In this document: piece after piece, positions 1 through 64,000 of the stretch
How positions within the stretch are numbered: position 1 is the first letter of the stretch
Layout of the letters: every line of letters begins with the position of its first letter
Assembly (NCBI GenBank): GCA_003194445.1
Contig: PQXF01000003.1
Location: forward strand, 62,001 to 126,000
DNA from: Candidatus Methanogaster sp.
Lineage (GTDB): Archaea; Halobacteriota; Methanosarcinia; Methanosarcinales; Methanogasteraceae
Direction of reading: 5' to 3'
Length of the DNA: 64,000 nt
Position numbers and translations under genes: made by a program
The notes under the pieces: model-generated
What the model was told of the DNA's origin: nothing
What the model saw: the letters and a program-made list of their open reading frames with translations, nothing else
Databases searched by the model: none

Positions 1-3000
1 ATAATCGTTAACGGACCGATTTTTTCAGAGCCCGTAGAGGTGATCACGGTTGTGCCGATGGATGATGCGATCAAACTCATCGGAAAGGGACTTATAACAG
101 GCAAGGTTCATGAACCGATCCTTAACGCTGAACAACTCGAAACATTTGAGGCAACCCCTGAAAAGGAACCGTTTGATGGCGATCCTTCGCACTTTCGTCT
201 TGGTATTGAAGCGTTGAGACTCGGCATGGCTTACGAATACGATCCGTACTTCTCTTTGTCTATCGCACGGGTTGATCCTCTACCCCACCAGCTTGAGGCG
301 GTCTATGATTATTTCCTGACTCTTCCACGCATCCGGTTCCTTCTGGCTGACGACCCTGGAGCAGGAAAGACTATAATGGCAGGGCTTCTCCTGAAAGAGA
401 TGAAAATTCGTGGTCTTGTTGAAAGAACGCTTATCGTGACACCCGCAAATCTTTCATTCCAGTGGCAGCGTGAGATGCTGGATAAATTCCACGAGAACTT
501 TGAGATTATCCGTAGCGATGTACTCCGTGCCACTTACGGATCAAACCCCTGGCAGGAGAAGAATCAGGTCATTACGTCGATCTCATGGGTTTCGCGCATT
601 GAGGATGCAAAGGAGAGCCTTCTCTCGTCTCACTGGGATCTGGTCATCGTGGATGAAGCGCACAAGATGAGCGCTTATAGCAGGGATAAAAAGACGCTGA
701 TGTACCGTTTAGGTGAGAATCTATCATCGATGACAGGTCATTATATGTTGATGACTGCAACACCGCATAAGGGAGATCCCAAGAATTTCTGTCTCTTTCT
801 GGAATTGCTGGATCGGGACGTTTATGGTGATGTGGCGAGCCTTGAAGAGGCTATGCGGCGTAATCATGCTCCATTTTATCTGCGACGTACTAAAGACGCC
901 TTAGTTACTTTCCCCGATCCGGATACGGGTGTGGTTAAGAAAATCTTCACAAACCGCGAAGTACGGACTGTGGAATTTAAGATCGATGACGAAGAGTACG
1001 GTTTCTATGATGCACTGACTCGTTATGTGGAGGATCAATCGATAAAAGCATCACAGGACGATTCTCCGCGGGGCAGGGCGATGGGCTTCACGATGGCTAT
1101 GCTTCAGCGGCGATTTGCGTCCAGTGTTTATGCAGTGCGCCGTAGCCTTGAACGGATGCGCGATAAACGTCAGAAGATTCTCGAAGATCCGGAAGCGTAC
1201 CGGCAGGAGCAGATAACAAAACGCCGCCCTGATGACTTTTACGACAGGACGAACGAAGAGCAACAGGAAATAATCGACGAGCTGGAAGGTGTGGTGGCGT
1301 CTGTTGATCCGGGCGCACTGAAGGAAGATATCATGCAACTCACCAGACTCGCGGACCGTGCTATGGTACTGGAAGAGAGGGAAGTGGAATCCAAACTCAT
1401 CAAACTAAAAGAGGCGATCACCAAACAGGGAATCTTTGAGGATCCCAAGATGAAACTTCTCATCTTTACAGAACATAAAGACACTCTCGACTATCTGGTT
1501 GAAAAATTGCAGGCGTGGGGTCTAAATGTGACTCAGATCCACGGAGGCATGAAGATTGGGAATCAGGATACTTATGGAACCCGCCTTCATGCTGAGCGAG
1601 AGTTTCGGGATGATGTGCAGATTATGGTGGCAACAGAAGCTGCCGGAGAAGGTATTAACCTCCAGTTCTGCTGGTTTATGATCAACTACGACATCCCATG
1701 GAATCCGATGAGACTGGAGCAGCGCATGGGGCGAATCCATCGTTATGGTCAGGATAATGACTGTTTAATCGTAAACTTTGTTTCTACCAACACAAGAGAA
1801 GGACGTGTTCTACAGAAACTCTTCGACCGCCTGAGACAGATCGAAGCAGATCTGGACCCAAAAAGAACCGGAAAAATATTCAACGTTCTCGGGGATGTAT
1901 TTCCTTCAAACCAGCTGGAACGGATGTTACGGAAGATGTATGCCAGAAGCCTCACAGAGGAGGCTATCAAAGACCGTATAGTTGAGCAGGTGGACACAGA
2001 ACGCTTCCGGAGGATAACAGCCTCTGCACTGGAGGGGCTTGCCACGCGGGAACTGAACCTTGCGGCTTTGATTGGCAGAAGGACGGAAGCGAAAGAGCGA
2101 CGGTTGGTTCCGGAGGTTGTCGAGGATTTCTTTGTCCATGCCGCACCTCTTGCTGCTATCAACCCAAAAGAAGCAAGAGGGAAAGGGCATATTTATCACA
2201 TCGGACGCATTCCACGGACGCTCTGGCAGATCGGAGAGCGGCTGGAGCATCGTTTTGGAAGACTGGGACATGAGTATAAACAGATCATCTTTGACAAGGA
2301 GTACTTGAAAGATGATTCAACGCTCGAATGGGTAACTCCCGGGCATCCATTGTTTGAATGTGTACGTGAAGAAGTGTTGCAGCGTGTGCAGAACGACCTG
2401 CGGCGAGGGACAGTCTTCTATGACCTCCACCGTAGAGAACCTGCCCGGCTGGACGTTCTCTCAGCCGCCATTCGAGATGGGCGTGGGAAGGTTCTGCACC
2501 GCCGTTTGTTCGTGGTTGAGACTGCTATGGGTGGAATGATGACGGTCAGACAACCTACCATCTTTCTGGATATGGTTCCTGTGTCGGACAACACAGACAT
2601 ACCCATCCCGGATGATACCGGACTTCCGGATCGCGACCAGATCGAACACGCACTCGTCAGAGATGCGCTCCAGCCCTTGCTTGAAGAAGTAACCACAGAA
2701 CGCGAGAAGGAGATCGAAACGATCTCATGCCATATTGAGATCAGTCTGAGCGCCATCATTGACCGGGTACAGTGTCAATTCGCAGAACTTGTCCAGGCAA
2801 AGGAATCCGGTTCAACAGAGCCGGGTCTTGACGGGCGAATCAAGCAGTTCGAGGATCGTCTCTTTGAGTTGAATGGTCGCCAGGAACAACGGCAGGAAGA
2901 ACTGCAACATGAACGTCACTGCACCATTGCCGATATCAGGCATCACGGCAGGGCATGGGTACTGCCACACCCGGAGCGCACCTCGCCAGAGATTGTGCCC

Positions 3001-3396
3001 ATGGTTCGCAATGACGAGATTGAGAAGACCGCAGTTCAGGTGGTGGTTGCTTACGAAGAAGCAAGAGGTTGGGAGGTGGAGAGTGTGGAGGCTGATAACC
3101 GCGGCTTTGACCTCATATCACGCAAGCCACATCCGGAAGACCCACAGACCGCAATCGTTGTCCGGTTTATTGAGGTTAAGGGGCGGGGGGCTGTGGGGGA
3201 TGTTGCACTCACCACCAACGAGTACAAGACAGCCAAGCGATTGAAGGAGGACTACTGGCTTTACGTTGTGTTTAACTGCTCAACAGAACCGGAGGTTCAC
3301 ACTGTTCAGGATCCGGCGCGGCTTGGGTGGGAGCCACTCGTTACGATTGAGCATTATTGCATGGGTTCGGAGGAGATACTGGAGGCAGAAAAATAA
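1..3396 (+). CDS. SNF2-type helicase with C-terminal DUF3883 (5' truncated by window)
   Basis: Superfamily 2 DNA translocase of a kind found in defence islands. The frame is open from base 1 and residues before the GTG at 40 still look like the family's N-terminus, so the true start lies upstream of the window. Walker A (DDPGAGKT) is at nt 349-372, a DEAH box at nt 652-663, and the helicase C domain with the GRIHRYGQ motif near nt 1725-1750. The C-terminal 110 residues match DUF3883 (RGFDLIS, then RFIEVKG near nt 3100-3190), a nuclease-fold-like domain. The stop overlaps the start of the HD gene (TAATG), so the two are translationally coupled. Similar SNF2/DUF3883 proteins accompany DUF1156 methyltransferases and DISARM-like systems. 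An anti-phage role is inferred from context. Confidence 0.9.
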   Translation: MIVNGPIFSEPVEVITVVPMDDAIKLIGKGLITGKVHEPILNAEQLETFEATPEKEPFDGDPSHFRLGIEALRLGMAYEYDPYFSLSIARVDPLPHQLEAVYDYFLTLPRIRFLLADDPGAGKTIMAGLLLKEMKIRGLVERTLIVTPANLSFQWQREMLDKFHENFEIIRSDVLRATYGSNPWQEKNQVITSISWVSRIEDAKESLLSSHWDLVIVDEAHKMSAYSRDKKTLMYRLGENLSSMTGHYMLMTATPHKGDPKNFCLFLELLDRDVYGDVASLEEAMRRNHAPFYLRRTKDALVTFPDPDTGVVKKIFTNREVRTVEFKIDDEEYGFYDALTRYVEDQSIKASQDDSPRGRAMGFTMAMLQRRFASSVYAVRRSLERMRDKRQKILEDPEAYRQEQITKRRPDDFYDRTNEEQQEIIDELEGVVASVDPGALKEDIMQLTRLADRAMVLEEREVESKLIKLKEAITKQGIFEDPKMKLLIFTEHKDTLDYLVEKLQAWGLNVTQIHGGMKIGNQDTYGTRLHAEREFRDDVQIMVATEAAGEGINLQFCWFMINYDIPWNPMRLEQRMGRIHRYGQDNDCLIVNFVSTNTREGRVLQKLFDRLRQIEADLDPKRTGKIFNVLGDVFPSNQLERMLRKMYARSLTEEAIKDRIVEQVDTERFRRITASALEGLATRELNLAALIGRRTEAKERRLVPEVVEDFFVHAAPLAAINPKEARGKGHIYHIGRIPRTLWQIGERLEHRFGRLGHEYKQIIFDKEYLKDDSTLEWVTPGHPLFECVREEVLQRVQNDLRRGTVFYDLHRREPARLDVLSAAIRDGRGKVLHRRLFVVETAMGGMMTVRQPTIFLDMVPVSDNTDIPIPDDTGLPDRDQIEHALVRDALQPLLEEVTTEREKEIETISCHIEISLSAIIDRVQCQFAELVQAKESGSTEPGLDGRIKQFEDRLFELNGRQEQRQEELQHERHCTIADIRHHGRAWVLPHPERTSPEIVPMVRNDEIEKTAVQVVVAYEEARGWEVESVEADNRGFDLISRKPHPEDPQTAIVVRFIEVKGRGAVGDVALTTNEYKTAKRLKEDYWLYVVFNCSTEPEVHTVQDPARLGWEPLVTIEHYCMGSEEILEAEK

Positions 3397-4703
3397 TGGC
3401 AAAACGCATACATGAGATCCGCGATCCTATCCACAATTTTATCCGTCTCGATTCCGGCGAACGCGAGGTGCTTGATTCCCGTCCATTTCAGCGGCTCCGC
3501 TATATTCATCAGCTTGCTTTGACGTATCTTGTGTATCCCGGAGCAACACATCGAAGATTTGAGCATTCTCTGGGTGTGATGGAACTTGCCGGACGGGTGT
3601 ATGATATTGTGACCGAACCTGATAATACCCACGAATCCATCAGAACAATTGTCCCCCTGCATGATTCATACGATCACCAGTACTGGCGTCGCGTTCTTCG
3701 TATGGCAGCCCTGTGTCATGATGTAGGGCATTTACCGTTTTCCCACGCGGCTGAGAAAGACCTGCTACCCGAAGGTTGGGATCATGAACGTCTCACAATA
3801 GAGAGTATCCAAAGCCGCGAGATGGAATCCATCTGGAAGGATCTCAAAATCCAACCGGATGATGTTGCCAAATTGGCGGTCGGTCCCAAGAAATACAAGG
3901 ATGCCACTTTCAGTGATTGGGAGACCATCCTTTCAGAGATAATCATTGGAGATGCATTTGGCGTGGACCGAATGGATTACCTGTTGCGCGACTCTCACCA
4001 TGCAGGCGTCGCTTATGGGAAGTTCGACTACTACCGGCTCATCGATACAATCCGTATCCTTCCAAGCGAGTATGAAGATTCTACAGAACCTGCTCTGGGC
4101 ATAGAAGAAGGGGGCTTGCATTCGGCTGAATCGATGCTCCTTGCCAGATATTTCATGTATATGCAACTTTATTTCCACCATGTTCGGCGGATTTATGATA
4201 TTCACCTGAAAGACTTCCTTAAGAAATGGCTTTCCAATGGCTACCTACCCGTTACACTTGATGAGCACCTCAAACTGACCGACAACGAGGTGACCGCAGA
4301 GTTGCAGAAGGCTGCAAGAGATGAAAATCATCCCGGACACGATCCGGCAAGGCGTATTATCAATCGAGAACATTTCAGATTGTTGTATCATCGGAATCCC
4401 GATGATTTTCACAAGAACCCCAATGCCGCCAAAGCAATCTATGATGCCGCATGCAATAAGTTTGGAGCGGAAAATGTACGGCACGACCCATACGAACAGA
4501 AAAAGAGCGTTCTCGACTTTCCCATACTTGATAACGATGGTCGCATAGTGTCATCTCAGGCAAAATCTGTTACATTAAAGAATGTTCCCATCGTTGCAGT
4601 AGATCATGTCTTTATCAGTCCCAAGTACCGTAAGGATGCTAAAGACTGGCTGGAACAGAACCGTGAGATCATAATTACCCGGAAAGAGGTGGAAGAATCA
4701 TGA
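3396..4703 (+). CDS. HD domain phosphohydrolase (dNTPase/SAMHD1-like)
   Basis: 435 aa. The start chosen is the ATG overlapping the helicase stop; an upstream in-frame ATG at 3357 would sit inside the helicase. HD-superfamily signature: H57 in FEHSLG, the HD pair at about residues 108-109 (CHDVGH), and a downstream D in the GVDRMDYLLRD segment, as in dGTPase/SAMHD1-like enzymes. The family hydrolyses nucleotides, often dNTPs, by metal-dependent catalysis. The gene is coupled to the helicase before it and overlaps the next gene by ATGA. In a defence operon it could deplete nucleotides or process a signal, which is inference. A second, different HD protein lies at 62093-63322. Confidence 0.85.
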   Translation: MAKRIHEIRDPIHNFIRLDSGEREVLDSRPFQRLRYIHQLALTYLVYPGATHRRFEHSLGVMELAGRVYDIVTEPDNTHESIRTIVPLHDSYDHQYWRRVLRMAALCHDVGHLPFSHAAEKDLLPEGWDHERLTIESIQSREMESIWKDLKIQPDDVAKLAVGPKKYKDATFSDWETILSEIIIGDAFGVDRMDYLLRDSHHAGVAYGKFDYYRLIDTIRILPSEYEDSTEPALGIEEGGLHSAESMLLARYFMYMQLYFHHVRRIYDIHLKDFLKKWLSNGYLPVTLDEHLKLTDNEVTAELQKAARDENHPGHDPARRIINREHFRLLYHRNPDDFHKNPNAAKAIYDAACNKFGAENVRHDPYEQKKSVLDFPILDNDGRIVSSQAKSVTLKNVPIVAVDHVFISPKYRKDAKDWLEQNREIIITRKEVEES

Positions 4704-5251
4704 AAAGACTACAGCGCGATGCAGTGATGCTATCTGTGATAGAGAATCTTGGCGCGGAAGGAAGCTGGTGCGGCGAGACCCACATCCAGAAGGCGACTTA
4801 TTTTGTACAGGAACTGCTCAAAGTCCCACTGGAATTTGATTTTATCCTGTACAAACATGGACCATTCTCATTTGATCTGCGCGATGAGATTACAGCGATG
4901 CGAGCAGATTATCTTCTTGGACTGCAATCTCGACCTTACCCTTACGGACCCAGTATCGTTCCTGGCGAGAGCAGCGAGATGATCAAAGAGTGGTTCCCAA
5001 AGACTCTGAAGAAGTACAATCCAGCCGTGGAATTCGTTACAGACAAGTTTGGAGATAAAGGGGTGGCTGAGCTTGAGCGCATATCAACAGCACTGTATGT
5101 GACGCTCACAGGAGGTGTGGGTGGCAGCGTTGAGTCACGTGCGCAGCGCATCAATGAACTCAAGCCGCACGTTGAGACCGATGAAGCCCGCGAGGCTGTG
5201 AAGATTGTGGATGAGATCATCGAAGAGGCACGCGAAGTGCGGACAACATGA
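4700..5251 (+). CDS. Small protein of unknown function in defence operon (HIQKATYF family)
   Basis: 183 aa, beginning in an ATGA overlap with the HD gene and ending in an ATGA overlap with the methyltransferase gene. The N-terminal half carries SWCGETHIQKATYF followed by FILYKHGPFSF, a pattern resembling the YwgA/Panacea-like proteins seen beside restriction and toxin genes. The C-terminal half is mainly helical and acidic. No catalytic motif is obvious and there are no membrane segments. Its tight coupling suggests it is produced in stoichiometry with the HD and methyltransferase proteins. A regulatory or antitoxin-like role is a guess from family resemblance only. Confidence 0.75.
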   Translation: MKRLQRDAVMLSVIENLGAEGSWCGETHIQKATYFVQELLKVPLEFDFILYKHGPFSFDLRDEITAMRADYLLGLQSRPYPYGPSIVPGESSEMIKEWFPKTLKKYNPAVEFVTDKFGDKGVAELERISTALYVTLTGGVGGSVESRAQRINELKPHVETDEAREAVKIVDEIIEEAREVRTT

Positions 5252-5865
5252 ACCAGTACCCCAAACGCTTAATCGAGGTGGATCTCCCCATCAAGAAGAT
5301 CAGCGCACACGCCCGCCGCGAAAAAAGCATCAGGCACGGACACATCTCGACGCTTCACATCTGGTGGGCACGGCGCCCGCTTGCTGCGTGCCGGGCTGTG
5401 ATCTGCGCCGCGCTCTGGATCGATCCTGCTGACCCGCTCTGCCATGAGGAGTTCAGAGAGAAGGCAGCCGAGATCATGCGGAAGTTCTGGGACCCGATGG
5501 GCTTGCAGACCCGGGATCTCGATGACCCGCTGGAACTTCGCCGCGCTCTACTCGATTTCATCGCGGACTTTGCCAACTGGGACAACTCAACCAAGAAGGA
5601 GTATCTGGACGCCAGCCGGGTGCTGACACAGGCAGCACACGAGGCACTGGGCGGCGTGCCCGGCACAAAGCCGCTCGTGGTGGATCCCTTTGCCGGAGGC
5701 GGGGCAATTCCGCTTGAGGCGCTGCGGGTGGGTGCGGATGCCTTTGCAAGCGATCTGAATCCTGTGGCGGTGCTCTTAAACAAGGTCGTGCTGGAGTACA
5801 TCCCGAGATACGGGCAGCAGCTTGCAGATGAGGTGCGCAAGTGGGGCGAGTGGATCAAGCAGTAG
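5248..5865 (+). CDS. DUF1156 DNA methyltransferase, N-terminal part before an in-frame amber codon
   Basis: N-terminal 205 codons of a DUF1156 (COG1743-type) adenine-specific methyltransferase. The DUF1156 region (RREKSIRHGHISTLHIWWAR) is followed by the S-adenosylmethionine-binding motif I, DPFAGGG, near residue 147 (nt 5685-5705). Translation stops at TAG 5863-5865, but the same frame continues open with convincing family sequence to 8148. The catalytic DPPY motif lies after the stop, so this half alone could bind cofactor but not methylate. Starts in an ATGA overlap with the preceding gene. Possible explanations are a nonsense mutation, a sequencing error, or amber read-through. Confidence 0.8.
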   Translation: MNQYPKRLIEVDLPIKKISAHARREKSIRHGHISTLHIWWARRPLAACRAVICAALWIDPADPLCHEEFREKAAEIMRKFWDPMGLQTRDLDDPLELRRALLDFIADFANWDNSTKKEYLDASRVLTQAAHEALGGVPGTKPLVVDPFAGGGAIPLEALRVGADAFASDLNPVAVLLNKVVLEYIPRYGQQLADEVRKWGEWIKQ

Positions 5866-8148
5866 GCAGAGAAGGAACTGGCTGAGTTCTATCCAGAAGA
5901 CCCTGACGGCGCAACACCGATCGCTTATCTCTGGGCACGGACGATTACATGCGAGGGTCCGGGATGCGGCGCAGAGGTTCCACTGATGCGCTCTCTGTGG
6001 CTTGCAAAGAAGAATAAGCGATCTGTGGCACTGCGGATGATCCCGAAACCAGAAGATGCGCGGGTGGACTTTGAGATCATCGAGGATGTGAGAGTGCGGG
6101 ATGTGGCTGACGGAACAGTCCGACGCGGCAGTGCAACCTGCCCATGCTGCGGATTCACGACACCAGTAGCATCGGTGCGGCGGCAGCTGAAGGCACGCCG
6201 GGGCGGGGCAGCGGATGCGCGGATGGTGACTATCCGGCGCGATGACCCCAAAACTGGCGATCGATCTTATCGGCTGCCAGCAGAGCGCGATCTGGAAGCG
6301 GTGCGGAAGGCGGCAGAGGAACTGGAGAAGCGGAAAGCAGCGCATGTTGGGGCGCTGAGTCTGGTGCCGGATGAACCACTACCACCACAGGGTACATTGG
6401 GGTTCCGGGTGCAACTATACGGCGTGGAGCGATGGGGTGACCTCTTCGCCCCACGGCAGGCGCTGGCACTGACGGCACTGGCGCGGCTGATGTGCAAGGC
6501 GGGAGAAAAATTGGCTGATGAGCATGAGAATGGTCTGGCGACGGCGGCGCAGACTTGTTTGGCATTAGTACTGGATAGACTGGCCGATTTTAATTCATCT
6601 TTATGTGTCCTGAACGTTGTTGGTGGGCGTGGTGTTGTCCATACTTTCGGAAGACAAGCGCTTCCAATGGTATGGGATTTTATGGAAACAAATCCATTTA
6701 ACGACGTAGGGGCGAATTGGATTGCAGGTACAGTAGCATTTGAAGTAACAACTAAAAACGAATCAATTTTGAACGAAAGTGGGCATATTGAGATTGGATC
6801 GGCTACAACTCACCTCCTTCCCGACGATGCGACTCAGTGTTTTTTCACCGACCCGCCTTACTATGACGCTGTGCCCTACGCTGACCTGTCGGATTTCTTC
6901 ATAGTGTGGCTGAGACGCACAGTTGGCAACTTCCACCCCGATCTTTTGCTTGATGCGCTATCCCCCAAAGAAGATGAGTGTATCGTGGATGAAGTAAAGG
7001 GAAAGGATAAATCATTCTTTGAAAACTGCATGGCACGCGCGATGGTCGAAGGACGACGAATATTAGCGCCGAACGGCATCGGTGTCGTGGTTTTCGCCCA
7101 TAAGTCCACAAGTGGCTGGGAAGCACAACTTCAGGCGATGGTTGATGCGGGCTGGACTGTCACAGGATCGTGGCCCATTGATACAGAACGTCCAGGACGC
7201 CTCCGTGCCCAAAATTCCGCCGCCCTCGCCTCCTCCATCCACCTCGTCTGCCGCCCCCGTCAGAACACTGATAGCATCGGCGAGTGGCGTGATGTGCTTC
7301 ATGAACTCCCGGGACGCATCCACGAGTGGATGCCGCGCCTTGTCGAAGAAAACATCGTTGGTGCAGACGCCATCTTCTCCTGCCTCGGTCCGGCAATGGA
7401 GATATTCTCCAGATATTCGAGCGTAGAGAAAGCAAGCGGTGAGCCGGTAACGCTCAAGGAGTATATGGAATACGTCTGGGCGGCTGTCACAAACGAAGCA
7501 CTCGACACAATCTTTGCGGGGGCTGATGCCACTGGCTTTGAGGAGGATGCACGCCTCACTGCTATGTGGCTGTGGACGCTTTCTGCCAGTGCAAATGGTA
7601 ACGGCAATGGCGGCACACAGGCAGACGCGAGCGCATCTGGCAAAGCTCCCGGAGCAGGTGGCTTTGCTCTGGAATACGACGCTGCCCGCAAGATCGCTCA
7701 GGGATTGGGAGCGCATCTGGAGAATCTCCCGCATCTCGTTGAGATCAAGAAAGGCAAAGCCCGGCTGCTACCTGTGGAAGAGCGCAGACAGCATCTCTTT
7801 GGCAAAGATGAGAGCCTTGTCCCGAGAGATAGTAAGAAGGAAAAAACAAAACAGACAGCACTCTTCGGCGAACCTGCCGATTTCGAGGAAGAGACTGACA
7901 TCAGAGGAGACCAAAAAATGCATCCAGCAGCAGGAACAACGGTGCTGGATCGCATCCATCAGGCGATGCTCCTCTTTGGAGATGGTCGCAGCGATGCACT
8001 GAAGCGTTTTCTGGTGGATGATGGCGTCGGACTGGATGGTCGCTTCTGGCGGCTGACTGAACCACTCCACAAACTCTACCCAGGCGGTACCAGTGAGAGA
8101 CGATGGATTGAAGGTGTATTAGCCAGAAAGAAAGGATTGGGGCTCTGA
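5866..8148 (+). CDS. DUF1156 DNA methyltransferase, C-terminal part (in frame after the amber codon)
   Basis: Continuation of the methyltransferase, 760 codons in the same frame as 5248-5865 with no intervening stop. If translated separately, the first ATG is at 5986. It contains a probable zinc ribbon (CEGPGCG near nt 5950 and CPCCG near nt 6140), the catalytic DPPY motif at nt 6850-6861, and a helical C-terminal region. The enzyme would modify adenine in DNA and mark self DNA for the linked helicase/ATPase system. Its stop overlaps the next start (TGATG). The full protein would be 966 residues with the amber position filled, normal for DUF1156 proteins. This strongly suggests the two halves were one gene. 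Confidence 0.85.
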   Translation, partial: AEKELAEFYPEDPDGATPIAYLWARTITCEGPGCGAEVPLMRSLWLAKKNKRSVALRMIPKPEDARVDFEIIEDVRVRDVADGTVRRGSATCPCCGFTTPVASVRRQLKARRGGAADARMVTIRRDDPKTGDRSYRLPAERDLEAVRKAAEELEKRKAAHVGALSLVPDEPLPPQGTLGFRVQLYGVERWGDLFAPRQALALTALARLMCKAGEKLADEHENGLATAAQTCLALVLDRLADFNSSLCVLNVVGGRGVVHTFGRQALPMVWDFMETNPFNDVGANWIAGTVAFEVTTKNESILNESGHIEIGSATTHLLPDDATQCFFTDPPYYDAVPYADLSDFFIVWLRRTVGNFHPDLLLDALSPKEDECIVDEVKGKDKSFFENCMARAMVEGRRILAPNGIGVVVFAHKSTSGWEAQLQAMVDAGWTVTGSWPIDTERPGRLRAQNSAALASSIHLVCRPRQNTDSIGEWRDVLHELPGRIHEWMPRLVEENIVGADAIFSCLGPAMEIFSRYSSVEKASGEPVTLKEYMEYVWAAVTNEALDTIFAGADATGFEEDARLTAMWLWTLSASANGNGNGGTQADASASGKAPGAGGFALEYDAARKIAQGLGAHLENLPHLVEIKKGKARLLPVEERRQHLFGKDESLVPRDSKKEKTKQTALFGEPADFEEETDIRGDQKMHPAAGTTVLDRIHQAMLLFGDGRSDALKRFLVDDGVGLDGRFWRLTEPLHKLYPGGTSERRWIEGVLARKKGLGL

Positions 8149-8732
8149 TGACAGATCATATCGCCGAAGACTGGCAGTCAGCATTCATGCAGACGGTGCA
8201 GAGGTACGAGAATGCAATCGCACTCAAGGATGCTGCGGTGGACGAACGGCTGGGCGACTGGACAACAGAACTTATGGCGGTCGTGGTTGCAACCTGCAAT
8301 TCCGTGGGCTGGCAGGCGTCAGCAATAGGTCACAAGCTCGGGATGCTTCCGGTCTCTCAGTTCGAATATCTTGGTCTGGATGTTATGGCGTTTGCGGATG
8401 GTGAGAAACGATGGCGGTATCCTGTTGCGGTATTTGAACTGGAGAACCGGATGGATGATGATCGCATCGCCTACTCGTTATGGAAAGTGATGTGTGTTCG
8501 TGCGGATCTGAGGGTGGTATTCTGTTATCGTCGGAGTTCGGATGCGGGCTCTGCTCTGATCAGGTTTCTTCGCGATGAGGTGGTTCATGCGATGGATCTT
8601 ACAGCCCGTGCGAAACTGGAAGGAGAGACACTTGTGGTCATCGGAAGCCGTGATGTCTCTGCGACCTTTCCGTATGGCTTCTTCAAGTGGTGGAAACTGG
8701 ATACGAATACCGGAACGTTTCGGTTAAACTGA
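8148..8732 (+). CDS. Defence-operon protein, possible PD-(D/E)xK nuclease fold
   Basis: 194 aa, starting in a TGATG overlap with the methyltransferase stop. I do not recognise a named family. The centre reads GLDVMAF, about 15 residues, then YPVAVFELEN (D78, E97, E99), followed by a helix with SLWK. This is the spacing expected of a PD-(D/E)xK restriction-endonuclease-like core. There are no membrane segments. Position between methyltransferase and toxin-antitoxin genes fits a nuclease or DNA-binding subunit. A degenerate copy of this gene's start and of the preceding methyltransferase end is present at 12694-12764. Confidence 0.7.
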   Translation: MTDHIAEDWQSAFMQTVQRYENAIALKDAAVDERLGDWTTELMAVVVATCNSVGWQASAIGHKLGMLPVSQFEYLGLDVMAFADGEKRWRYPVAVFELENRMDDDRIAYSLWKVMCVRADLRVVFCYRRSSDAGSALIRFLRDEVVHAMDLTARAKLEGETLVVIGSRDVSATFPYGFFKWWKLDTNTGTFRLN

Positions 8733-8769
8733 TAATGGATTAAGATGGAAAAATGATTGGGGCGATAAA

Positions 8770-9072
8770 ATGATTGCGGAACAGGTGAAATTCGACCGGA
8801 CGCAGGTTTCTGAATACTGCCACAAGCATAATATCAGACGGCTTGCAGTCTTTGGTTCAGCCGTGCACGGGGATATGCGACCGGACAGCGATCTTGATCT
8901 GCTGATAGAGTTCAAAAGCCCGGTTGGGCTGTTTGCTATAGTTGAAATGGAAGAGGAGATGAAAACACTCTTTCCCGGTGTTCCGAAAGTAGACCTCGTA
9001 ACAAAGAACTCGCTTAGCAAATACTTCCGCGATGAGGTAATTAAAGAAGCAGAGGTAGTTTATGCGGAATGA
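8770..9072 (+). CDS. MNT-type nucleotidyltransferase antitoxin (MntA-like)
   Basis: 100 aa minimal nucleotidyltransferase. The signature GSAV followed by DSDLDLLIEF (residues about 34-50) is the GSx10DxD metal-binding motif. A third acidic position is present in KVDLVTK. In MNT/HEPN pairs the MNT protein neutralises the HEPN toxin, in characterised cases by AMP-ylating it. It overlaps the HEPN gene by 11 nt. The pair sits between the nuclease-like and DUF499 genes on the same strand with short spacing, so it is probably cotranscribed with the defence operon. Confidence 0.9.
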   Translation: MIAEQVKFDRTQVSEYCHKHNIRRLAVFGSAVHGDMRPDSDLDLLIEFKSPVGLFAIVEMEEEMKTLFPGVPKVDLVTKNSLSKYFRDEVIKEAEVVYAE

Positions 9073-9394
9073 TATCACTTATGTCCGGCATATTCTGGAC
9101 TGCATCGATAATATCCAAAATTTTGTGAATGGCAGGACGTATTCGGATTTTCAGAGTGATCTGATGCTACAGAGCGCCGTACTGCACCAGTTCATGATTC
9201 TGGGTGAGGCAGCCGGACAGATATCCAAAAAGTTTCGGGACGAGCACCCATCCATCCGATGGAAATTGATGATCGGGATGCGGAACAAACCGATCCACCA
9301 TTACTTTGGCGTCGATCTGGATGAAGTCTGGAAGACTGTGCATGATGATCTGCCTGAACTTGAGCTATTATTTGAAAAAGAGGGACTAAAATGA
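9062..9394 (+). CDS. HepT-like HEPN ribonuclease toxin (DUF86)
   Basis: 110 aa all-helical HEPN-domain protein of the DUF86/HepT family. The RNase motif Rx4-6H is visible as RNKPIHHYFGVD (about residues 74-85), with the helix VLHQFMILGEAAGQI before it. HepT proteins cleave RNA when free of their MNT partner. The start overlaps the antitoxin gene by 11 nt and the end overlaps the DUF499 gene by ATGA. This makes the toxin translation-coupled on both sides. The overlap with DUF499 suggests it is a working part of the operon and not a chance insertion; that is inference. Confidence 0.88.
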   Translation: MRNDITYVRHILDCIDNIQNFVNGRTYSDFQSDLMLQSAVLHQFMILGEAAGQISKKFRDEHPSIRWKLMIGMRNKPIHHYFGVDLDEVWKTVHDDLPELELLFEKEGLK

Positions 9395-12297
9395 CACTTA
9401 AACCGTGGTACGATGTCGTAAAACCAAGAGAAGACTTGAGGGAAGGAAAGCCTCTGGATGCCTCCGAGTTTGCTGTGCATCTGGATCAGATACGTAATGA
9501 GAGGGCTCCGGAGTATTACCAGCACCCAGAGCGTTTCTTTGAGCGGACATATCTGACGAAAGGACTTGAAAGTTTATCTGCTGAAGTCATCCGCCGCCTT
9601 TCAGGAATACGAGTCGAGACATCCGCAGTCTTTAACATGGCGACCCAGTTCGGTGGCGGTAAGACTCATGCTCTGGCTTTGCTGTACCATCTTGCCCGCG
9701 GTGGTCCGGAAGCAGCGTCATGGATTGGAGTTAATAATATTCTCAAACGAGCAGGCGTTAATGCAGTCCCCGAGGCAGCAACAGCAGTCTTCGTAGGTAC
9801 CGAATTCGATTCAATCAGAGGACGCGGCGGAAAGGACGGTGAACCGTTGCGAAAAACTCCATGGGGCGAGATTGCATGGCAGCTCGGAGGACTCGAATCC
9901 TTCGGAATCGTGGAAGAACATGACAAACGATCGATCGCGCCGGGAAATGACGTGATCCGGGATCTGCTGCCAAAAGACCGTCCGTGTTTGATCCTGATGG
10001 ATGAAGTGATGAACTACGTCAGCCGATTCCGAGAGAGGGGTATGGTGACACAGTTTTACGACTTTCTGCAGAATCTATCAGAAGAGGCACGAGTTCAGGA
10101 CAGAGTTGTTCTCGTGGTCTCGATACCTGCCTCTGAGTTAGAGATGACTTCAGAAGACTTTTCGGATTACAAACGTTTCGTAAAGTTGTTGGATCGTGTT
10201 GGCAAGGCAGTGGTGATGTCAGCAGAAGATGAAACCTCTGAAATCATCCGGAGGCGACTCTTTGAATGGACGGGAGTGCCAGACGATGCTGAAGCGACCA
10301 TCGTAGCTCATGCAGACTGGATAGTAGATCACCGCAGTCAGGTAGATTTCCCCGTAGATCGTGCCAAAGAGGCTTTTCGTGCATCGTATCCGTTCCATCC
10401 CACAATACTGTCCGTCTTTGAACGTAAATGGCGGAGTCTGCCCCACTTCCAGCAAACAAGAGGCATCTTACGGTTACTTGCGCTGTGGGTGTCAAAAGCG
10501 TACCAGGATGGTTACAAAGGAGTGCACAGCGACCCTCTGATCACGTTTGGTTCTGCGCCTCTGGACGATCCCAACTTCAGAGCAGCCATCTTCGAACAAC
10601 TTGGTGAATCCCGGCTGGAAACGGCTGTAACCACAGACATCTGCGGAAAGCCAGACGCACATTCTATAATGCTCGATTACGAAGCAGCAGACTCTATCAA
10701 AAAAGCCCGTCTACATCGAAAGGTCGCGACCACGATATTCTTTGAGTCCAATGGTGGGCAGGAAAGAACCGAAGCTACACTCTCCGAGATTCGTCTGGCT
10801 GCTTTTGAACCGGAGATGGATATCGGGAATATCGAGACTGTACTTGAAACGCTTGGAGAATCCTGTTACTACCTCGAGGTTGGAAGAAGCCGCTATCGCT
10901 TTACTCAGCGAGTTCAACTGAATAAAATGCTGGTAGATCGTTTATCTGTCATCCAGGATCCGAAGATCAAGGAACTGGTACGCGCCGAGATTCAGAAGGT
11001 GTTTTCAAAATGCGAGATCGAGAGGATCTTCTTTCCTGAAAAGAGCGGGGACATTCCAGATAGGGCAGCATTGATACTGGTTATCCTTCCGCCAGATCTA
11101 TCGCTAACTGATGAGAAGAGAACCAGCGAGTTCATCGAGTCATTTACACGAGAGTATGGAACTTCTGCTCGCACATTCAAGAGTGCCCTGATCTGGATTG
11201 TCCCGGATTCGTCTACCGCACTCGATGAAGAAGCCCGGAAACTACTGGCATGGAAAGACATCGATGATGAGAAAGAAGAGCTTCGTCTGGATGACACACA
11301 AAAACGCAGACTTGGCGAGAATCTTAAAAAATCAAGTCGTGATATCAAGGAAACCGTCTGGAGAACATACAAACACGTCATGTTTCTTGGAAAGGATAAT
11401 CAGATACAGCACATTGACCTTGGGATGGTTCATTCCAGTGCCGCAAGCTCGATGGTCGATTTGATTATAGGTCGCCTGCGCCAGGAGGATATCGTAGAGG
11501 ATAGCATTGGTCCCAACTTCCTTGTCAGAAAATGGCCTAATGCCTTTAAAGAATGGAGTGCAAAATCAGTACGCGATACCATCTTTGCTTCACCACAGTT
11601 TCCACGACTGCTGGATGCCGAATCAATCAAAGACACAATTGCACGGGGTGTTTCGGATAAAATTATCGCGTATGGGGGCAAGTCCAGGGATGGGGGCTAT
11701 GAACCGTTCTATTATGGCAAAGACATACCCGCAAACGAGATCGAATTATCTGACGACATGTTCATCATAACCGGTGAGGAGGCGGAGAAGCACATCGAAC
11801 CGTCCGCACTCACGTCACTGGTCATCGCCCCGCCTGAAAAGCATGTTGAACCTGACAATGAAACAAGATTTACGGTCAAAGGATTCGATCAGCACAATCA
11901 CGAGATCGCTTTAGAAGATGTTGAATGGGTTGCTGCCGGCGGAACGATTGATGCGACTGGCGTTTTTCTGGCGGGTCGGGACGAGGGTAGATTTGTTGTT
12001 ACAACAAAGGTCGGTGAGATCGAGGGCTCTGCTGAAGCTATTATTTCTAAGTCGCCACCACCCCTGCCCCCACAGCCAGTAGGTGCGACGAAACTTTCAT
12101 GGAATGGAAAGATACCCTCACAAAAATGGATGAATTTCTACACGAAGGTTCTATCCAGGTTTGCCAGTGGCAAGGGTCTTAAATTGGTACTGAGTGTGGA
12201 AGCGACTCCTGAAGGTGGAGTTTCGGATCAGAAGATCGAGGAGGTAAAGATCGCTCTTCGGGAACTCGGTCTGGATGACGATGTTTCGGCTGAATGA
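9391..12297 (+). CDS. DUF499 (COG1483-type) AAA+ ATPase
   Basis: 968 aa large P-loop ATPase. Walker A is FGGGKTHAL at residues 87-95 and a Walker B-like LILMDEVMNY lies near residue 205. The rest contains long helical regions and a C-terminal beta-rich segment that begins after a proline-rich linker (SPPPLPPQP, near residue 890). DUF499 proteins recur next to DUF1156 methyltransferases and SNF2 helicases in bacterial and archaeal defence islands, where they are predicted to be the energy-dependent effector or loader. Starts in an ATGA overlap with the HEPN gene and is the last gene of the operon. There is no obvious membrane segment. Confidence 0.9.
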   Translation: MTLKPWYDVVKPREDLREGKPLDASEFAVHLDQIRNERAPEYYQHPERFFERTYLTKGLESLSAEVIRRLSGIRVETSAVFNMATQFGGGKTHALALLYHLARGGPEAASWIGVNNILKRAGVNAVPEAATAVFVGTEFDSIRGRGGKDGEPLRKTPWGEIAWQLGGLESFGIVEEHDKRSIAPGNDVIRDLLPKDRPCLILMDEVMNYVSRFRERGMVTQFYDFLQNLSEEARVQDRVVLVVSIPASELEMTSEDFSDYKRFVKLLDRVGKAVVMSAEDETSEIIRRRLFEWTGVPDDAEATIVAHADWIVDHRSQVDFPVDRAKEAFRASYPFHPTILSVFERKWRSLPHFQQTRGILRLLALWVSKAYQDGYKGVHSDPLITFGSAPLDDPNFRAAIFEQLGESRLETAVTTDICGKPDAHSIMLDYEAADSIKKARLHRKVATTIFFESNGGQERTEATLSEIRLAAFEPEMDIGNIETVLETLGESCYYLEVGRSRYRFTQRVQLNKMLVDRLSVIQDPKIKELVRAEIQKVFSKCEIERIFFPEKSGDIPDRAALILVILPPDLSLTDEKRTSEFIESFTREYGTSARTFKSALIWIVPDSSTALDEEARKLLAWKDIDDEKEELRLDDTQKRRLGENLKKSSRDIKETVWRTYKHVMFLGKDNQIQHIDLGMVHSSAASSMVDLIIGRLRQEDIVEDSIGPNFLVRKWPNAFKEWSAKSVRDTIFASPQFPRLLDAESIKDTIARGVSDKIIAYGGKSRDGGYEPFYYGKDIPANEIELSDDMFIITGEEAEKHIEPSALTSLVIAPPEKHVEPDNETRFTVKGFDQHNHEIALEDVEWVAAGGTIDATGVFLAGRDEGRFVVTTKVGEIEGSAEAIISKSPPPLPPQPVGATKLSWNGKIPSQKWMNFYTKVLSRFASGKGLKLVLSVEATPEGGVSDQKIEEVKIALRELGLDDDVSAE

Positions 12298-12360
12298 CGT
12301 CCGATTCAACTATTCCACTGTGAATGACGGCTATCCACACCGGCAGATTTCATCAGTTAG

Positions 12361-12688
12361 CAGCAATTCCCGCTCTCTTTTAGCACCCACATCTAAAATG
12401 TCGTATGACTATACCACCTCTTGATATCGATTTATCGTGTAATACGAGGAAGTAGAAGTGTTTCATAACCTAAAATGTTCGCGAAAATACAAAAGAACAA
12501 TCCCGCCGTTAGCGATTTTCGTTGTGATTGTAAACGCATGCAAGAGAGGGTGGTCTTTCATCATTTTGCGCATATTTCGTAAACATTTCGTAAAACATTT
12601 TGTCCCATCACAAAACAAATCAACAGCAGGCGGTGATATAGCTACAAACAGTTGGGGGTCGAAAGTGTAGATGGAACGGGAATTACTG
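12361..12688 (+). mobile_element. 328-bp MITE-like element, copy 1, with 9-bp target duplication
   Basis: Non-autonomous element bounded by 12-bp terminal inverted repeats, CAGCAATTCCCG at the left and CGGGAATTACTG at the right (one mismatch). It is flanked by a perfect 9-bp direct duplication ATCAGTTAG at 12352-12360 and 12689-12697. A copy of identical length lies in reverse orientation at 19651-19978, and a shorter derivative at 20271-20450. It carries no transposase, so it must have been moved in trans by an enzyme not in the window. The 70-codon open frame inside is probably chance. Confidence 0.9.
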
Positions 12689-12693
12689 ATCAG

Positions 12694-12764
12694 TTAGCAA
12701 GAAAGGAAGGATATGGGCTCCAATGGTAGATTATGTCGCTGAAGACCGGCAGGAAATATTCGCG
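12694..12764 (+). pseudogene. Relic of a second methyltransferase/nuclease-like gene junction
   Basis: About 70 bases align without gaps for most of their length to the junction at 8125-8182, where the DUF1156 gene ends and the 194-aa gene begins. Shared stretches include TTAGC-AGAAAG-AAGGAT, GGGCTC, ATG and TCGC-GAAGAC-GGCAG. The ATG is kept but the frame breaks soon after. This is a remnant of a duplicated or older operon copy; the MITE inserted right at its left edge. Confidence 0.7.
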
Positions 12765-12856
12765 TTTCGTGAATAGCATCCCATCGGCAAACTATCGCAG
12801 GTCATGACCATGCCCAATTTCTGCCGCACTCCAACCGCCCACACTTCCAATACGTA

Positions 12857-13771
12857 TCACGAGTCGCGGTACGGTATCTCGATCTCGAGAAAGTCCCTTG
12901 CAACCTGCACATGATCGAACACCTCTTCCGCATCCTTTAAAATCGGCGAAGCATCCGCATATCTCGAACTGATGTGCGTCAGCACCAGTTCCCGCACTCC
13001 TGCATCCTTCGCAAGGATCGCCGCCTCCCGTGCTGTGGAGTGCATGGTCTCGCGTGCCCAACCGATGAGATCATGTGCCAGACTGCTGTCATGGATCAGC
13101 AGATCCGCGCCACGACTTGCCTCGAGTACCTCCTCAGTTGGTCTGGTATCTCCGGTGTAGACGATCTTCCGCCCCGGTCTCGGGCTGCCAAGCACATCCT
13201 CGGGATGCACGGTAGTCCCGTCCACGACAACACTCTCGTCATGCTGCAATCTCGAAAACAAAGGTCCCGGCGGAACTCCGAGTTCGATTGCCCTCTCCTT
13301 GTTGAACCGTCCGATTCTCTGGTGCTCAGAGAGTGCATACCCGATCGAGGGCATATTATGCTCGGTCCTGATAGCGAGAATATCATATTCGTCCACTTCG
13401 ACCACATCTCCCGGGAATAGTTCTGTGATCTGTATCTCAAACTTCGGTCTGGTATGTCCGATGCGCGTGAGATACTCGATCTGGTCTTTGGATCGCTCTG
13501 GCACGTATATGAACAGCGGATCGGTCCGCCCCTGGAAGGACATGGTCTGGATCAGCCCCGGGATGCCAAGGATGTGATCGGCATGGAGGTGGGTGATAAA
13601 GATGGATGAAAGTTTCATCATCCCGGTCTTCGCCCGCATCATCTGTTGCTGGGTTCCTTCGCCGCAATCAAAGAGCATCAGCTCGCCTTCGCGGTTGACA
13701 AGGATTGCGGACGGGTTCCTGTGCGGTGTCGGAAGCGAGCCGCCGGTTCCCAGGAATGTTACACGGAGCAT
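12857..13771 (-). CDS. rnz: Ribonuclease Z
   Basis: 304 aa, usual length for the short form of tRNase Z, which removes the 3' trailer from tRNA precursors using two zinc ions. The metallo-beta-lactamase motif HLHADH is at residues 61-66. Upstream is FLGTGGSLPTP and later are the metal ligands in YTGDTRP, LIHDSS and LTHISSRY. It begins at an ATG with no in-frame alternative close by. The gene is on the strand opposite to the defence operon and is a housekeeping gene, marking the edge of the accessory island. Confidence 0.95.
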   Translation of the reverse strand: MLRVTFLGTGGSLPTPHRNPSAILVNREGELMLFDCGEGTQQQMMRAKTGMMKLSSIFITHLHADHILGIPGLIQTMSFQGRTDPLFIYVPERSKDQIEYLTRIGHTRPKFEIQITELFPGDVVEVDEYDILAIRTEHNMPSIGYALSEHQRIGRFNKERAIELGVPPGPLFSRLQHDESVVVDGTTVHPEDVLGSPRPGRKIVYTGDTRPTEEVLEASRGADLLIHDSSLAHDLIGWARETMHSTAREAAILAKDAGVRELVLTHISSRYADASPILKDAEEVFDHVQVARDFLEIEIPYRDS

Positions 13772-14005
13772 ATATGCTGTATTTCGGTCCGCGGGTATTT
13801 AGTTGTTGTTACAATGATCTTTCATATCCGGGCAGGGGCGGGGCAACTCTTGGCAATGCCCCCACTCTATATTCCCTGAGCCGGTGCCCCGCCCTTGCCC
13901 GCTCAAGCCCGACAACACCTATTAAAGCATCGCCCTCACTTATCACGGACTTTCTCCCCATAACGGGCGCCCCAGGGCCAGTCGCTTCCCGTTTCTTGTG
14001 GTAAA

Positions 14006-14377
14006 CTATTCTTTCTCGAGATTGTGATAACAGTCCTGAGAAAATCTTGGTGTGCAGATGCAATAAAAAACCAAATCAGTTTCTCCGGTATTGGTAATTC
14101 GTTGTGGAATGCCTGCAGGTATGATGACCACATCTCCAATACCGACTTCAGTGGGCGGAAGATCGCCTGCTTCTACTGTGCCTTTCCCGGATGTGATAAG
14201 ATATCGTTCGGTTACGCCTTTGAGATGATGAAGTGCGGTAATTACTCCCGGCTTGACTCGTGCTCTCGCAATAGACAGCATTTCATCGTTTGATGAGTTC
14301 CAGGTCTCTGAAATAAAGCATCGCTCCGGTGTAACGAACTCATTATCAGAATCACATTTTATGACTTCAGTTTTCAT
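14006..14377 (-). CDS. Cupin-domain protein
   Basis: 123 aa single-cupin protein. Cupin motif 1 appears as the LHHLKGVTERYLITSGKG region (HH and E as likely metal ligands, about residues 50-67), followed by a G-rich turn and motif 2, VIIPAGIPQRITN, near residue 88 where the usual His is replaced by Gln. Cupins of this size are often metal-binding isomerases or sugar/ligand sensors; the substrate cannot be read from the sequence. The gene stands alone between RNase Z and PriL, with a palindromic repeat just upstream of it. Confidence 0.8.
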   Translation of the reverse strand: MKTEVIKCDSDNEFVTPERCFISETWNSSNDEMLSIARARVKPGVITALHHLKGVTERYLITSGKGTVEAGDLPPTEVGIGDVVIIPAGIPQRITNTGETDLVFYCICTPRFSQDCYHNLEKE

Positions 14378-14395
14378 GACCGTCCTCCCTTTTTA

Positions 14396-14510
14396 GCATT
14401 GCAGTACGTGTTTAGCCAACCATAAGATTACACGGATTTCCACAAGATTTCTGTGTTGATCTCGTGTAATCTCGTGGTTTTTCCACCTCAGCTAAACACA
14501 TACTCATTGC
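14396..14510. repeat. Palindromic intergenic element
   Basis: Inverted repeat with arms of about 20 bases (left GCATTGCAGTACGTGTTTAGC minus one base, right GCTAAACACATACTCATTGC) and a nested inner pair, GATTACACG at 14426 and CGTGTAATC at 14463. It fills the space between the cupin gene and PriL and could fold as a long hairpin. Possibly a dispersed repeat of the genome; related cacagattaca-type sequence occurs near 53640. Confidence 0.6.
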
Positions 14511-14524
14511 ACTGACCCCCACCT

Positions 14525-15535
14525 TTAAACCTTCGACGCCACGCCGGGTTTTACTGTATAATCCTTTTTCTTGATCCGGTAATAGTTAAGCGGATGCTTA
14601 ATCCTTGCACAGAGATCATCAGCGCCTGCGCAGTTCCCGTACGTCTTCATCGTATCGCAGCCGGGCGCGGTGTATTCGCTCCCTGAGATATGTTCGACCT
14701 GATATCTGGTCCGTGTTTCATCAAAGTCAGGCGATCCGCCGAAGATATGGATTATCCCGTCCACGTCCATGCCGATATTCAGCAGAAACGCTGTGGCAGC
14801 AAACCTTGCCGAGTGCGGGAGGTTGGCGCCTGCCTGCAGCAGCGCGATCGCGTGTGCGATGCACGGCGGGAACGCATCCGGCTCGACCGCACCCTCGATC
14901 TCAAACTCGGTCTTCCGCGCTCCAAGAGATGTCTTCACATCGGCGATATGATGTGATAACGCACCGCAGATCTCAGGCGGGACGGAAAGCGGCAGATCTT
15001 GTTGTATGTGGTCGCGGATCGCCTCCTGAAGCAGCCGTCTGAACTCACGTTCGGTGAGCATGACCGAGCCGTGATAGAGCCGCCTGTTCACGAGTTTCCA
15101 TACAGGATCATGCATACGGTTGGCGTACTTGATATACTCTGCGAAATACAGCTCAAACCTCTGATCGAGGGGTTTTGAGTGCATCCCGAACTCCTGCCCC
15201 ATCGCCATCAGGAAATCCCGCGGTTCGGTTCTGAGAGACTCGTGCACGGCTTTTGCCTCGGCAAGAGCGTATCTGCGGATCAGATAGTCATCGTCGATGC
15301 AGGATACGATCATCCTGGCGATCGGGTATGAGAGCAGTTCGAGTTCGGGCGGGATTTCGGTATTACTCTTAATCCTGCCCTCGATCGCCTGGATCACCCG
15401 GTCCGTGCCGCGACGGCGGGCGCGGGCGTAAGCGCGCTTTTCGAGGAGATCCGGGATCGGGATTTTAAGATCCCTGACGTAGGATGTGGCGCCTGATGTG
15501 AACGGGTATGTGGTAAGGTTGGGATCTGGGATCAT
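14525..15535 (-). CDS. priL: DNA primase large subunit PriL
   Basis: 336 aa, the archaeal/eukaryotic primase regulatory subunit that, with PriS, makes RNA primers for replication. Four cysteines expected to hold a 4Fe-4S cluster are visible in the C-terminal half: PPC (in PPCIAHAI), PGC and GNC (in APGCDTMKTYGNC) and DLC (in DDLCARIKHPL). The typical HFGG-like segment IHIFGGSPDFDE lies between them. Length is normal for euryarchaeal PriL. The small subunit is not in the window. Confidence 0.95.
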   Translation of the reverse strand: MIPDPNLTTYPFTSGATSYVRDLKIPIPDLLEKRAYARARRRGTDRVIQAIEGRIKSNTEIPPELELLSYPIARMIVSCIDDDYLIRRYALAEAKAVHESLRTEPRDFLMAMGQEFGMHSKPLDQRFELYFAEYIKYANRMHDPVWKLVNRRLYHGSVMLTEREFRRLLQEAIRDHIQQDLPLSVPPEICGALSHHIADVKTSLGARKTEFEIEGAVEPDAFPPCIAHAIALLQAGANLPHSARFAATAFLLNIGMDVDGIIHIFGGSPDFDETRTRYQVEHISGSEYTAPGCDTMKTYGNCAGADDLCARIKHPLNYYRIKKKDYTVKPGVASKV

Positions 15536-16047
15536 ATTCGGTATGGTAACTACTCAGGTATGCTGACGAGTCTCCTGATTGTGATTCTGTGCTTTCTGCC
15601 AATAAAAATAACCGCAGAGTAAGCGCAGAGGAACGCAAGAGTTTTTACCCCCCTCCGCGTTCCTCTGCGCACTCTGTGGTTAAATTCCCGGTTTGGTTTC
15701 AGTATGTCCCGGGTCAGGTAGTGCCAGTATGGGTGAAGTCTCATAATAGTGTTTTGGGTGCCTCGGTAGTTACTCGGTAGGTCTCTATTGGTGGTTGTGT
15801 GGGTGTAAAATGACCTGTAACTCGATCGTTCTGGCTGCTGGTTGCCGGATCATAATAGCGTCTGGGCGAGGTACCGCTGCCATTACCGTCGGGGTCGGCT
15901 TTCTTGGTCGTGGGCAAGCTCGGACCGTCGCCCCCAAGCAGAACATACCAAATAACAAGTCTTATTTTTTGGGGCGGGATGTATTAAGGTTCGAGGGGCA
16001 GGCTAACTGCCTCCACACCCTCCTCTACGAACTCCGCCACCTCAAAC
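15536..16047. other. Gene-poor interval between PriL and the secreted protease
   Basis: No credible gene. It holds the hairpin repeat at 15610-15681 and, at its right end (15984-16047, minus strand), what looks like the out-of-frame true C-terminus of the protease gene. The remaining sequence shows no codon structure on either strand. Confidence 0.5.
15610..15681. repeat. Perfect-type long hairpin repeat
   Basis: Two arms of about 30 bases, left starting AACCGCAGAGTAAGCGCAGA and right ending GCGCACTCTGTGGTT, are near-perfect reverse complements with an 11-base spacer. Likely a dispersed palindromic repeat or a bidirectional terminator for the flanking genes. The core resembles the accacagag-type repeats common in Methanosarcina-like and other prokaryotic genomes. 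Confidence 0.65.
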
Positions 16048-18657
16048 TCACGCGTCAGATAATTGTCCACCCCATGGTTCGCTGCCCGCCGCCTGCAGGA
16101 TCATCAGTGCGTCGAGAGATGTGACCTGCCCGTCTCCGCTGACGTCCCAACGTGTGTCGTATTCGCGGCTGCCCGCTGCGATTGCAAGCGCGATTACGGC
16201 ATCTGTCGTGCTGGCTTCACCACTACCTATCTTCACCCTGTAATGGTCAGCACCGCCCCAATTTCCGGCATTGTCCTTTGCTCGAACATGGAAGTACCAG
16301 ATGCCGTCTGCTACATCTGTGTATGATTTGGAGTTCCCGGCGGGTTCGCATGTTGTATCCGGCGTTGTGGTGGCTGATTGGTCGAAGATGTAGCTGTAAC
16401 AACTGATTCCGGATGTCTCGGATGGGGTTGCCCAGATGAATGAGGGATCATTGTTAGTGTACCATTCGCCCTCATCCGGATGCGTTGAGGAGGAGACTAC
16501 AGGAGCTGGCGGGTCTGTTGCATCTATCTTGACCGTATACTCCTCACTCTCGCCAGTATTCCGGGCAGAATCATCGATCTTGAATTTAATCTTATTCTGC
16601 GTCCCGGAATTCCGATTGAACGGGACAGAGTTAGCAGTTACCGTCTGGTATGATGTGGTGCCATCGTTTCCTGTAAAGCTTGATGATATCCAGCCGCTCC
16701 ATATAGAGCCTCCGTCGCTCGAGTATTTGTAGAGGGCGGTTGAGACGTCCAGACCAGATTTAATGTTTTTCACCTCTATCGTGCAGTCAGGGGTCTGGTC
16801 TGTAACCCAATCTGTTGGATTGAAGTTCTGCCAACCTTCCGGGTTAGCAGTATCGATCTTCACCTTGTAATGATCTGCACTACCCCAGTTTCCAGCGTTG
16901 TCCTTTGCTCTGACATGGAAATACCAGATGCCGTCTGACACATCAGAGTACCAAACACTGTTTTCAGTGGTGTCACATTCGGTATCAGGAGTTGTGATGG
17001 ATGACTGATCCAACGTGTAACTATAACAATCGACTCCGGAAGTGTCGGGCGGAGTTATACATGTGAACAGTAGATCATCATCGCTGTACCATTCGTTCTC
17101 GTCTGGATGTGATGCTGATGAGATTGTTGGTGCTGGTGGATTGGTACCATCTACGATCAGTTGATAAGAACTTTTGTAAGCCTTATTGTTGTTTTCGTCG
17201 AATTCTGTGACATCACCCCCACTATCGATGATCCAACCGATCCAGTACGTGTCATCTGGCACACTACTTGGGAAAGTGCCCAACCAATCAGAGCCATCCC
17301 AATCGAAAGGAGAGATTGAAGAGACGTAATCAGTACCGATGGGATAGTCCGATTCCGTAATAATCGTATTCGTGGAGGCATAGTATGATACGTGGAAGTT
17401 GCCTGATGATTCAGTGCCAACATTACGTACATCGCACCAGGCATTAAAATTTGTCACGCCGGGATCGACCAAGGTTGGGCTAAATCCGGACCATGTCTGA
17501 CCGTCATCGATCAGATCCGCATAATCGGTTGGTGGTATGTCCTCATTGCACCATGTGTCGATACGGTCAAACTTATCCCGATTCAATCGGGTGCCATGGT
17601 TGCTGTCCGAACCATCATTACCATAAGCATGGACTGTGAGTATATATCGGCGTTCGGGATTGGTGCAGTATATCCATACTGGTGAACCACTCATGCCCGA
17701 AGCGGCGTCCATGTAGTACCAGTGATTATGCTCTGTAGCTGTACGCCCATCGTCAGTATCAAAGTACATGCACAAACCATCTGAATCAGGGGTCCCACAA
17801 TCCTTGTCTCCAGGATAGCCGGCGAGATTTAGGGCACCTGTATAAACAGGATCATCGGAATCGGCAGTCTTTCGCCCCATCCAGCCCGCAAAGTCACCAA
17901 CATTTCGGTCCAATGTTATGAGTGCCCAATCATGTCTGTGATCCTGGTCCACAGTCCAACCGGTGTAGCTTCGCAAGTGTGTTGCCCATGCGTAATTGTA
18001 GGGCATATAGTCATCATTCAGTCTATGGACGACTTTGACAGACGTTGCCCATCCACCATGATCATGTGAATACACACAGTGCCCCGCAGTCAAAACATGA
18101 TACCCATGATCATCTGGACACCCAATTATGGCTCCGGAACAACCACCGAGAGCCCCGTCTGGGAAAGTACTGAATAGCTTGCATACAGTCCGCCAAGGAA
18201 ACGTTCCAGTATTATCTATGCGTGCTCGATCATCAGGTGGAAACACGGTCTCTGGAACTATTCCGGGAGATAACAGACCCTGATATGACCGCGTTAAATT
18301 TAAATCCGAATCGACCGGCTGCTGTGTTGTGTCATTACTCGGAATCCGAATCGCTTCTCCTGTGGCGATATTGTACATCTCTACAGCGGTTGGATCCTCG
18401 ATTCCATCCACCTCACGAAGCTCTGGTGAGACAATCAGCGGACGGTCTCGCACATCGTCAGGCAGTCGCAGATGAGGGCTATCCGAAATGCGATAGGATG
18501 GGTTGATGGCACCGTATGCACCATCTGGCAGGGGTTCAGGCGTTCCCGTTCTAATATCTGCATCGCCTGTATAGTACATCGATATATTCGATGTGCCCAC
18601 TCCTGTGTCACCATACGTTGCAGAATTCATTGTTAACACGATAAAAATTGTAATCAA
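16048..18657 (-). CDS. Secreted trypsin-like serine protease with CARDB, Ig-like repeats and dockerin end (probable frameshifts)
   Basis: 869 aa as read. The catalytic triad of a chymotrypsin/V8-like protease is clear: H in TAGHCV, D in HDWALITL, S in SGMSGSPVW (roughly residues 192, 243, 322). A CARDB-like domain (PGVTNFNAWCDVRN to VTEFDENNNKAY) follows, then two similar Ig-like repeats (each ending IWYFHVRAKDNAGNW) around a third domain, then a dockerin-like DVSGDGQVTSLDALMIL. The TTG start lacks a proper signal peptide. One base fewer in the T6 run at 18674-18679 would join it to an ATG at 18691 and give a classic signal sequence. Likewise one base fewer in CCC at 16085-16087 would replace the last 10 residues by a longer C-terminus ending at 15984. 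Extracellular protease; possible attachment to a cohesin. Confidence 0.8.
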   Translation of the reverse strand: MITIFIVLTMNSATYGDTGVGTSNISMYYTGDADIRTGTPEPLPDGAYGAINPSYRISDSPHLRLPDDVRDRPLIVSPELREVDGIEDPTAVEMYNIATGEAIRIPSNDTTQQPVDSDLNLTRSYQGLLSPGIVPETVFPPDDRARIDNTGTFPWRTVCKLFSTFPDGALGGCSGAIIGCPDDHGYHVLTAGHCVYSHDHGGWATSVKVVHRLNDDYMPYNYAWATHLRSYTGWTVDQDHRHDWALITLDRNVGDFAGWMGRKTADSDDPVYTGALNLAGYPGDKDCGTPDSDGLCMYFDTDDGRTATEHNHWYYMDAASGMSGSPVWIYCTNPERRYILTVHAYGNDGSDSNHGTRLNRDKFDRIDTWCNEDIPPTDYADLIDDGQTWSGFSPTLVDPGVTNFNAWCDVRNVGTESSGNFHVSYYASTNTIITESDYPIGTDYVSSISPFDWDGSDWLGTFPSSVPDDTYWIGWIIDSGGDVTEFDENNNKAYKSSYQLIVDGTNPPAPTISSASHPDENEWYSDDDLLFTCITPPDTSGVDCYSYTLDQSSITTPDTECDTTENSVWYSDVSDGIWYFHVRAKDNAGNWGSADHYKVKIDTANPEGWQNFNPTDWVTDQTPDCTIEVKNIKSGLDVSTALYKYSSDGGSIWSGWISSSFTGNDGTTSYQTVTANSVPFNRNSGTQNKIKFKIDDSARNTGESEEYTVKIDATDPPAPVVSSSTHPDEGEWYTNNDPSFIWATPSETSGISCYSYIFDQSATTTPDTTCEPAGNSKSYTDVADGIWYFHVRAKDNAGNWGGADHYRVKIGSGEASTTDAVIALAIAAGSREYDTRWDVSGDGQVTSLDALMILQAAGSEPWGGQLSDA

Positions 18658-18687
18658 CGATATATATGTATAATTTTTTCACTTTAA

Positions 18688-19203
18688 TCATCCTGCTACT
18701 TCATATTCCCTAACATATAATAATAAACCATCATACCGAATTTCAGTACGGACTGTAGATCCTGCTTCCAATCCAAGAAGGGGTTTTTCGATTATTTCGG
18801 GAAATCTTCCAACTTTTGTAGTAAAAACAAAGTAATCTCCATCCTTATGGATTGGCTTGAAAATCTTATTCCCAGGCACAACTTGATGACTATCTGTTTG
18901 TTGAGTATCGTCTTCTGTTAATTGTTCTGATTCCATATCCCCGTCAGATTCGTTTATTGGAACGTATCTAATTTTTACGGGTCTTGCGGTAAGTAGGAAC
19001 AGAGTTTGGACTTCTTGTCCTTCATGCAGCGGATCATATTCTATTGGCGGTTTAGGTTTGGGCTGGGACTCTGAACCTTTATATCCGGAAGTTACGGTAG
19101 TCTTCCCTTCTGAGGATTCTTCTCCACTTGGCTGTTCGATTGGAGATTCTATAGTTTGTTCAGAATATCGTATATAATTAACAATTTTATCTATTCTAAC
19201 CAT
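18688..19203 (-). CDS. C-terminal part of a frameshifted lipoprotein
   Basis: 171 codons with no recognised domain: a Ser/Glu/Pro-rich linker then a beta-rich C-terminus. In this frame, protein-like sequence continues upstream past the nominal ATG (residues EICPDETDPFAPEPTECS and so on) until about 19308. There it would join the frame of the lipoprotein 19206-19562. The two are therefore best read as one exported protein of about 285 residues broken by a single-base frameshift near 19308. The stop lies 3 bases before the protease's likely ATG, suggesting an operon. Confidence 0.6.
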   Translation of the reverse strand: MVRIDKIVNYIRYSEQTIESPIEQPSGEESSEGKTTVTSGYKGSESQPKPKPPIEYDPLHEGQEVQTLFLLTARPVKIRYVPINESDGDMESEQLTEDDTQQTDSHQVVPGNKIFKPIHKDGDYFVFTTKVGRFPEIIEKPLLGLEAGSTVRTEIRYDGLLLYVREYEVAG

Positions 19204-19205
19204 TC

Positions 19206-19562
19206 CTAAATCTTTAGGATATGGTTCAATGCTACATTCTGTTGGTTCAGGAGCGAAAGGGTCTGTTTCATCAGGGCATATCTCGCCTTTGTTATTGACA
19301 TTATCGTAGCTTCAACAGTTCCAATATCGCTTATCATAGGTTTACCTCCAATTGTTTTAATGTAGTCTTGATATGTGACAAATTCTTCCGGATATATCAG
19401 TATTTCCTCTGACGATACCGGCGGAGCTGCATCTGGTGTTGCTGCCGGTGGTGTTACGTTCGGTTGCGGCGTCCCGATCTCTGATGTCTCCTGCACGCAC
19501 CCTGACAACACCGCAGCGATCAGCACTACGGACAAGATCGATATTGTGGTTCTGTTATTCAT
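19206..19562 (-). CDS. N-terminal part of a membrane-anchored lipoprotein (frameshifted)
   Basis: Start set at ATG 19562, preceded by AGAGGATC as ribosome site, not the ATG at 19604. N-terminus MNNRTTISILSVVLIAAVLSGC is a lipoprotein signal with a lipobox Cys, followed by a Pro/Ala/Thr-rich linker. The last 35 residues as read (after GTVEAT) look out of frame. The other frame from about 19308 continues smoothly into 18688-19203. Function unknown; presumably an extracellular partner of the adjacent protease. Confidence 0.6.
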   Translation of the reverse strand: MNNRTTISILSVVLIAAVLSGCVQETSEIGTPQPNVTPPAATPDAAPPVSSEEILIYPEEFVTYQDYIKTIGGKPMISDIGTVEATIMSITKARYALMKQTLSLLNQQNVALNHILKI

Positions 19563-19650
19563 GTTATTGATCCTCTGTTTTCTGTAATATTTAGCTACCC
19601 TCATTCACCACATTTAACCATTTCTGTTGCACCAGTACTTCCGAAACTAC

Positions 19651-19978
19651 CAGTAATTCCTGTTCCATCTACACTTTTGACCCTCAACTATTTGTGTCTA
19701 TATAACCGCTTGCTATTGATTTATTTTGTAATTGGACAAAGTGTGTTATGAAATGTTTACGAAATATGTGCAAAATGATGAAAGACCGCCCTCTCTTGCA
19801 TGCGTTTACAATCACAACGAAAATCGCTAACGGTGGGACTGTTTCTTTGTGATTTCGCGAACATTTTAGGTTATAAAACACTTCTATTTCATCGCATTAC
19901 ACGACAAATCGATATCGAGAGGCGGTGTAGTCCTACGGAATTCTGGATGAGGATGTTAAAAGAGAGCGGGAATTGCTG
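19651..19978 (-). mobile_element. 328-bp MITE-like element, copy 2, inverted, with 9-bp target duplication
   Basis: Same length and about 85 percent similar by eye to 12361-12688, in opposite orientation. Ends are CAGTAATTCCTG (left) and CGGGAATTGCTG (right). A perfect 9-bp duplication CGAAACTAC flanks it at 19642-19650 and 19979-19987. It lies about 90 bp upstream of the lipoprotein start and could have displaced that gene's promoter. Confidence 0.9.
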
Positions 19979-19987
19979 CGAAACTAC

Positions 19988-20270
19988 CGAGTTCCGAACA
20001 CAATTCCCAGCCACGCCACCATCCAGCCACGATCACCTCGCGAAAGTCCAGCGAAACCATCTCGAATCCACTCAATAGCGCAACGACACACCACCCGTCG
20101 GCAAAATAATCGAATTCTACCAAAATTCCATCGCGTTTCTCAGAAAAATCCTACCCACAACAGAAAGCTCCCGCTAACCACGAGCGCGGGTCAACACAAC
20201 CGTTCGGCCAATCGGACCAGCCGCAGATACTATACCAGACCCAGACACCGCCGCAATTCTAATTCTCTAC
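19988..20270. other. Intergenic sequence between two MITE copies
   Basis: About 280 bases rich in short A/C words with no credible gene on either strand and no repeat matches elsewhere in the window. Confidence 0.4.
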
Positions 20271-20450
20271 CAGCAATTCCCGTTATTGCTGTAAACGCAT
20301 ACAAGCGAAGGCTTGTTTCTTTGACGTTTCGTAAATATTTTATGATATTGCGTGCTTCTACTCGCCACATCACAAGGTAAATCAACGACGAGCGGCATTA
20401 TAATTTCAGACAGCTTGGATGAAAACAAAATAAGAGAGCGGGAATTGCTG
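20271..20450 (+). mobile_element. 180-bp deletion derivative of the MITE-like element
   Basis: Begins CAGCAATTCCCG and ends CGGGAATTGCTG, the perfect form of the terminal repeats. The interior matches the second half of the 328-bp element (CTGTAAACGCAT, TTTCGTAAA, CATCACAA, AAATCAAC-G) with the first third missing. No 9-bp flanking duplication was found, so it may have formed by recombination or be old. It ends 3 bp from the stop of the glycosyltransferase gene. Confidence 0.8.
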
Positions 20451-20453
20451 ACA

Positions 20454-21506
20454 TCACCCCTTAAGAACCTTCTTGAAGTACTCCAGATACTGCTTTGCCA
20501 TAACTTCCCTTGAAAAATGCTCTTCGACGCGTCTTCGGCATTCGTGAGGATCAATCTCGCTTACCTTATCGGCAACGATGATCTCCTGCATCTCATCTAA
20601 CGCATCGCAGAGAAAGCCCGTCACACCATCCACTATCTGGTCGGTCAAGCCGCCGCTCCGAAGCGCGATCACAGGCGTTCCGCAGCACATTGCCTCTGCG
20701 GCATGTAGACCGAATATCTCCATGAACGGATACATCGGAAGTGAGATCACGGCTTTTGCGTTCTGGAGAAACTCTACCTTCTCTTCGTGTGACATGGTAC
20801 CTTTATACCGCACCTGAGCGCCGTTGCACCGGGATTTTACGTCTTCGACGTATTCCTGACTGATAACGAAACGATCTTCGCCGCATACATCCCCGCAAGC
20901 ACCCGAATCTTTAATCAATTGGACGAACTCAAGACTTCCTTTCTCGCGGCATATCCTGTTGGCAAACATGTAACGATCCCCTTTCTCGGCTTTGAATGGA
21001 TACAACCTGGTATTTATGCCATGCGGGATGCATTTACATGACATCCCAAGGTAATTTGAGACGCTCATCGCCTGAGCACGGGACGCTGCGATGAAATGTG
21101 AACTGTCAGGTACCGGCACGGCTCTATTCCATTCACACGGCGCATGGAATACATGGAAGATGTTTGCATCAGGGTGTGCCATTTCATAATCGTATATCGG
21201 ATCAAATTTGGTATTATCAACGATGATGTCGTAATCATCCAGATATTTTTCATAAATTTGATATGCGTCCTTTTCCCTAGCAATCCAATCATGATACATA
21301 TCCTGCGACTCCTCCACAGTCTCTATGACCTTTAATTTCGGGAGGTTCTCAGGAAATACCGAACCTTTGCAACACGCGACAGCAACCTCCTCAACCTCAT
21401 TGAATCCAGAGAGCGATGTTGCCAGATCCCCTACAACAAGTTCAGTTCCGCCATATTTCCTGAAATCAACCGTCTTTTCCGCAGACGAAATGATAAATAT
21501 ATTCAT
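20454..21506 (-). CDS. Glycosyltransferase family 4 (GT-B fold)
   Basis: 350 aa retaining glycosyltransferase. The N-terminal GGTELVVGDLA is the acceptor-side glycine motif and the C-terminal EIFGLHAAEAMCCGTPVIA is the E-x7-E nucleotide-sugar motif of family GT4. A cytoplasmic enzyme transferring a sugar from an NDP-sugar; the donor is not readable. It overlaps the glycosidase gene upstream by 4 bases (ATGA), so the two form an operon likely concerned with a storage polysaccharide or compatible-solute glucan. Confidence 0.88.
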   Translation of the reverse strand: MNIFIISSAEKTVDFRKYGGTELVVGDLATSLSGFNEVEEVAVACCKGSVFPENLPKLKVIETVEESQDMYHDWIAREKDAYQIYEKYLDDYDIIVDNTKFDPIYDYEMAHPDANIFHVFHAPCEWNRAVPVPDSSHFIAASRAQAMSVSNYLGMSCKCIPHGINTRLYPFKAEKGDRYMFANRICREKGSLEFVQLIKDSGACGDVCGEDRFVISQEYVEDVKSRCNGAQVRYKGTMSHEEKVEFLQNAKAVISLPMYPFMEIFGLHAAEAMCCGTPVIALRSGGLTDQIVDGVTGFLCDALDEMQEIIVADKVSEIDPHECRRRVEEHFSREVMAKQYLEYFKKVLKG

Positions 21507-23818
21507 TTGTCACCACTTATCCTATATATTATATTTTTAATCCCCCTCTTATCCAGTATGTCCTCTTTCTCCAGTGGAAATCTCAGCATGACTTTTGTAT
21601 ACTTTCCTTTGATTGTTTCGGTTGCCACATCCACTTTAACACCATTGATTGTTGCACTTGGGTGATCTGCAATCACTGGAACAACGACACCGAAATCTAC
21701 GCCGATGGTGTTACCTTCATTTCTGATGCTCGCCACGACATCAGCACCATCCCATTTCAACTCAAAGTATAATAAACTTTCGCCGACCGCAAGTCTATCA
21801 ACCGATATGCCCCAGTCACGGGTAAGGTACGGGCAGATCGTGACGCTTTCCGGAGCGTGCGGCGTAACTCCGAGAAGTCCGCGAACGACCGTGTGTAGAT
21901 AGATCGTTGCAGACCACGCCTGAACGAAGCATCCGGCAGGATCTTCCTCCCCTGATGGCTCAGGCGCCACATCTCCTGACAGGACCTCCTTAAAGTACAA
22001 CTTGGAGAACCGCTGCATCTCGGTCATCTGGTATGTCTTCAAAAAACCCTCTTTGAAATTTCCATGAGAAAACTCGGAATACGCAACCCAGCCAGTGACA
22101 AAGGGCCAGACACCGCCTTTCTGGTAACTTTTCCCGTCATACTCGGGATCGCTCCGTGCGCGGGTCCTGACGCCCCATGATGTTGTGAACTCGTCGCTTT
22201 CCATCCATCTAAGGATGCTTTCTGCTTTATCAGGTTCGATAATATCGAAAAATGCCGGAATGACAGCGTTCACAGTCATATCCTTCTTCAGTGTGCCGTC
22301 CGGCTGTATCGTGTCATACAAAAACCCGTACGCTTCGTCCCAGTACCGCTCGACGATGAGCGACTTGAGTTCATCGTAGCGCACCATACACGCCTCTGCG
22401 AGATCGTTGTCGCCGAACTCACGTGCGATCTCTGCTCCGCACTTGAATGCATGCCCGAATATCGCCTGAACATCGACCCCCGACTTTCCCCGGAAGTACG
22501 AGTCCATCCACTGTATATCGATAAGAAAACCCTCGGGCCCGTGCTCGATCAAACCATCGTCGTCGCGGTCTGCCTTCACGCACCAGCCAAGCGCCTTTAC
22601 CATGTTGTCGTAGAGATACCTGACAAAATTCTTGTCTCCCGACCATTTGTAATAATCATAAAGTGCTATCACAAAGAGCGGGGTCGCATCGACGCTGTAG
22701 TAGTAGATCGATCCGTCCATTCTGACCTCATGTGGAATCTCTCCCTTGTAGAATGGAACCCTCACCGCGTCCTCGCCATCGGCCTTTGCCTGAAACCGTG
22801 CAAGCAGCGCGAGCGCGGATTGTGATGCCTGAAAGTCCCCTATGCAGTTACTCCCGAATATAGTCCATGCGATATCCCTTCCAAAGTATATTGGAAAATG
22901 TGGCAGCCCGGCCATGAACCCGAGACCATATCCGTGCTGGTAATGCTTCAGAAGCAGCATCCCGATACTTGAACGAACAAAAGCATCATCGACGTCCTTG
23001 ATCCCTGATTCAAAGCGCAATGCCGTCCGTAGATATCCGATATACGCGTCTATCGTATCGCCCAACAATTTCCTGGTTGAACCGATCATCTCCTCATACT
23101 CTTCGATCAACCTGTGGTATGTCGCATCTCCACCAGCCAGCACAAACTTGATCTCAACCGTGTCGCCTGCATCGATCTCGATCTTGTAACACATAACAGA
23201 ACTGCCCACACAGTGATCCCTGGGACCTGGAAATCCATCACGATCCTTGCATTCGTTGATATCGGCGACGTCGCAGCACACATACGCAGGTTCACGATCC
23301 GAGCCAAAGAGCAGCATCCAGTTCGGTCGCCTATGGTGGCGCACAAGGATCATTCTCCTGCGCGCATCATACGTTCCGAGATATTTCTTCTCCTTCCACA
23401 CATCTCCGGTCTGTTTCAGTTCCCATTCGAGATTTGCGACCGGGTTTGCTATGAAATTAAATGCTACCTTTGCAGCCCCACTGTTCTTAATCTCAAAGAT
23501 CCAGCAGACACCCCTTTTGAATTTCGGGACGAACAGACGTTGATTGATGGATAGTTCTCCGACCTCAAACATTCTCTCGACATCGCCGCCGAATGCAAAC
23601 TCTCGGCAGAAGTCGGGCAGCCAGTCGATCAGCGCCTCGTCATCCATTGATATACCAAAGTTCACAGCATCCGCGATCTTAAGCGGCAGGTTCCAGATGC
23701 CGTTCCATCTACCTTCGAATCTCCCGTTTTTATGACCGATGACATAAACCCTCAGACCGGTCGTGAGAACATCCGATTCAAATGCTCCCCTATCACGCCA
23801 TTTCATCGTTTCCATCAT
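21503..23818 (-). CDS. Glycogen debranching-type glycosidase (amylo-alpha-1,6-glucosidase family)
   Basis: 771 aa. An N-terminal beta-sandwich (GDE N-terminal type, about residues 1-250) is followed by an alpha/alpha barrel. Barrel motifs include the FGRDIAWTIFG loop near residue 310, SVDATPLFVIALYDYY near 375, DDDGLIEHGP, YQKGGVWPFVTGW near 575, and a C-terminal AWSATIYLHTVVRGLLGV. These match archaeal debranching enzymes acting on alpha-1,6 branches of glucans, a cytoplasmic task. Three clustered possible ATGs (23818, 23815, 23806) leave the start slightly uncertain. Overlaps the GT4 gene by 4 bases. Confidence 0.85.
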   Translation of the reverse strand: MMETMKWRDRGAFESDVLTTGLRVYVIGHKNGRFEGRWNGIWNLPLKIADAVNFGISMDDEALIDWLPDFCREFAFGGDVERMFEVGELSINQRLFVPKFKRGVCWIFEIKNSGAAKVAFNFIANPVANLEWELKQTGDVWKEKKYLGTYDARRRMILVRHHRRPNWMLLFGSDREPAYVCCDVADINECKDRDGFPGPRDHCVGSSVMCYKIEIDAGDTVEIKFVLAGGDATYHRLIEEYEEMIGSTRKLLGDTIDAYIGYLRTALRFESGIKDVDDAFVRSSIGMLLLKHYQHGYGLGFMAGLPHFPIYFGRDIAWTIFGSNCIGDFQASQSALALLARFQAKADGEDAVRVPFYKGEIPHEVRMDGSIYYYSVDATPLFVIALYDYYKWSGDKNFVRYLYDNMVKALGWCVKADRDDDGLIEHGPEGFLIDIQWMDSYFRGKSGVDVQAIFGHAFKCGAEIAREFGDNDLAEACMVRYDELKSLIVERYWDEAYGFLYDTIQPDGTLKKDMTVNAVIPAFFDIIEPDKAESILRWMESDEFTTSWGVRTRARSDPEYDGKSYQKGGVWPFVTGWVAYSEFSHGNFKEGFLKTYQMTEMQRFSKLYFKEVLSGDVAPEPSGEEDPAGCFVQAWSATIYLHTVVRGLLGVTPHAPESVTICPYLTRDWGISVDRLAVGESLLYFELKWDGADVVASIRNEGNTIGVDFGVVVPVIADHPSATINGVKVDVATETIKGKYTKVMLRFPLEKEDILDKRGIKNIIYRISGDK

Positions 23819-23939
23819 TGAACACTCCCGATTTAGGATTACCGTGTAAAAGTAGTAGTGCTTCTATATTATCTCTTTGTGAAGTTTGACGTTGCAGGGC
23901 ACAGGTATCACCAGTCAGGTTTAACAGTTCCGGAGAACT

Positions 23940-24968
23940 ATGTCAGAGACTATGCGAACCATCAGCTGGGACTGTGGCAGGATAACCACAATCGACCAGA
24001 CCCTGCTTCCGGTGGAGTACAGAGTGATCGAATGCAAAACCGTCCATACACTCTGCGAGGCGATCGTTTCGCTCCGCATCCGGGGTGCGCCCGCGCTCGG
24101 TGCTGCCGGTGGCTACGGGGTCGCACTTGCAGCGCATACCAGTACCGCAAGTACGCTTCAAGAGTTCATGCGTGATCTTGAGATCGAATCAGACCGGATC
24201 AGAAGGACAAGACCGACTGCGATCAATCTTACATGGGGTGTCGATCGCGTGATTGCTGCTGTCAGAAGAGCAGGTAGCATCGATGAAGCGAGGAAAATCG
24301 CAATCTCTGAGGCAACCGCAATCGCTGACGAGGACGTGGAGCGAAACGCGCAGCTTAGCAGACACGGAGAATCGCTCTTTGAGGATGGCGATACCGTGCT
24401 GACGCATTGCAATGCAGGCAGACTTGCATGCGTGGATATCGGGACCGCGCTTGGTGTGATCCGGGCGGCGGTAGAAGAGGGGAAGGAAATATCTGTCGTC
24501 TCATGTGAGACCCGCCCGCTCAACCAGGGGAGCAGGCTCACGGTCTGGGAGCTGATGCAGGATAAGATACCGGTCACCCTGATCCCGGATTCTGCCGCAG
24601 GCATGATGATGCGGAAAGGATCGATCGACAAAGTGATCGTTGGCGCGGACCGGATCACAAGGGATGCGGTCTTTAACAAGATCGGGACGTATACCCATTC
24701 GGTGCTTGCAAAAGAGCATAAGGTGCCGTTTTATGTTGCAGCACCGATCTCAACGTTCGATCCTACCGGGCTTGAGCGCGATGTCACGATCGAAGAGCGG
24801 GATCCCGATGAACTGCGGCGCATCCATGATGTGACGATTGCGCCAGCAGATGCAGCGGTGTATAATCCCGCGTTCGATGCAACGCCTGTAGATAACGTTA
24901 CTGCTGTTATCACTGAAGACGGGGTGGCGTATCCCGAATCCAAATCGTGGAATGACCTCTTTTCTTAG
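23940..24968 (+). CDS. mtnA: S-methyl-5-thioribose-1-phosphate isomerase
   Basis: 342 aa, full length. The aIF2B/MtnA fold motifs RIRGAPALGAAGGYG and ETRPLNQGSRLTVWEL are present. The catalytic Cys is C157 in THCNAGRLA and the Asp is D237 in VGADRIT, both diagnostic for MtnA over eIF2B subunits. It isomerises methylthioribose-1-phosphate to the ribulose form in methionine salvage. In methanogens it may also serve 5-deoxyribose phosphate disposal. It overlaps the convergent DUF4013 gene by 4 bases. Confidence 0.93.
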   Translation: MSETMRTISWDCGRITTIDQTLLPVEYRVIECKTVHTLCEAIVSLRIRGAPALGAAGGYGVALAAHTSTASTLQEFMRDLEIESDRIRRTRPTAINLTWGVDRVIAAVRRAGSIDEARKIAISEATAIADEDVERNAQLSRHGESLFEDGDTVLTHCNAGRLACVDIGTALGVIRAAVEEGKEISVVSCETRPLNQGSRLTVWELMQDKIPVTLIPDSAAGMMMRKGSIDKVIVGADRITRDAVFNKIGTYTHSVLAKEHKVPFYVAAPISTFDPTGLERDVTIEERDPDELRRIHDVTIAPADAAVYNPAFDATPVDNVTAVITEDGVAYPESKSWNDLFS

Positions 24969-25645
24969 ATTCCTTCTCTGTATATCAGGCCGATTGCCCT
25001 GCATTGGAAGATGAGTGCATACGGGGCTATCAACAGAAGATACACTATAAATCCTAAAATCGGAATAAGTGCGATGAGCGTCCCAACAACCGAAAACAGC
25101 ATTGCTATAATAGTAAGAACGATATACCAGATAATATATCTGCCCCAACCGATCGATCCGATTATTCGTAGAATCTCACCGAATCTGAATGCTGCTCCAA
25201 GTTCGCCTGTATGCGCCATATTTGCAATCCCCATGTTCGCAATAACCGATATGACTATCGCCAGGAGAACCCCGAGTAAGAATAACCCGGACCCTGTTAA
25301 AAGGGCAATAACGGATGCTCCGCCACTCATCATATCACCTGCCGTAATCGAAGCAATAACTGGCATTATACCCATCACCATCAGTATCCCGGGTATCAAG
25401 AAATATCCTATCACCGCAACCAGATACTTCAACCCGTCTACAATCATTGTGCCCAACTCATCGAATGCTGGCGGTTCAGCCTCTCCCTCTACCGATTTCC
25501 CAATCACCCTCAATGCATACCCAATCACTATGAGTAATGGTATGATCAGGATCGAAAATAGAAATGATATGCCAAGCACAGCAACTCGTTTCAGGTTTTT
25601 CGAAGGGTACCCCAACGAATCACTAAATATGTCTCCAATATCCAT
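24965..25645 (-). CDS. DUF4013 family integral membrane protein
   Basis: 226 aa with about five strongly hydrophobic helices (for example residues 22-42, 75-98, 108-135, 170-190, 195-212) and the DUF4013 N-terminus MDIGDIFSDSLGYPSKN. No catalytic residues stand out. Function unknown; these proteins are common in methanogenic Euryarchaeota. Convergent with mtnA. Confidence 0.8.
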   Translation of the reverse strand: MDIGDIFSDSLGYPSKNLKRVAVLGISFLFSILIIPLLIVIGYALRVIGKSVEGEAEPPAFDELGTMIVDGLKYLVAVIGYFLIPGILMVMGIMPVIASITAGDMMSGGASVIALLTGSGLFLLGVLLAIVISVIANMGIANMAHTGELGAAFRFGEILRIIGSIGWGRYIIWYIVLTIIAMLFSVVGTLIALIPILGFIVYLLLIAPYALIFQCRAIGLIYREGI

Positions 25646-25826
25646 GTATCCACCTCTTGTTTTGTTTTCCTCGTAATCTTACGAGGATTAAGCACGTGTT
25701 GGTTTCATAGTATATATGTTTATCTATCCCTGCACCTCCTGGTCGTATTCGCGGCTTTGTGGTTAATATGACCCTCCTTCCAACCGAACCGGACGCGAAG
25801 TTTCTCTCATTTGGCGATCACCATAA

Positions 25827-25836
25827 CATATAAATA
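25827..25836 (+). promoter_or_regulatory. Archaeal TATA box of the lamin-tail protein gene
   Basis: CATATAAATA centred 27 bases before the ATG at 25859. With the usual 25-27 base spacing transcription would start at or next to the ATG, so the mRNA is probably leaderless. Confidence 0.55.
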
Positions 25837-25858
25837 GCAACCACTCGATGATCCTGAT

Positions 25859-27589
25859 ATGGTTGCACCCACCACGAAAAAAGCTGCCGTTGTACTATTT
25901 TTGGTGGCGGTTGTGGTGGTTGCACTGGCGATGCTCGCCAATACCAGCAAAGATGAAGCGCAACAGCAACCTGATCCTTTTCGTTTCCGCTTTTACGGGA
26001 ATGTTAGCATCGAGGGCGCGCCTGCGCCTGCGCAGACCCACCTCCTTGTAAAGATCGGGGACAATATCTGTGGTGGTACGGACATCACTGTACCTGGGTG
26101 GTACGATCTCAATGTATTTGCACATCCTGATACCGATGAATATGTCTCATTCTGGATACAAACGCCATCGATGGAATGCGCAGTACCGGTAGATCAGAAA
26201 CGGACACTGCCGATGAGCCGGGAGTGCTTACTTGACATCACAGTCGCAACCGATGATTCCAATGACACAGTTTTACAGACCGGAATCTCTGATGACCTGC
26301 ATGCGGCATCACCAGCGGCAACCCATAGTGCCAATACATCGGTCAATAACACAGCAGATCCCGCGCAAGGATATGATCCTATGCTGTGGGATGTAGTGAT
26401 CAATGAGGTTATGTGGGACGGGAAAGAGTACATCGAACTATATAGCACGCTCGATCGCACCATCTGCATCGGAAACTGGACTATTACGAGGGGTGTTGGG
26501 GCGGTCAATGACACCATCGATATCACAATCGAACCGGGTGCGATCATAGCATCGCATGGCTATTACCTGATCGCGGAAATGGATGCCACGACCTGCGAAC
26601 CGGATCAGATCTCAAACATGGTACTCAAAAAAAGCGGAGAGGTTCTGCAACTCTTTGGTGGCGTTCCAACGATCTCGGAGAGGGTCGATATCGTGAACCG
26701 GGATGGGAACTGGTTTGCCGGGAAGGATGATGCTGTCGGACAGTCGATGGAGCGAATCTCACCGGTGGATGGCACAAATCCGGATAACTGGCACACATCA
26801 CAGGGATATGAGTGTGGGCGCATCGGAACACCCGGGGTTGCGAATTCCATTCCGGACAAGACTCCTCCGAATATAACACTTGTCAACGATTTTATCGACG
26901 TAAACGATGATATCGTGTTCTCTTTCAATGAACCGATCGACATCCCGACATTCTTCATATCGGTGGTCGGCCCTTATCACAGCATGATACTAAGGTACAC
27001 CATCACCTGTGGCGGATCCGGGCTGAGCGCTTCATTCGATCCGGACAATCCGCTTCAGGTCGGAACATACAGCGTCCGTGTGAAATGCAGGGATCCGTCC
27101 GATAACCTTGCAGAGCAGGATTTCGTTCTGACGGTTGTGGATTCTGGCGAACCCGGACCCTCGCCCACACCCACCGCTACACCTACTCCTACTCCCCCGC
27201 CCTCGTCCGCTCCAAAGATCGTGATCAACGAACTGATGCCAAACCCGATAGGGGCGGATCGTGGAAACGAGACTATGGAACTGTACAACTGTGGCGATGA
27301 GCCGGTCGATATCGGTGGATGGGTTCTCAAAAACGAGGATGGCGATACATACAATATTCCTGCAGGCACGACCATCGAGCCGCATGGATATTACCTGACG
27401 ACAAAGATACAACTTGACAACGACGGCGGGCAGGTGCTTCTGTACCATAATGGCGAGGAGGTCGACAGCAGCATTGAATATACGCATTCGACAGAAGGTA
27501 TTTCGTGGCAGCGACGAATCGACGGGTGCGATACCGACAGCGATGGTGACTGGATCGAGCGCGATTCCACTTTTGGCCTATCTGGGTGA
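25859..27589 (+). CDS. Secreted protein with two lamin-tail domains
   Basis: 576 aa. An N-terminal hydrophobic segment (residues 8-26, after TTKK) is a signal anchor. Two lamin-tail (LTD) domains are seen: one opens DVVINEVMWDGKEYIELY near residue 180, the other KIVINELMPN near residue 453. They are joined by an Ig-like stretch and a linker of Pro-Thr repeats (PSPTPTATPTPTPPP) near residue 435. The last residues DTDSDGDW are acidic and calcium-site-like. LTD domains in secreted archaeal proteins are thought to bind nucleic acid or the cell surface; the role is not established. No operon partners. Confidence 0.8.
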   Translation: MVAPTTKKAAVVLFLVAVVVVALAMLANTSKDEAQQQPDPFRFRFYGNVSIEGAPAPAQTHLLVKIGDNICGGTDITVPGWYDLNVFAHPDTDEYVSFWIQTPSMECAVPVDQKRTLPMSRECLLDITVATDDSNDTVLQTGISDDLHAASPAATHSANTSVNNTADPAQGYDPMLWDVVINEVMWDGKEYIELYSTLDRTICIGNWTITRGVGAVNDTIDITIEPGAIIASHGYYLIAEMDATTCEPDQISNMVLKKSGEVLQLFGGVPTISERVDIVNRDGNWFAGKDDAVGQSMERISPVDGTNPDNWHTSQGYECGRIGTPGVANSIPDKTPPNITLVNDFIDVNDDIVFSFNEPIDIPTFFISVVGPYHSMILRYTITCGGSGLSASFDPDNPLQVGTYSVRVKCRDPSDNLAEQDFVLTVVDSGEPGPSPTPTATPTPTPPPSSAPKIVINELMPNPIGADRGNETMELYNCGDEPVDIGGWVLKNEDGDTYNIPAGTTIEPHGYYLTTKIQLDNDGGQVLLYHNGEEVDSSIEYTHSTEGISWQRRIDGCDTDSDGDWIERDSTFGLSG

Positions 27590-27908
27590 CGGCACGGAGT
27601 AGCGCGAACCGGCACAATCGAAAACTCCAGTAAAAATACTCTGATTTTGTGGTAACCAAATTCGCACAATCGAAGTATTCAGTGAAGACACTCCGGTTTT
27701 GTGGAAAGTAGATTCGTGCGATTCGCGGATTCGTCACCATTCGTGAATGCGAGAGCATCGGTGCAGCCATCTCCTGGTGCTGATTTTATCACGACTATGA
27801 GAACGTACATATTCACCCTCACCACCATCAGACAGCATCTGAAAGTCTCCGATCTCCACCGATTACATTTATACGTCTTGACCCACATATATTCAATCGG
27901 CGGTAACC
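27590..27908. repeat. Intergenic stretch with paired 52-bp imperfect repeats
   Basis: Two copies of a 52-base unit start at 27612 and 27664 (GCACAATCGAA, then TCAGTGAA/CCAGTAAA, then TTTTGTGG). A weaker third start, GTGCGATTCG, follows at 27716. A TATA-like CATTTATACG at about 27867 probably drives the next gene. No coding region was recognised. Confidence 0.5.
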
Positions 27909-28631
27909 ATGAGATATGAGATCACAGGGGATAACCTGCAGATTGTCACGTTGCATCTGGATGGAAACGAGATCGTGTACGCCGAAGCTGGCGCGATGAA
28001 CCACATGAGCCCAAATATGCGGATGGAGGCAAAGATGAAAGGTGGGCTCTTTAGCGGGATCAAGCGAAAGCTCAGTGGAGAATCTCTCTTTCTCACCGAA
28101 TTCACGACTGCTGGTAGCAGCGGATATGTGGCATTCGCAGGAAATGTGCCAGGGAGAATCAGACCGATCGAACTGCACGGAACCAAGTTTCTTGCACAGA
28201 AGGATGCGTTCCTCTGCGCCGAAAGCGGTATTCACCTGGATATTGCGTTCACGAAGAAGCTCGGAGCAGGATTCTTCGGAGGAGAGGGTTTTATTCTTGA
28301 GGAATTCAGTGGAGATGGTACCGTATTCATACACGCATGTGGAGACTTCGTAGAGATGGATCTGGCAGATGGCGAGTCTGTGAAAGTCGATACAGGATCG
28401 GTTGTGGGATTCGATGCCACTGTCGGGTACGATATCACAAGTGCTGGCGGGATTAAGACGTCGCTCTTCGGCGGGGAAGGGATATTCGTGACAACGCTGA
28501 CAGGTCCGGGTCACATCATCCTCCAGTCGATGACGATAGCGAATCTCGCATCCGCGCTGCGGGCATTCCTGCCAGCAGGCAGAACATCCGGTTCGACATC
28601 GAGCGGACTTGGAGGGCTTCTTGGGGACTGA
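27909..28631 (+). CDS. AIM24 family protein (TIGR00266)
   Basis: 240 aa, beta-rich, Gly-rich. Characteristic AEAGAMNHMSPNMRMEAKM near the N-terminus, the QKDAFLCAESGI segment, and a Gly/Ser C-terminal tail (TSGSTSSGLGGLLGD). AIM24-like proteins are widespread in prokaryotes, with unknown biochemical function; the yeast homologue acts in mitochondrial inner-membrane organisation. Single gene with its own promoter region. Confidence 0.88.
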   Translation: MRYEITGDNLQIVTLHLDGNEIVYAEAGAMNHMSPNMRMEAKMKGGLFSGIKRKLSGESLFLTEFTTAGSSGYVAFAGNVPGRIRPIELHGTKFLAQKDAFLCAESGIHLDIAFTKKLGAGFFGGEGFILEEFSGDGTVFIHACGDFVEMDLADGESVKVDTGSVVGFDATVGYDITSAGGIKTSLFGGEGIFVTTLTGPGHIILQSMTIANLASALRAFLPAGRTSGSTSSGLGGLLGD

Positions 28632-28726
28632 ACGGGGGGATTGTCACAATCAAGCACCACTCCGCACCATTATCCGCCACAGCCCTCATCCCAACGTTTA
28701 TCACATAAGCGTCCAGAAGAAGTGGC

Positions 28727-29917
28727 ATGATTATCTTCTCAAAGGTACTGGCAGACCGCGCTACAGTCTGGGAGGCGATGCGCGCAAGAGAGATCTCATG
28801 TGCAGAGGCACCTGATGACTTAATCAGGTTCTCTTCCGAGGTCAAGCCGGTCATCATGTGGAATATCACGCGTGAGTGTAATCTCTCGTGCAAACACTGC
28901 TACATGGATGCAAGGTCGAAACATCCCGACGAATGGACGCTCGAAGAAGGGATACGTTTCATCGATGAGATGGCTTCGTTTGGCGCACCTGTACTCATCG
29001 TAACCGGAGGAGAGCCGCTCATCAGTGAAAATTTCTTCCCCTTTGCATTCCACGCAAAAGAGAAGGGCGTTCGTATGGTGATATCCACAAACGGAACACT
29101 GATCACGCCAGAAGTAGCCGCGCAGCTGGCAGAGGCAGATATCAGGTATGTCGGGGTTAGCGTGGATGCAGCCAATGCAGAGATGCACGATTCGTTCCGC
29201 GGCGTAAAAGGTGCTTTTGACCGAGCGATGGAAGGGATAAAGAACGCGCAGGAAGCAGGACTCAAAACTGGGATCCGTATCACCATACACAAGGAAAACT
29301 GGCAGGAAGTTCCGAAACTGCTTGATCTATGCGTCGAGAAAGAGATACCAAGGTTCTGCCTCTACCACCTCGTGCCGACCGGGCGCGGAAAAGGAATTAT
29401 GGAGATGGACGTCACGAAGGAGCAGCGGACGCAGGTGCTAAAACATCTTTATGATCAGGCAATCGAACTTCGGGACAAGGAGATCGAGATATTGACGACG
29501 GATTCTCCGATGGATGGAGTCTACATCCTTGAACGCCTGAAACTGGAGGATCCTGAGCGGTTCGATAAGGTCAGGGAACTTCTGACGATTTCAGGTGGAT
29601 GTTCGATCGGAAACAAGGTCGCGAATGTGGACTATCTTGGAAATGTGAATCCGTGCCATTTCACACCGCAGATGACGGTTGGTAACGTCAGAGAGCGTCC
29701 TTTCAATGAGATCTGGAACGAACGTCCGGGAGAACAACTGCTTGAGATTCGGGAGCGGAGGATGGCGCTTGCGGGCACGTGCGGACGGTGCGAGTATCTG
29801 GATGTCTGTGGAGGTTGCCGCCAGAAGGCGTATTTCTACGGAGGCGATTTCTATGGCGGAGATCCGACATGCATCTACGATCCTGACAAGAAACGGCTGG
29901 AATATGAGTTATTTTAG
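28727..29917 (+). CDS. Radical SAM/SPASM enzyme of heme biosynthesis (AhbC/AhbD/NirJ family)
   Basis: 396 aa. The radical SAM cluster motif CNLSCKHC has C51, C55, C58. GGEPL follows near residue 102 and the STNGTLITPE segment after it. C-terminal SPASM cysteines occur in GGCSIGN, NPCHFTP and CGRCEYLDVCGGCR. The overall pattern is that of the alternative heme pathway proteins, in which AhbC removes acetate groups from didecarboxysiroheme and AhbD decarboxylates Fe-coproporphyrin. I cannot tell which of the two this is. It sits directly before a cobamide methyltransferase gene, both working on siroheme/precorrin-derived tetrapyrroles. Confidence 0.85.
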   Translation: MIIFSKVLADRATVWEAMRAREISCAEAPDDLIRFSSEVKPVIMWNITRECNLSCKHCYMDARSKHPDEWTLEEGIRFIDEMASFGAPVLIVTGGEPLISENFFPFAFHAKEKGVRMVISTNGTLITPEVAAQLAEADIRYVGVSVDAANAEMHDSFRGVKGAFDRAMEGIKNAQEAGLKTGIRITIHKENWQEVPKLLDLCVEKEIPRFCLYHLVPTGRGKGIMEMDVTKEQRTQVLKHLYDQAIELRDKEIEILTTDSPMDGVYILERLKLEDPERFDKVRELLTISGGCSIGNKVANVDYLGNVNPCHFTPQMTVGNVRERPFNEIWNERPGEQLLEIRERRMALAGTCGRCEYLDVCGGCRQKAYFYGGDFYGGDPTCIYDPDKKRLEYELF

Positions 29918-29927
29918 AGATGATGAT

Positions 29928-30611
29928 ATGGGTGTATCTTTCATCGGCGCAGGTCCCGGCGATACCGGATTGATCACGGTCAAGGGAAAGAGACTGATCG
30001 AAGATGCGGACATGGTCATATACCCTGGTTCCTCGATCAATCCGGAGATACTTGAGTTATCAGATGGAAGGAAGATAAACAGTTGGGATCTGAGTTTCGA
30101 AGAAGTTATAGCGTGCATCGTCGATGAAGTCGGCAGAGGAAGGGCGGTTGTGAAACTACACAGCGGGGATCCTTCACTCTTTGAGGGGACGTCTCTGTAT
30201 CTGCATGCGCTCTCAGAACGAGGGATTAGAGGAGAGATCGTCCCTGGCGTTTCATCGCTCTCCGCGGTCGCGGCATCGCTTGGGACCGAACTTACAGAAG
30301 ATCAGGCATTGATCGTTATACGTCCTGCCGGAGAGCCGTGGAAGGACGATTACCGATTTGAATCCGGATCGATCGAGAAACTGTCCGGATACGGCGCTGC
30401 GACTGCCTCGGCAATGGCAATCTTCATCGGATCACGATACATCAGGGAGATTATGGATATTGTCACATATCCTCCGGATACTGAAGTTTCTGTGGCATAC
30501 CATGCCTCGTGGGATGATGAAGAGATCGTCACAGGCACGGTTGCTGATATTGCCGATAAGGTCGAGGAGATCGGAGTCAAAAGGAGTGCAATAATTCTTA
30601 TAAAGTCCTGA
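29928..30611 (+). CDS. cbiF: Cobalt-precorrin-4 C11-methyltransferase
   Basis: 227 aa tetrapyrrole methylase. The Gly-rich N-terminus VSFIGAGPGDTGLITVKGKR and the YPGSSINPEIL segment are CbiF/CobM hallmarks. GDPSLFEGTSLYLHAL and VPGVSSLSAVAASLG follow at the usual spacing. It methylates C11 of the corrin ring in anaerobic cobamide synthesis. The start is placed at ATG 29928, since the preceding in-frame ATG at 29904 lies inside the upstream gene; either is possible. Directly follows the radical SAM heme gene, so cotranscription is likely. Confidence 0.9.
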   Translation: MGVSFIGAGPGDTGLITVKGKRLIEDADMVIYPGSSINPEILELSDGRKINSWDLSFEEVIACIVDEVGRGRAVVKLHSGDPSLFEGTSLYLHALSERGIRGEIVPGVSSLSAVAASLGTELTEDQALIVIRPAGEPWKDDYRFESGSIEKLSGYGAATASAMAIFIGSRYIREIMDIVTYPPDTEVSVAYHASWDDEEIVTGTVADIADKVEEIGVKRSAIILIKS

Positions 30612-30635
30612 AACCCTCGTAATCAGCCCATCTGG

Positions 30636-31562
30636 TTAACCCTTTCCCTGTTCTGGCAGATCGCGCATTTTGCGCCTAATCTCTCGCAGAGTCTCCCGGT
30701 GCAGCGCTGCAATCAGGTTTGCGATCAAGCCAAAGATGAATAGTTGGATTCCAATGGTGACGAGAAGTGTTGAAAGAATCGTGAGCGGGATACGCGTTAT
30801 TCCATGAAGCCATTCGTTCACCACATAGATGCCGATTCCGACACCGAAAAGCATGGAGATCGCTCCGAACACTCCGAAGTAAAACATCGGATTGTACAGT
30901 TTCGCAAGTTTGTATATGGTCATTCCGATCCTTGCTCCGTCCTTTAAAGGGTTTAGTTTCGTTGGTGCACCCTTGCGCCTTGGCAGATATGTAATTGGAA
31001 CCTCCACAATCCTTAAGTCTTTCTTGACACATTCGACCGTGATCTCGGTCTCGATCTCAAAGCCGGTTTTGTTCAGTTCAATCCCTTTATATGCAACCTT
31101 GTTAAAAGCACGGTAACCGGACAGGATGTCATTGAGCCAGCCTCCGTAGATGACACCGAACATCTTGTTCAGAAACTTGTTCCCGACCAGATTCAGTCTC
31201 GTAAATGCGCCCTGTGAGAAATTGGCGAATCTGTTCCCGATGACGTGATCAGCCTCGCCACACAATACCGGCGCAAGCACCACATCGATCTCACCTGATA
31301 GGTATGTTCCGTCGCCATCGATCATTACAAGGTATTCGCTCTCGATAGTGGCAAACGCCTGCTGGATTGCCTGCCCCTTCCCTTTTCCGGTCTGAACGAT
31401 GACTTCTGCGCCCGCACCCGCGGCGAGTTCGCGGGTACCGTCAGTGCTACGTCCATCGATCACCAGCACCTGATAGCCATCTGCAAGAAAATTCGTTACG
31501 ATGTCAGCGATCGTCTCTGCCTCGTTAAGTGTGGGTACGAGCACGCAGACATCGTCTTTCAT
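30636..31562 (-). CDS. AglJ-like glycosyltransferase family 2 with membrane tail
   Basis: 308 aa. GT-A domain with VPTLNEAETIADIV at the N-terminus, the MIDGDGTY metal motif (DxD, near residue 81), and RRKGAPTKLNPLKDG. Two membrane helices follow near residues 230-252 and 268-290. The arrangement is that of dolichol-phosphate glycosyltransferases, best resembling AglJ, which places the first sugar on dolichol phosphate for archaeal N-glycosylation of S-layer proteins. Starts one base after the Hsp20 stop, so both may be in one transcript with Hsp20 first. Confidence 0.85.
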   Translation of the reverse strand: MKDDVCVLVPTLNEAETIADIVTNFLADGYQVLVIDGRSTDGTRELAAGAGAEVIVQTGKGKGQAIQQAFATIESEYLVMIDGDGTYLSGEIDVVLAPVLCGEADHVIGNRFANFSQGAFTRLNLVGNKFLNKMFGVIYGGWLNDILSGYRAFNKVAYKGIELNKTGFEIETEITVECVKKDLRIVEVPITYLPRRKGAPTKLNPLKDGARIGMTIYKLAKLYNPMFYFGVFGAISMLFGVGIGIYVVNEWLHGITRIPLTILSTLLVTIGIQLFIFGLIANLIAALHRETLREIRRKMRDLPEQGKG

Positions 31563-31563
31563 G

Positions 31564-32040
31564 TTATATTATCTCTATCCGGGTCCTGGCGTCCCCTGTT
31601 CGCTTGAGCTCGACCTCGAGAACTCCGTTACGATAGCTTGCAGTGGCGCTCGACGGATCGACGCGTGCCGGAAGTTCGATTGCCTCTGCAAACTCGCGGT
31701 CTTCGATGAGTACCCGTATCGTAAGCATGTTTTCGGTGGCGTCCATCGAGATATCTTCCTTTTCGATGCCGGGCAGTTCGGCAACCACCTGCACGCAATC
31801 ATCGGTTTCGAATAGTTCAAGCAATGGTTTGTGCCCCTCGGGAACCTGATCATCGACCATCGGGCGGCTTCCGAACTCAAAAATTTCGGGCGCCTCCCCA
31901 GGACGCTTTGTTACGGAAAAGCCATACACCATCGGGACGGTATCGCCAATCTCGTCGATACGATCGATCAGATCATCGAGCATATCATCGAAGATGTCAA
32001 AATCGATGGGTGCATCGTCATAGTTTTTTCTTTTTCGCAT
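31564..32040 (-). CDS. Hsp20/alpha-crystallin small heat-shock protein
   Basis: 158 aa from ATG 32040, which has GAGGAAC 8 bases upstream; an ATG at 32055 is also in frame but lacks a site. The alpha-crystallin core is visible as VQVVAELPGIEKEDISMDA, IELPARVDPSSATASYRNG and VLEVELKR. Typical short C-terminal tail, here TRIEII with an I-x-I-type end used in oligomer assembly. ATP-independent holdase chaperone in the cytoplasm. Confidence 0.92.
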   Translation of the reverse strand: MRKRKNYDDAPIDFDIFDDMLDDLIDRIDEIGDTVPMVYGFSVTKRPGEAPEIFEFGSRPMVDDQVPEGHKPLLELFETDDCVQVVAELPGIEKEDISMDATENMLTIRVLIEDREFAEAIELPARVDPSSATASYRNGVLEVELKRTGDARTRIEII

Positions 32041-32112
32041 GACACTGTTCCTCACGATATCTTTGGTTGCTACAATAAAAAAGTTACTGTTTGGTCGAGC
32101 TTTGGGCTATTA

Positions 32113-33483
32113 CTATTCAACCGCCGACCCTGCCTTGACATGGCAGCTATCGGCATTAGCCGCCTCCCACTCCCGCCTCGCCTTTACGTCGGAGAGCATC
32201 GGTATGAGCCGATCGACCCGCGCCCGCGCCCGCTTGAGCAGAGCAGGATCGATGACTGGCATTATGGGTGCAGGAACCGTCTTGCGCTCCGGCGCTGGCG
32301 CAACTACCACGTATGAGCGATCAGGGTGCATCCGCTTCCCGGAGGTAATGCTCTCAATCCCACGCTCCCACTCTTCGCTCCACGCAGTATCGCATAGAGG
32401 CGTGTGCACGACTCCGGTTCGATCGACAGCGATCGCATCGAGCCAACATGCGCGTTCACATGCGCCGCAGAAGGTACACCGGTCTGCCGATACATCGATC
32501 TTCCTATCCCCGGGAATGTACCATGCATTCGCAGGGCAGACGTTGAAGCACGCATGGCAGCCAAGCGGGTCGCATCTTATGAGGTGGTTCTCGATCAGCC
32601 GGATACCGCCTTCGAACGGCTTGAAAACGTCGATAGCCTCGTAAGGGCAGACGCTTTTGCACCAGCCACACGCAACGCAGTTCTCATTGACTGACAGCGT
32701 TCCTGATACGCGGGGCGCAGCCACCTCTCTCGTGCCGGTGACCTTTATGGCATCCTCAGGGCAGATATCTTCGCAGAGTACGCAGTAATCACAAGACGCC
32801 TCATCGATTAAGATGTTTTCGAACGGTATTACAAGCGTCGACGGTGGAGATGTTTCCGGATCGACAGGCGTTATCTCGCCCTTATCCTTTGGAATCAGGA
32901 TGAACGCGTCGCAGAAGTATGCGCAGATTCCGCAGAAGTTGCACTTCTCCATATCGATACTGATCTCACCGGTTACGCCTTCTTTGAACGGTGCGATCTC
33001 CTCCTTCTTCGGGAATGTATACTCGACTGTGATCGCATCCGAACTGCATACCTGCGCGCAGAGGCTGCACGGAAGACAGGACTCGTTTGGCTGTGCTTTC
33101 GGCTCGATATGCGGATAGCATTCCCGTTTTTCGGCGTTTTTCCCATTGATATCCATCTTAACTGCTTTTGTCGGGCAGAATGCGGCACACATCCCGCAAA
33201 ATGAGCATTTATCAGGATCCATGAGTACAGGCGGCACGTCCAGCCCTGTTCCGATGGCACACATATCGCCGAGTTCAAGCGCACCCGTGGGGCAGAGATC
33301 GACACAGATGCCGCAGCCGCAGCACCGCTTGTAATCGTAATCGATTCTCTTTGTGACATCACCGGTGCGATTTGTGTAGATGATGCGAGAATCTATTAAT
33401 TCCATCTCCTTGCAGGCAGTGGTGTCGATTGATCGCTCTTGACGATCCGTCACTGTTTGCGAAACCTCTGACTGTGACGACAT
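32113..33483 (-). CDS. Polyferredoxin with eight 4Fe-4S motifs (FwdF-like)
   Basis: 456 aa. Eight cysteine clusters are readable: CCGCGICVDLCP, CSFCGMCAAFCP, CLPCSLCAQVCS, CNFCGICAYFCD, CDYCVLCEDICP, CVACGWCKSVCP, a variant CDPLGCHACFNVCP, and CTFCGACERACW. The number and length match FwdF/FmdF, the electron-wire subunit of formylmethanofuran dehydrogenase, but no fwd genes are adjacent. The C-terminal 110 residues have no cluster and are rich in Pro/Arg. Likely cytoplasmic electron transfer. Its start is 2 bases from the stop of the bactofilin-like gene upstream. Confidence 0.85.
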   Translation of the reverse strand: MSSQSEVSQTVTDRQERSIDTTACKEMELIDSRIIYTNRTGDVTKRIDYDYKRCCGCGICVDLCPTGALELGDMCAIGTGLDVPPVLMDPDKCSFCGMCAAFCPTKAVKMDINGKNAEKRECYPHIEPKAQPNESCLPCSLCAQVCSSDAITVEYTFPKKEEIAPFKEGVTGEISIDMEKCNFCGICAYFCDAFILIPKDKGEITPVDPETSPPSTLVIPFENILIDEASCDYCVLCEDICPEDAIKVTGTREVAAPRVSGTLSVNENCVACGWCKSVCPYEAIDVFKPFEGGIRLIENHLIRCDPLGCHACFNVCPANAWYIPGDRKIDVSADRCTFCGACERACWLDAIAVDRTGVVHTPLCDTAWSEEWERGIESITSGKRMHPDRSYVVVAPAPERKTVPAPIMPVIDPALLKRARARVDRLIPMLSDVKARREWEAANADSCHVKAGSAVE

Positions 33484-33485
33484 TG

Positions 33486-33923
33486 TTACAGTATGTCTTT
33501 CCTTGCGATGATCTTCTGTTCTGCACGCAGTTCCTTGACGTAAACCCTGCCTGTGACCTCGATGTTGCCTGCCGCAGCAACGATTCCGGCTCTGATGTTT
33601 GGTCTGAGCATGACATCTCCACCTGCTGTAATATTCCCGCCGATCATGGCATGATCGAGTACGGTGCAGTCCTGCTCTGTCGTAACACCCCCGTCGATCG
33701 TCGAATGTGCGCCGATGATCGCACTTGCTGCACGCACCGAGCCCTTAATTGCAACGGATTTCCTCAGTTCAAGAGACCCGGCAACGAGAAGGTCGCTCCA
33801 GAAATCGGTGTTGTCGCCAACGATCAGATTGCCATTCAGATGCACAGTCTCGTCAAAAAAAGACGACCCGTCGATGATAAAAGTATCGGAATCCTTGTGC
33901 CGCTTTATGAAATTGGTCTCCAT
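33486..33923 (-). CDS. Bactofilin-like beta-helix protein
   Basis: 145 aa built of short hydrophobic/glycine repeats (LNGNLIVG, LLVAGSLELR, VAIKGSVRA, ATIGAHSTIDGG-type turns) typical of bactofilins and polymer-forming beta-helix proteins. No acyl-transferase catalytic His. Upstream of and nearly touching the polyferredoxin gene, so an operon. Could scaffold a complex or shape the cell; function is inferred only from the fold. Confidence 0.65.
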   Translation of the reverse strand: METNFIKRHKDSDTFIIDGSSFFDETVHLNGNLIVGDNTDFWSDLLVAGSLELRKSVAIKGSVRAASAIIGAHSTIDGGVTTEQDCTVLDHAMIGGNITAGGDVMLRPNIRAGIVAAAGNIEVTGRVYVKELRAEQKIIARKDIL

Positions 33924-34016
33924 GGTGGAGAGTTATCAAGTATGAATCAATATAAAAGTTTTGTATAGTGTGGTAGACTGAGAAGACGTGATAACCCAGA
34001 GCTCCTGATAATTTAC

Positions 34017-34862
34017 TCACGGCGCCGATAGGAGCACAGCATCTCCTATCTTAACGCCGAGATCGTCTGCGATCACCGGGCACTTTGCCAGGAGCAGAAA
34101 GAAGATGTTACCTGCTTCCTCGCTCAATGTCTCGTAGTTTCCCTGCCCCTTGCTGATGATCACATCCGCCGACCGGAAGATGCTGACAAATTCCGGACCG
34201 CACCGTTCAAGAATCGTCCCTGGCGTGTCCGATGTCGTCACGATCTCCGCGATGGAATCGATTCCGCAGAAGATAGCATCGTCTATGGTAGCATCGTTGA
34301 TGATCGGCTTATTCTTTACGGCATACACTACATTCGCGTAATCCATTATCTCTTCGAGGAGTATTCGATCAAAAGCCACCTCTCCGGCATTATCTGCAAG
34401 ATAAAGGATGTTCTCTGATTCTTCAAGCGATTCCACAAACAAAGGGTAATCATTTATCGCAAATTTCTTTGTCAGAACATCCCTTATCGTTTCTTCGACA
34501 TCGAACTGGATATCCGCACCAAAATCGATGATATTTCCAGCAATCGCAAGTCTCACCGCTGTAAACAGTCGATCATCCGATTTATCCACGATATCTTTCA
34601 GATACGGATACATCCCCATCCCGATCCGGTTGTATTCCATTTTAAGACTTTTATACGGATCGTCGCACCCGGTAATATCATCTACTATGGAATATATGGT
34701 ACGCGCGATCTCGGGAGGGACATAATCGACCGGAGCATCCAGTAACTCCTTCATCACCGATTTCAGAACCTTCTCCTGCACTGCCTGATCATCGGTCACC
34801 ACCCTAGTAGCATTAAGCGACTGTTTCAGGAGGCATGGGATGCATTCAAGATGCGCTTTCAT
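34017..34862 (-). CDS. DUF89 family metal-dependent phosphatase (damage-control type)
   Basis: 281 aa from ATG 34862, which overlaps the DUF447 stop (ATGA). N-terminus KAHLECIPCLLKQSLNA with two Cys is the hallmark of the archaeal DUF89 subgroup. YLADNAGEVAFDRILLEE near residue 145 is the metal/phosphate-binding motif and ISKGQGNYETLSE follows. DUF89 enzymes dephosphorylate damaged or unwanted sugar phosphates and related metabolites; the true substrate in archaea is not known. Confidence 0.88.
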   Translation of the reverse strand: MKAHLECIPCLLKQSLNATRVVTDDQAVQEKVLKSVMKELLDAPVDYVPPEIARTIYSIVDDITGCDDPYKSLKMEYNRIGMGMYPYLKDIVDKSDDRLFTAVRLAIAGNIIDFGADIQFDVEETIRDVLTKKFAINDYPLFVESLEESENILYLADNAGEVAFDRILLEEIMDYANVVYAVKNKPIINDATIDDAIFCGIDSIAEIVTTSDTPGTILERCGPEFVSIFRSADVIISKGQGNYETLSEEAGNIFFLLLAKCPVIADDLGVKIGDAVLLSAP

Positions 34863-35461
34863 CGGATCTCCATGATCTCTTTCAGTCTCGCGATCGCCTC
34901 TTTCTCGGCAGAACCGCCGCATCTCTGCACGATCTTGTCGTAATGCCTGATCAGATCGAGATATCGTGCGTCTCCGTTCAGACGGTACCGCGTTGCATGT
35001 ACGAGAGCCTCTATCACTGAATTTGCGCCCCTGTTTATGCAGAGCATCGGTTTATCACGAATCATTCCACGCACCGGGGTTAATTCAAACATATTTCCCT
35101 TCGACTGGTTGCATTCAAATAAAATCCACGCACTTGCACGTTTCAGCACAGGATAGTCCATACCATCAGGATATTCGAACGCTTCCGGACCCGGATCTCC
35201 GAATGTGCATTCTACATACATCACCGGGTCGCGGATGATATTTGCAACGATCTTCCCGGTTCCGGCAGCGTTCTGCCGTGTATGTGATCCGGAGAAGAGT
35301 TGTACGCATAACCTGTCGCGATCCCTGATGATCCCGATGGGCGCAGCGTTCGGAGTGCTTGCGTCCGATCTCGTTGTCGCGATGACCTCTGAGATCCCGT
35401 CGAGGATTCCGAAGTCGGCTGGGTCTGGGTTGTCCATATTCTCTGATCCTGTCATGGTCAT
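34859..35461 (-). CDS. DUF447 family flavin-fold protein
   Basis: 200 aa. The segment EVIATTRSDASTPNAAPIGI and the HTRQNAAGTGKIVANI stretch match DUF447, a split-barrel, flavin-reductase-like family found in methanogens and relatives. A C-terminal helical part (INRGANSVIEALVHATRY) is also conserved. Its stop overlaps the DUF89 start. The DUF447-DUF89 pairing suggests a shared pathway, not yet defined. Confidence 0.85.
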   Translation of the reverse strand: MTMTGSENMDNPDPADFGILDGISEVIATTRSDASTPNAAPIGIIRDRDRLCVQLFSGSHTRQNAAGTGKIVANIIRDPVMYVECTFGDPGPEAFEYPDGMDYPVLKRASAWILFECNQSKGNMFELTPVRGMIRDKPMLCINRGANSVIEALVHATRYRLNGDARYLDLIRHYDKIVQRCGGSAEKEAIARLKEIMEIR

Positions 35462-35482
35462 GTTTTGATCCTGCTTACGAAA

Positions 35483-35530
35483 GCGTTTCAGGTGTTTCAG
35501 GTGTTTCAGGCGTTATGTGTTTCAGGTGTT
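35483..35530. repeat. Short tandem repeat of GTTTCAGGT
   Basis: Three tandem nine-base units followed by a fourth after an eight-base gap, in the promoter region between the divergent DUF447 and helicase genes. It may be a slippage-prone tract or an operator. Confidence 0.6.
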
Positions 35531-35578
35531 ACGTATGTTCTGAAAGCGTTATAGTGCAATACATCTCTATGAAGTTAT

Positions 35579-38065
35579 ATGGCTATCTCAGTTATCGCTT
35601 ACCCGGAGCGGTCAAAGATCGGTATCATGCAGGTCAAAGACTTCCGGAAGATCCCGATCTTCTGCGGCACGCTCACGCTTGCGAAAACCGGGAGGGGGAT
35701 GCGCCCGCAGAAGTTCATGTCAGAAAACCACTTCAAAAAACCATCCGAAGCAATCGAGATGTTGAGAAGTGCAGACCTTATATTGCTTGCACCAGGGGAC
35801 TTAAAGACCGCGCGGGAGTTTGTGGAGATGCTGAAAGGTTACCAACTCTCATGCAGATCGGTTCGTCTCTGCCGGTACTGCTTGCTTGAAAATAAGTTCA
35901 CTCCTATCGATAAACGATCGATTAAGTCCAGGAACGAGATGCTATGCCCGGATTGTGCGCTTGGAGAACTGCACAGGGAACTTGCCCACAGGAAACTCGG
36001 GGAAGCCGGTCTCGAACGGATCGAGAAGACGCTTCTTAGAACGCGAGACCTCGACCGCGTCTTTGGGATGCTTGACCCTGAGCGCCTCGACCATGATCTC
36101 ACGCTGTACAGCACGATTGCAGCAACAAAACCTGCGGACGTACCACATATAAAGATAAGCGATCTACCACTTCCGGGTCGGTTTGGAAAACTGCTCTTTG
36201 GAAAAATAAAGGAACTACTCCCTGTTCAAGCACTATCTGTCGAGAACGGTCTCCTCAAAGGCACAAGCCAGCTGGTCATCTCAGAGACCGCGACAGGAAA
36301 GACGCTGATCGGCGAACTTGCAGGGATAAAGAACCTCATGGAAGGGAGAGGGAACTTCCTCTTCATCGTTCCGCTGGTTGCGCTTGCAAACCAGAAGGAA
36401 GACGACTTTAGCAAGCGTTACAGCCAGCTTGGGATCACAACGATGCTGCAGGTTGGGGTGAGCCGGATAATGCATGAAAAGAGGAAGAAGAGGTCACTGG
36501 CAGCTTCTAACGCGATCTGGGTTGGCACTTATGAGGGTATCGACTATCTGCTCAGGGCAGGGAAGGCTGGCAGGCTTGGAAAGATCGGCACCGTCGTCAT
36601 TGATGAGGTGCATACGCTTGCAGACGAGGAGCGCGGGCACAGGCTGGATGGTTTGATAGCGCGATTAAAGCACATCGCTCCGGATGCCCAGTTCCTGTTC
36701 CTGTCAGCGACCGTCGGCGATCCGAAATCGCTCCTGAAAAAACTTTTCCGAAAAGGTCCGGGGAAACAAGGTTCAAAGAAACCCGGCGGAAGACTGGTCA
36801 GGTACGAGGAGCGACCTGTGCCGCTCGAGCTGCATCTCCTCTTTGCAGGGGAACGGGACAAGGTGCGGATCATCGACCGGCTGGCACGGCAGGAATGGGG
36901 CACGAAGTCATCGAAGGGCTATCGCGGGCAGACGATCGTCTTTACAAACTCGCGGCAGCGGTGCCACGGACTTGCAAAATCCCTATCGATCAATGCCGCC
37001 GCGTACCACGCTGGCATGCCGCAGAAGGAGCGGAGACGCATAACACGGGCGTTTGCAGACGGTAAACTCGAGGTCGTCGTTACAACCGCGGCACTCGCGG
37101 CAGGTGTCGATTTCCCGGCATCGCAGGTGATATTCGAGTCGCTTGCCATGGGCATCGACTGGCTGACCGGACATGCGTTTCACCAGATGCTCGGGCGGGC
37201 CGGAAGACCTGATTACCACGATCTCGGGAAGGTGGTACTGCTTGCTGAGCCTGACAGGAAATACCACGGCGGCTCAGAGACTGAGGATGAGATCGCATTC
37301 AAGCTCCTCCGGCACGAGATCGAACCGGTCGATGTCCTGTATGAGGAGCCAGCGCAGATGGAGGAACTGCTCGCATCATCCGCACTCGCACGAAACAAAG
37401 AAGAACTGCATCAATTAAACGATCTCCTGATCGGAGGTGGCGATTTCGGCTACCTCTTCGGAAGACTAGTCAAATACGGGCTCCTGACGCGTTCTGCCAC
37501 GCCAACAGAGTTTGGTGGAATCGTTGCAACACACTTCTTGAGCGTAGAGCAGGCGTTTTTGATCAAGGATGCGATCGAAAAGGATAAGTCGCCGCTTGAT
37601 ACTGCTGTATCGCTCGAGACGTTCGGTTCGGTCTATTTCAAGAATGCTGCAAGGATCTCTGCCGCCTTAAAGATGCACATACCATCAAGGGTCTTTCAGG
37701 GCGCGGCGTACGACATCGTCTTTTCAGGAGACGGGGTTTCCGCTCTCGATGGAGACATCCGCGAACAGATTCTCGCATTCATCACCGACTTCATGGTCTG
37801 CAAGCACAAGGATGCGCCGCACTGCGGATGCGCTGAACTTGCTTTCTCGAAGCGGTTGGTCGAGATGCGGTCTCAGGGGATGGATCCGGGGGGGATCGTG
37901 CGCGGGATCGGTGATTATGGGGTTTATGCTTATGCAGGCGACGTTCTCGAGTATCTGGATCACGTCGCACGCAATCTTGAGGCGATCGAGATGATCGCAC
38001 GGGTGTTTGGGAACGAGGCTGTTGGGGAGGATGCGAAGAGGGTTCGGAAGGCGGTGGAGGGGTGA
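35579..38065 (+). CDS. DEAD/DEAH helicase with N-terminal DUF5814
   Basis: 828 aa superfamily 2 helicase of an archaeal type. The N-terminal 200 residues (DUF5814) contain a zinc site, CRYC at residues 98-101 and CPDC at 123-126. Walker A SETATGKT is at 235-242, DEVH at 342-345, LFLSATVGDP after it, and the C-terminal helicase motif AAYHAGMPQKERRR then MLGRAGRPDY. Related to Hel308/Ski2-like repair helicases. Probably acts on stalled replication forks or RNA; the substrate is not established. Core archaeal gene marking the end of region 2. Confidence 0.88.
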   Translation: MAISVIAYPERSKIGIMQVKDFRKIPIFCGTLTLAKTGRGMRPQKFMSENHFKKPSEAIEMLRSADLILLAPGDLKTAREFVEMLKGYQLSCRSVRLCRYCLLENKFTPIDKRSIKSRNEMLCPDCALGELHRELAHRKLGEAGLERIEKTLLRTRDLDRVFGMLDPERLDHDLTLYSTIAATKPADVPHIKISDLPLPGRFGKLLFGKIKELLPVQALSVENGLLKGTSQLVISETATGKTLIGELAGIKNLMEGRGNFLFIVPLVALANQKEDDFSKRYSQLGITTMLQVGVSRIMHEKRKKRSLAASNAIWVGTYEGIDYLLRAGKAGRLGKIGTVVIDEVHTLADEERGHRLDGLIARLKHIAPDAQFLFLSATVGDPKSLLKKLFRKGPGKQGSKKPGGRLVRYEERPVPLELHLLFAGERDKVRIIDRLARQEWGTKSSKGYRGQTIVFTNSRQRCHGLAKSLSINAAAYHAGMPQKERRRITRAFADGKLEVVVTTAALAAGVDFPASQVIFESLAMGIDWLTGHAFHQMLGRAGRPDYHDLGKVVLLAEPDRKYHGGSETEDEIAFKLLRHEIEPVDVLYEEPAQMEELLASSALARNKEELHQLNDLLIGGGDFGYLFGRLVKYGLLTRSATPTEFGGIVATHFLSVEQAFLIKDAIEKDKSPLDTAVSLETFGSVYFKNAARISAALKMHIPSRVFQGAAYDIVFSGDGVSALDGDIREQILAFITDFMVCKHKDAPHCGCAELAFSKRLVEMRSQGMDPGGIVRGIGDYGVYAYAGDVLEYLDHVARNLEAIEMIARVFGNEAVGEDAKRVRKAVEG

Positions 38066-38261
38066 TGTGGTGGTCGCGGCGGAGTGTTCATCACGTCAGA
38101 CCGTGAAGTTTATAGCCTCCGGAGTCAAGGATTTCCTTGAACTGGTGATGCCAACCCCGATCGAAGTATAATTCCCGCTGGAAATTGTTGTGCCTGCTGG
38201 AATCGTTGGTGTTTGTCTACCACAAAGTCTGAAGGACTATAATGGAAACGGGAGGACGCTT

Positions 38262-41198
38262 ATGAAACAGGACGCGGTCGTACGGATCATCGAGGAAGCG
38301 GCAGGAAGCAACCAGTCAACATTGGACTTATCCGGTAATCAACTGACAGCACTTCCGCCTGAGATTACGAAGCTTACGAATCTTACCGAGCTTAACCTAT
38401 CCTATAATCAACTGACAGCACTTCCGCCTGAGATTACGAAGCTTACGAATCTTACCGGGCTTTACCTATCCTATAATCAACTGACAGCACTTCCGCCTGA
38501 GATTACGAAGCTTACGAATCTTACCGGGCTTGACCTATCCGGTAATCAACTGACAGCAGTTCCGCCTGAGATTACGAAGCTTACGAATCTTACCGGGCTT
38601 TACCTATCCGGTAATCAACTGACAGCAGTTCCGCCTGAGATTACGAAGCTTACGAATCTTACCGGGCTTTACCTATCCTATAATCAACTGACAGCACTTC
38701 CGCCTGAGATTGTGAAGCTTACGAATCTTACCAAGCTTAACCTATCCTATAATCAACTGACAGCACTTCCGCCTGAGATTACGAAGCTTACGAATCTTAC
38801 CGGGCTTTACCTATCCGGTAATCAACTGACAGCACTTCCGCCTGAGATTACGAAGCTTACGAATCTTACCGGGCTTGACCTATCCTTTAATCAACTGACA
38901 GCACTTCCGCCTGAGATTGTGAAGCTTACGAATCTTACCGAGCTTTACCTATCCGGTAATCAACTGACAGCACTTCCGCCTGAGATTACGAAGCTTACGA
39001 ATCTTACCAAGCTTTACCTATCCGGTAATCAACTGACAGCACTTCCGCCTGAGATTGTGAAGCTTACGAATCTTACCGAGCTTTACCTATCCGAAAATCA
39101 ACTGACAGCACTTCCGCCTGAGATTACGAAGCTTACGAATCTTACCGAGCTTTACCTATCCGAAAATCAACTGACAGCACTTCCGCCTGAGATTACGAAG
39201 CTTACGAATCTTACCCGGCTTCATTTATCTGGAAATCCCCTCGAATCACCGCCACCAGAAATCGTCGAACAGGGGGTTGAGGCGATCTTTGAGTATCTGC
39301 GCAAGATTCCGGAGGAAGCAACTGAGCAGAATGAGGCAAAACTGATACTGGTCGGTCAGGGAGAAGTGGGAAAGACCTGTCTTGCCAATCGATTGATTTA
39401 CAACAAGTTCACAGAAGATGAAAAAACCACGGAAGGGATTGATATTCTGAGATGGGGGATTACTGCGCCCACTCCGGAAGAGGAGGAGATTAGACTCAAT
39501 GTCTGGGACTTTGGTGGGCAGGAGATATATCACGCCACACATCAGTTCTTCCTAACCAAGCGTTCGGTCTATCTGCTGGTCTGGAATGCCCGCAAGGCAC
39601 GCGATTATGAACACATCTACTACTGGCTGCATACGATTGAGGCTTTCGGAGAGGACAGCCCGATCATCCTGGTGATGAGCAAATTAAATGAGCGGGACGA
39701 TGATCTGAATATGAAAGACCTCAAGGAGGCGTTCCCGCAGATCGTCGGATTGTACAAGGTAGATAGCAAAGACGGGAAGAGAGTTCCCGCATTAAAGGAG
39801 ATCATCAGCCGGACTGCGTGGGATCTGCCGCACATGCGGACCCCGTGGATCGAGTCATGGTTCAACGTGCGAGAACGATTAGAAGAGGACGGACGAAACT
39901 GGATCGAGAACAACGAATTTCGTCAGATATGCACGTCAAAGGGGTTGAACGGAAAAGAAACTGATATCTTGGACGAATATCTGCATGATCTGGGTGTCAT
40001 TATTCATTTTCGGGATAGACTTGAACTGGCAAATATGGTGATTCTAAAACCGGACTGGGCGACCGGTGCGTTCTACAGGGTTCTGGACACGCAGTCGGTC
40101 AAGGATCGAGGCGGCATCTTACTGCACAATGAACTGGAAGAGAGCTGGGATCTCGGCATCTACCCGGCAGATATTCATCCCAGATTGCTGGAACTGATGA
40201 ACAAGTTTGAACTGGCGTATGAACTGCCTGATGAACGGAGTCATCTGGTTGCCGAACTTCTGCCTGCAACCGAACCTGAGTTTGAGTGGGATGATACGGA
40301 TAACCTCCGTTTCTATTACCGCTACGATTTTCTGCCCGCGGGCGTTATGACTCGATTCATTGTGCGTGTCCATCAGGATCTGGAATGTGAGTCGGATGGT
40401 ACACATCTCTGCTGGCGGGAAGGCGCGGTGCTGTCGCGGGAGGGTACGCATGCTCTTGTCAGAGTCAAGCCACTGGAAAGACTGATCGAGATCAAGATCG
40501 ATGGCAATAAAAAACGGGAATTGCTGGCGATCATCCGTCGCGAGTTTGACCATATCAACAGTTCAATCAAGAAGGTGAATATCACGGAAGAAATCCCGTG
40601 CAATTGTTCGGAAGGTTGCCCTCACAAATTCAACTATGAAGAATTATTGATAGCTGAAAATGTTGGAAGAGATGCTGTCGACTGTCCAAAGAGCTGGGCT
40701 AAAGTGCCGCTTTCGTTGTTGTTAGACGGTTACGAAAGGAAGGAAAATAGAATGAAAGAGATAGATGAGATTTCGAAAGAGAAAGGCATTACCATCAATG
40801 TAATCCAAAACCAAGACGTGACCCAAAAAAATATACAAAAACAAGAAGTTAAAATCAATATCAATGTTGAAATTGACTTACCTGCGATTCAATCCGATTT
40901 CGAGGAGTTGAAAGATATATTGCTCAAAGCAGATCCAAATCTCGAAAGAAAATTAAACGAAATTGGCGATAGTCTGGACGAAGTCAATGCCAATACTGAA
41001 GAAGAGAAATTGAATAAACCGTTCAATAAAATGCGTCGATTTTTAGAAAAAGTATATGATGAAAATTCAGACTATCACAAAATAATTTCTGGAACCAAAG
41101 AAGGGATTAGATTGGTTCAAAAAGTTGGGAAAACCTATAACGGATTTGCACGATGGCTGGCATTGCCACAAGTTCCAGAATTGTTTTTGGGAAAGTAA
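38262..41198 (+). CDS. Leucine-rich-repeat Roc-COR GTPase
   Basis: 978 aa from ATG 38262 with GGAGGACG as ribosome site; the earlier in-frame codon at 38190 has none. Residues about 20-325 are 13 near-identical 23-residue LRRs (NQLTALPPEITKLTNLT-type) plus one degenerate repeat. The Roc GTPase has P-loop GQGEVGKT at 365-372, switch II WDFGGQE near 415 and a SKLN guanine-specificity motif near 471. The COR dimerisation domain follows to about 750. The last 140 residues are a coiled coil and an amphipathic tail. Roco proteins are signalling GTPases; several bacterial and archaeal ones sit in defence islands as sensors. A truncated homologue of its tail is at 47283-47460. Confidence 0.9.
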   Translation: MKQDAVVRIIEEAAGSNQSTLDLSGNQLTALPPEITKLTNLTELNLSYNQLTALPPEITKLTNLTGLYLSYNQLTALPPEITKLTNLTGLDLSGNQLTAVPPEITKLTNLTGLYLSGNQLTAVPPEITKLTNLTGLYLSYNQLTALPPEIVKLTNLTKLNLSYNQLTALPPEITKLTNLTGLYLSGNQLTALPPEITKLTNLTGLDLSFNQLTALPPEIVKLTNLTELYLSGNQLTALPPEITKLTNLTKLYLSGNQLTALPPEIVKLTNLTELYLSENQLTALPPEITKLTNLTELYLSENQLTALPPEITKLTNLTRLHLSGNPLESPPPEIVEQGVEAIFEYLRKIPEEATEQNEAKLILVGQGEVGKTCLANRLIYNKFTEDEKTTEGIDILRWGITAPTPEEEEIRLNVWDFGGQEIYHATHQFFLTKRSVYLLVWNARKARDYEHIYYWLHTIEAFGEDSPIILVMSKLNERDDDLNMKDLKEAFPQIVGLYKVDSKDGKRVPALKEIISRTAWDLPHMRTPWIESWFNVRERLEEDGRNWIENNEFRQICTSKGLNGKETDILDEYLHDLGVIIHFRDRLELANMVILKPDWATGAFYRVLDTQSVKDRGGILLHNELEESWDLGIYPADIHPRLLELMNKFELAYELPDERSHLVAELLPATEPEFEWDDTDNLRFYYRYDFLPAGVMTRFIVRVHQDLECESDGTHLCWREGAVLSREGTHALVRVKPLERLIEIKIDGNKKRELLAIIRREFDHINSSIKKVNITEEIPCNCSEGCPHKFNYEELLIAENVGRDAVDCPKSWAKVPLSLLLDGYERKENRMKEIDEISKEKGITINVIQNQDVTQKNIQKQEVKININVEIDLPAIQSDFEELKDILLKADPNLERKLNEIGDSLDEVNANTEEEKLNKPFNKMRRFLEKVYDENSDYHKIISGTKEGIRLVQKVGKTYNGFARWLALPQVPELFLGK
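38331..39237 (+). repeat. Tandem 69-bp repeats encoding LRRs
   Basis: Thirteen copies of a 69-base unit, first AATCAACTGACAGC at 38337 and last at 39165. Most copies differ at fewer than five bases, many of them silent-poor swaps (ACG to GTG giving T/V, GGT to TAT giving G/Y). The uniformity shows recent expansion or gene conversion. A coding repeat, not a CRISPR array. Confidence 0.95.
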
Positions 41199-41883
41199 AA
41201 GACGCATTTAAGGATTGTGGGGCTCTGACAGAAACAGCGCATCGACGGCTGTAATCGATGATGCAATGGTTACTTCTCGCATTTGGGATTATTAGGGTCC
41301 GCGGCACCACCTGCATGAATCTATCCGAGGATCTATTATCAGGCAGTCTCACCAGTTCTCCGAGCCCGCTGTCACACAGGAGGCGGTGCGAGGCGGAACA
41401 GTTCCGCTGCCAGCAGGGTTCACTGCCGAAGAGGTGATAACAAACATCACTACCGGTTACTGATCGGCTACCTCTTCGGCAGGCACGTCCTGAAGACATG
41501 CCCGGTGCTGCTCATGGGCGCAGGTCACTGACGCGATTGCAAGCGGTGCGGCACCCGGGTGTCGGTAAGGAGGAAGCCAGATGCCAACGCTCGGGTTACA
41601 CAGGCGCTTATGCATCTGCCAATGCGCTGCTGACGATGGCTGGTAGTGCGATTCTGCTTCTATAGGGGGATGGGGTGGTTTTTATTGGTCATGTTGATTG
41701 CGGTAGGGGGCGTGGGGGTCGGTTAGTTTTGTATATCATGGCGGCACTGGTTGTAATCATATAATGCGATGCGATCTATATGGCAGGCTTATGGTATTGC
41801 TATTGAGGTGCAGCGGTGGGATGCGCGGCATGAAATCGCTATGTACGGGCTCTGGACTTATAGTTGCGGGGTTTGGGTGACTT
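41199..41883 (+). repeat. Direct repeat R1, copy a
   Basis: Non-coding stretch, about 95 percent identical by eye to 47461-48142. It follows the LRR-Roc stop and ends at a GTGACTT motif (41877-41883), after which the two copies diverge into different genes. It contains protein-like but broken frames (for example a segment reading AYASANALLTMAGSAILLL near 41625), probably relics. No intact gene. Confidence 0.85.
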
Positions 41884-41910
41884 AACAAATAAAGGTATTT
41901 TAAGGGAAGA

Positions 41911-42534
41911 ATGACAATGATTGGAACTAATACTGTTACTATTCTGTTTGCAGATATCAAAGATTATAGCAAGCTATATTTAAGACAAAAGCTTGAACTC
42001 CGTGAAGTTGTAGAAACTGAACTTCTTGCCGCCATTGTTGACGAGGTGGGAAGGGACAGTATTAAACATTACAACTCATGGGGTGATGCCTATCTGATAT
42101 TATTTAGTAATGTCAATGCGGGGGTGAAAGCGGCACTTATACTTAGGGATCAATTTCGGTCAAGAACGAACTGGAGAGAACTTGGCCTGCCACCGACTCT
42201 AAATATTCGGTGTTCACTTCACGTAGGTGATGTAGTTATTAAAGATTTTGAAAATCCAATTTTTGGAAATAAAAAACAGGATGTTGTTGGAGAGAATATA
42301 GACCTCACAGCAAGAATCGAACCTATAACTCCCCCTGGTCGTGTGTGGGCTACAAAACAGGTTATCGCATTACTCCCAGACAATACTCCAGATGGTGTGC
42401 ATGTTGATCCAATTGGTAAGCTAGAATTAGCTAAGGGGTTGCCAGAAAATAACCTATCAAAATACGTGGCATTCACACATTCACACATTCGTGATAAAAC
42501 CGGGACAAAAACAGCATCAGTAGATCACGAATAA
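41911..42534 (+). CDS. Class III nucleotidyl cyclase domain protein
   Basis: 207 aa, essentially a lone catalytic domain. Metal-binding Asp residues are D15 (FADIKDYS) and D59 (SWGDAYLILF). The transition-state pair is N129 and R135 (ENIDLTARIE). Where adenylate cyclases carry a substrate-specifying Lys four residues before the second Asp, this protein has Asn55, so the substrate may not be ATP. No membrane or sensor domain. Paired, 9 bases apart, with a guanylate-kinase-like gene. Stand-alone class III cyclases in such islands include Pycsar enzymes, which make cCMP or cUMP upon phage infection. That this is one is inference. Confidence 0.85.
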   Translation: MTMIGTNTVTILFADIKDYSKLYLRQKLELREVVETELLAAIVDEVGRDSIKHYNSWGDAYLILFSNVNAGVKAALILRDQFRSRTNWRELGLPPTLNIRCSLHVGDVVIKDFENPIFGNKKQDVVGENIDLTARIEPITPPGRVWATKQVIALLPDNTPDGVHVDPIGKLELAKGLPENNLSKYVAFTHSHIRDKTGTKTASVDHE

Positions 42535-42543
42535 ACGAATCAC

Positions 42544-43371
42544 ATGAATGCCAGAGATGTGGATGGTCACCGAATAACTTTGTTACTTTATTTTTCGTCA
42601 AGCACTAAAGGATGGGATGTACGGAGTCTTTATGATGTGCGCCGGGTTGGAGACGAAAAAATCGACATATCAGACATCCCAGATATGGATAATAATGTCA
42701 TCATCGATAAGAGCGGTATCAATGTATTAAAGGATCCTCCGGGGATATTGATTATGTTATGTGGTCCAAGCGCGGTTGGCAAAGATGCTATTGCATCCCG
42801 TATGCGTGGACGCCTTGATCAACTTGGAATAGAGGCACAGTTTCCTCAAAAATATACAACCCGCCCTATACGAAAACAAGAAGATACACCAATTGACGGT
42901 AGATGGTTCGAACCTAGTTCGCAATATGAATTTCTGACAGATGACGAGCTTAATACACGAGACGATATTATTGGCAAATATAATAAGTTTGGTTATTCAT
43001 ATGGGTTTGATAAAAAATGGTTTAAAAATAAAAGTTTGATGAATAAATTTTTGATATGTATTTATGGAGATCTTTATTTATTGGCTGATTTTAAAAAAGA
43101 GATTGAGGAAAAGTATGCTCGAAAGGTTTTTGTTGTTTTTCTTCAAGCACCTGATAAAGATCTTCATACGAGACTCGATACGAGACCTGGCATGCCCGGT
43201 GACGTCATTGAGATTAGGAAAAAAGAGATGATACGAGACATTGCAAGGCTCGAGCGTATGCACTTTGGGGGTGACTATATAAGGATAGATAATTCAAATA
43301 CGGACAATCCAGACGAGGTGTCAGAAAAGTTATTGCGGAGAGTATTAGAGGAAATAGGATATTTAACTTGA
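42544..43371 (+). CDS. Guanylate-kinase-like P-loop protein
   Basis: 275 aa. After about 65 residues of unknown N-terminal sequence, the P-loop GPSAVGKDA is at residues 74-82. The GMP-binding-type TTRPIRKQE (R107) and a long lid region with YSYGFDKKW follow, then a VVFLQAP strand and a Leu/Ile-rich C-terminal helix. This is the guanylate kinase fold, but the domain is longer than true Gmk (about 200 aa) and has an extra N-terminal domain. Paired with the nucleotidyl cyclase, it could use, make or degrade the cyclic nucleotide or act as the effector. Base composition (AT-rich) differs from core genes. Confidence 0.7.
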   Translation: MNARDVDGHRITLLLYFSSSTKGWDVRSLYDVRRVGDEKIDISDIPDMDNNVIIDKSGINVLKDPPGILIMLCGPSAVGKDAIASRMRGRLDQLGIEAQFPQKYTTRPIRKQEDTPIDGRWFEPSSQYEFLTDDELNTRDDIIGKYNKFGYSYGFDKKWFKNKSLMNKFLICIYGDLYLLADFKKEIEEKYARKVFVVFLQAPDKDLHTRLDTRPGMPGDVIEIRKKEMIRDIARLERMHFGGDYIRIDNSNTDNPDEVSEKLLRRVLEEIGYLT

Positions 43372-43700
43372 TAAATAGAAACATGGAATCTTAAAAACAA
43401 AATAAATATTAAAGCCTCGAGCATGGGTGACTTCAGAGAGAGTGTCATGATGAACGCAGCGGTCGGCGCCGGGTCCCGCATGAACGAGGTGTTTTGTGAC
43501 CATGAGTCGAAAGACGTGGTGTAGATGAAGAGTGAATACAGAGGTGCGATGATTGAAGTTCGACCGGAATGATGCGATGCACGGACACCGGTTCGGACAT
43601 AACACCGGATAGGTAGGATATGTGAACTCGGGTTCGGATGTATAACGTATGGGCGATTGCGACATCAGTTTAATAAACATAAGCAGATATACAGTAAATA

Positions 43701-43975
43701 ATGGCAATTCAGTTCATTCTAACGGATTACGTAAGCCAGCTATTGGCAAATGCAGTCTACGACAAACTGGATGACGGCACTTATGCCGGACGAATTCCAC
43801 AATGTAGAGGAGGGGCAAGCATTCGGAGCAACCCTCGCGTGAATGCGAGGATGAGATCCACTCCACCCTCGAGGATTGGATTCTGGTTGGTCTCAAGCTG
43901 GGACATCCTTTACCCGTGATTGCTGAAATTAATCTGAATAAGGATCTGGCTTATGAGCCCGTGGAAGCCCTGTAA
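43701..43975 (+). pseudogene. HicB-like antitoxin relic
   Basis: Begins MAIQFILTDYVSQLLANAVYD with the DGTYAGRIPQC strand of archaeal HicB proteins in frame one. It then continues in another frame as AFGATLA and in a third as ECEDEIHSTLEDWILVGL, ending with NKDLAYEPVEAL. Two frameshifts break it. The same breaks are present in the copy at 50473-50747. Confidence 0.75.
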
Positions 43976-44185
43976 ACGCCGAGACTTTATCCGGCGGATG
44001 CGTAAGTTGGGTTTTGATTGCACCCTATTCCGGTACACGCCATCAATTTATGATCCATGGGCAGAATCGTATGGCGATCCCTTCTAATGCTAAAATATTC
44101 CGTGCCTCAGCTTCGGATGATGATTCGTGAGGTTGAAGGGATCCTGAATAGGGGTATTACGGTGAATGAGTGGAATAAATTATGA
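43953..44185 (+). pseudogene. HicA-like mRNA interferase relic
   Basis: Starts ATG 43953 overlapping the HicB relic. Frame one gives RRDFIRRMRKLGFD, the HicA/YcfA N-terminus. Then a shifted frame has YSGTRHQFMIHGQNRMAIPS with the expected catalytic His, and a third frame PQLRMMIREVEGILNRG. Two frameshifts inactivate it. Toxin and antitoxin are decayed together. Confidence 0.75.
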
Positions 44186-44340
44186 TCTACGCTTCCTATG
44201 TTGGATCAGGGATTGTTATCCTGTGTGTCGTTGGCGTCCCGTACTCTAAAACCCGTAAGCCTGCTTCTAAAAATGCGCTGCAACCGCAATCCTTATCATC
44301 TGATAGACTGATGGCAGAATCGTGCATGTTGCCCGTATGA
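44182..44340 (+). CDS. Possible small membrane peptide, 52 aa
   Basis: Starts in an ATGA-type overlap with the end of the HicA relic, with a hydrophobic segment (SGIVILCVVGVP) then a basic, Ser-rich tail. An identical frame is at 50954-51112 within the other R2 copy. It may be a remnant; coding status is uncertain. Confidence 0.3.
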   Translation: MIYASYVGSGIVILCVVGVPYSKTRKPASKNALQPQSLSSDRLMAESCMLPV

Positions 44341-44461
44341 TGTGCCCCCCCATCTGAGATAACAGATGCATTTCAAGGCTAAGATGGGTGATTGTTGAAT
44401 TGTTAGTGAGTTCATTGCCGGCACAGCAGGATGCGCGAAAATTAGTAGGAGGCAAAGAAAA

Positions 44462-44956
44462 ATGGTTAGTATCGAAGATATTCCGGCAGAGGTGAGATGG
44501 GAGATTGCAGCTAAAGCAGCGAGCGCAACACCATTGGCTTATGACATAGTCTTTCGGGAAGCTCTTGGCGATAAGTACGACGAGATCGAGCGTCCGATCT
44601 ATGTCGAAGCAGGAAAGGAGATGAAGAGCCTTACATCGGCTCTGGGTCTGCCAACGGATAATGCCATGGACCTTGGCAATGCTCAGAGCGTTCTTACGAC
44701 GGTCCTCTACGGACCCGAGTTTGAGTTTGGGAATGTCGAGGGTACCGGAGATAGGGCAGTAGGTAAGGCGACCGGGTGTTCCGTGTTGAATCGGGCATTG
44801 GAGATAGGACTGGATCCGAAAATCTGTCTCGAAGCGTGTCAGACATTCTGTAAATCGACTATCGAGAACTTAAACCCGAAGTACACCCAGAGGTTTACCA
44901 AGAATATGTGCGCCGGCGACCTTTACTGCGAGATGTTGATCGAGCTTAGGGGATAG
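44462..44956 (+). CDS. 164-aa protein, L-2-amino-thiazoline-4-carboxylate hydrolase-like (tentative), copy a
   Basis: Has an AGGAGG ribosome site 9 bases upstream of the ATG. Soluble, mixed alpha/beta, with a C-terminal half rich in Cys (GCSVLNRALE, CLEACQTFCKSTI, MCAGDLYCEMLIELRG). The ending G-D-x-x-C resembles the ATC hydrolase-like family (PF14196), whose archaeal members have unknown function. Stands 14 bases before the isochorismatase-family gene, an operon. A copy differing at about 10 of 164 residues is at 51235-51729. Confidence 0.7.
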   Translation: MVSIEDIPAEVRWEIAAKAASATPLAYDIVFREALGDKYDEIERPIYVEAGKEMKSLTSALGLPTDNAMDLGNAQSVLTTVLYGPEFEFGNVEGTGDRAVGKATGCSVLNRALEIGLDPKICLEACQTFCKSTIENLNPKYTQRFTKNMCAGDLYCEMLIELRG

Positions 44957-44970
44957 CTGGAGGTATAAAG

Positions 44971-45594
44971 ATGTCAGAGGTAAAGATAGACCCTGAGCAA
45001 GCTGCGTTGTTGCTAATAGATATGCAGAACGATATTCTTCACGAGAAAGGGAAGCTTGCCGCATCGGGAGTTGGAGTCTGGAAGTTTGCAAAGGAAGTAG
45101 GGATCATCCGTAACACCAGAAAGATGATCGAGATCGCAAGGAAGAATAGCATACCTGTAATCTATGTGAAGATCGTTTTCAGACCGGATTATGCAGATAT
45201 GGGATTGGTTCAATTTTCGCCCTGCACGCTGTGTAGGATGATAAAGGAAGGCAAGGTCTTTAAGGAGGGTACGTGGGGCGCTGAGTATGTCGATGAGCTA
45301 AAACCAGAGGCAGGTGATTATGTCGTTGTCAAAAGAAGGATGAACGCGTTCTATAATACAGATCTGGAAACGTTGTTGAGGGGTCTATGGAGATCGACGC
45401 TTCTAATTTGTGGAGCTATTACAAATTTCTGTGTGGAGGCAACGGTTAGAGGTGCAGTGGATAGGGATTTCGATGCCATCGTGCTGGAGGATTGTACAGC
45501 GAGTGAAAGCAAAGAGATGCAAGAATTTCCGATGAAGGCGATCTTCCCGATGTTAGGAATCGTGACAACAACAGAAGAGTTGGTCGTAGAATAG
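44971..45594 (+). CDS. Isochorismatase-family cysteine hydrolase
   Basis: 207 aa. The catalytic triad of the family is visible: D in LLIDMQND (residue 17), K in VVVKRRMNAF near residue 116, and the nucleophile C in ITNFCVEATVRGA near 152. Members hydrolyse nicotinamide, isochorismate, ureido or other amide/vinyl-ether substrates; the specific one is unknown. GGAG ribosome site in CTGGAGGTA. Located in R2 copy a; the counterpart in R2 copy b is a truncated relic. Confidence 0.85.
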   Translation: MSEVKIDPEQAALLLIDMQNDILHEKGKLAASGVGVWKFAKEVGIIRNTRKMIEIARKNSIPVIYVKIVFRPDYADMGLVQFSPCTLCRMIKEGKVFKEGTWGAEYVDELKPEAGDYVVVKRRMNAFYNTDLETLLRGLWRSTLLICGAITNFCVEATVRGAVDRDFDAIVLEDCTASESKEMQEFPMKAIFPMLGIVTTTEELVVE

Positions 45595-45733
45595 ATTTGG
45601 TGTGTTGGAGTTCCTCCCGGGAAAACCACAGCTTAAAAAAATCCGAGGTGCACAGGGATTTGTCCTTCAAAAAAGGTACTGTGGTAAGTGCATCAAAAAT
45701 AAACAGGAGGAAACTACCAATGAAAAATTATTG
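45595..45733 (+). other. Gene start interrupted by the IS66 element
   Basis: Ends with an AGGAGG ribosome site, 8 bases, then ATGAAAAATTATTG, directly followed by the IS66 terminal repeat. An incoming gene probably began here and lost all but its first four codons when the element or a recombination removed the rest. Confidence 0.45.
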
Positions 45734-47282
45734 GTAACTACTCACCTACACAGCCGGACGGGATAAACGAAATCCCCTCTAAGCGCATCCGACAGTCGCA
45801 TCGAGCATAGGACACCCGTTCTTTCGCACGGTAGATATATACCCAGCAGAATACCACAGAACACATCTGCCCCTATAGCAGTCCGAAATGTGCCTAATAT
45901 CTTCTGCCTCAGTTTCATCATGCGTACGTCCCGTTCAGCCTGGTTATTGTCAAACGGCTTAATCATTGTCGTACATAAATGCTAGCACTTCCTATTTATA
46001 CCCTTTTAACCTATCAAGCAGATTTTTGGGTGGAGATTGTTTAACCCTACCCCTCTTTCCTGGTTCTTTTTGAGGTGGTGGGTTTAATTCCAGTCCCTCC
46101 TCAATGATCTTATCAAATCGATCTTCAAACTCCTTGATTGTATCAGGATCGAGCTCATCTTTGTACGGTCTGGCTTGATCCACCTCTTTCTTGATATCAA
46201 GCAAACATTGGCTCATTTCTTCTGCCCAGTCCTGTTCATACTGAACGTGTTCAAATGTAAGGTCTCTTAAGTGGTGGGCGTTGCAAAGGGCATGTGTTAC
46301 GTCAGTGTAATTGAAATATGGCGCCCAGTGATCATGCATAGCAACTCCATCGAATTCTGCTAAAATTCCCATCACGTCCATCGCATCCTTTCCGCGCTTC
46401 GGATGCACAATATGATACGTCAACTCGTGAGTGTTGGCAACATGGAGCCAGTTTTAGCTTACCCTCCCTTCGCAAACCAGTTTCATCGAAATTAACTACG
46501 TGGGAGTTTATCAACAGCTCTTTAATCACCTCATTAGCTGGTTTAACGTTCTCTGCACATCTTGCATTCGCCTGGAGAATAAATGCCTCCGTTGGGCGGT
46601 GATCAAAGATATCCTCAAAAAAGTCCCCGACACGTTCCAACGGGACAAACTGGTAGTTGGTCTGGTAGACTGCCATCGCTCTGACCCGATTGCCATATTG
46701 CACCGATGCAGTGACGTCTGGTGGAAATAAAGCCATGTTGCGTGCGCCCGCAATGAGGGCACGTCTTGATCTCTGCTTGATGTTCTGTAACCTCGATTTT
46801 TACGGGAGGAATGTCAAAAGACCTGCCGCTTCTGATAGTCATCCGCTTCGACATCTTCGAGAGTTGCGCCACACACTGTGCACCGATCTGCGACGTGCAC
46901 TTCTATGTGATCCGGTTCTTCCACAGGTTCCAGTGTGCGACCAACATGCCCCTCCTGTCCACCGTTCTTCTTCTTGCCCCGCAATCTCAGAGCTTTTGGT
47001 ACGGGGCGTCTTTTTGAGTCCATCACTGGATGGGGGCTTGCTGCTGTTTTTGCTGTTCTTGTTCAGCTGATCTTGCATGGTCTGTAATTCCCAGATGAGG
47101 TAATCGAATAGTTGGATGATAGCCTCTTCCCCTTGCTGGTAAGCGGCATGAATCTCATCGTGAGTAGGTATGCACATTGTGTCCTCCATCCATCAAACGA
47201 AATGTTTTATTCACAACCATTGCGATGGTACATATAATTTCATTAATAATAAATTTTGCGGTGGTGGGGGGTGAGTAGTTAC
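45734..47282 (-). mobile_element. Degenerate IS66-family insertion sequence
   Basis: 1549 bp bounded by matching inverted ends GTAACTACTCACC (45734-45746) and GGTGAGTAGTTAC (47270-47282). No clear 8-bp duplication flanks it (AATTATTG against AAATAAAT), in line with age or later recombination. Its single transposase gene is broken into several frames. The right boundary is exactly where the R1 copy b homology begins. Confidence 0.85.
45742..47189 (-). pseudogene. IS66-type DDE transposase, multiply frameshifted
   Basis: Read from 47189 downward. The N-terminal leader and NSKNSSKPPSSD motif are followed in other frames by GQEGHVGRTLEPVEEPD, a CPHCGRTQ zinc-ribbon part, VNFDETGLR (first catalytic Asp), HDHWAPYFNY (second Asp region) and DNNQAERDVRMMKLRQKI (third, Glu). 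At least five frame changes are needed, so it cannot make an active enzyme. Confidence 0.88.
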
Positions 47283-47460
47283 AAATAAATTAGGTAGATT
47301 TTTAAAGAAATTAGATGATGAAAATTCGGACTATTGCAGGTTAATTTCCAAATCCAAAAAAGGAATTGAATCAGCTCAAAAACTTGGTAAAGCTTATAAC
47401 AAATTTACTCAATGGATTCCTGCATTGCCTGTTGTACCGGATTTGTTTTTAGGAGACTAA
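47283..47460 (+). pseudogene. C-terminal fragment of a second LRR-Roc GTPase
   Basis: The last 55 codons read FLKKLDDENSDYC to VVPDLFLGD, similar (about 60 percent) to the end of the LRR-Roc protein at 38262-41198. Everything upstream is replaced by the IS66 element. This shows that another complete LRR-Roc gene once preceded the second R1 repeat. Confidence 0.8.
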
Positions 47461-48142
47461 AAGGCGCATTTAAGGATTGTGAGGCTCTGACCGAAACAAC
47501 GCGCTGGATGATGTAATCGATGATGCAATGGTTACTTCTCGCATTTGGAATTATTAGGGTCCGCGGCACCACCTGCATGAATCTATCCGAGGGTCTATTA
47601 TCAGGCAGTCTCACCAGTTCTCCGAGCCCGCTGCCACACAGGAGGCGGTGCGAGGCGGAACAGTTCCGCTGCCAGCAGGGTTCACTGCTGAAGAGGTGAT
47701 AAAGAACACCACTGCCGGCTGCTGATCGGCTACCTCTTCGGCAGGCACGTCCTGAAGACATGCCCGGTGCTGCTCATGGGCACAGGTCACTGACGCGATT
47801 GCAAGCGGTGCGGCACCCGGGTGTCGGTAAGGAGGAAGCCAGATGCCAACGCTCGGGTTACACAGGCGCTTATGCATCTGACAATGCGCTGCTGACGATG
47901 GCTGGTAGTGCGATTCTGCTTCTGTAGGGGGATGGGGTGGTTTTTATTGGTCATGTTGATTGCGGTAGGGGGCGTGGGGGTCGGTTAGTTTTATATATTA
48001 TGGCAGCACGGGTTATAATTATATAATATGATGCGATATATATGGCGGGCTTATGGTATTGCTGCTTAAATGCAGCGGTGGGATGCGCGGCATGAAATCG
48101 CTAGGTACATGCCCTGTACTTATGTGCGGGGTTTAGTGACTT
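47461..48142 (+). repeat. Direct repeat R1, copy b
   Basis: About 95 percent identical by eye to 41199-41883 and, like it, directly follows the LRR-Roc C-terminus. It ends at GTGACTT (48136-48142), after which a HEPN module follows in place of the cyclase. Non-coding. The stretch 48143-48445 shows no gene I can support. Confidence 0.85.
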
Positions 48143-48445
48143 CGGGAGACTGGCACGATGTCAATGATATGGGGGTCGGGGGTGAATCGGGTGGTTGAAA
48201 AGGTCTGATTCTGATGGATTCTGTGGTTTTCGAAAGATACCGAAAGAAAGCGGCGCATACACGGTTCTGAAGAGGTACATCTCATGAGAACTGGCTGCGA
48301 AACCACGCGATTTCCGCATATGCGAGGTCTACTGCTAGCGACCACAGAAAACAGCAGAACCAGGAAAAGGTTTTGTGGGGTGCAATGGGACGACAATCTT
48401 AAATATGCAATTGATACATATATTCTAATCATAAAGGAGACGAAC

Positions 48446-49066
48446 ATGGAAGCGAAACTTAGACGAGCGGATATTGTGATATTGGCTTCGGCTCACAATC
48501 CTAGCATAATGGCCCCACAATGGCTCAAGGATAAATCCTTGATAGTTGAAGAACCCACACAGTTTGTACACACTCCCGATTTCTCTCTGTTTGAATCGGA
48601 GTCTTTTTTATTGGTAGTTGATAATCAGCGGATGCAAATCACAGTTAAAAAGCAAGATAATCGGTCAGTAGAATCTTTAGCAAATATCGCTAGTAACTAT
48701 CTAAAATTATTACCTCACATTCCATACAAGGCACTTGGTTTAAACTTTGTATGGAGTATTGAGGTTGATGATGGGAAGGAACTTCCAAAAATTGAGCTTA
48801 ATATAAATAAAAGCGATTTAATGTCAGTTTTTGAGGGTCGCGAAATTGAATGTGGAGGTATCATCTACGCGAGGAAAGAACCATATATGCTTAAAGTTGT
48901 TATCGAACTTCGGGGGGAAGACGTCATTGTTCACAATTTCAATTACAATTATGAGCTTGAAGGTATGTCTGTGGAAGATATAGTAAAATTGGTAAATAAT
49001 TTTTTAACCATGAAAGAAGATTCATCGAGTATTGTTAAAGGTCTTTACTCGATAGGAGAAAAGTAG
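48446..49066 (+). CDS. Unknown protein of a three-gene HEPN module
   Basis: 206 aa from ATG 48446 with AAAGGAGACG upstream; the long N-terminal extension in the same frame has no ribosome site. Not recognised. Starts with a strand IVILASAHNPSIM, then FVHTPDFSLFESESFLLVVD and a C-terminal helix. No membrane segments, no nucleotide-binding motif. Its stop abuts the next ATG. Probably a partner or sensor for the HEPN protein. Confidence 0.65.
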   Translation: MEAKLRRADIVILASAHNPSIMAPQWLKDKSLIVEEPTQFVHTPDFSLFESESFLLVVDNQRMQITVKKQDNRSVESLANIASNYLKLLPHIPYKALGLNFVWSIEVDDGKELPKIELNINKSDLMSVFEGREIECGGIIYARKEPYMLKVVIELRGEDVIVHNFNYNYELEGMSVEDIVKLVNNFLTMKEDSSSIVKGLYSIGEK

Positions 49067-49708
49067 ATGGTCGATCCACACCACACAAGTACCGAAGGGA
49101 TAGAAATGGGAACGATGTGGGGGGAAAGAGAAGCGTTAATGAGCGTTGGCTTTATGAGACCTCCAAACACTTTTTCGGAACTTCAACCTACCACCACAGC
49201 GCCAAATATCTATTCAGCGTATCGTCTTCTTTTTAACACTGTTTCCCAAAGGCTTGCAAGGGGGGAAGAATTGGGGTATGAGCAGTATTATAGTGTTGAT
49301 CGTGCGAGTAAAAGCTTGCATTCGCTGATAGACTCGATTGCCGGCACGTCCCGGGATGAAACTTTATCAACTTATCCTACTTCGGATTTACGAAAGTTAG
49401 AACAGCATTATATCTTCCGAAATCAATCTGAAGTTATGAATTTTGCTGTGAACAATTCTTCCCTTTTACAGCCCCTCCATGAAGCTTATGACCAGATTAG
49501 AAATTATTTTGGAGAGTCTGTACAGGCAGTTCTTGAGGTCGTTACCGACCCCGAGTTTGTAGAAGATCAGGAATTAGTGATTTATATTCGCACAGACATT
49601 TCGCCAGATGAAGCATTGAAAAAACTTGAACAGATTGATAATGCATGGTGGTTGGACGTTCCTGCTGATGCGCGGAAAAAGCTATGTATTAACGTGGAAT
49701 TTATATGA
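49067..49708 (+). CDS. Unknown protein of the HEPN module
   Basis: 213 aa. The N-terminal half is polar, and residues 150-213 form a conserved-looking domain (SVQAVLEVVTDPE, then ELVIYIRTDISPDEALKKLEQID). Similar proteins occur next to HEPN genes and I do not know their function. The gene starts immediately after the previous stop and its own stop overlaps the HEPN start by 4 bases. It is the best candidate for the antitoxin or regulator of the HEPN protein, by position only. Confidence 0.65.
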   Translation: MVDPHHTSTEGIEMGTMWGEREALMSVGFMRPPNTFSELQPTTTAPNIYSAYRLLFNTVSQRLARGEELGYEQYYSVDRASKSLHSLIDSIAGTSRDETLSTYPTSDLRKLEQHYIFRNQSEVMNFAVNNSSLLQPLHEAYDQIRNYFGESVQAVLEVVTDPEFVEDQELVIYIRTDISPDEALKKLEQIDNAWWLDVPADARKKLCINVEFI

Positions 49709-50094
49709 CTTTCGATTGGTCGGCGTATTTGAAACTTGCACAAGAACTTGCCGGAGATGACACAGGTTCGCCTGGTGAAGAGGCTAAGTTACGTTCTTCT
49801 GTTAGCAGGGCTTACTATGCAGCTTTCTGTAAAGCACGAAATCACTTACGTGATATCGATGGGCATCAAATACTTTCGGCGGATCCACCGAAAGTAAATG
49901 TTCATAAGTACGTTCGAGATGAATTCAAGAATAGCTCCGATATATCACGTAAAAAGATAGGAGATAATCTGAATCGACTAAGAATACACAGAAACAAAGC
50001 AGATTACAACGACGTTGTAACCGGGCTACCACAACTGACGACAGCGTCTTTAAAATGGACTCATGATGTTATCTCTGCACTAAACACCCTCTAA
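49705..50094 (+). CDS. HEPN-domain protein
   Basis: 129 aa all-helical. An N-terminal VSRAYYAAFCKARNHL segment and the C-terminal RLRIHRNKADYNDV motif (R-x3-H-R-N type, about residues 93-102) mark a HEPN RNase-like fold. HEPN proteins act as toxins or nuclease effectors in defence systems and toxin-antitoxin pairs. ATGA overlap with the preceding gene. Directly followed by the second R2 repeat. Confidence 0.8.
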   Translation: MTFDWSAYLKLAQELAGDDTGSPGEEAKLRSSVSRAYYAAFCKARNHLRDIDGHQILSADPPKVNVHKYVRDEFKNSSDISRKKIGDNLNRLRIHRNKADYNDVVTGLPQLTTASLKWTHDVISALNTL

Positions 50095-50472
50095 TTAAGA
50101 ATGTGTCAGCATGGCCCCACCCCACATCTATCCACGATCACACCAACACGCGACCCCCATCGGTCAAAGATGCCCCGTACTTCAGTACGGAGTATAGTGA
50201 CTTCGGAAAACTATCATGTTGGGCGCAGCCGGTCGGCGCCGGGTACTGCATGGACGCGGTGTTTTGTGACCATGGATCAAAAGACGTAATGTAGACGAAG
50301 AGTGAATACGGATGTGCGATGATTGAAGTTCACCCGGAAGGATGCAGATGGATGGGTCCCGGTTCGGACATAACGCCAGATAAGTAAGACATGCGAACTC
50401 GGGTTCGGATATAGAGCGCATGGGCGATTGCGACATCAGTTTAATAGACATAAGCAGAATATATAGTAAATA

Positions 50473-50747
50473 ATGGCAGTTCAGTTCATTCTCACGGATT
50501 ACGTAAGCCAGCTATTGGCACATGCAGTCTACGGCAAACCGGATGACTGCACTTATGCCGGGCGAATTCCACAATGTAGAGGAGGGGCAAGCATTCGGAG
50601 CAACCCTCGCGTGAATGCGAGGATGAGACCCACTCCACCCTCGAGGATTGGATTCTGGTTGGTCTCAAGCTGGGACATCCTTTACCCGTGATTGCTGAAA
50701 TTAATCTGAATAAGGATCTGGCTTATGAGCCCGTGGAAGCCCTGTAA
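50473..50747 (+). pseudogene. HicB-like antitoxin relic, second copy
   Basis: Copy of 43701-43975 with the same two frameshifts and only a few substitutions, so the gene was already broken when the segment was duplicated. Confidence 0.75.
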
Positions 50748-50957
50748 ACGCCGAGACTTTATCCGGCGGATGCGTAAGTTGGGTTTTGATTGCACCCTAT
50801 TCCGGTACACGCCATCAATTTATGATCCATGGGCAGAATCGTATGGCGATCCCTTCTAATGCTAAAATATTCCGTGCCTCAGCTTCGGATGATGATTCGT
50901 GAGGTTGAAGGGATCCTGAATAGGGGTATTACGGTGAATGAGTGGAATAAATTATGA
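50725..50957 (+). pseudogene. HicA-like interferase relic, second copy
   Basis: Copy of 43953-44185 and frameshifted in the same places. Starts at ATG 50725 inside the HicB relic, with the TRHQF catalytic-His region in a shifted frame. Confidence 0.75.
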
Positions 50958-51112
50958 TCTACGCTTCCTATGTTGGATCAGGGATTGTTATCCTGTGTGT
51001 CGTTGGCGTCCCGTACTCTAAAACCCGTAAGCCTGCTTCTAAAAATGCGCTGCAACCGCAATCCTTATCATCTGATAGACTGATGGCAGAATCGTGCATG
51101 TTGCCCGTATGA
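50954..51112 (+). CDS. Possible small membrane peptide, second copy
   Basis: Identical in frame and sequence to 44182-44340. Preservation across the duplication is expected because of its recency, so it does not prove coding. Confidence 0.3.
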   Translation: MIYASYVGSGIVILCVVGVPYSKTRKPASKNALQPQSLSSDRLMAESCMLPV

Positions 51113-51234
51113 TGTGCCCCCCCCATCTGAGATAACAGATGCATTTCAAGGCTAAGATGGGTGATTGTTGAATTGTTAGTGAGTTCATTGCCGGCACAGC
51201 AGGATGCGCGAAAATTAGTAGGAGGTAAAGAAAA

Positions 51235-51729
51235 ATGGTTAGTATCGAAGATATTCCGGCAGAGGTGAGATGGGAGATTGCAGCTAAAGCAGCGAGCGCA
51301 ACACCATTGGCTTATGACATGGTCTTTCGGGAAGCTCTTGGCGATAAGTACGACGAGATCGAGCGTCCGATCTATGTCGAAGCAGGAAAGGAGATGAAGA
51401 GCCTTGCAACGGCTCTGGGTCTGCCAACGGATAATGCCAGAGACCTTGACGATGCTCAGAACGTTCTTACGACGATCCTCTACGGACCCGAGTTTGAGTT
51501 TGGAAATGTCGAAGGTACCGGAGATAGGGCAGTAGGTAAGGCGACCGGGTGTGCCGTGTTGAATCGGGCATTGGAGATGGGACTGGATCCGAAAATCTGT
51601 CTCGAAGCGTGTCAGACATTCTGTAAATCGACTATCGAGAACTTAAACCCGAAGTACACCACAAGGTCTATCAGGAATATGTGCGCCGGCGACCCTTACT
51701 GCGAGATGGTGATCGAGCTTAGGGGATAA
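51235..51729 (+). CDS. 164-aa ATC-hydrolase-like protein (tentative), copy b
   Basis: Paralogue of 44462-44956, intact, with substitutions spread along the protein (for example IV to MV near residue 30, TS to AT near 53, QRFTKN to TRSIRN near the end) and all Cys kept. Both copies remaining open while the isochorismatase next to this one has decayed suggests this protein is the part under selection. AGGAGG ribosome site upstream, as in copy a. Confidence 0.7.
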   Translation: MVSIEDIPAEVRWEIAAKAASATPLAYDMVFREALGDKYDEIERPIYVEAGKEMKSLATALGLPTDNARDLDDAQNVLTTILYGPEFEFGNVEGTGDRAVGKATGCAVLNRALEMGLDPKICLEACQTFCKSTIENLNPKYTTRSIRNMCAGDPYCEMVIELRG

Positions 51730-51743
51730 ATAAGGGCGTAAAG

Positions 51744-51853
51744 ATATCAGAGATAGAAATAGACCCCGAGTAAGCTGCGTTGTCGCTAATAGCTATGCAA
51801 AACGATGCTCTTCATGAGAAAGGGAAGTTTGCCGTATTAGGTGTTTGGAAAGA
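51744..51853 (+). pseudogene. Isochorismatase-family relic
   Basis: Aligns with the first 110 bases of the gene at 44971. The start ATG is ATA, a CAA codon is now TAA, the catalytic Asp of LLIDMQND is Ala, and sequence similarity stops at about 51853 just before the KAP gene. Confidence 0.8.
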
Positions 51854-51886
51854 ACGAGATACTGTTCTACAACGAGAGGTGCCATT

Positions 51887-53458
51887 ATGTCTGAAGCTGT
51901 GATGAAAAACGACGAACCGGCGGAAAGTGATGGGTTAAATCGCGGTGAGTATGTGGAAACGTTCGCGAAAATCGCGACGACGTGCGACACGCCGATGGTG
52001 ATTGGACTCTACGGTAGTTGGGGGGTTGGAAAGACATCCCTTATGAAACTGATCGAAGCGGAGATCGATCCCGGCAAATCGACAACACAAACGGTCTGGT
52101 TTGACGCATGGCTCTACCAGTTCGATGAGCATCCGGTAATGGGTTTGTTGCATAAGATGGTCGTTGACCTCGAAGTCACAGAAGAAACAGAGGTCAAGGA
52201 AAGAATATATCGTATTGCGCGGGCTCTTGGTCCAGGAATACTCACAGGAATGGTCAAGGCGACCACACACATCGACTTGAGTGGTATTGCCGAAGCCTTC
52301 AGCCGCTACGAGGAAGAGGACTTCAGAATTCAGGAAGATCGAGTAAATCTACGTGAGAACTTTCAGAAACTTATCGAGAAAGTGCAAACGGCGAAGGGTG
52401 GCAGGAAGAGGATCGTATTCTTCATCGATGATCTGGATCGATGCATGCCCGACCATATCCTATCAGTTCTTGAAGCCTTGAAACTGTACCTAAATCTTGA
52501 GGGGTGTGTGTACTTCCTCGGGTTAGATCGCCATGCTCTGGAGGACAGTATACGGTATCATTACAAGGATTTTGATTTTGATATGGAGGCGACCAGTTAC
52601 CTTGACAAGATCATCCAGCTTCCATTCGAAATCCCACCTGTTGATCCGGATTGCATAGAATCGTTCATTCACTCTTTCCTCCCCAATGGGAAAGAATATG
52701 AAAAGCTTAATGATTGTGCGGAGATTTTGAAAATTGGACTCGGTGGTAATCCTCGAGGGATAAAAAGGTTCATCAATACCCTACTGCTTAACGACCACCT
52801 CGCCAGAACGAGAAAATTGTCTAAATATGATCCAAAGATCCTCACCACCCTTCTGGTGATTCAGTACCGTAATAGAGATCTGTACGATATGATCTCCGAA
52901 GATCCTTCATTGCTGGTCGACCAAAATACAGAGGAGTGGGAGACTCGTATTAAAGGACACAAATATCTTAAAGAGGTGCTGGAACTGGTGACACTTCCGG
53001 ATAATGCAGAAGGTCTGGAGCCCTACATCTATCTCACGGACGTAGCAGGAATTGTGACTGAGGTACTGCAGGATGAGCGAGGCTTCTACACGGAGGAGGG
53101 ATTGGATCAACTCCTTGCCGCTTCAGGAAAGCTCAGCGACGATGAATACATTTGCGACAAGCTCCCGCTCTACAAAACAATGAGACAACGCACGTGGTTG
53201 GTGGCAACCAATCGAAATCTGTTCTATCTTCTTGATGACGAAAAAGCCAGAAGATATAAAAGTGTGATTAAATGGGTACAACCATTCTCTTCGGCAACTC
53301 CGTTGCAGGTGCGGGCTTATATCTCCGAAAAGGGACTGCATGTGGTCGACATCGGTAAGAGAAAAGGGTGGCTCTACTCACATAACATGTACCCCAGAAG
53401 CGAAGAACTCGCCAAAAAGGTGGAAAAAATGATAGCTCTTGCATTAGCTTCAGATTAA
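51887..53458 (+). CDS. KAP family P-loop NTPase
   Basis: 523 aa from ATG 51887 with GAGAGGTG upstream; an earlier in-frame codon at 51845 has no site. Walker A is GSWGVGKT at residues 43-50 and the extended Walker B FFIDDLDRCMPD near 177-188, both classic for KAP NTPases. The C-terminal 200 residues include a segment of unknown type ending with a Lys-rich helix. No strong membrane segment, unlike many KAP proteins. KAP NTPases occur in prokaryotic defence and conflict systems. Lies just past R2 copy b, the third cargo of the island. Confidence 0.85.
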   Translation: MSEAVMKNDEPAESDGLNRGEYVETFAKIATTCDTPMVIGLYGSWGVGKTSLMKLIEAEIDPGKSTTQTVWFDAWLYQFDEHPVMGLLHKMVVDLEVTEETEVKERIYRIARALGPGILTGMVKATTHIDLSGIAEAFSRYEEEDFRIQEDRVNLRENFQKLIEKVQTAKGGRKRIVFFIDDLDRCMPDHILSVLEALKLYLNLEGCVYFLGLDRHALEDSIRYHYKDFDFDMEATSYLDKIIQLPFEIPPVDPDCIESFIHSFLPNGKEYEKLNDCAEILKIGLGGNPRGIKRFINTLLLNDHLARTRKLSKYDPKILTTLLVIQYRNRDLYDMISEDPSLLVDQNTEEWETRIKGHKYLKEVLELVTLPDNAEGLEPYIYLTDVAGIVTEVLQDERGFYTEEGLDQLLAASGKLSDDEYICDKLPLYKTMRQRTWLVATNRNLFYLLDDEKARRYKSVIKWVQPFSSATPLQVRAYISEKGLHVVDIGKRKGWLYSHNMYPRSEELAKKVEKMIALALASD

Positions 53459-53797
53459 GTGGTAACCGAGACACCATCTAAAAAATTGGTGAATTATGAT
53501 ACTTATTGTAGATGCAGATTTCACAAATTTACGCAGATCTTGCCTTGAATCAGTGTAATCAGCATCAATGGCTCAGCCGCTGCCCGCTCTTCTCACAGAT
53601 AGTGGATAAAAACAACATTAGCCACCGATTAACAGAGATGAACACAGATTACAGGTCGTTTGTACCGTTGGATTCATTTAAACACTCCACACGATATTGA
53701 GCAGGTACCAGAAACGCACGCGTTGGAACCAAGAACACCAGCCCGAATCACCACCCCACCAGAAATCGTTAAAACCCACCAAGCATACACTTCACAC
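53459..53797. other. Intergenic stretch with fragments of dispersed repeats
   Basis: No gene supported. Contains GATTAACAGAGATGAACACAG-like sequence around 53630 and ATTTCACAAATTTACGCAG near 53518, similar to cacagattaca-type intergenic repeats seen also near 14430. Confidence 0.4.
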
Positions 53798-55051
53798 ATG
53801 AACAGACTCTCCGACCGGATCGACCCCACTGCCAGCGACACCCTGCGCATTCTAACCGATCTCGTCGGGATGCCGACAGCGGTCCCCCCTGGTGATAATT
53901 ACGAGGAGATCGTCGATTACCTGATGCCAAAGTTCGCGGATCTCGGATTTGAGGTTGAGAAGGTGTGCATCCCTGAAGATATATTCAAGCAGAAGATGAA
54001 AAACCCGGAACTGCACGGGAAACGGGCGAATCTGCACGCGTATCTCGATGTCTGCGCTGACCGGACGCTTGTGATCTACACGCATCTCGATGTGGTTCCT
54101 GTAGGCGATGGATGGACATTCCCGCCGTACGAGGGCACGATTGCGGACGGTAAATTCTATGCACGTGGATCTGCGGATTCGAAGGCAGCGGTCGCAGCAC
54201 TATTAACCGCGCTCACCCAGATCCGAGAACTTGGTATCACGCCCGCATATAACCTCAATATCGCACTGACAACGGACGAAGAGATCGGTCCGTACTCAGG
54301 ACTTTGTTATTTCGCTGACATCGGTCTCCTGTCAGGGGATTATTTCCTGTGCATGGACGGCGAGGGCGATGATGTCATCATCGGCACAAACGGGATACTC
54401 ACATGGCGAGTCGATGTTTTCGGAAGGACATATCACAGCGGAAGCAGTTTTTTAGGCGTAAACGCACTCGAAAAATCGGTTGCGATGATGAACGGGATGC
54501 TTGCACTGAAGAGCGAGGTCGAGGACAGACGGTCAGAGATGCCAAGCAGCCACGTAGTCGCTGATAAGACCGGTTTTTTAAATGTGAAACCGATTCTGAA
54601 TATCACGATGATCGAGAGCGGCGTAAAGGAGAACGTGGTTCCAGGGATTTGTACCATTCGCGGCGACCGCAGGGTGATACCTGAAGAGACATTCGATACC
54701 GCAATCGAGGAGATCGAAAGGGCGCTGGCGAATGCCGCAGGTGCCGGTGCCGATACGAGATACGAGTTCACGTATGAGCTTGGGTATCCGCCGATGTATA
54801 CCGATGCGAGCCATCCATGGATCGGGCAGGTTCAGACTGTTGCAAACGAGGTGTCTGACCGTAAGATCGGTATCGCGGGCGCACAGGGCAGTCTCGACGT
54901 CGCTTATGTGATCGGGATCACAGGGCAGCCGGTCTGCTGCCACGGCGTCGGGAGGGTGCTTGAGAGCCGGGCACATGCAGAGGATGAGAACGTGCGCATC
55001 GAGGATCTGGTGCGGTACACAAAGTTTTTGGGGCTGCTGCTGACAGAGTGA
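53798..55051 (+). CDS. M20 family metallopeptidase/deacylase
   Basis: 417 aa from ATG 53798; the earlier in-frame start has no ribosome site. Dinuclear zinc motifs of the ArgE/DapE/ACY1 family: H and D in THLDVVPVG, D in ARGSADSKAA, the general base E pair in TTDEEIGPYSG, and the C-terminal His in AHAEDENV. Dimerisation lid between. Hydrolyses an N-acyl amino acid or dipeptide; DapE-like is possible but cannot be decided. Followed by the CcmF-like gene after 22 bases. Confidence 0.88.
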   Translation: MNRLSDRIDPTASDTLRILTDLVGMPTAVPPGDNYEEIVDYLMPKFADLGFEVEKVCIPEDIFKQKMKNPELHGKRANLHAYLDVCADRTLVIYTHLDVVPVGDGWTFPPYEGTIADGKFYARGSADSKAAVAALLTALTQIRELGITPAYNLNIALTTDEEIGPYSGLCYFADIGLLSGDYFLCMDGEGDDVIIGTNGILTWRVDVFGRTYHSGSSFLGVNALEKSVAMMNGMLALKSEVEDRRSEMPSSHVVADKTGFLNVKPILNITMIESGVKENVVPGICTIRGDRRVIPEETFDTAIEEIERALANAAGAGADTRYEFTYELGYPPMYTDASHPWIGQVQTVANEVSDRKIGIAGAQGSLDVAYVIGITGQPVCCHGVGRVLESRAHAEDENVRIEDLVRYTKFLGLLLTE

Positions 55052-55073
55052 TAGAGATAGACAGAGCGATACA

Positions 55074-56141
55074 ATGAAATCCACAAAATCCCTCGAATTC
55101 ATAAACACCCGTAATGCAATGCTTGCGACGATAATTATGTTCAGCGTACTGTTCATGATCCTGATCATGGGGATGCTCATACCGCTATTTGCGGACGTCG
55201 TTCTCGATGCCGGATGGTTTAATAACAGGACGATGTTGCCAACCCTTCTTCTGGCACTGCTTCTTGGCGTATGCCTGCTTCTACCAGGTGTCCCGCCGAC
55301 GCGGATTCTTGCCATGGTTGCAGTCGTGATCGTGGCAACCATACTCTCAGGAGCCGTATCGCCATTTAACAACACTCCGATCGATGTGGCGGCACCGGTA
55401 CTACTCTTTGCCACGCTTGCGATTGTATACCGGATCATTCGGCTGCCCAAACTGACACTCCGCAGCATAAGCCCGCATATAATCCATATCGGCATCGTTC
55501 TGATCCTGGTCGGCATCGTCGTGAGCACAAACATGAGGATCGATGGATCCACGGTTATACAGAATGGTGAATTCGGCGACTACAAAGGGCAGCCCTACTC
55601 CGTGAAGGTCACAGGAATCTCGAACCAATACGAGGGCGCACCTTACGACGAGCACCCGGGGTCATCTTATGTGACTCTGATCGATTTCGAGCTCTATAAG
55701 GGGGGCACGCTGATCGATCACGATGCGGTCAAATTCATCACGGATTACAAGTGGGGGCAGTCGTATGCCACGAACTATGTCCACCGATCGCTCACAGAAG
55801 AGGTGTTCATCACCACGAAGATGGTCGAAGGCGACTACGCCAATCTCTACATGCGCACAGCACCGTGGATCACCGCGGTCTGGGGTGGGATCCTCCTGAT
55901 GTCTCTCGGAATCGTCTTGCTCATGTACTCAGTTAGAATTGAGAAAGAAGGGGCAAAAGCAGCAGAAACGATAAAAGAAAGGGAGAAAGAAGCGAAGAAA
56001 GATAAGAGCGAGAAAAGAGAGAAAAGAGGGAAAAGAGAAAGATCAGGGAAGAGTGAAGACAAGAGGGAGGGGAAAGATGATATCGACGGAAGATACGAAG
56101 ATTTGCTGCAGAAGGAACTGTCTGAACTGAAGGCGAGATAG
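55074..56141 (+). CDS. CcmF C-terminal half (split cytochrome c maturation protein)
   Basis: 355 aa. Membrane helices near residues 14-37, 52-70, 75-95, 103-119 and 134-154, followed by an extracytoplasmic beta-rich domain (VIQNGEFGDYKG, PGSSYVTLIDFELY, EEVFITT) and a last helix near 268-290. This matches the C-terminal half of CcmF, the heme lyase that attaches heme to apocytochrome c. The N-terminal half with the WWD motif is missing, as in other archaea where the protein is split. The final 60 residues are a Lys/Glu-rich cytoplasmic tail, unusually long. It implies the organism makes c-type cytochromes. Confidence 0.75.
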   Translation: MKSTKSLEFINTRNAMLATIIMFSVLFMILIMGMLIPLFADVVLDAGWFNNRTMLPTLLLALLLGVCLLLPGVPPTRILAMVAVVIVATILSGAVSPFNNTPIDVAAPVLLFATLAIVYRIIRLPKLTLRSISPHIIHIGIVLILVGIVVSTNMRIDGSTVIQNGEFGDYKGQPYSVKVTGISNQYEGAPYDEHPGSSYVTLIDFELYKGGTLIDHDAVKFITDYKWGQSYATNYVHRSLTEEVFITTKMVEGDYANLYMRTAPWITAVWGGILLMSLGIVLLMYSVRIEKEGAKAAETIKEREKEAKKDKSEKREKRGKRERSGKSEDKREGKDDIDGRYEDLLQKELSELKAR

Positions 56142-56182
56142 GGAAGAGAAGAAGAAAAGGAGAAACCGGAGAAAAGGAAGAG

Positions 56183-57463
56183 ATGAAGACGGTTATCATC
56201 GGCGGCGGGCTCTCAGGGCTTGCATCTGCGTACAGGATGCTAAAAGAGGACATATCTGATGTAACCATCCTTGAGAAAGGTTCCGAGGTCGGCGGTATGG
56301 CTGCGAGTTACCATATCGACGACTATCACATCGAGAAGTATTACCACCACATCTTCGCGAGTGATTCCGAGCTGATAGATCTCATCGGGAGCATGGGTCT
56401 CGGTGCTGACCTGCAATGGCTCAAAGGAACCACTGGCTATTATATCGACGGAAAGATACACCCGATGAACACGCCGATCGAACTGCTCAAGTCGCCGCTC
56501 TCGGTTCCGGACCTGATACGGATTGCACGTACCGTCCTTGTGACCAGGCGGGCAAAGGATGAGGAGATCTACAAACTCGATCGCGTCACCGCAAAGGAGT
56601 GGATCCTTAAGAATGCCGGAAGATCGGTCTACGAGCGGTTCTTTGAGCCGCTCTTGCGGAGCAAGTTCGGTAGCAGCCACGATCGCGTATCTGCTGCATG
56701 GCTCTTCGGGCGCATCAGGATCAGGTCGAACCGGTCCACGAGCGGGGAGCGGCTCGGATACCTGCGCGGAGGTTTTCATCGCCTCGTCGCACGCCTGGCA
56801 GAATCGATCGTTGCGATGGGTGGGGAGATCCGGACGAACTGCGAGGCGTCAGAGATCAGAACCGTTGATGGAAGCGTCTCCGGTGTCACTGCCGGCGGAT
56901 ACATCGACTGCGATTCCGTGATCTCGACGGTATCACCTCATGCACTTTTAAAGATAATTTCGGATGCGCCTGATATCCCGTATCAGGGAACTGCGTGTGC
57001 GCTCTTTGGTATGAACAGGTCACTGATGCCGGATATGTACTGGTTAAACATAAAATCAAGCGTGCCTTTTGGTGCGGTCATCGAGCATACGAACTTCCTT
57101 CCGGTCTCGGATTACGGAGAGCATCTGGTATACGTGACTGCATACTTCCAGGACGACACAGATCCGAGATGGCGGTCTTCGGAGCAGGAACTGATCGATT
57201 CGTATCTGGGCGGGCTTATGGAGTTATTTCCGGATTTCCACCGCGATGACGTCTCGTGGTGGAGACTTGCGCGGGATATCGACACGGCTCCGGTGTACAT
57301 GACAGATTACATCGAGAATATCCCACCATATTCCACCGATACCGATGGACTATATCTTGCTGGCATGTTCTCCCGGACCAACTATCCTGAACGGAGTATG
57401 AATGGTTCTGTTCTGGCAGGATTCGGGTGCGCGGAGGAGGTCAGGAAGAGGATTCGCGGATAG
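56183..57463 (+). CDS. FAD-dependent oxidoreductase (protoporphyrinogen oxidase/amine oxidase-like)
   Basis: 426 aa. The N-terminal dinucleotide motif VIIGGGLSGLASAYRM is followed by LEKGSEVGG, and a C-terminal GLYLAGMFSRTNYPERSMNGSVLAG closes the FAD site. The central region (KDEEIYKLDRVTAKEWILKN) resembles desaturase/oxidase-type flavoproteins acting on hydrophobic substrates. A deleted copy of this gene lies at 59090-59430. Its end overlaps the convergent AAA ATPase gene by 23 bases. Confidence 0.85.
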   Translation: MKTVIIGGGLSGLASAYRMLKEDISDVTILEKGSEVGGMAASYHIDDYHIEKYYHHIFASDSELIDLIGSMGLGADLQWLKGTTGYYIDGKIHPMNTPIELLKSPLSVPDLIRIARTVLVTRRAKDEEIYKLDRVTAKEWILKNAGRSVYERFFEPLLRSKFGSSHDRVSAAWLFGRIRIRSNRSTSGERLGYLRGGFHRLVARLAESIVAMGGEIRTNCEASEIRTVDGSVSGVTAGGYIDCDSVISTVSPHALLKIISDAPDIPYQGTACALFGMNRSLMPDMYWLNIKSSVPFGAVIEHTNFLPVSDYGEHLVYVTAYFQDDTDPRWRSSEQELIDSYLGGLMELFPDFHRDDVSWWRLARDIDTAPVYMTDYIENIPPYSTDTDGLYLAGMFSRTNYPERSMNGSVLAGFGCAEEVRKRIRG

Positions 57464-58739
57464 GTAAGGGGTGCCCAAAAACCCATTTCCAAAGTGGCAC
57501 AAATATAATAATTTTATCTTCTAATTTTTCAGTTGCTTCATAATCCTCTGTTATGACAAAACCTCGTTTAACATCGTATTTCTCCATGAATTTTATCATC
57601 CCTTTTACATCTCGAATTCCAACCTTTAATGAGTATTTGGACTCAATGGGAATCATTGATTCATCTTTTAATGGTACAAAATCTACTTCTTTGCCGGCAT
57701 CTCTCCAGAAATGCTCTGCTTTTGTTATGAATTGTATCAGGTTCTCTACAAGTTTCCCCTGCGGCGGATTTGCAAGAGCAAGAGCAATAGAGGGGTGGAT
57801 AAGGTAGTATTTTTTTAGTTTTCGGGAGGAGACTTTGAATGAACCCCTGAAATTTTTCAGATCTCTTATAATAAAACAGGTTTTCATATAATAAAGGTAG
57901 TTGCTGACGGTCTGCCTGCTTCTTCCCACTTCCCTTGATATCTCATCCAGATTGATCATCATTCCCGGGTTCGTTGCAATGATATGGATGAGTTTCTCTA
58001 TAAGTTCCATATCCTTGATATTGAATAGAGTACTTAAGTCCCTGAATATAGTCTTTTCTATAATGCTCTCTTTTATGTATCTTTTTGCAATCTCATCGTC
58101 AACATCTACTATCTCCGGGAACGGTTTTAGAAAATAAGTGTTTAGCTCGCTCTTTATTTCGTGTTTCCATAAGGCAACATTTTCTTTAATTTTTTTGACG
58201 TCCCACCCTCTCAACTCCAAAAACTCCTCAAATGATAGGATATCTAAGTTAAAGTAAAAGGTTCTACCTGCGAGACTCTCTTTTGCGCCAAGCAAGATGT
58301 TAAGGGATGCAGAACCAGAAATGAAGAATTTGATGCTCGGATATTGGTCATAATAAATCTTGATCTTGTTCTGCCAGTCATTCAGTTTTTGGATTTCGTC
58401 CAGAATTATGTAGGTGGTTTTGGCAGTAATATCTTCTCTGAGTACGTTTTCACGGTAAAAGTCTATAATATCTCCTAAATCCTCTACGTTTTCATCAAAC
58501 GAAAAATACAGTATCCTTTCAGGAGAAACACCTTCTTTGATCAACTTGTCTACGGTCTGGAGTAAGATTGTGGTTTTACCGGTTCTGCGTAATCCGACGA
58601 TCGTTATTATTTGTCTTAGTTCGATGTATTTTTCTATTTCAGAGAATAGTTTTCTCCTGTACGGCGGTATAAGTTCCGGTCTCACCTGACCAAGCTTCCA
58701 CCACGAGTTCATCTCATACAGTTTGTCTAAATTTGACAT
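57441..58739 (-). CDS. AAA ATPase with C-terminal DUF4143
   Basis: 432 aa. P-loop GLRRTGKT at residues 49-56, the DEIQKLNDW Walker B near 112, then ISGSASLNILLG (sensor) and SFEEFLELRG. The C-terminal half includes a winged-helix part (REVGRSRQTVSNYL) and the DUF4143 nuclease-like end KAEHFWRDAGKEVDFV then IESKYS. A common archaeal family with unknown function, frequently transferred or duplicated. AT-rich with codon use unlike its neighbours. Confidence 0.9.
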   Translation of the reverse strand: MSNLDKLYEMNSWWKLGQVRPELIPPYRRKLFSEIEKYIELRQIITIVGLRRTGKTTILLQTVDKLIKEGVSPERILYFSFDENVEDLGDIIDFYRENVLREDITAKTTYIILDEIQKLNDWQNKIKIYYDQYPSIKFFISGSASLNILLGAKESLAGRTFYFNLDILSFEEFLELRGWDVKKIKENVALWKHEIKSELNTYFLKPFPEIVDVDDEIAKRYIKESIIEKTIFRDLSTLFNIKDMELIEKLIHIIATNPGMMINLDEISREVGRSRQTVSNYLYYMKTCFIIRDLKNFRGSFKVSSRKLKKYYLIHPSIALALANPPQGKLVENLIQFITKAEHFWRDAGKEVDFVPLKDESMIPIESKYSLKVGIRDVKGMIKFMEKYDVKRGFVITEDYEATEKLEDKIIIFVPLWKWVFGHPLPIRESSS

Positions 58740-58989
58740 ATTGGTAACTTAGACTTAACGAATATTTAAGTTTTTCGTTATCTTGGATTAACGAATACTG
58801 TAGTAAAGGAGCTCACAATGACATACCGGGAGCGCCATACCACCATCGATAAGAGGTACTGCACTTTATAGCAGGATCACTTAACGAACACTTATGAAAT
58901 CGACGCTCGGGTTTAAGTATTATGTCGACTGTATCGCGAATTCATGGAACCCACGCGATCCATAAGATAGTCTTGCAATATCCTCGTTG

Positions 58990-59090
58990 GTATGGCCACT
59001 GATGAACTTAATTTTGAGTGCAACGGTAAGATGAGTTGCAGGAAATCGCCATGTGCAGGCTCTGGACTTAAGTGCGAGGTGTAGTGACTT
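58990..59090 (+). repeat. Fragment of the R1 repeat end with GTGACTT motif
   Basis: About 100 bases resemble the last part of R1 (CTCTGGACTTA-AGTGCGAGG then GTAGTGACTT at 59081-59090), more diverged than the copies at 41.8 and 48.1 kb. It is followed immediately by a relic of the FAD oxidoreductase. The rest of 58740-59089 holds no gene I can support. Confidence 0.6.
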
Positions 59091-59430
59091 ACATTGACCA
59101 CATCTTTGAGAGTGATTCCAAGCTGATAGATCTCGTCGGTAGCATGGGTCTCAGTGCTGACCTGCAATGGCTCAAAGGAACTACTTGCTATCATATCGAT
59201 GGGAAGATATACCCGATGAACACGCCGATCGAACTGCTCAAGTCGCCGCTCCGGTGTACCTGACCGATTACATCGAGAAGATCCCGCTGTATTCCACCGA
59301 TATTGAGGGGTTATATTTTGCCGGCATGTTCTCCCGGACCAACTATCCCGAACGAAGTATGAACGGATCTATCCTGGCGAGATTCGAGTGCGCGGAGGAG
59401 ATTAGGGGCGTACCCGTGCCTGGAAACTAA
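59090..59430 (+). pseudogene. Internally deleted relic of the FAD oxidoreductase gene
   Basis: The left part matches the 56183 gene from the YHHIFASDSELIDLIG region to IELLKSP. Then about 590 bases are missing and sequence resumes, in another frame, at PVYMTDYIENIPPY and runs to the end (KYTERSMNGS-type motif kept). The 5' end is absent. Evidently a duplicate that decayed. Confidence 0.85.
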
Positions 59431-59460
59431 AAAAATCCTGTGGCAACCCGATTAACCAAA

Positions 59461-59470
59461 GATATATATA
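59461..59470 (+). promoter_or_regulatory. Archaeal TATA box of the membrane protein gene
   Basis: GATATATATA preceded by purines (CCAAA), with the ATG about 100 bases downstream at 59566. A start site near 59495 would give a leader of about 70 bases. Confidence 0.5.
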
Positions 59471-59565
59471 ACGGCTCGTTCAGACAATTGTACGCGTACT
59501 CAGGCTCGAATGCGCCCGGACTGGGCGAAAGCGGCCACATAATGAAGGAAAGGAGATAAGGAAAT

Positions 59566-60237
59566 ATGTCAAAGAAATTTGTCATAAGTGATGCGGTGCA
59601 ATTTGGGTGGGATATAACGAAAAGCAACATCGGTTTTTTCATCGGTCTTCTGATAGTGGCGAGCTTAATACAATACGTCCCGGATACTGTTGCAGCAATA
59701 ATCGAAGCAGATGCCCCGGATCTGTCGCTTATTATCCGGATCGCTTCTTATATTCTCTCGGCAATAATAGGAATGGGGCTAATCAAGATTTGTTTGAGGT
59801 TTTGCGATGATGAGAAAGGGGAATTTTCAGACCTTTTCTCCTGTTATCCTCTCTTTTTTGAGTATCTGATTGGTTTAATCCTGTACGGGTTTATTGTTGT
59901 GGTGGGGTTGATCTTGTTAATCATTCCCGGAATTATCTGGGCGATCAAATTCCAGTTTTTTGATTATTTGATCGTCGATAGGGGGCTTGGTCCGATAGAT
60001 GCGCTCGAAAAGAGTTCTGAAATCACAAGAGGTGTAAAATGGGATTTATTCATCTTTGGTATATTGCTTGGTATCCTCAACCTGATGGGGTTTCTCTGCC
60101 TGTTGGTTGGTTTATTTGTCACCATTCCTGTGACCATGGTTGCTATGGCTTTCGTGTATCGCAAACTGCTGCCTGAAACGTATCAAGAATACTACACGGA
60201 CCCTGATCGGCAGTTACCAGACCCGGTGTCGGTGTAA
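59566..60237 (+). CDS. Integral membrane protein, DUF4013/GDPD-membrane-domain-like
   Basis: 223 aa with a ribosome site (AAAGGAGATAAGG). About five hydrophobic helices. The central ALEKSSEITRGVKWDLFIFG segment resembles glycerophosphodiester phosphodiesterase-like membrane domains and the C-terminus is polar (PETYQEYYTDPDRQLPD). Function unknown. Distantly similar in layout to the DUF4013 protein at 24965-25645. Confidence 0.75.
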   Translation: MSKKFVISDAVQFGWDITKSNIGFFIGLLIVASLIQYVPDTVAAIIEADAPDLSLIIRIASYILSAIIGMGLIKICLRFCDDEKGEFSDLFSCYPLFFEYLIGLILYGFIVVVGLILLIIPGIIWAIKFQFFDYLIVDRGLGPIDALEKSSEITRGVKWDLFIFGILLGILNLMGFLCLLVGLFVTIPVTMVAMAFVYRKLLPETYQEYYTDPDRQLPDPVSV

Positions 60238-60278
60238 AGGGCTCAGGCACTTGCACCTCGCCCATACCGTCGCTTTGT

Positions 60279-60680
60279 CTACCTCTTCTTCCCCTTCTGC
60301 CCTCTACGCTCAAAGTGCATGATGTAGATATCGGGTCTTGGCATCTTACCGCTTGCTGTGGCAAACTCGGGATAGCACCGGTCGCAGAGCACACGCCAGT
60401 TGATCGCAGCAACGACCGAACTGCCTGGAATGAGTCTTGCAAATATGAAACTTGGCGGAATCTCAAGACGCGATGCGACCTCTTCAAAGAATGAGAGCAT
60501 CTGCTTCTCGAAGACCTCGATATCGTCCAGTTCGAGTCCACGAACATTCACTGTGATGCCGCTACAGCCACACGGCAGCGCAAAGACATCCAGTTCTGTG
60601 ACCATGACCGCTCTTGCAAGCATCTTTCTCAGGTTATTTTCAATATCGCTTCTTATCTGCAGGATTTCTTTCGTGATCAT
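60279..60680 (-). CDS. Small conserved protein coupled to a U32 peptidase
   Basis: 133 aa from ATG 60680, which overlaps the U32 stop (ATGA); the in-frame ATG at 60716 lies inside that gene. Contains LPCGCSGITVNV and a LCDRCYPEF pair, so four Cys that could bind zinc or iron-sulphur. Not a family I can name. Tight coupling suggests it works with the U32-family enzyme. Confidence 0.65.
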   Translation of the reverse strand: MITKEILQIRSDIENNLRKMLARAVMVTELDVFALPCGCSGITVNVRGLELDDIEVFEKQMLSFFEEVASRLEIPPSFIFARLIPGSSVVAAINWRVLCDRCYPEFATASGKMPRPDIYIMHFERRGQKGKKR

Positions 60681-61741
60681 GCGCTCACCTCGGTAATACC
60701 TGCCATCTCGCTCCATAGAACCGTCTCTTCATTCTCTGTGCCGCCGCCCGCGTACACCTTGACAGCCCGGTCAGTCAGTTCCCTGCAGAATCCGCAGTTG
60801 GCGCAGATGGTTGGGCAGTTCTTCCAGTGATCGAGTGCGCCATCAAAGTCCCGGTTTGAGATGTAGTACAGATCTTTGAGTGCCTTTGGACAGTCGAGCA
60901 GATCCATCAGGTTGCCCTCGTACGACTCATCCGTATACGCGCTGACGCAGTTTAAGATCCAGTTGACATAATGGGTTCTGCCGCCGATCTTGAAGACGTT
61001 GGTAATGTCTGCATACTCCTTTAAGTCCTCCGGCCTGATCCATGGCGAGATCGTGATCAGTTTCGGATCCTTGATCCGGAGCATTATACATCTGTCGTAA
61101 TAATAATCGTCGAGCACGTTCGGACGGGGTTGCGGGCCGAAGGCGTGTGAGAAGAAGTTGAAGTGCGCATACCGAAACGGGCACTGGTACAGGCAGCCCT
61201 CGTTCACGAGCAGTTTTATTTCGCAGTCTACGGCATCCCTGATCGCATGGAGGACATCGAAGTGCCTGTGCACATCAGGATCGACCACGATCGAGTGCGC
61301 GCCAAGATCCTCGTAGAATCTGGCTTTCTCTGGCGAATCCACAAACGACAAGACCGATACGACCGGCAGCATCTCAAAATCCCTCGCGATGATCTCAACA
61401 AGATACGGATCCGCAACAACGATGGTATCGATTCCACAACTATCAAGCTGCCCGAGATACCAGTGGATGAGGTTAAAGCCCTCCGGCGTCAGTTGCCGCC
61501 CGCCAAGACATGAACTGTTGAGCACGATCTCCACTTTCACACCATTCTTGTGCGCATACTCGGTCTGCTCCCTGATATCCTCGATCTGGGGCGAACTTAG
61601 ATTGCTCCTGCCAGTGCCCACGTAATCGGGCGAACCTGCCATAAATATCGAGTAGATGTCCTTTCCTGCTTCGGATACCAGTTCCTTGAGTCCGTCGAAG
61701 TGTCCCGGATGCGGTACGTACAGTCTCTTTTTCATGGTCAT
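60677..61741 (-). CDS. Peptidase U32 family protein (UbiU/UbiV/TrhP-like)
   Basis: 354 aa TIM-barrel-type protein. The conserved NEGCLYQCPFRYAHFNF segment near residue 180 holds two Cys and further Cys lie in CIMLRIKDP and the C-terminal CPTICANCGFC. U32 proteins in this group often carry a 4Fe-4S cluster and act in hydroxylation of RNA or quinone under anaerobic conditions; a proteolytic role is doubtful. Two possible starts (61741, 61735). Coupled to the 133-aa gene downstream. Confidence 0.85.
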   Translation of the reverse strand: MTMKKRLYVPHPGHFDGLKELVSEAGKDIYSIFMAGSPDYVGTGRSNLSSPQIEDIREQTEYAHKNGVKVEIVLNSSCLGGRQLTPEGFNLIHWYLGQLDSCGIDTIVVADPYLVEIIARDFEMLPVVSVLSFVDSPEKARFYEDLGAHSIVVDPDVHRHFDVLHAIRDAVDCEIKLLVNEGCLYQCPFRYAHFNFFSHAFGPQPRPNVLDDYYYDRCIMLRIKDPKLITISPWIRPEDLKEYADITNVFKIGGRTHYVNWILNCVSAYTDESYEGNLMDLLDCPKALKDLYYISNRDFDGALDHWKNCPTICANCGFCRELTDRAVKVYAGGGTENEETVLWSEMAGITEVSA

Positions 61742-61896
61742 GTATCACCTACAATTTTTATTGCATTTAAAACTTGTTTTATCATTTGGTGTACACGGCG
61801 TTGTCGAAGGGTGAAAGGGTTGGGAACTCGCAAAGGTCTAATACACGACTTTCAAAGATTTAGATTGTATCACCAACCTAAATGTCACAAAACGCG

Positions 61897-62079
61897 TCAC
61901 ATACTAAACTTTACAAATCGACCATTGAGATCATGAATATCAATCGTGTTTAATATACTTAAACCTTTATTAAGCTTACCCATTAACTTTGGTTCTTTTG
62001 GATTCATCTCCAATTCAATTGTCTTCTCGTCATCGCTAATAAAAGCCTCGCCACCAAGCTGAAAAATTGATTCAACCAC
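61897..62079 (-). CDS. Possible small protein downstream of the HD gene
   Basis: 60 codons starting at GTG 62079, 13 bases after the HD stop. Sequence GLSILNTIDIHDLNGRFVKF and VVESIFQLGGEAFISDD looks protein-like but has no known family. It could be a small ORF or the remnant of a larger gene. Confidence 0.35.
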   Translation of the reverse strand: MVESIFQLGGEAFISDDEKTIELEMNPKEPKLMGKLNKGLSILNTIDIHDLNGRFVKFSM

Positions 62080-62092
62080 CGCCCCAAAAAAC

Positions 62093-63322
62093 TCACGTAA
62101 TCAGCTCATCCAGCCGGAACTGCTTGTGCTTTTGCACACCAAAGAACTCCTTCGCAGCAGCCGCGACCACGTCGCGATATTCGGAAGGCGTGTACACACC
62201 CATCCGCCAGTTGTCGCGCTGCGCATGACCGAGCGCGGAAACGAGATGTGAGACCTCATGAAGCGGCTTTAACCGTTGATCAATCACAATGTTAGCTTTC
62301 GTCTCCACGATCTCCGGCGGCTTCGGGATGTCCACAAGCACGTACTCAGGATCGATCCCGGCAGCGGATGCGATCTCGTCCTCGACTCTTCTCACGTTTC
62401 TCCGGTGTGAAAGCACGCTCTCGCCCACCGCATCAAATCCTTCGTAGAGCGCACGCTTAAACAACCTCCGGTCGCGCAAGGAGTCTGCAATCTCCGAGGG
62501 ATACCCCTGATGCGACCCCAGTTGCGTAAAGAGCCCCTGATCGTCCATCATATAGAGCATTCTCGCATCGAAGCCGTCCTCGATCATGCACTCGACAGCA
62601 CGCACGCACATCGACTCGGCGATGCGGGTCACATGATGGTAATACACGGTCGGATACATCAGGAACCGCGAGAGCAATAGCGACTCGGCAGCCCTTATCC
62701 CACCGCTTCCGATCACGAGTTTCCCGTCCAAAAACCGCATCTCGTGAATCAAACGCACGAGATCGACTGAAAGCGGAACACCTGTGTAATGCGCATCCCT
62801 GACAAGATAATCCATCCGGTCAATATCGATCTCACTATTCAAGGCAGCACTGAATCCCGTTTCCCCTTTTATATGCCTGGCAACCCTTGATATGCTGATC
62901 GAGTATCGTTCAAATATCTCGCCGAAGTTGCTTTTAATGATCTGATAAACGTCCTCATGCGATCTTCCGGTATGTTTCCTGATGATATTCTCGGTCACAT
63001 GCGACAGTGGTCCATGCCCTATGTCATGGAGCAGTGCAGCGACGCGCAGTTCGGTCTGCCCGCCCTCACCATCCGCGCCCCATTCCACCCCTTTGCCAGA
63101 CTCACTTTCTTTGCCCATGCAATCCGCAAGCAGATTTGCAAGATGGTAGGTGCCAAGCGAATGCTCAAACCTGGTGTGGTTTGCTCCCGGGTACACAAAA
63201 CTTGTCAGCCCGAGTTGTTTGATGCGGCGTAACCGCTGCATAACCGGCGTATCGACAAGCGATAGCGCTGTCTCATCCAGTTCGATATATCCGTGGATAG
63301 TGTCCCGAATCACCTTCATCAT
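62093..63322 (-). CDS. HD domain phosphohydrolase (SAMHD1/dGTPase-like)
   Basis: 409 aa. N-terminal [16 protein letters not shown] and [29 protein letters not shown] (the first His), the HD motif in [13 protein letters not shown] near residue 95, and [14 protein letters not shown] near 160. These are the standard SAMHD1-like marks, predicting a metal-dependent nucleotide phosphohydrolase. Different gene from the operon HD protein at 3396. Divergent from aIF-1A; its TATA box (63342-63349 read in reverse) lies about 24 bases before the ATG, suggesting a leaderless transcript. Confidence 0.88.
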
Positions 63323-63341
63323 GCTATGGTGGTTGTGCATG

Positions 63342-63349
63342 TTTATATA
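63342..63349. promoter_or_regulatory. Shared divergent TATA box between the HD gene and aIF-1A
   Basis: TTTATATA is a near-palindromic AT core suited to both directions. Distance is about 20 bases to the HD ATG on the minus strand and about 50 to the aIF-1A GTG on the plus strand. Confidence 0.45.
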
Positions 63350-63396
63350 CATATAGCGACAATGCGAATCCATGGACTGGAAATGGATATACAGAG

Positions 63397-63705
63397 GTGT
63401 CGTCTCTGGCTAAGAAGAAGGTAGAGGCACCGATAGTACGCGTACGCATTCCCCGCAAACACGATCGCGAGGTTCTTGCGACTGTTGAGAAACTGCTCGG
63501 GGCAAACCACCTGCGTGTGAGATGCTTCGACGGAACCATAATAAATGCCAGAATACCCGGAAGGATGAAGAAGCGGATATGGATACGGGAGAACGATGTC
63601 GTCATCATTATTCCATGGTCATTTCAGGAAGAGAAGGCAGATGTGGTCTGGAGATACACCGCGCCACAGGTTGACTGGCTTCGACGTCGTGGATACCTCT
63701 CCTGA
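63397..63705 (+). CDS. Translation initiation factor aIF-1A
   Basis: 102 aa, GTG start. S1-like OB fold with [31 protein letters not shown]-type residues (RVRCFDG and PGRMKKR are hallmarks) and the acidic/hydrophobic tail ending RRRGYLS. Binds the ribosomal A site during initiation, as eukaryotic eIF1A does. The RIO1 kinase starts 3 bases after its stop, an operon conserved in archaea. Confidence 0.93.
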
Positions 63706-63708
63706 ATC

Positions 63709-64000
63709 ATGGAAAAACTCGAAAAAAGATTGAAGGAAATCGATAAGAAAATTGACCGATTCCGTATCAGGATAAAGGATTCTAAAGACTTAAAAGCTGT
63801 TGAAGGCGTTTTTGATACATTTACATTAAAGACCCTTTACAATCTCGCAAACAAGGGGTACATCGATGCGCTCGGGGGTGTGATCAGCACCGGTAAGGAG
63901 GCGAACATCCACCATGCGTTCGGATGTGGGCAAGAGGAGCAGCAGGAGCGGGAGATTGCTATAAAGGTGTACCGCATCTCTACGAGCAATTTCCGTGCGA
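63709..64000 (+). CDS. RIO1 serine/threonine kinase (3' truncated by window)
   Basis: Begins ATG 63709, 3 bases after the aIF-1A stop. The visible 97 residues have a basic/coiled N-terminus, LKTLYNLANKGYIDALGG, and the ATP-binding STGKEANIHHAF loop with the catalytic Lys in IAIKVYRIST. RIO1 functions in small-subunit ribosome maturation. The rest lies beyond the window. Confidence 0.93.
   Translation, partial: MEKLEKRLKEIDKKIDRFRIRIKDSKDLKAVEGVFDTFTLKTLYNLANKGYIDALGGVISTGKEANIHHAFGCGQEEQQEREIAIKVYRISTSNFRA

Follow-up and report, generated by a model that had tools for sequence, protein, structure and literature searches.

MITEs derived from an IS have been reviewed for prokaryotes (PMC10969869), and the miniature elements described here resemble them in being short and non-coding, in carrying terminal inverted repeats and target duplications, in occurring in several copies and in sharing their ends with an autonomous element. 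They differ in their host, a probable ANME-2c archaeon, and in that one size class is an apparent inverted dimer. This autonomous relative is a 1.7-kb IS bounded by CAGCAATTCCCG ends, and its transposase is of the DDE type (Pfam DDE_Tnp_1). It has this domain and a long target duplication in common with the IS4 family, whose subgroups generate duplications of 8–13 bp (PMC2266710); the subgroup ends, as far as they are listed there, differ from those of the parent. The best score of the curated IS4-family model was 22.5 bits, with the cut-off at 152, the NCBIfam models for IS4, IS701, IS1380 and IS1634 scored far under their cut-offs, and no NCBIfam model was above its cut-off for the parent transposase.

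ISNCY is a holding category for elements “not classified yet”. Its PF01609-type DDE transposases are homologous to that of the parent: the one annotated record, Gloeothece WP_013335080.1 (“ISNCY family transposase”), matched a parent-type copy (L031) by tblastn at 32% identity (E 1e-53). Identical CAGCAATTCTCATTTT ends were found in Gloeothece and Calothrix, and the Calothrix element has a 9-bp duplication, as in the archaeal group, whereas the archaeal ends are CAGCAATTCCCG. Since ISNCY is only a holding category, no formal family name follows from it.

The 328-bp elements and their insertion sites

The window, i.e. the whole 64,000-nucleotide stretch that was analysed, comprises positions 62001-126000 of contig C103 in a 3.6 Mb genome of 169 contigs (G000), whose host we take to belong to the order Methanosarcinales. 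The sequence-only reading had described two 328-bp elements of equal length and opposite orientation, each enclosed by a perfect 9-bp duplication, and both the elements and the duplications were confirmed (Table 1). The 12-bp inverted ends it had reported are carried by both copies, but just one tip of each is the exact CAGCAATTCCCG; the opposite tip has one or two changes and reads CAGTAATTCCTG in copy 2. Both elements are real; a third with the same ends, 180 bp in length, had been overlooked. Copies 1 and 2 were paired by the inverted-repeat finder at 87% over 345 nt. They are intergenic and imperfectly palindromic, and contain no transposase gene; the short frames within them extend beyond the element.

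Table 1 Features of the miniature elements and their targets in the window.
Feature	Position	Strand	Remarks
MITE copy 1	12361..12688	+	328 bp, without conserved coding sequence
MITE copy 2	19651..19978	-	328 bp, 88% identity to copy 1
Copy 1 target duplication, left, ATCAGTTAG	12352..12360	.	One copy at orthologous empty site in G005 (L056)
Copy 1 target duplication, right, ATCAGTTAG	12689..12697	.	
Copy 2 target duplication CGAAACTAC	19642..19650	.	One copy in uninterrupted repeats L065-L068
Copy 2 target duplication CGAAACTAC, other side	19979..19987	.	
Copy 1 left terminal repeat CAGCAATTCCCG	12361..12372	+	First 15 bp (CAGCAATTCCCGCTC) identical to parent IS right end
Copy 1 right terminal repeat CAGTAATTCCCG	12677..12688	-	One mismatch
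Third miniature element, 180-bp class	20271..20450	+	Both ends exact CAGCAATTCCCG, without target duplication
Unrelated IS end (CAGTACTTCCGAAACTACCGAG...), target of copy 2	19633..20268	.	Also in C114, C100, C140
328-bp left half	12361..12510	-	Homologous to reversed 180-bp MITE (element positions about 21-150); score 98, shuffles mean 61, maximum 83
328-bp right half	12511..12688	+	Homologous to forward 180-bp MITE; score 135, shuffles mean 70, maximum 89

Uninterrupted counterparts were identified for both insertion sites. In G005, which belongs to the same genus, the stretch upstream of RNase Z is ...CGGCTTTCATCAGTTAGAAAGAAAG... and contains ATCAGTTAG once, where in the window the element is bordered by it on both sides; this single 9-mer lies close behind a tRNA-Thr gene, between it and the RNase Z region. 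At the corresponding place in the window no tRNA was found, only a remnant left of copy 1 (~12330-12351) that resembles the 3' end of the G005 tRNA-Thr and is probably tRNA-derived. The target of copy 2 is uninterrupted in four repeat copies, each reading CAGTACTTCCGAAACTACCGAGTTCC with a single CGAAACTAC, one of them with T for C near the end of that sequence. Such sites argue strongly for insertion accompanied by 9-bp duplication, and they support the transposition that had been proposed for each copy.

The unrelated IS that received copy 2 is represented in the window by ~300 bp of its end. Copy 2 lies 18 bp in from the tip of this fragment and the 180-bp MITE where the fragment is broken; the C114 and C140 copies continue into more shared, coding-looking sequence.

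Two additional occurrences in the window were rejected as element ends. The 12-mer at 40515-40526 stands alone within a 1002-aa frame and was taken as chance, and a similar site at 799-810 has one mismatch and no partner. The same 1002-aa open frame (38190-41198) includes at least 14 tandem 69-bp units of 23 residues each (38188-39384). Further along, at 41160-51417, several stretches are repeated at 86–99% identity in two blocks ~6.3–6.8 kb apart, which suggests a segmental duplication.

Size classes and the parent IS

The 12-mer CAGCAATTCCCG occurs 26 times in the genome compared with no occurrence of the reversed control, and is therefore not due to chance. Pairing of the tips resolved three size classes with common 12-bp ends (328, 180 and 426/427 bp). 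The further copies that had been expected elsewhere in the genome were found, with six complete 328-bp copies at 88–100% identity and one more cut short by an N run; the 180-bp class is present in the window and in C88, and the 426/427-bp class in C53, C71, C125 and C163. Beyond this genome, further 328-bp copies were identified in G006, and cut or incomplete ones in G011 and G013.

Of the 12 complete miniatures that the genome holds across all three classes, seven are flanked by perfect 9-bp duplications, and the flanks of one further element agree at 7/9 positions. The C88 180-bp copy has the perfect duplication TAGAGCATT. Perfect duplications were likewise observed in relatives, for a 328-bp copy of G006 (TTGGAATAT) and for 427-bp copies of G005 (CTCGCAATA) and G011 (ACCGCGAAG). 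Rearrangement between copies was rejected as the source of the missing duplications, no 9-mers being swapped among the G000 copies.

A parent IS with the same ends had been predicted in the genome, and it was located there in decayed form and as ends truncated by contig edges; other Methanosarcinales carry it with an open frame. One relic (L010, in C125) is a tip pair 2.6 kb apart around a broken transposase gene and an inserted IS91-type element. The large ORF of L010 was rejected as the parent transposase; it encodes an IS91-type zinc-binding protein (PF14319) and belongs to this second element inside the relic. Another relic extends from C81:95762 onward. At the protein level, relics L010 and L016/L103 are 80–84% identical to the G012 copy, which is open. 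C132 and C159 terminate in the same 127 bp of parent right end; C144 and C145 stop in left ends of the parent that reach into the ORF (gene start). Among the assembled contigs of this genome, none holds the close parent at full length and with an open frame. The contig-edge ends fit an assembler collapsing a multi-copy element, so that the genome may contain intact copies that the assembly missed.

Among the relatives, the parent is open over 432 aa up to a contig edge in G012 and measures 1703 bp with a 453-codon frame in G072; it is open or nearly open in G049, where a contig edge breaks it off, and in G180 (1692 bp, no duplication seen). Elements sharing the miniature ends comprise L031/L040, L030, L047 and L101 together with the relics in this genome, and DDE_Tnp_1 scored above its curated cut-off in the L031 and L030 transposases. 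The two direct parent-type copies of G072 (L031 585-2287 and L040 585-2287) share the 9-mer CTTTGTCCA crosswise and the other 9-mer pair agrees at 8/9, as would be expected after recombination or rearrangement between copies. L047 is a contig titled Paludibacter sp.; the Methanosarcina-like IS on it shares 91% identity with the G072 protein, and the contig is probably misbinned.

Mobilization and origin of the miniatures

Both 328-bp elements are genuine MITEs, and the enzyme that moved them is very probably the DDE transposase encoded by a ~1.7-kb autonomous IS whose ends they share. The common ends, the 9-bp duplications, the empty target sites, the presence of several copies and the 426-bp intermediate class constitute the demonstrated part of this model. 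The parent transposase would act in trans on the miniatures, recognising the CAGCAATT(CCCG) tips and subterminal motifs, cutting out the element and inserting it at a target whose strands are cut with a 9-bp stagger, the repair of which would leave the 9-bp duplications. The 328-bp copies are 8–12% diverged, so that recent activity of the class is only a possibility.

The 426-bp class matches the left 242 bp of the parent at 75%, including the first codons of the transposase gene, of which only the start is retained; judged from this match, it is an internal-deletion derivative of the parent. The 180-bp class shares with the parent 70 bp at the left end and the 15 bp of the right tip. Direct similarity of the 328-bp class to the assembled parent is limited to the terminal 15 bp and short subterminal motifs, and a different IS with such ends may have been its immediate parent. 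Its tips are of the right type on the outside. Where the two halves join, a decayed inner end (AGCGATTTTCG) marks the beginning of the right half, which bears the motifs TGTAAACGCATGCAAG and TTTCGTAAACATTT, shared with the parent left end. The simplest reading of this arrangement would make the 328-bp element an inverted dimer of 180-bp units and not a direct parent deletion. We give an even chance to the full sequence of events, in which the inner ends of the dimer were lost before it multiplied as a single element, such that monomer, dimer and internal-deletion miniatures of one IS coexist.

Alternatively, the 328-bp class could be a direct internal deletion of an unseen family IS, its halves resembling the 180-bp element through the long inverted ends of that IS. 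The ends of the 426-bp class are indeed inverted copies of each other over 72 bp, but the left half of the 328-bp element aligns with the 180-bp element over ~118 bp, through its middle, and we consider this origin possible but rather unlikely.

Less probable still is that the 328-bp elements were moved by the type of L045, a distant cousin IS (~30% identity) in C11 with ends CAGCAATTCTCA. L045 (1643 bp, perfect 9-bp duplication CTCTGGTAT) is the only open family member assembled in this genome, and its first nine bases (CAGCAATTC) are shared with the MITEs. However, the MITE tips agree with the closer parent over 12–15 bp including CCCG, which L045 lacks, and the start of the closer parent's gene is held by the 426-bp class. 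The elements are short, non-coding, imperfectly palindromic and intergenic in the window, as a non-transposable REP/BIME-like repeat or structured RNA with coincidentally inverted ends would be, but this is highly improbable in view of the perfect 9-bp duplications and the pre-insertion sites, and a fold just weakly better than shuffles (z = -1.55) also led to the rejection of an RNA function.

Wider family and host

A search for inverted tips with duplications, in which the end sequence was left unspecified, showed that CAGCAATT tips occur together with perfect 9-bp duplications in Saccharobesus (L077, TAAATAAAG), Calothrix (L079, GAAATATAC), L047 (TAGCATATA) and L045. The Gloeothece IS has CAGCAATT tips without a duplication, and no convincing ends were found for L075 and L076. 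Bacterial plasmids carry relatives, and the catalytic region is conserved, including an invariant IENE motif.

The miniatures are a new family of a well-known kind of element; the MITE sequence family is new as far as could be searched, with ISfinder outside the comparison. A literature search with the end sequence gave unrelated papers (primers etc.) among the matches listed, and none of the papers searched combined “ANME-2c” and “transposase”.

McrA of the genome is nearly identical to the solved ANME-2c enzyme (9qm5), and this marker points to a methane-oxidising ANME-2c archaeon. A MITE set and its parent IS are documented here in uncultured methane-oxidising ANME-2c archaea. If the dimer reading is true, a natural series of MITE formation steps lies side by side in these archaea. 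The constant signature of CAGCAATT ends and 9-bp duplications is tied to an ISNCY-filed group spanning archaea, cyanobacteria and gammaproteobacteria; it aids annotation and accounts partly for assembly breaks at repeats.

Follow-up and report, generated by a model that had tools for sequence, protein, structure and literature searches.

The window, by which we mean the whole 64,000-nucleotide stretch of DNA of the ANME-2 archaeon Candidatus Methanogaster sp. that was analysed, carries two long direct repeats, R1 and R2, that occur twice and have different genes (cargo 1 and cargo 2) between them. Both units lie between a helicase gene and an M20 peptidase gene, and the closest named loci are those of the ANME-2 genome HMMV-459B1 and other Methanosarcinales MAGs. 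The features of the locus are as follows:

35579-38065, + strand: helicase gene, the left anchor (name from motifs; in 16 of 17 family genomes)
38190-41198, + strand: LRR-Roc-COR gene (Pfam; at the helicase-M20 locus otherwise only in G043, absent from other congeners)
41025-41883, + strand: R1 of unit 1 (3' end of the LRR-Roc gene, then degraded intergenic sequence and the right end of an IS200/IS605 element)
41287-41730, + strand: R1 core of unit 1, 97.1% identical to unit 2
41825-41883, + strand: IS200/IS605-type right end, terminus GTGACTT
41911-43371, + strand: cargo 1, nucleotidyl cyclase and guanylate-kinase-like reading frames, probably one fusion frame split by a MITE
42431-42607, no strand assigned: MITE inside cargo 1, 3-bp target duplication CTA
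43427-45061, + strand: R2 of unit 1, with broken hicBA, an ATC-hydrolase-like gene and the start of the isochorismatase gene
43791-44632, + strand: R2 core of unit 1, 99.6% identical to unit 2
44971-45594, + strand: intact isochorismatase-family gene of unit 1 (Pfam E 2.4e-47)
45736-47284, - strand: decayed element of IS66 type, inverted ends present and target duplication absent (family assigned by reading the broken frames)
47284-48142, + strand: R1 of unit 2, with a truncated LRR-Roc end (other allele), degraded sequence and an IS200/IS605 right end
48370-50185, + strand: cargo 2, three genes conserved as a block, the third of them weakly matching HEPN
50197-51834, + strand: R2 of unit 2, with broken hicBA, an intact ATC-hydrolase-like gene and an isochorismatase remnant
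51845-53458, + strand: KAP NTPase gene, joined to the isochorismatase remnant (Pfam E 1.6e-41)
53660-55051, + strand: M20 peptidase gene, the right anchor (name from motifs; in 11 of 17 family genomes)

We located the repeats by BLAST of the window against itself. The R1 copies (41025-41883 and 47284-48142) are 88.9% identical over 864 columns and the R2 copies (43427-45061 and 50197-51834) 94.3% over 1640 columns. Their order and strand are alike in both units and their likeness is far beyond chance, which bears out the first-pass annotation of two long direct repeats, R1 then R2, present twice. The KAP NTPase that it placed after the second R2 is confirmed by Pfam, and the unit 2 isochorismatase remnant runs directly into this gene. 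A DNA search elsewhere in the family for a full relative of the KAP gene found none and only a dispersed repeat of about 114 bp matched widely. This repeat lies directly 3' of the KAP gene (53447-53560) and has dozens of copies across the family.

Immune-system matches in the window are to single genes only (KAP to PDC-S20/QatA, and weak matches to HEPN_IX and PycC), with no complete system. The tRNA and Rfam scans of the window returned no matches, and we therefore see no tRNA-based integration site. Outside the interval, an FAD-dependent oxidoreductase gene (56183-57463, named from motifs) has a deleted, diverged second copy at 59097-59405. A PDC-S01-type ATPase lies between gene and remnant, and the remnant, found 3' of an IS200/IS605 right end (58929-59090), is 84-91% identical to all congeners. 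Twice in the window, then, cargo stands next to a diverged second copy of a backbone gene.

Composition of the repeats and their cargo

A reading of R1 and R2 as dedicated module ends is not supported. They are made of the 3' end of the LRR-Roc gene, remnants of IS200/IS605 elements, a dead hicBA pair and a metabolic gene. Parts of the degraded intergenic sequence of R1 are found directly 3' of the helicase gene in four other genomes (G031, G035, G021 and G067). The left half of R2 contains hicB and hicA reading frames in tandem. The pair is broken in both window copies by frameshifts common to the two. Genomes G063, G031 and G016 have an open hicB frame. A hicBA relative in G062 matches UPF0150 (E 3.7e-26) and HicA_toxin (E 0.0039, below the curated cut-off), and a search of the hicBA region against plasmids gave no matches. 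Directly 5' of hicBA, a gene for a small HNH protein is present in G063 (L057 1312-1569) and G031 (L054 8222-8479) and missing at this position in the window. The right half of R2, with the ATC-hydrolase-like gene and the isochorismatase start, is also present at the helicase-M20 locus in congeners.

An LRR-Roc gene was thought to precede R1 in both units. The LRR-Roc-COR gene does lie upstream of R1, and the unit 2 remnant belongs to a different allele, 74% identical to copy 1 and 94% identical to G043. This LRR-Roc remnant is cut off at the terminal inverted repeat of the IS66-type element (45736-47284), whose closest full-length counterpart elsewhere in the genome is 95% identical. Two further features of the LRR-Roc gene deserve mention. 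It is flanked by an imperfect repeat of 11-12 bp (TGATG..(A/G)TGGT, 38064-38075 and 41259-41270) where relatives lack this gene. Among its 69-bp LRR coding repeats (38326-39237) the DNA identity is about 93-95%, which points to recent expansion or homogenisation of the array.

The tail of R1 is dispersed in the genome (16 matches), and its sequence is close to GAAATCGCTATGTACAGGCTCTGGACTTAAGTCCGGGGTTTGGTGACTT. In full-length copies (L040/L117 frame) the encoded protein matches Y1_Tnp (E 7e-33) and the 3' end of this Y1 transposase gene is the R1-tail repeat, which identifies the tail as the right end of an IS200/IS605-type element. We had considered the R1 tail as an attachment site for cassettes and set this aside for the same reason; it survives only in a landing-border reading discussed below.

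The nucleotidyl cyclase domain in cargo 1 is confirmed, and the annotation of the accompanying gene as guanylate-kinase-like has weak profile support. The MITE between the two is about 175 bp long with inverted ends, and the genome contains eight more copies, of which one is partial. These copies are nearly identical, so the element moved recently. Joined across the 3-bp target duplication, the MITE flanks read through as a single open frame of 428 codons, and a join shifted by one base in either direction introduces stops. The two-gene cargo 1 is thus best read, from its sequence, as a fusion gene split by the MITE. The joined cyclase-kinase protein has no relative in the other genomes of a 394-genome phylum sample. 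A repeated cyclase-effector system with a common N-terminus was also considered and rejected, the eight further matches to the first 17-31 codons of the guanylate-kinase-like gene being the MITE copies.

Cargo 2, described at first as a three-gene HEPN module, is indeed a conserved three-gene block, and its HEPN identity is weak by profile (Pfam E 0.056, PADLOC HEPN_IX E 2e-4). The block is also present in G059, a genome of another genus, at another locus, with 88.9% identity over 1827 columns; an IS200/IS605 right end precedes it by 53 bp. Genomes of that genus match the window at only 72-75% in their helicase DNA, so the block has moved horizontally. The second gene of the block had no match among viral contigs.

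The helicase-M20 interval in relatives

The family comparison set consists of 17 genomes, and the members other than the one studied here are draft MAGs. Helicase and M20 peptidase genes are on one contig in four of them (G000, G031, G035 and G043). The order in G031 is helicase, part of R1, HNH, hicB, ATC, isochorismatase, a further gene and M20; the HNH (L054 8222-8479) is the same protein as the Pfam-matched HNH in G063. In G035 the helicase is followed by R1 parts that include the right end, then by a TIGR04255 protein (E 1.6e-32) with a neighbour, and M20. The order in G043 is helicase, LRR-Roc, ATC and M20. G000, the genome of the window, has the double unit. On a shorter contig, G063 has the end of the helicase, an Abi_2-like gene, HNH, hicBA and a truncated ATC gene.

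Across congeners the interval thus holds no cargo, LRR-Roc alone, the TIGR04255 pair, the Abi_2-like gene or the double unit. The helicase and M20 peptidase genes form a conserved frame with variable content between them. Such flanking genes, alike in several genomes, with content that varies by genome, are features of a hotspot. Two things that the first-pass annotation proposed to look for are seen here. Other cargo is found in relatives, at this locus in G035 and G063 and elsewhere in G016, and an empty junction is seen in G043, where the LRR-Roc gene stands directly before the ATC gene. G016 is of the same genus as G059, and at another locus it has a right end, a nucleotidyltransferase gene, a HepT-like gene, a PLD-type nuclease gene and then the left part of R2 with hicBA. 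This is a third cargo in the order transposon right end, cargo, hicBA.

Mosaic identity and the origin of the two units

The repeats had been described as identical flanks. They are in fact mosaics, with a 444-bp core at 97.1% in R1 and an 842-bp core at 99.6% in R2, and flanks of 78.2, 85.3, 87.3 and 83.9% (some of these comparisons are short, 150-174 bp), so that near-identical cores stand beside flanks of 78-87%. In R2, identity runs unbroken for up to 487 bp, where permutations reach at most 192. The differences are clustered, and for R1 as for R2 the segment score lies above those of all 2000 permutations. At the level of sequence, this significant mosaicism shows recombination within both repeats. 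The R2 core is only about 80-93% identical to any relative. Most of it is the dead hicBA pair and intergenic DNA, for which the likeness to relatives is about 74-93%, so selection is no explanation for its identity between the units. The two copies of each core are closer to each other than to any relative.

The mosaic identity, together with the unit 2 LRR end being 94% identical to G043 and 74% to copy 1, indicates diverged alleles with cores homogenised by homologous recombination. Judged by these comparisons, the two units are diverged alleles and not one duplicated unit with a swapped middle. We consider it probable that the interval between the helicase and M20 peptidase genes is a variable hotspot in which two such alleles are stacked in tandem and have had their cores homogenised in patches. 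Conflict-type genes would accumulate at the hotspot beside transposon debris and the hicBA pair, with two alleles, each with other cargo, standing in tandem rather than one replacing the other.

We infer the order of events and the donor; a donor of unit 2 as a whole was not found. A congener may have supplied the second allele, taken up and integrated through a single homologous crossover, or an equivalent unequal crossover may have placed it there. The cores would then have been converted by homologous recombination, R1 copy with R1 copy and R2 with R2, and crossovers between repeat copies would be a route by which cargo can be exchanged. A later IS66 event may have taken away the front of the second LRR-Roc, and the KAP gene presumably took the place of most of the second isochorismatase gene.

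The exchange of whole modules by recombination between the repeats, as first proposed, agrees with the other cargo at the locus in relatives and with the mosaicism of R1 and R2. The dedicated ends and the swapped middle do not stand. The exchange idea is largely right and the layout itself is ordinary debris. The MITE and the IS66 element account for part of the observed pattern.

Plain tandem duplication of one unit, with the cargo of one copy later replaced and ordinary decay since, would account for units alike in order and orientation, for cores 97-99.6% alike that are closer to each other than to any relative, and for the hicBA frameshifts common to both copies. A simple tandem duplication is expected to leave even divergence, however, and the clustering of differences exceeds that of all 2000 permutations. 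With divergence this uneven along the copies, a unit 2 LRR end closer to another species (94%) than to unit 1 (74%), and a need to replace the outer flanks too, such an origin is unlikely and already disfavoured. Import of new flanks after a recent duplication would give a similar pattern. It is also conceivable that the haplotypes of two strains were joined at the IS66-type element during metagenome assembly. The junction between the units is a multi-copy IS, two other contigs (C6 and C30) start in IS66 sequence and the other family members of the set are draft MAGs. The 95% identity of the IS copy to its nearest full-length relative in the genome speaks for a correct assembly without proving it, the contig continues for 194 kb, and joining at an IS would not by itself create conversion-like cores, unless the strains had exchanged them. 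We regard an artefact as rather improbable.

The IS200/IS605 right ends invite another explanation, in which an IS200/IS605-type transposase cuts and pastes cargo behind the GTGACTT right end. Cargo starts at or shortly behind a right end in units 1 and 2, G035, G059 and G016, and R2 starts with a GTGACTT sequence, as at the right end. Ten 5' neighbours of right ends are mostly core or metabolic genes (L4, S15, PheT, HemC, CbiC, PanE), and ten 3' neighbours include Shedu, PemK, HATPase_c_3 and HD proteins as well as ordinary or unknown ones, both being chosen samples without control. Yet many right-end copies precede ordinary genes and remnants collect naturally at the edges of accessory DNA. 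The left end is delimited only roughly, in full elements, and an unsystematic look found none beyond the cargo. Cut-and-paste movement of this kind is very unlikely. A broader reading would have decayed right ends with GTGACTT serve as fixed landing borders in ANME-2 genomes, with conflict cassettes exchanged behind them by homologous recombination or by the Y1 transposase; we would give this only a small chance. The right ends at 41825-41883, L077-L088, L024, L038 and L041 often have core genes 5' and accessory genes (Shedu, PemK, HATPase_c_3, HD, DUF7019) 3', a lead from a chosen sample without control.

Relation to known defence hotspots

The statement in the first-pass annotation that no described system has this layout is too strong, since defence hotspots flanked by core genes have been described (PMC10250203, PMC5398294). 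In P. aeruginosa, cDHS1 and cDHS2 hold interchangeable immune and unknown genes between fixed conserved genes with no single mobile element in charge (PMC10250203). Their transfer was proposed to occur by homologous recombination in the conserved flanks, which would leave no mobile-element scars, and how hotspots between core genes arise and spread was left as future work (PMC10250203). In Streptococcus suis, different defence elements occupy one locus, rpiA-trmE, in different strains (PMC5398294).

With two hotspot alleles side by side and sharp-bordered recombination tracts next to the cargo, the question of hotspot assembly becomes testable in a single genome, and in archaea without pure cultures. 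The arrangement favoured here, two stacked alleles in a variable hotspot, suggests a way for a cell to keep two sets of conflict genes rather than choose one, with genes added and not simply swapped.

The locus is of a kind already known, the defence hotspot flanked by core genes, and what is new is the stacking of alleles with visible conversion tracts in an archaeon. As in cDHS1 and cDHS2, genes between conserved genes are interchangeable across genomes with no single mobile element in charge. Unlike those, the locus is archaeal, its alleles are stacked in tandem, conversion tracts are visible beside the cargo, and the cargo is without a recognised complete defence system. The S. suis rpiA-trmE locus is similar as one chromosomal locus with different elements; those elements replace one another, whereas here the second set stands beside the first. 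The IS200/IS605 remnants and MITEs of archaeal genomes have their counterparts in the tail of R1, which is the right end of a Y1-transposase element, and in the MITE of cargo 1. Here these sequences are debris only, while movement of cargo driven by a transposase stays a candidate reading.
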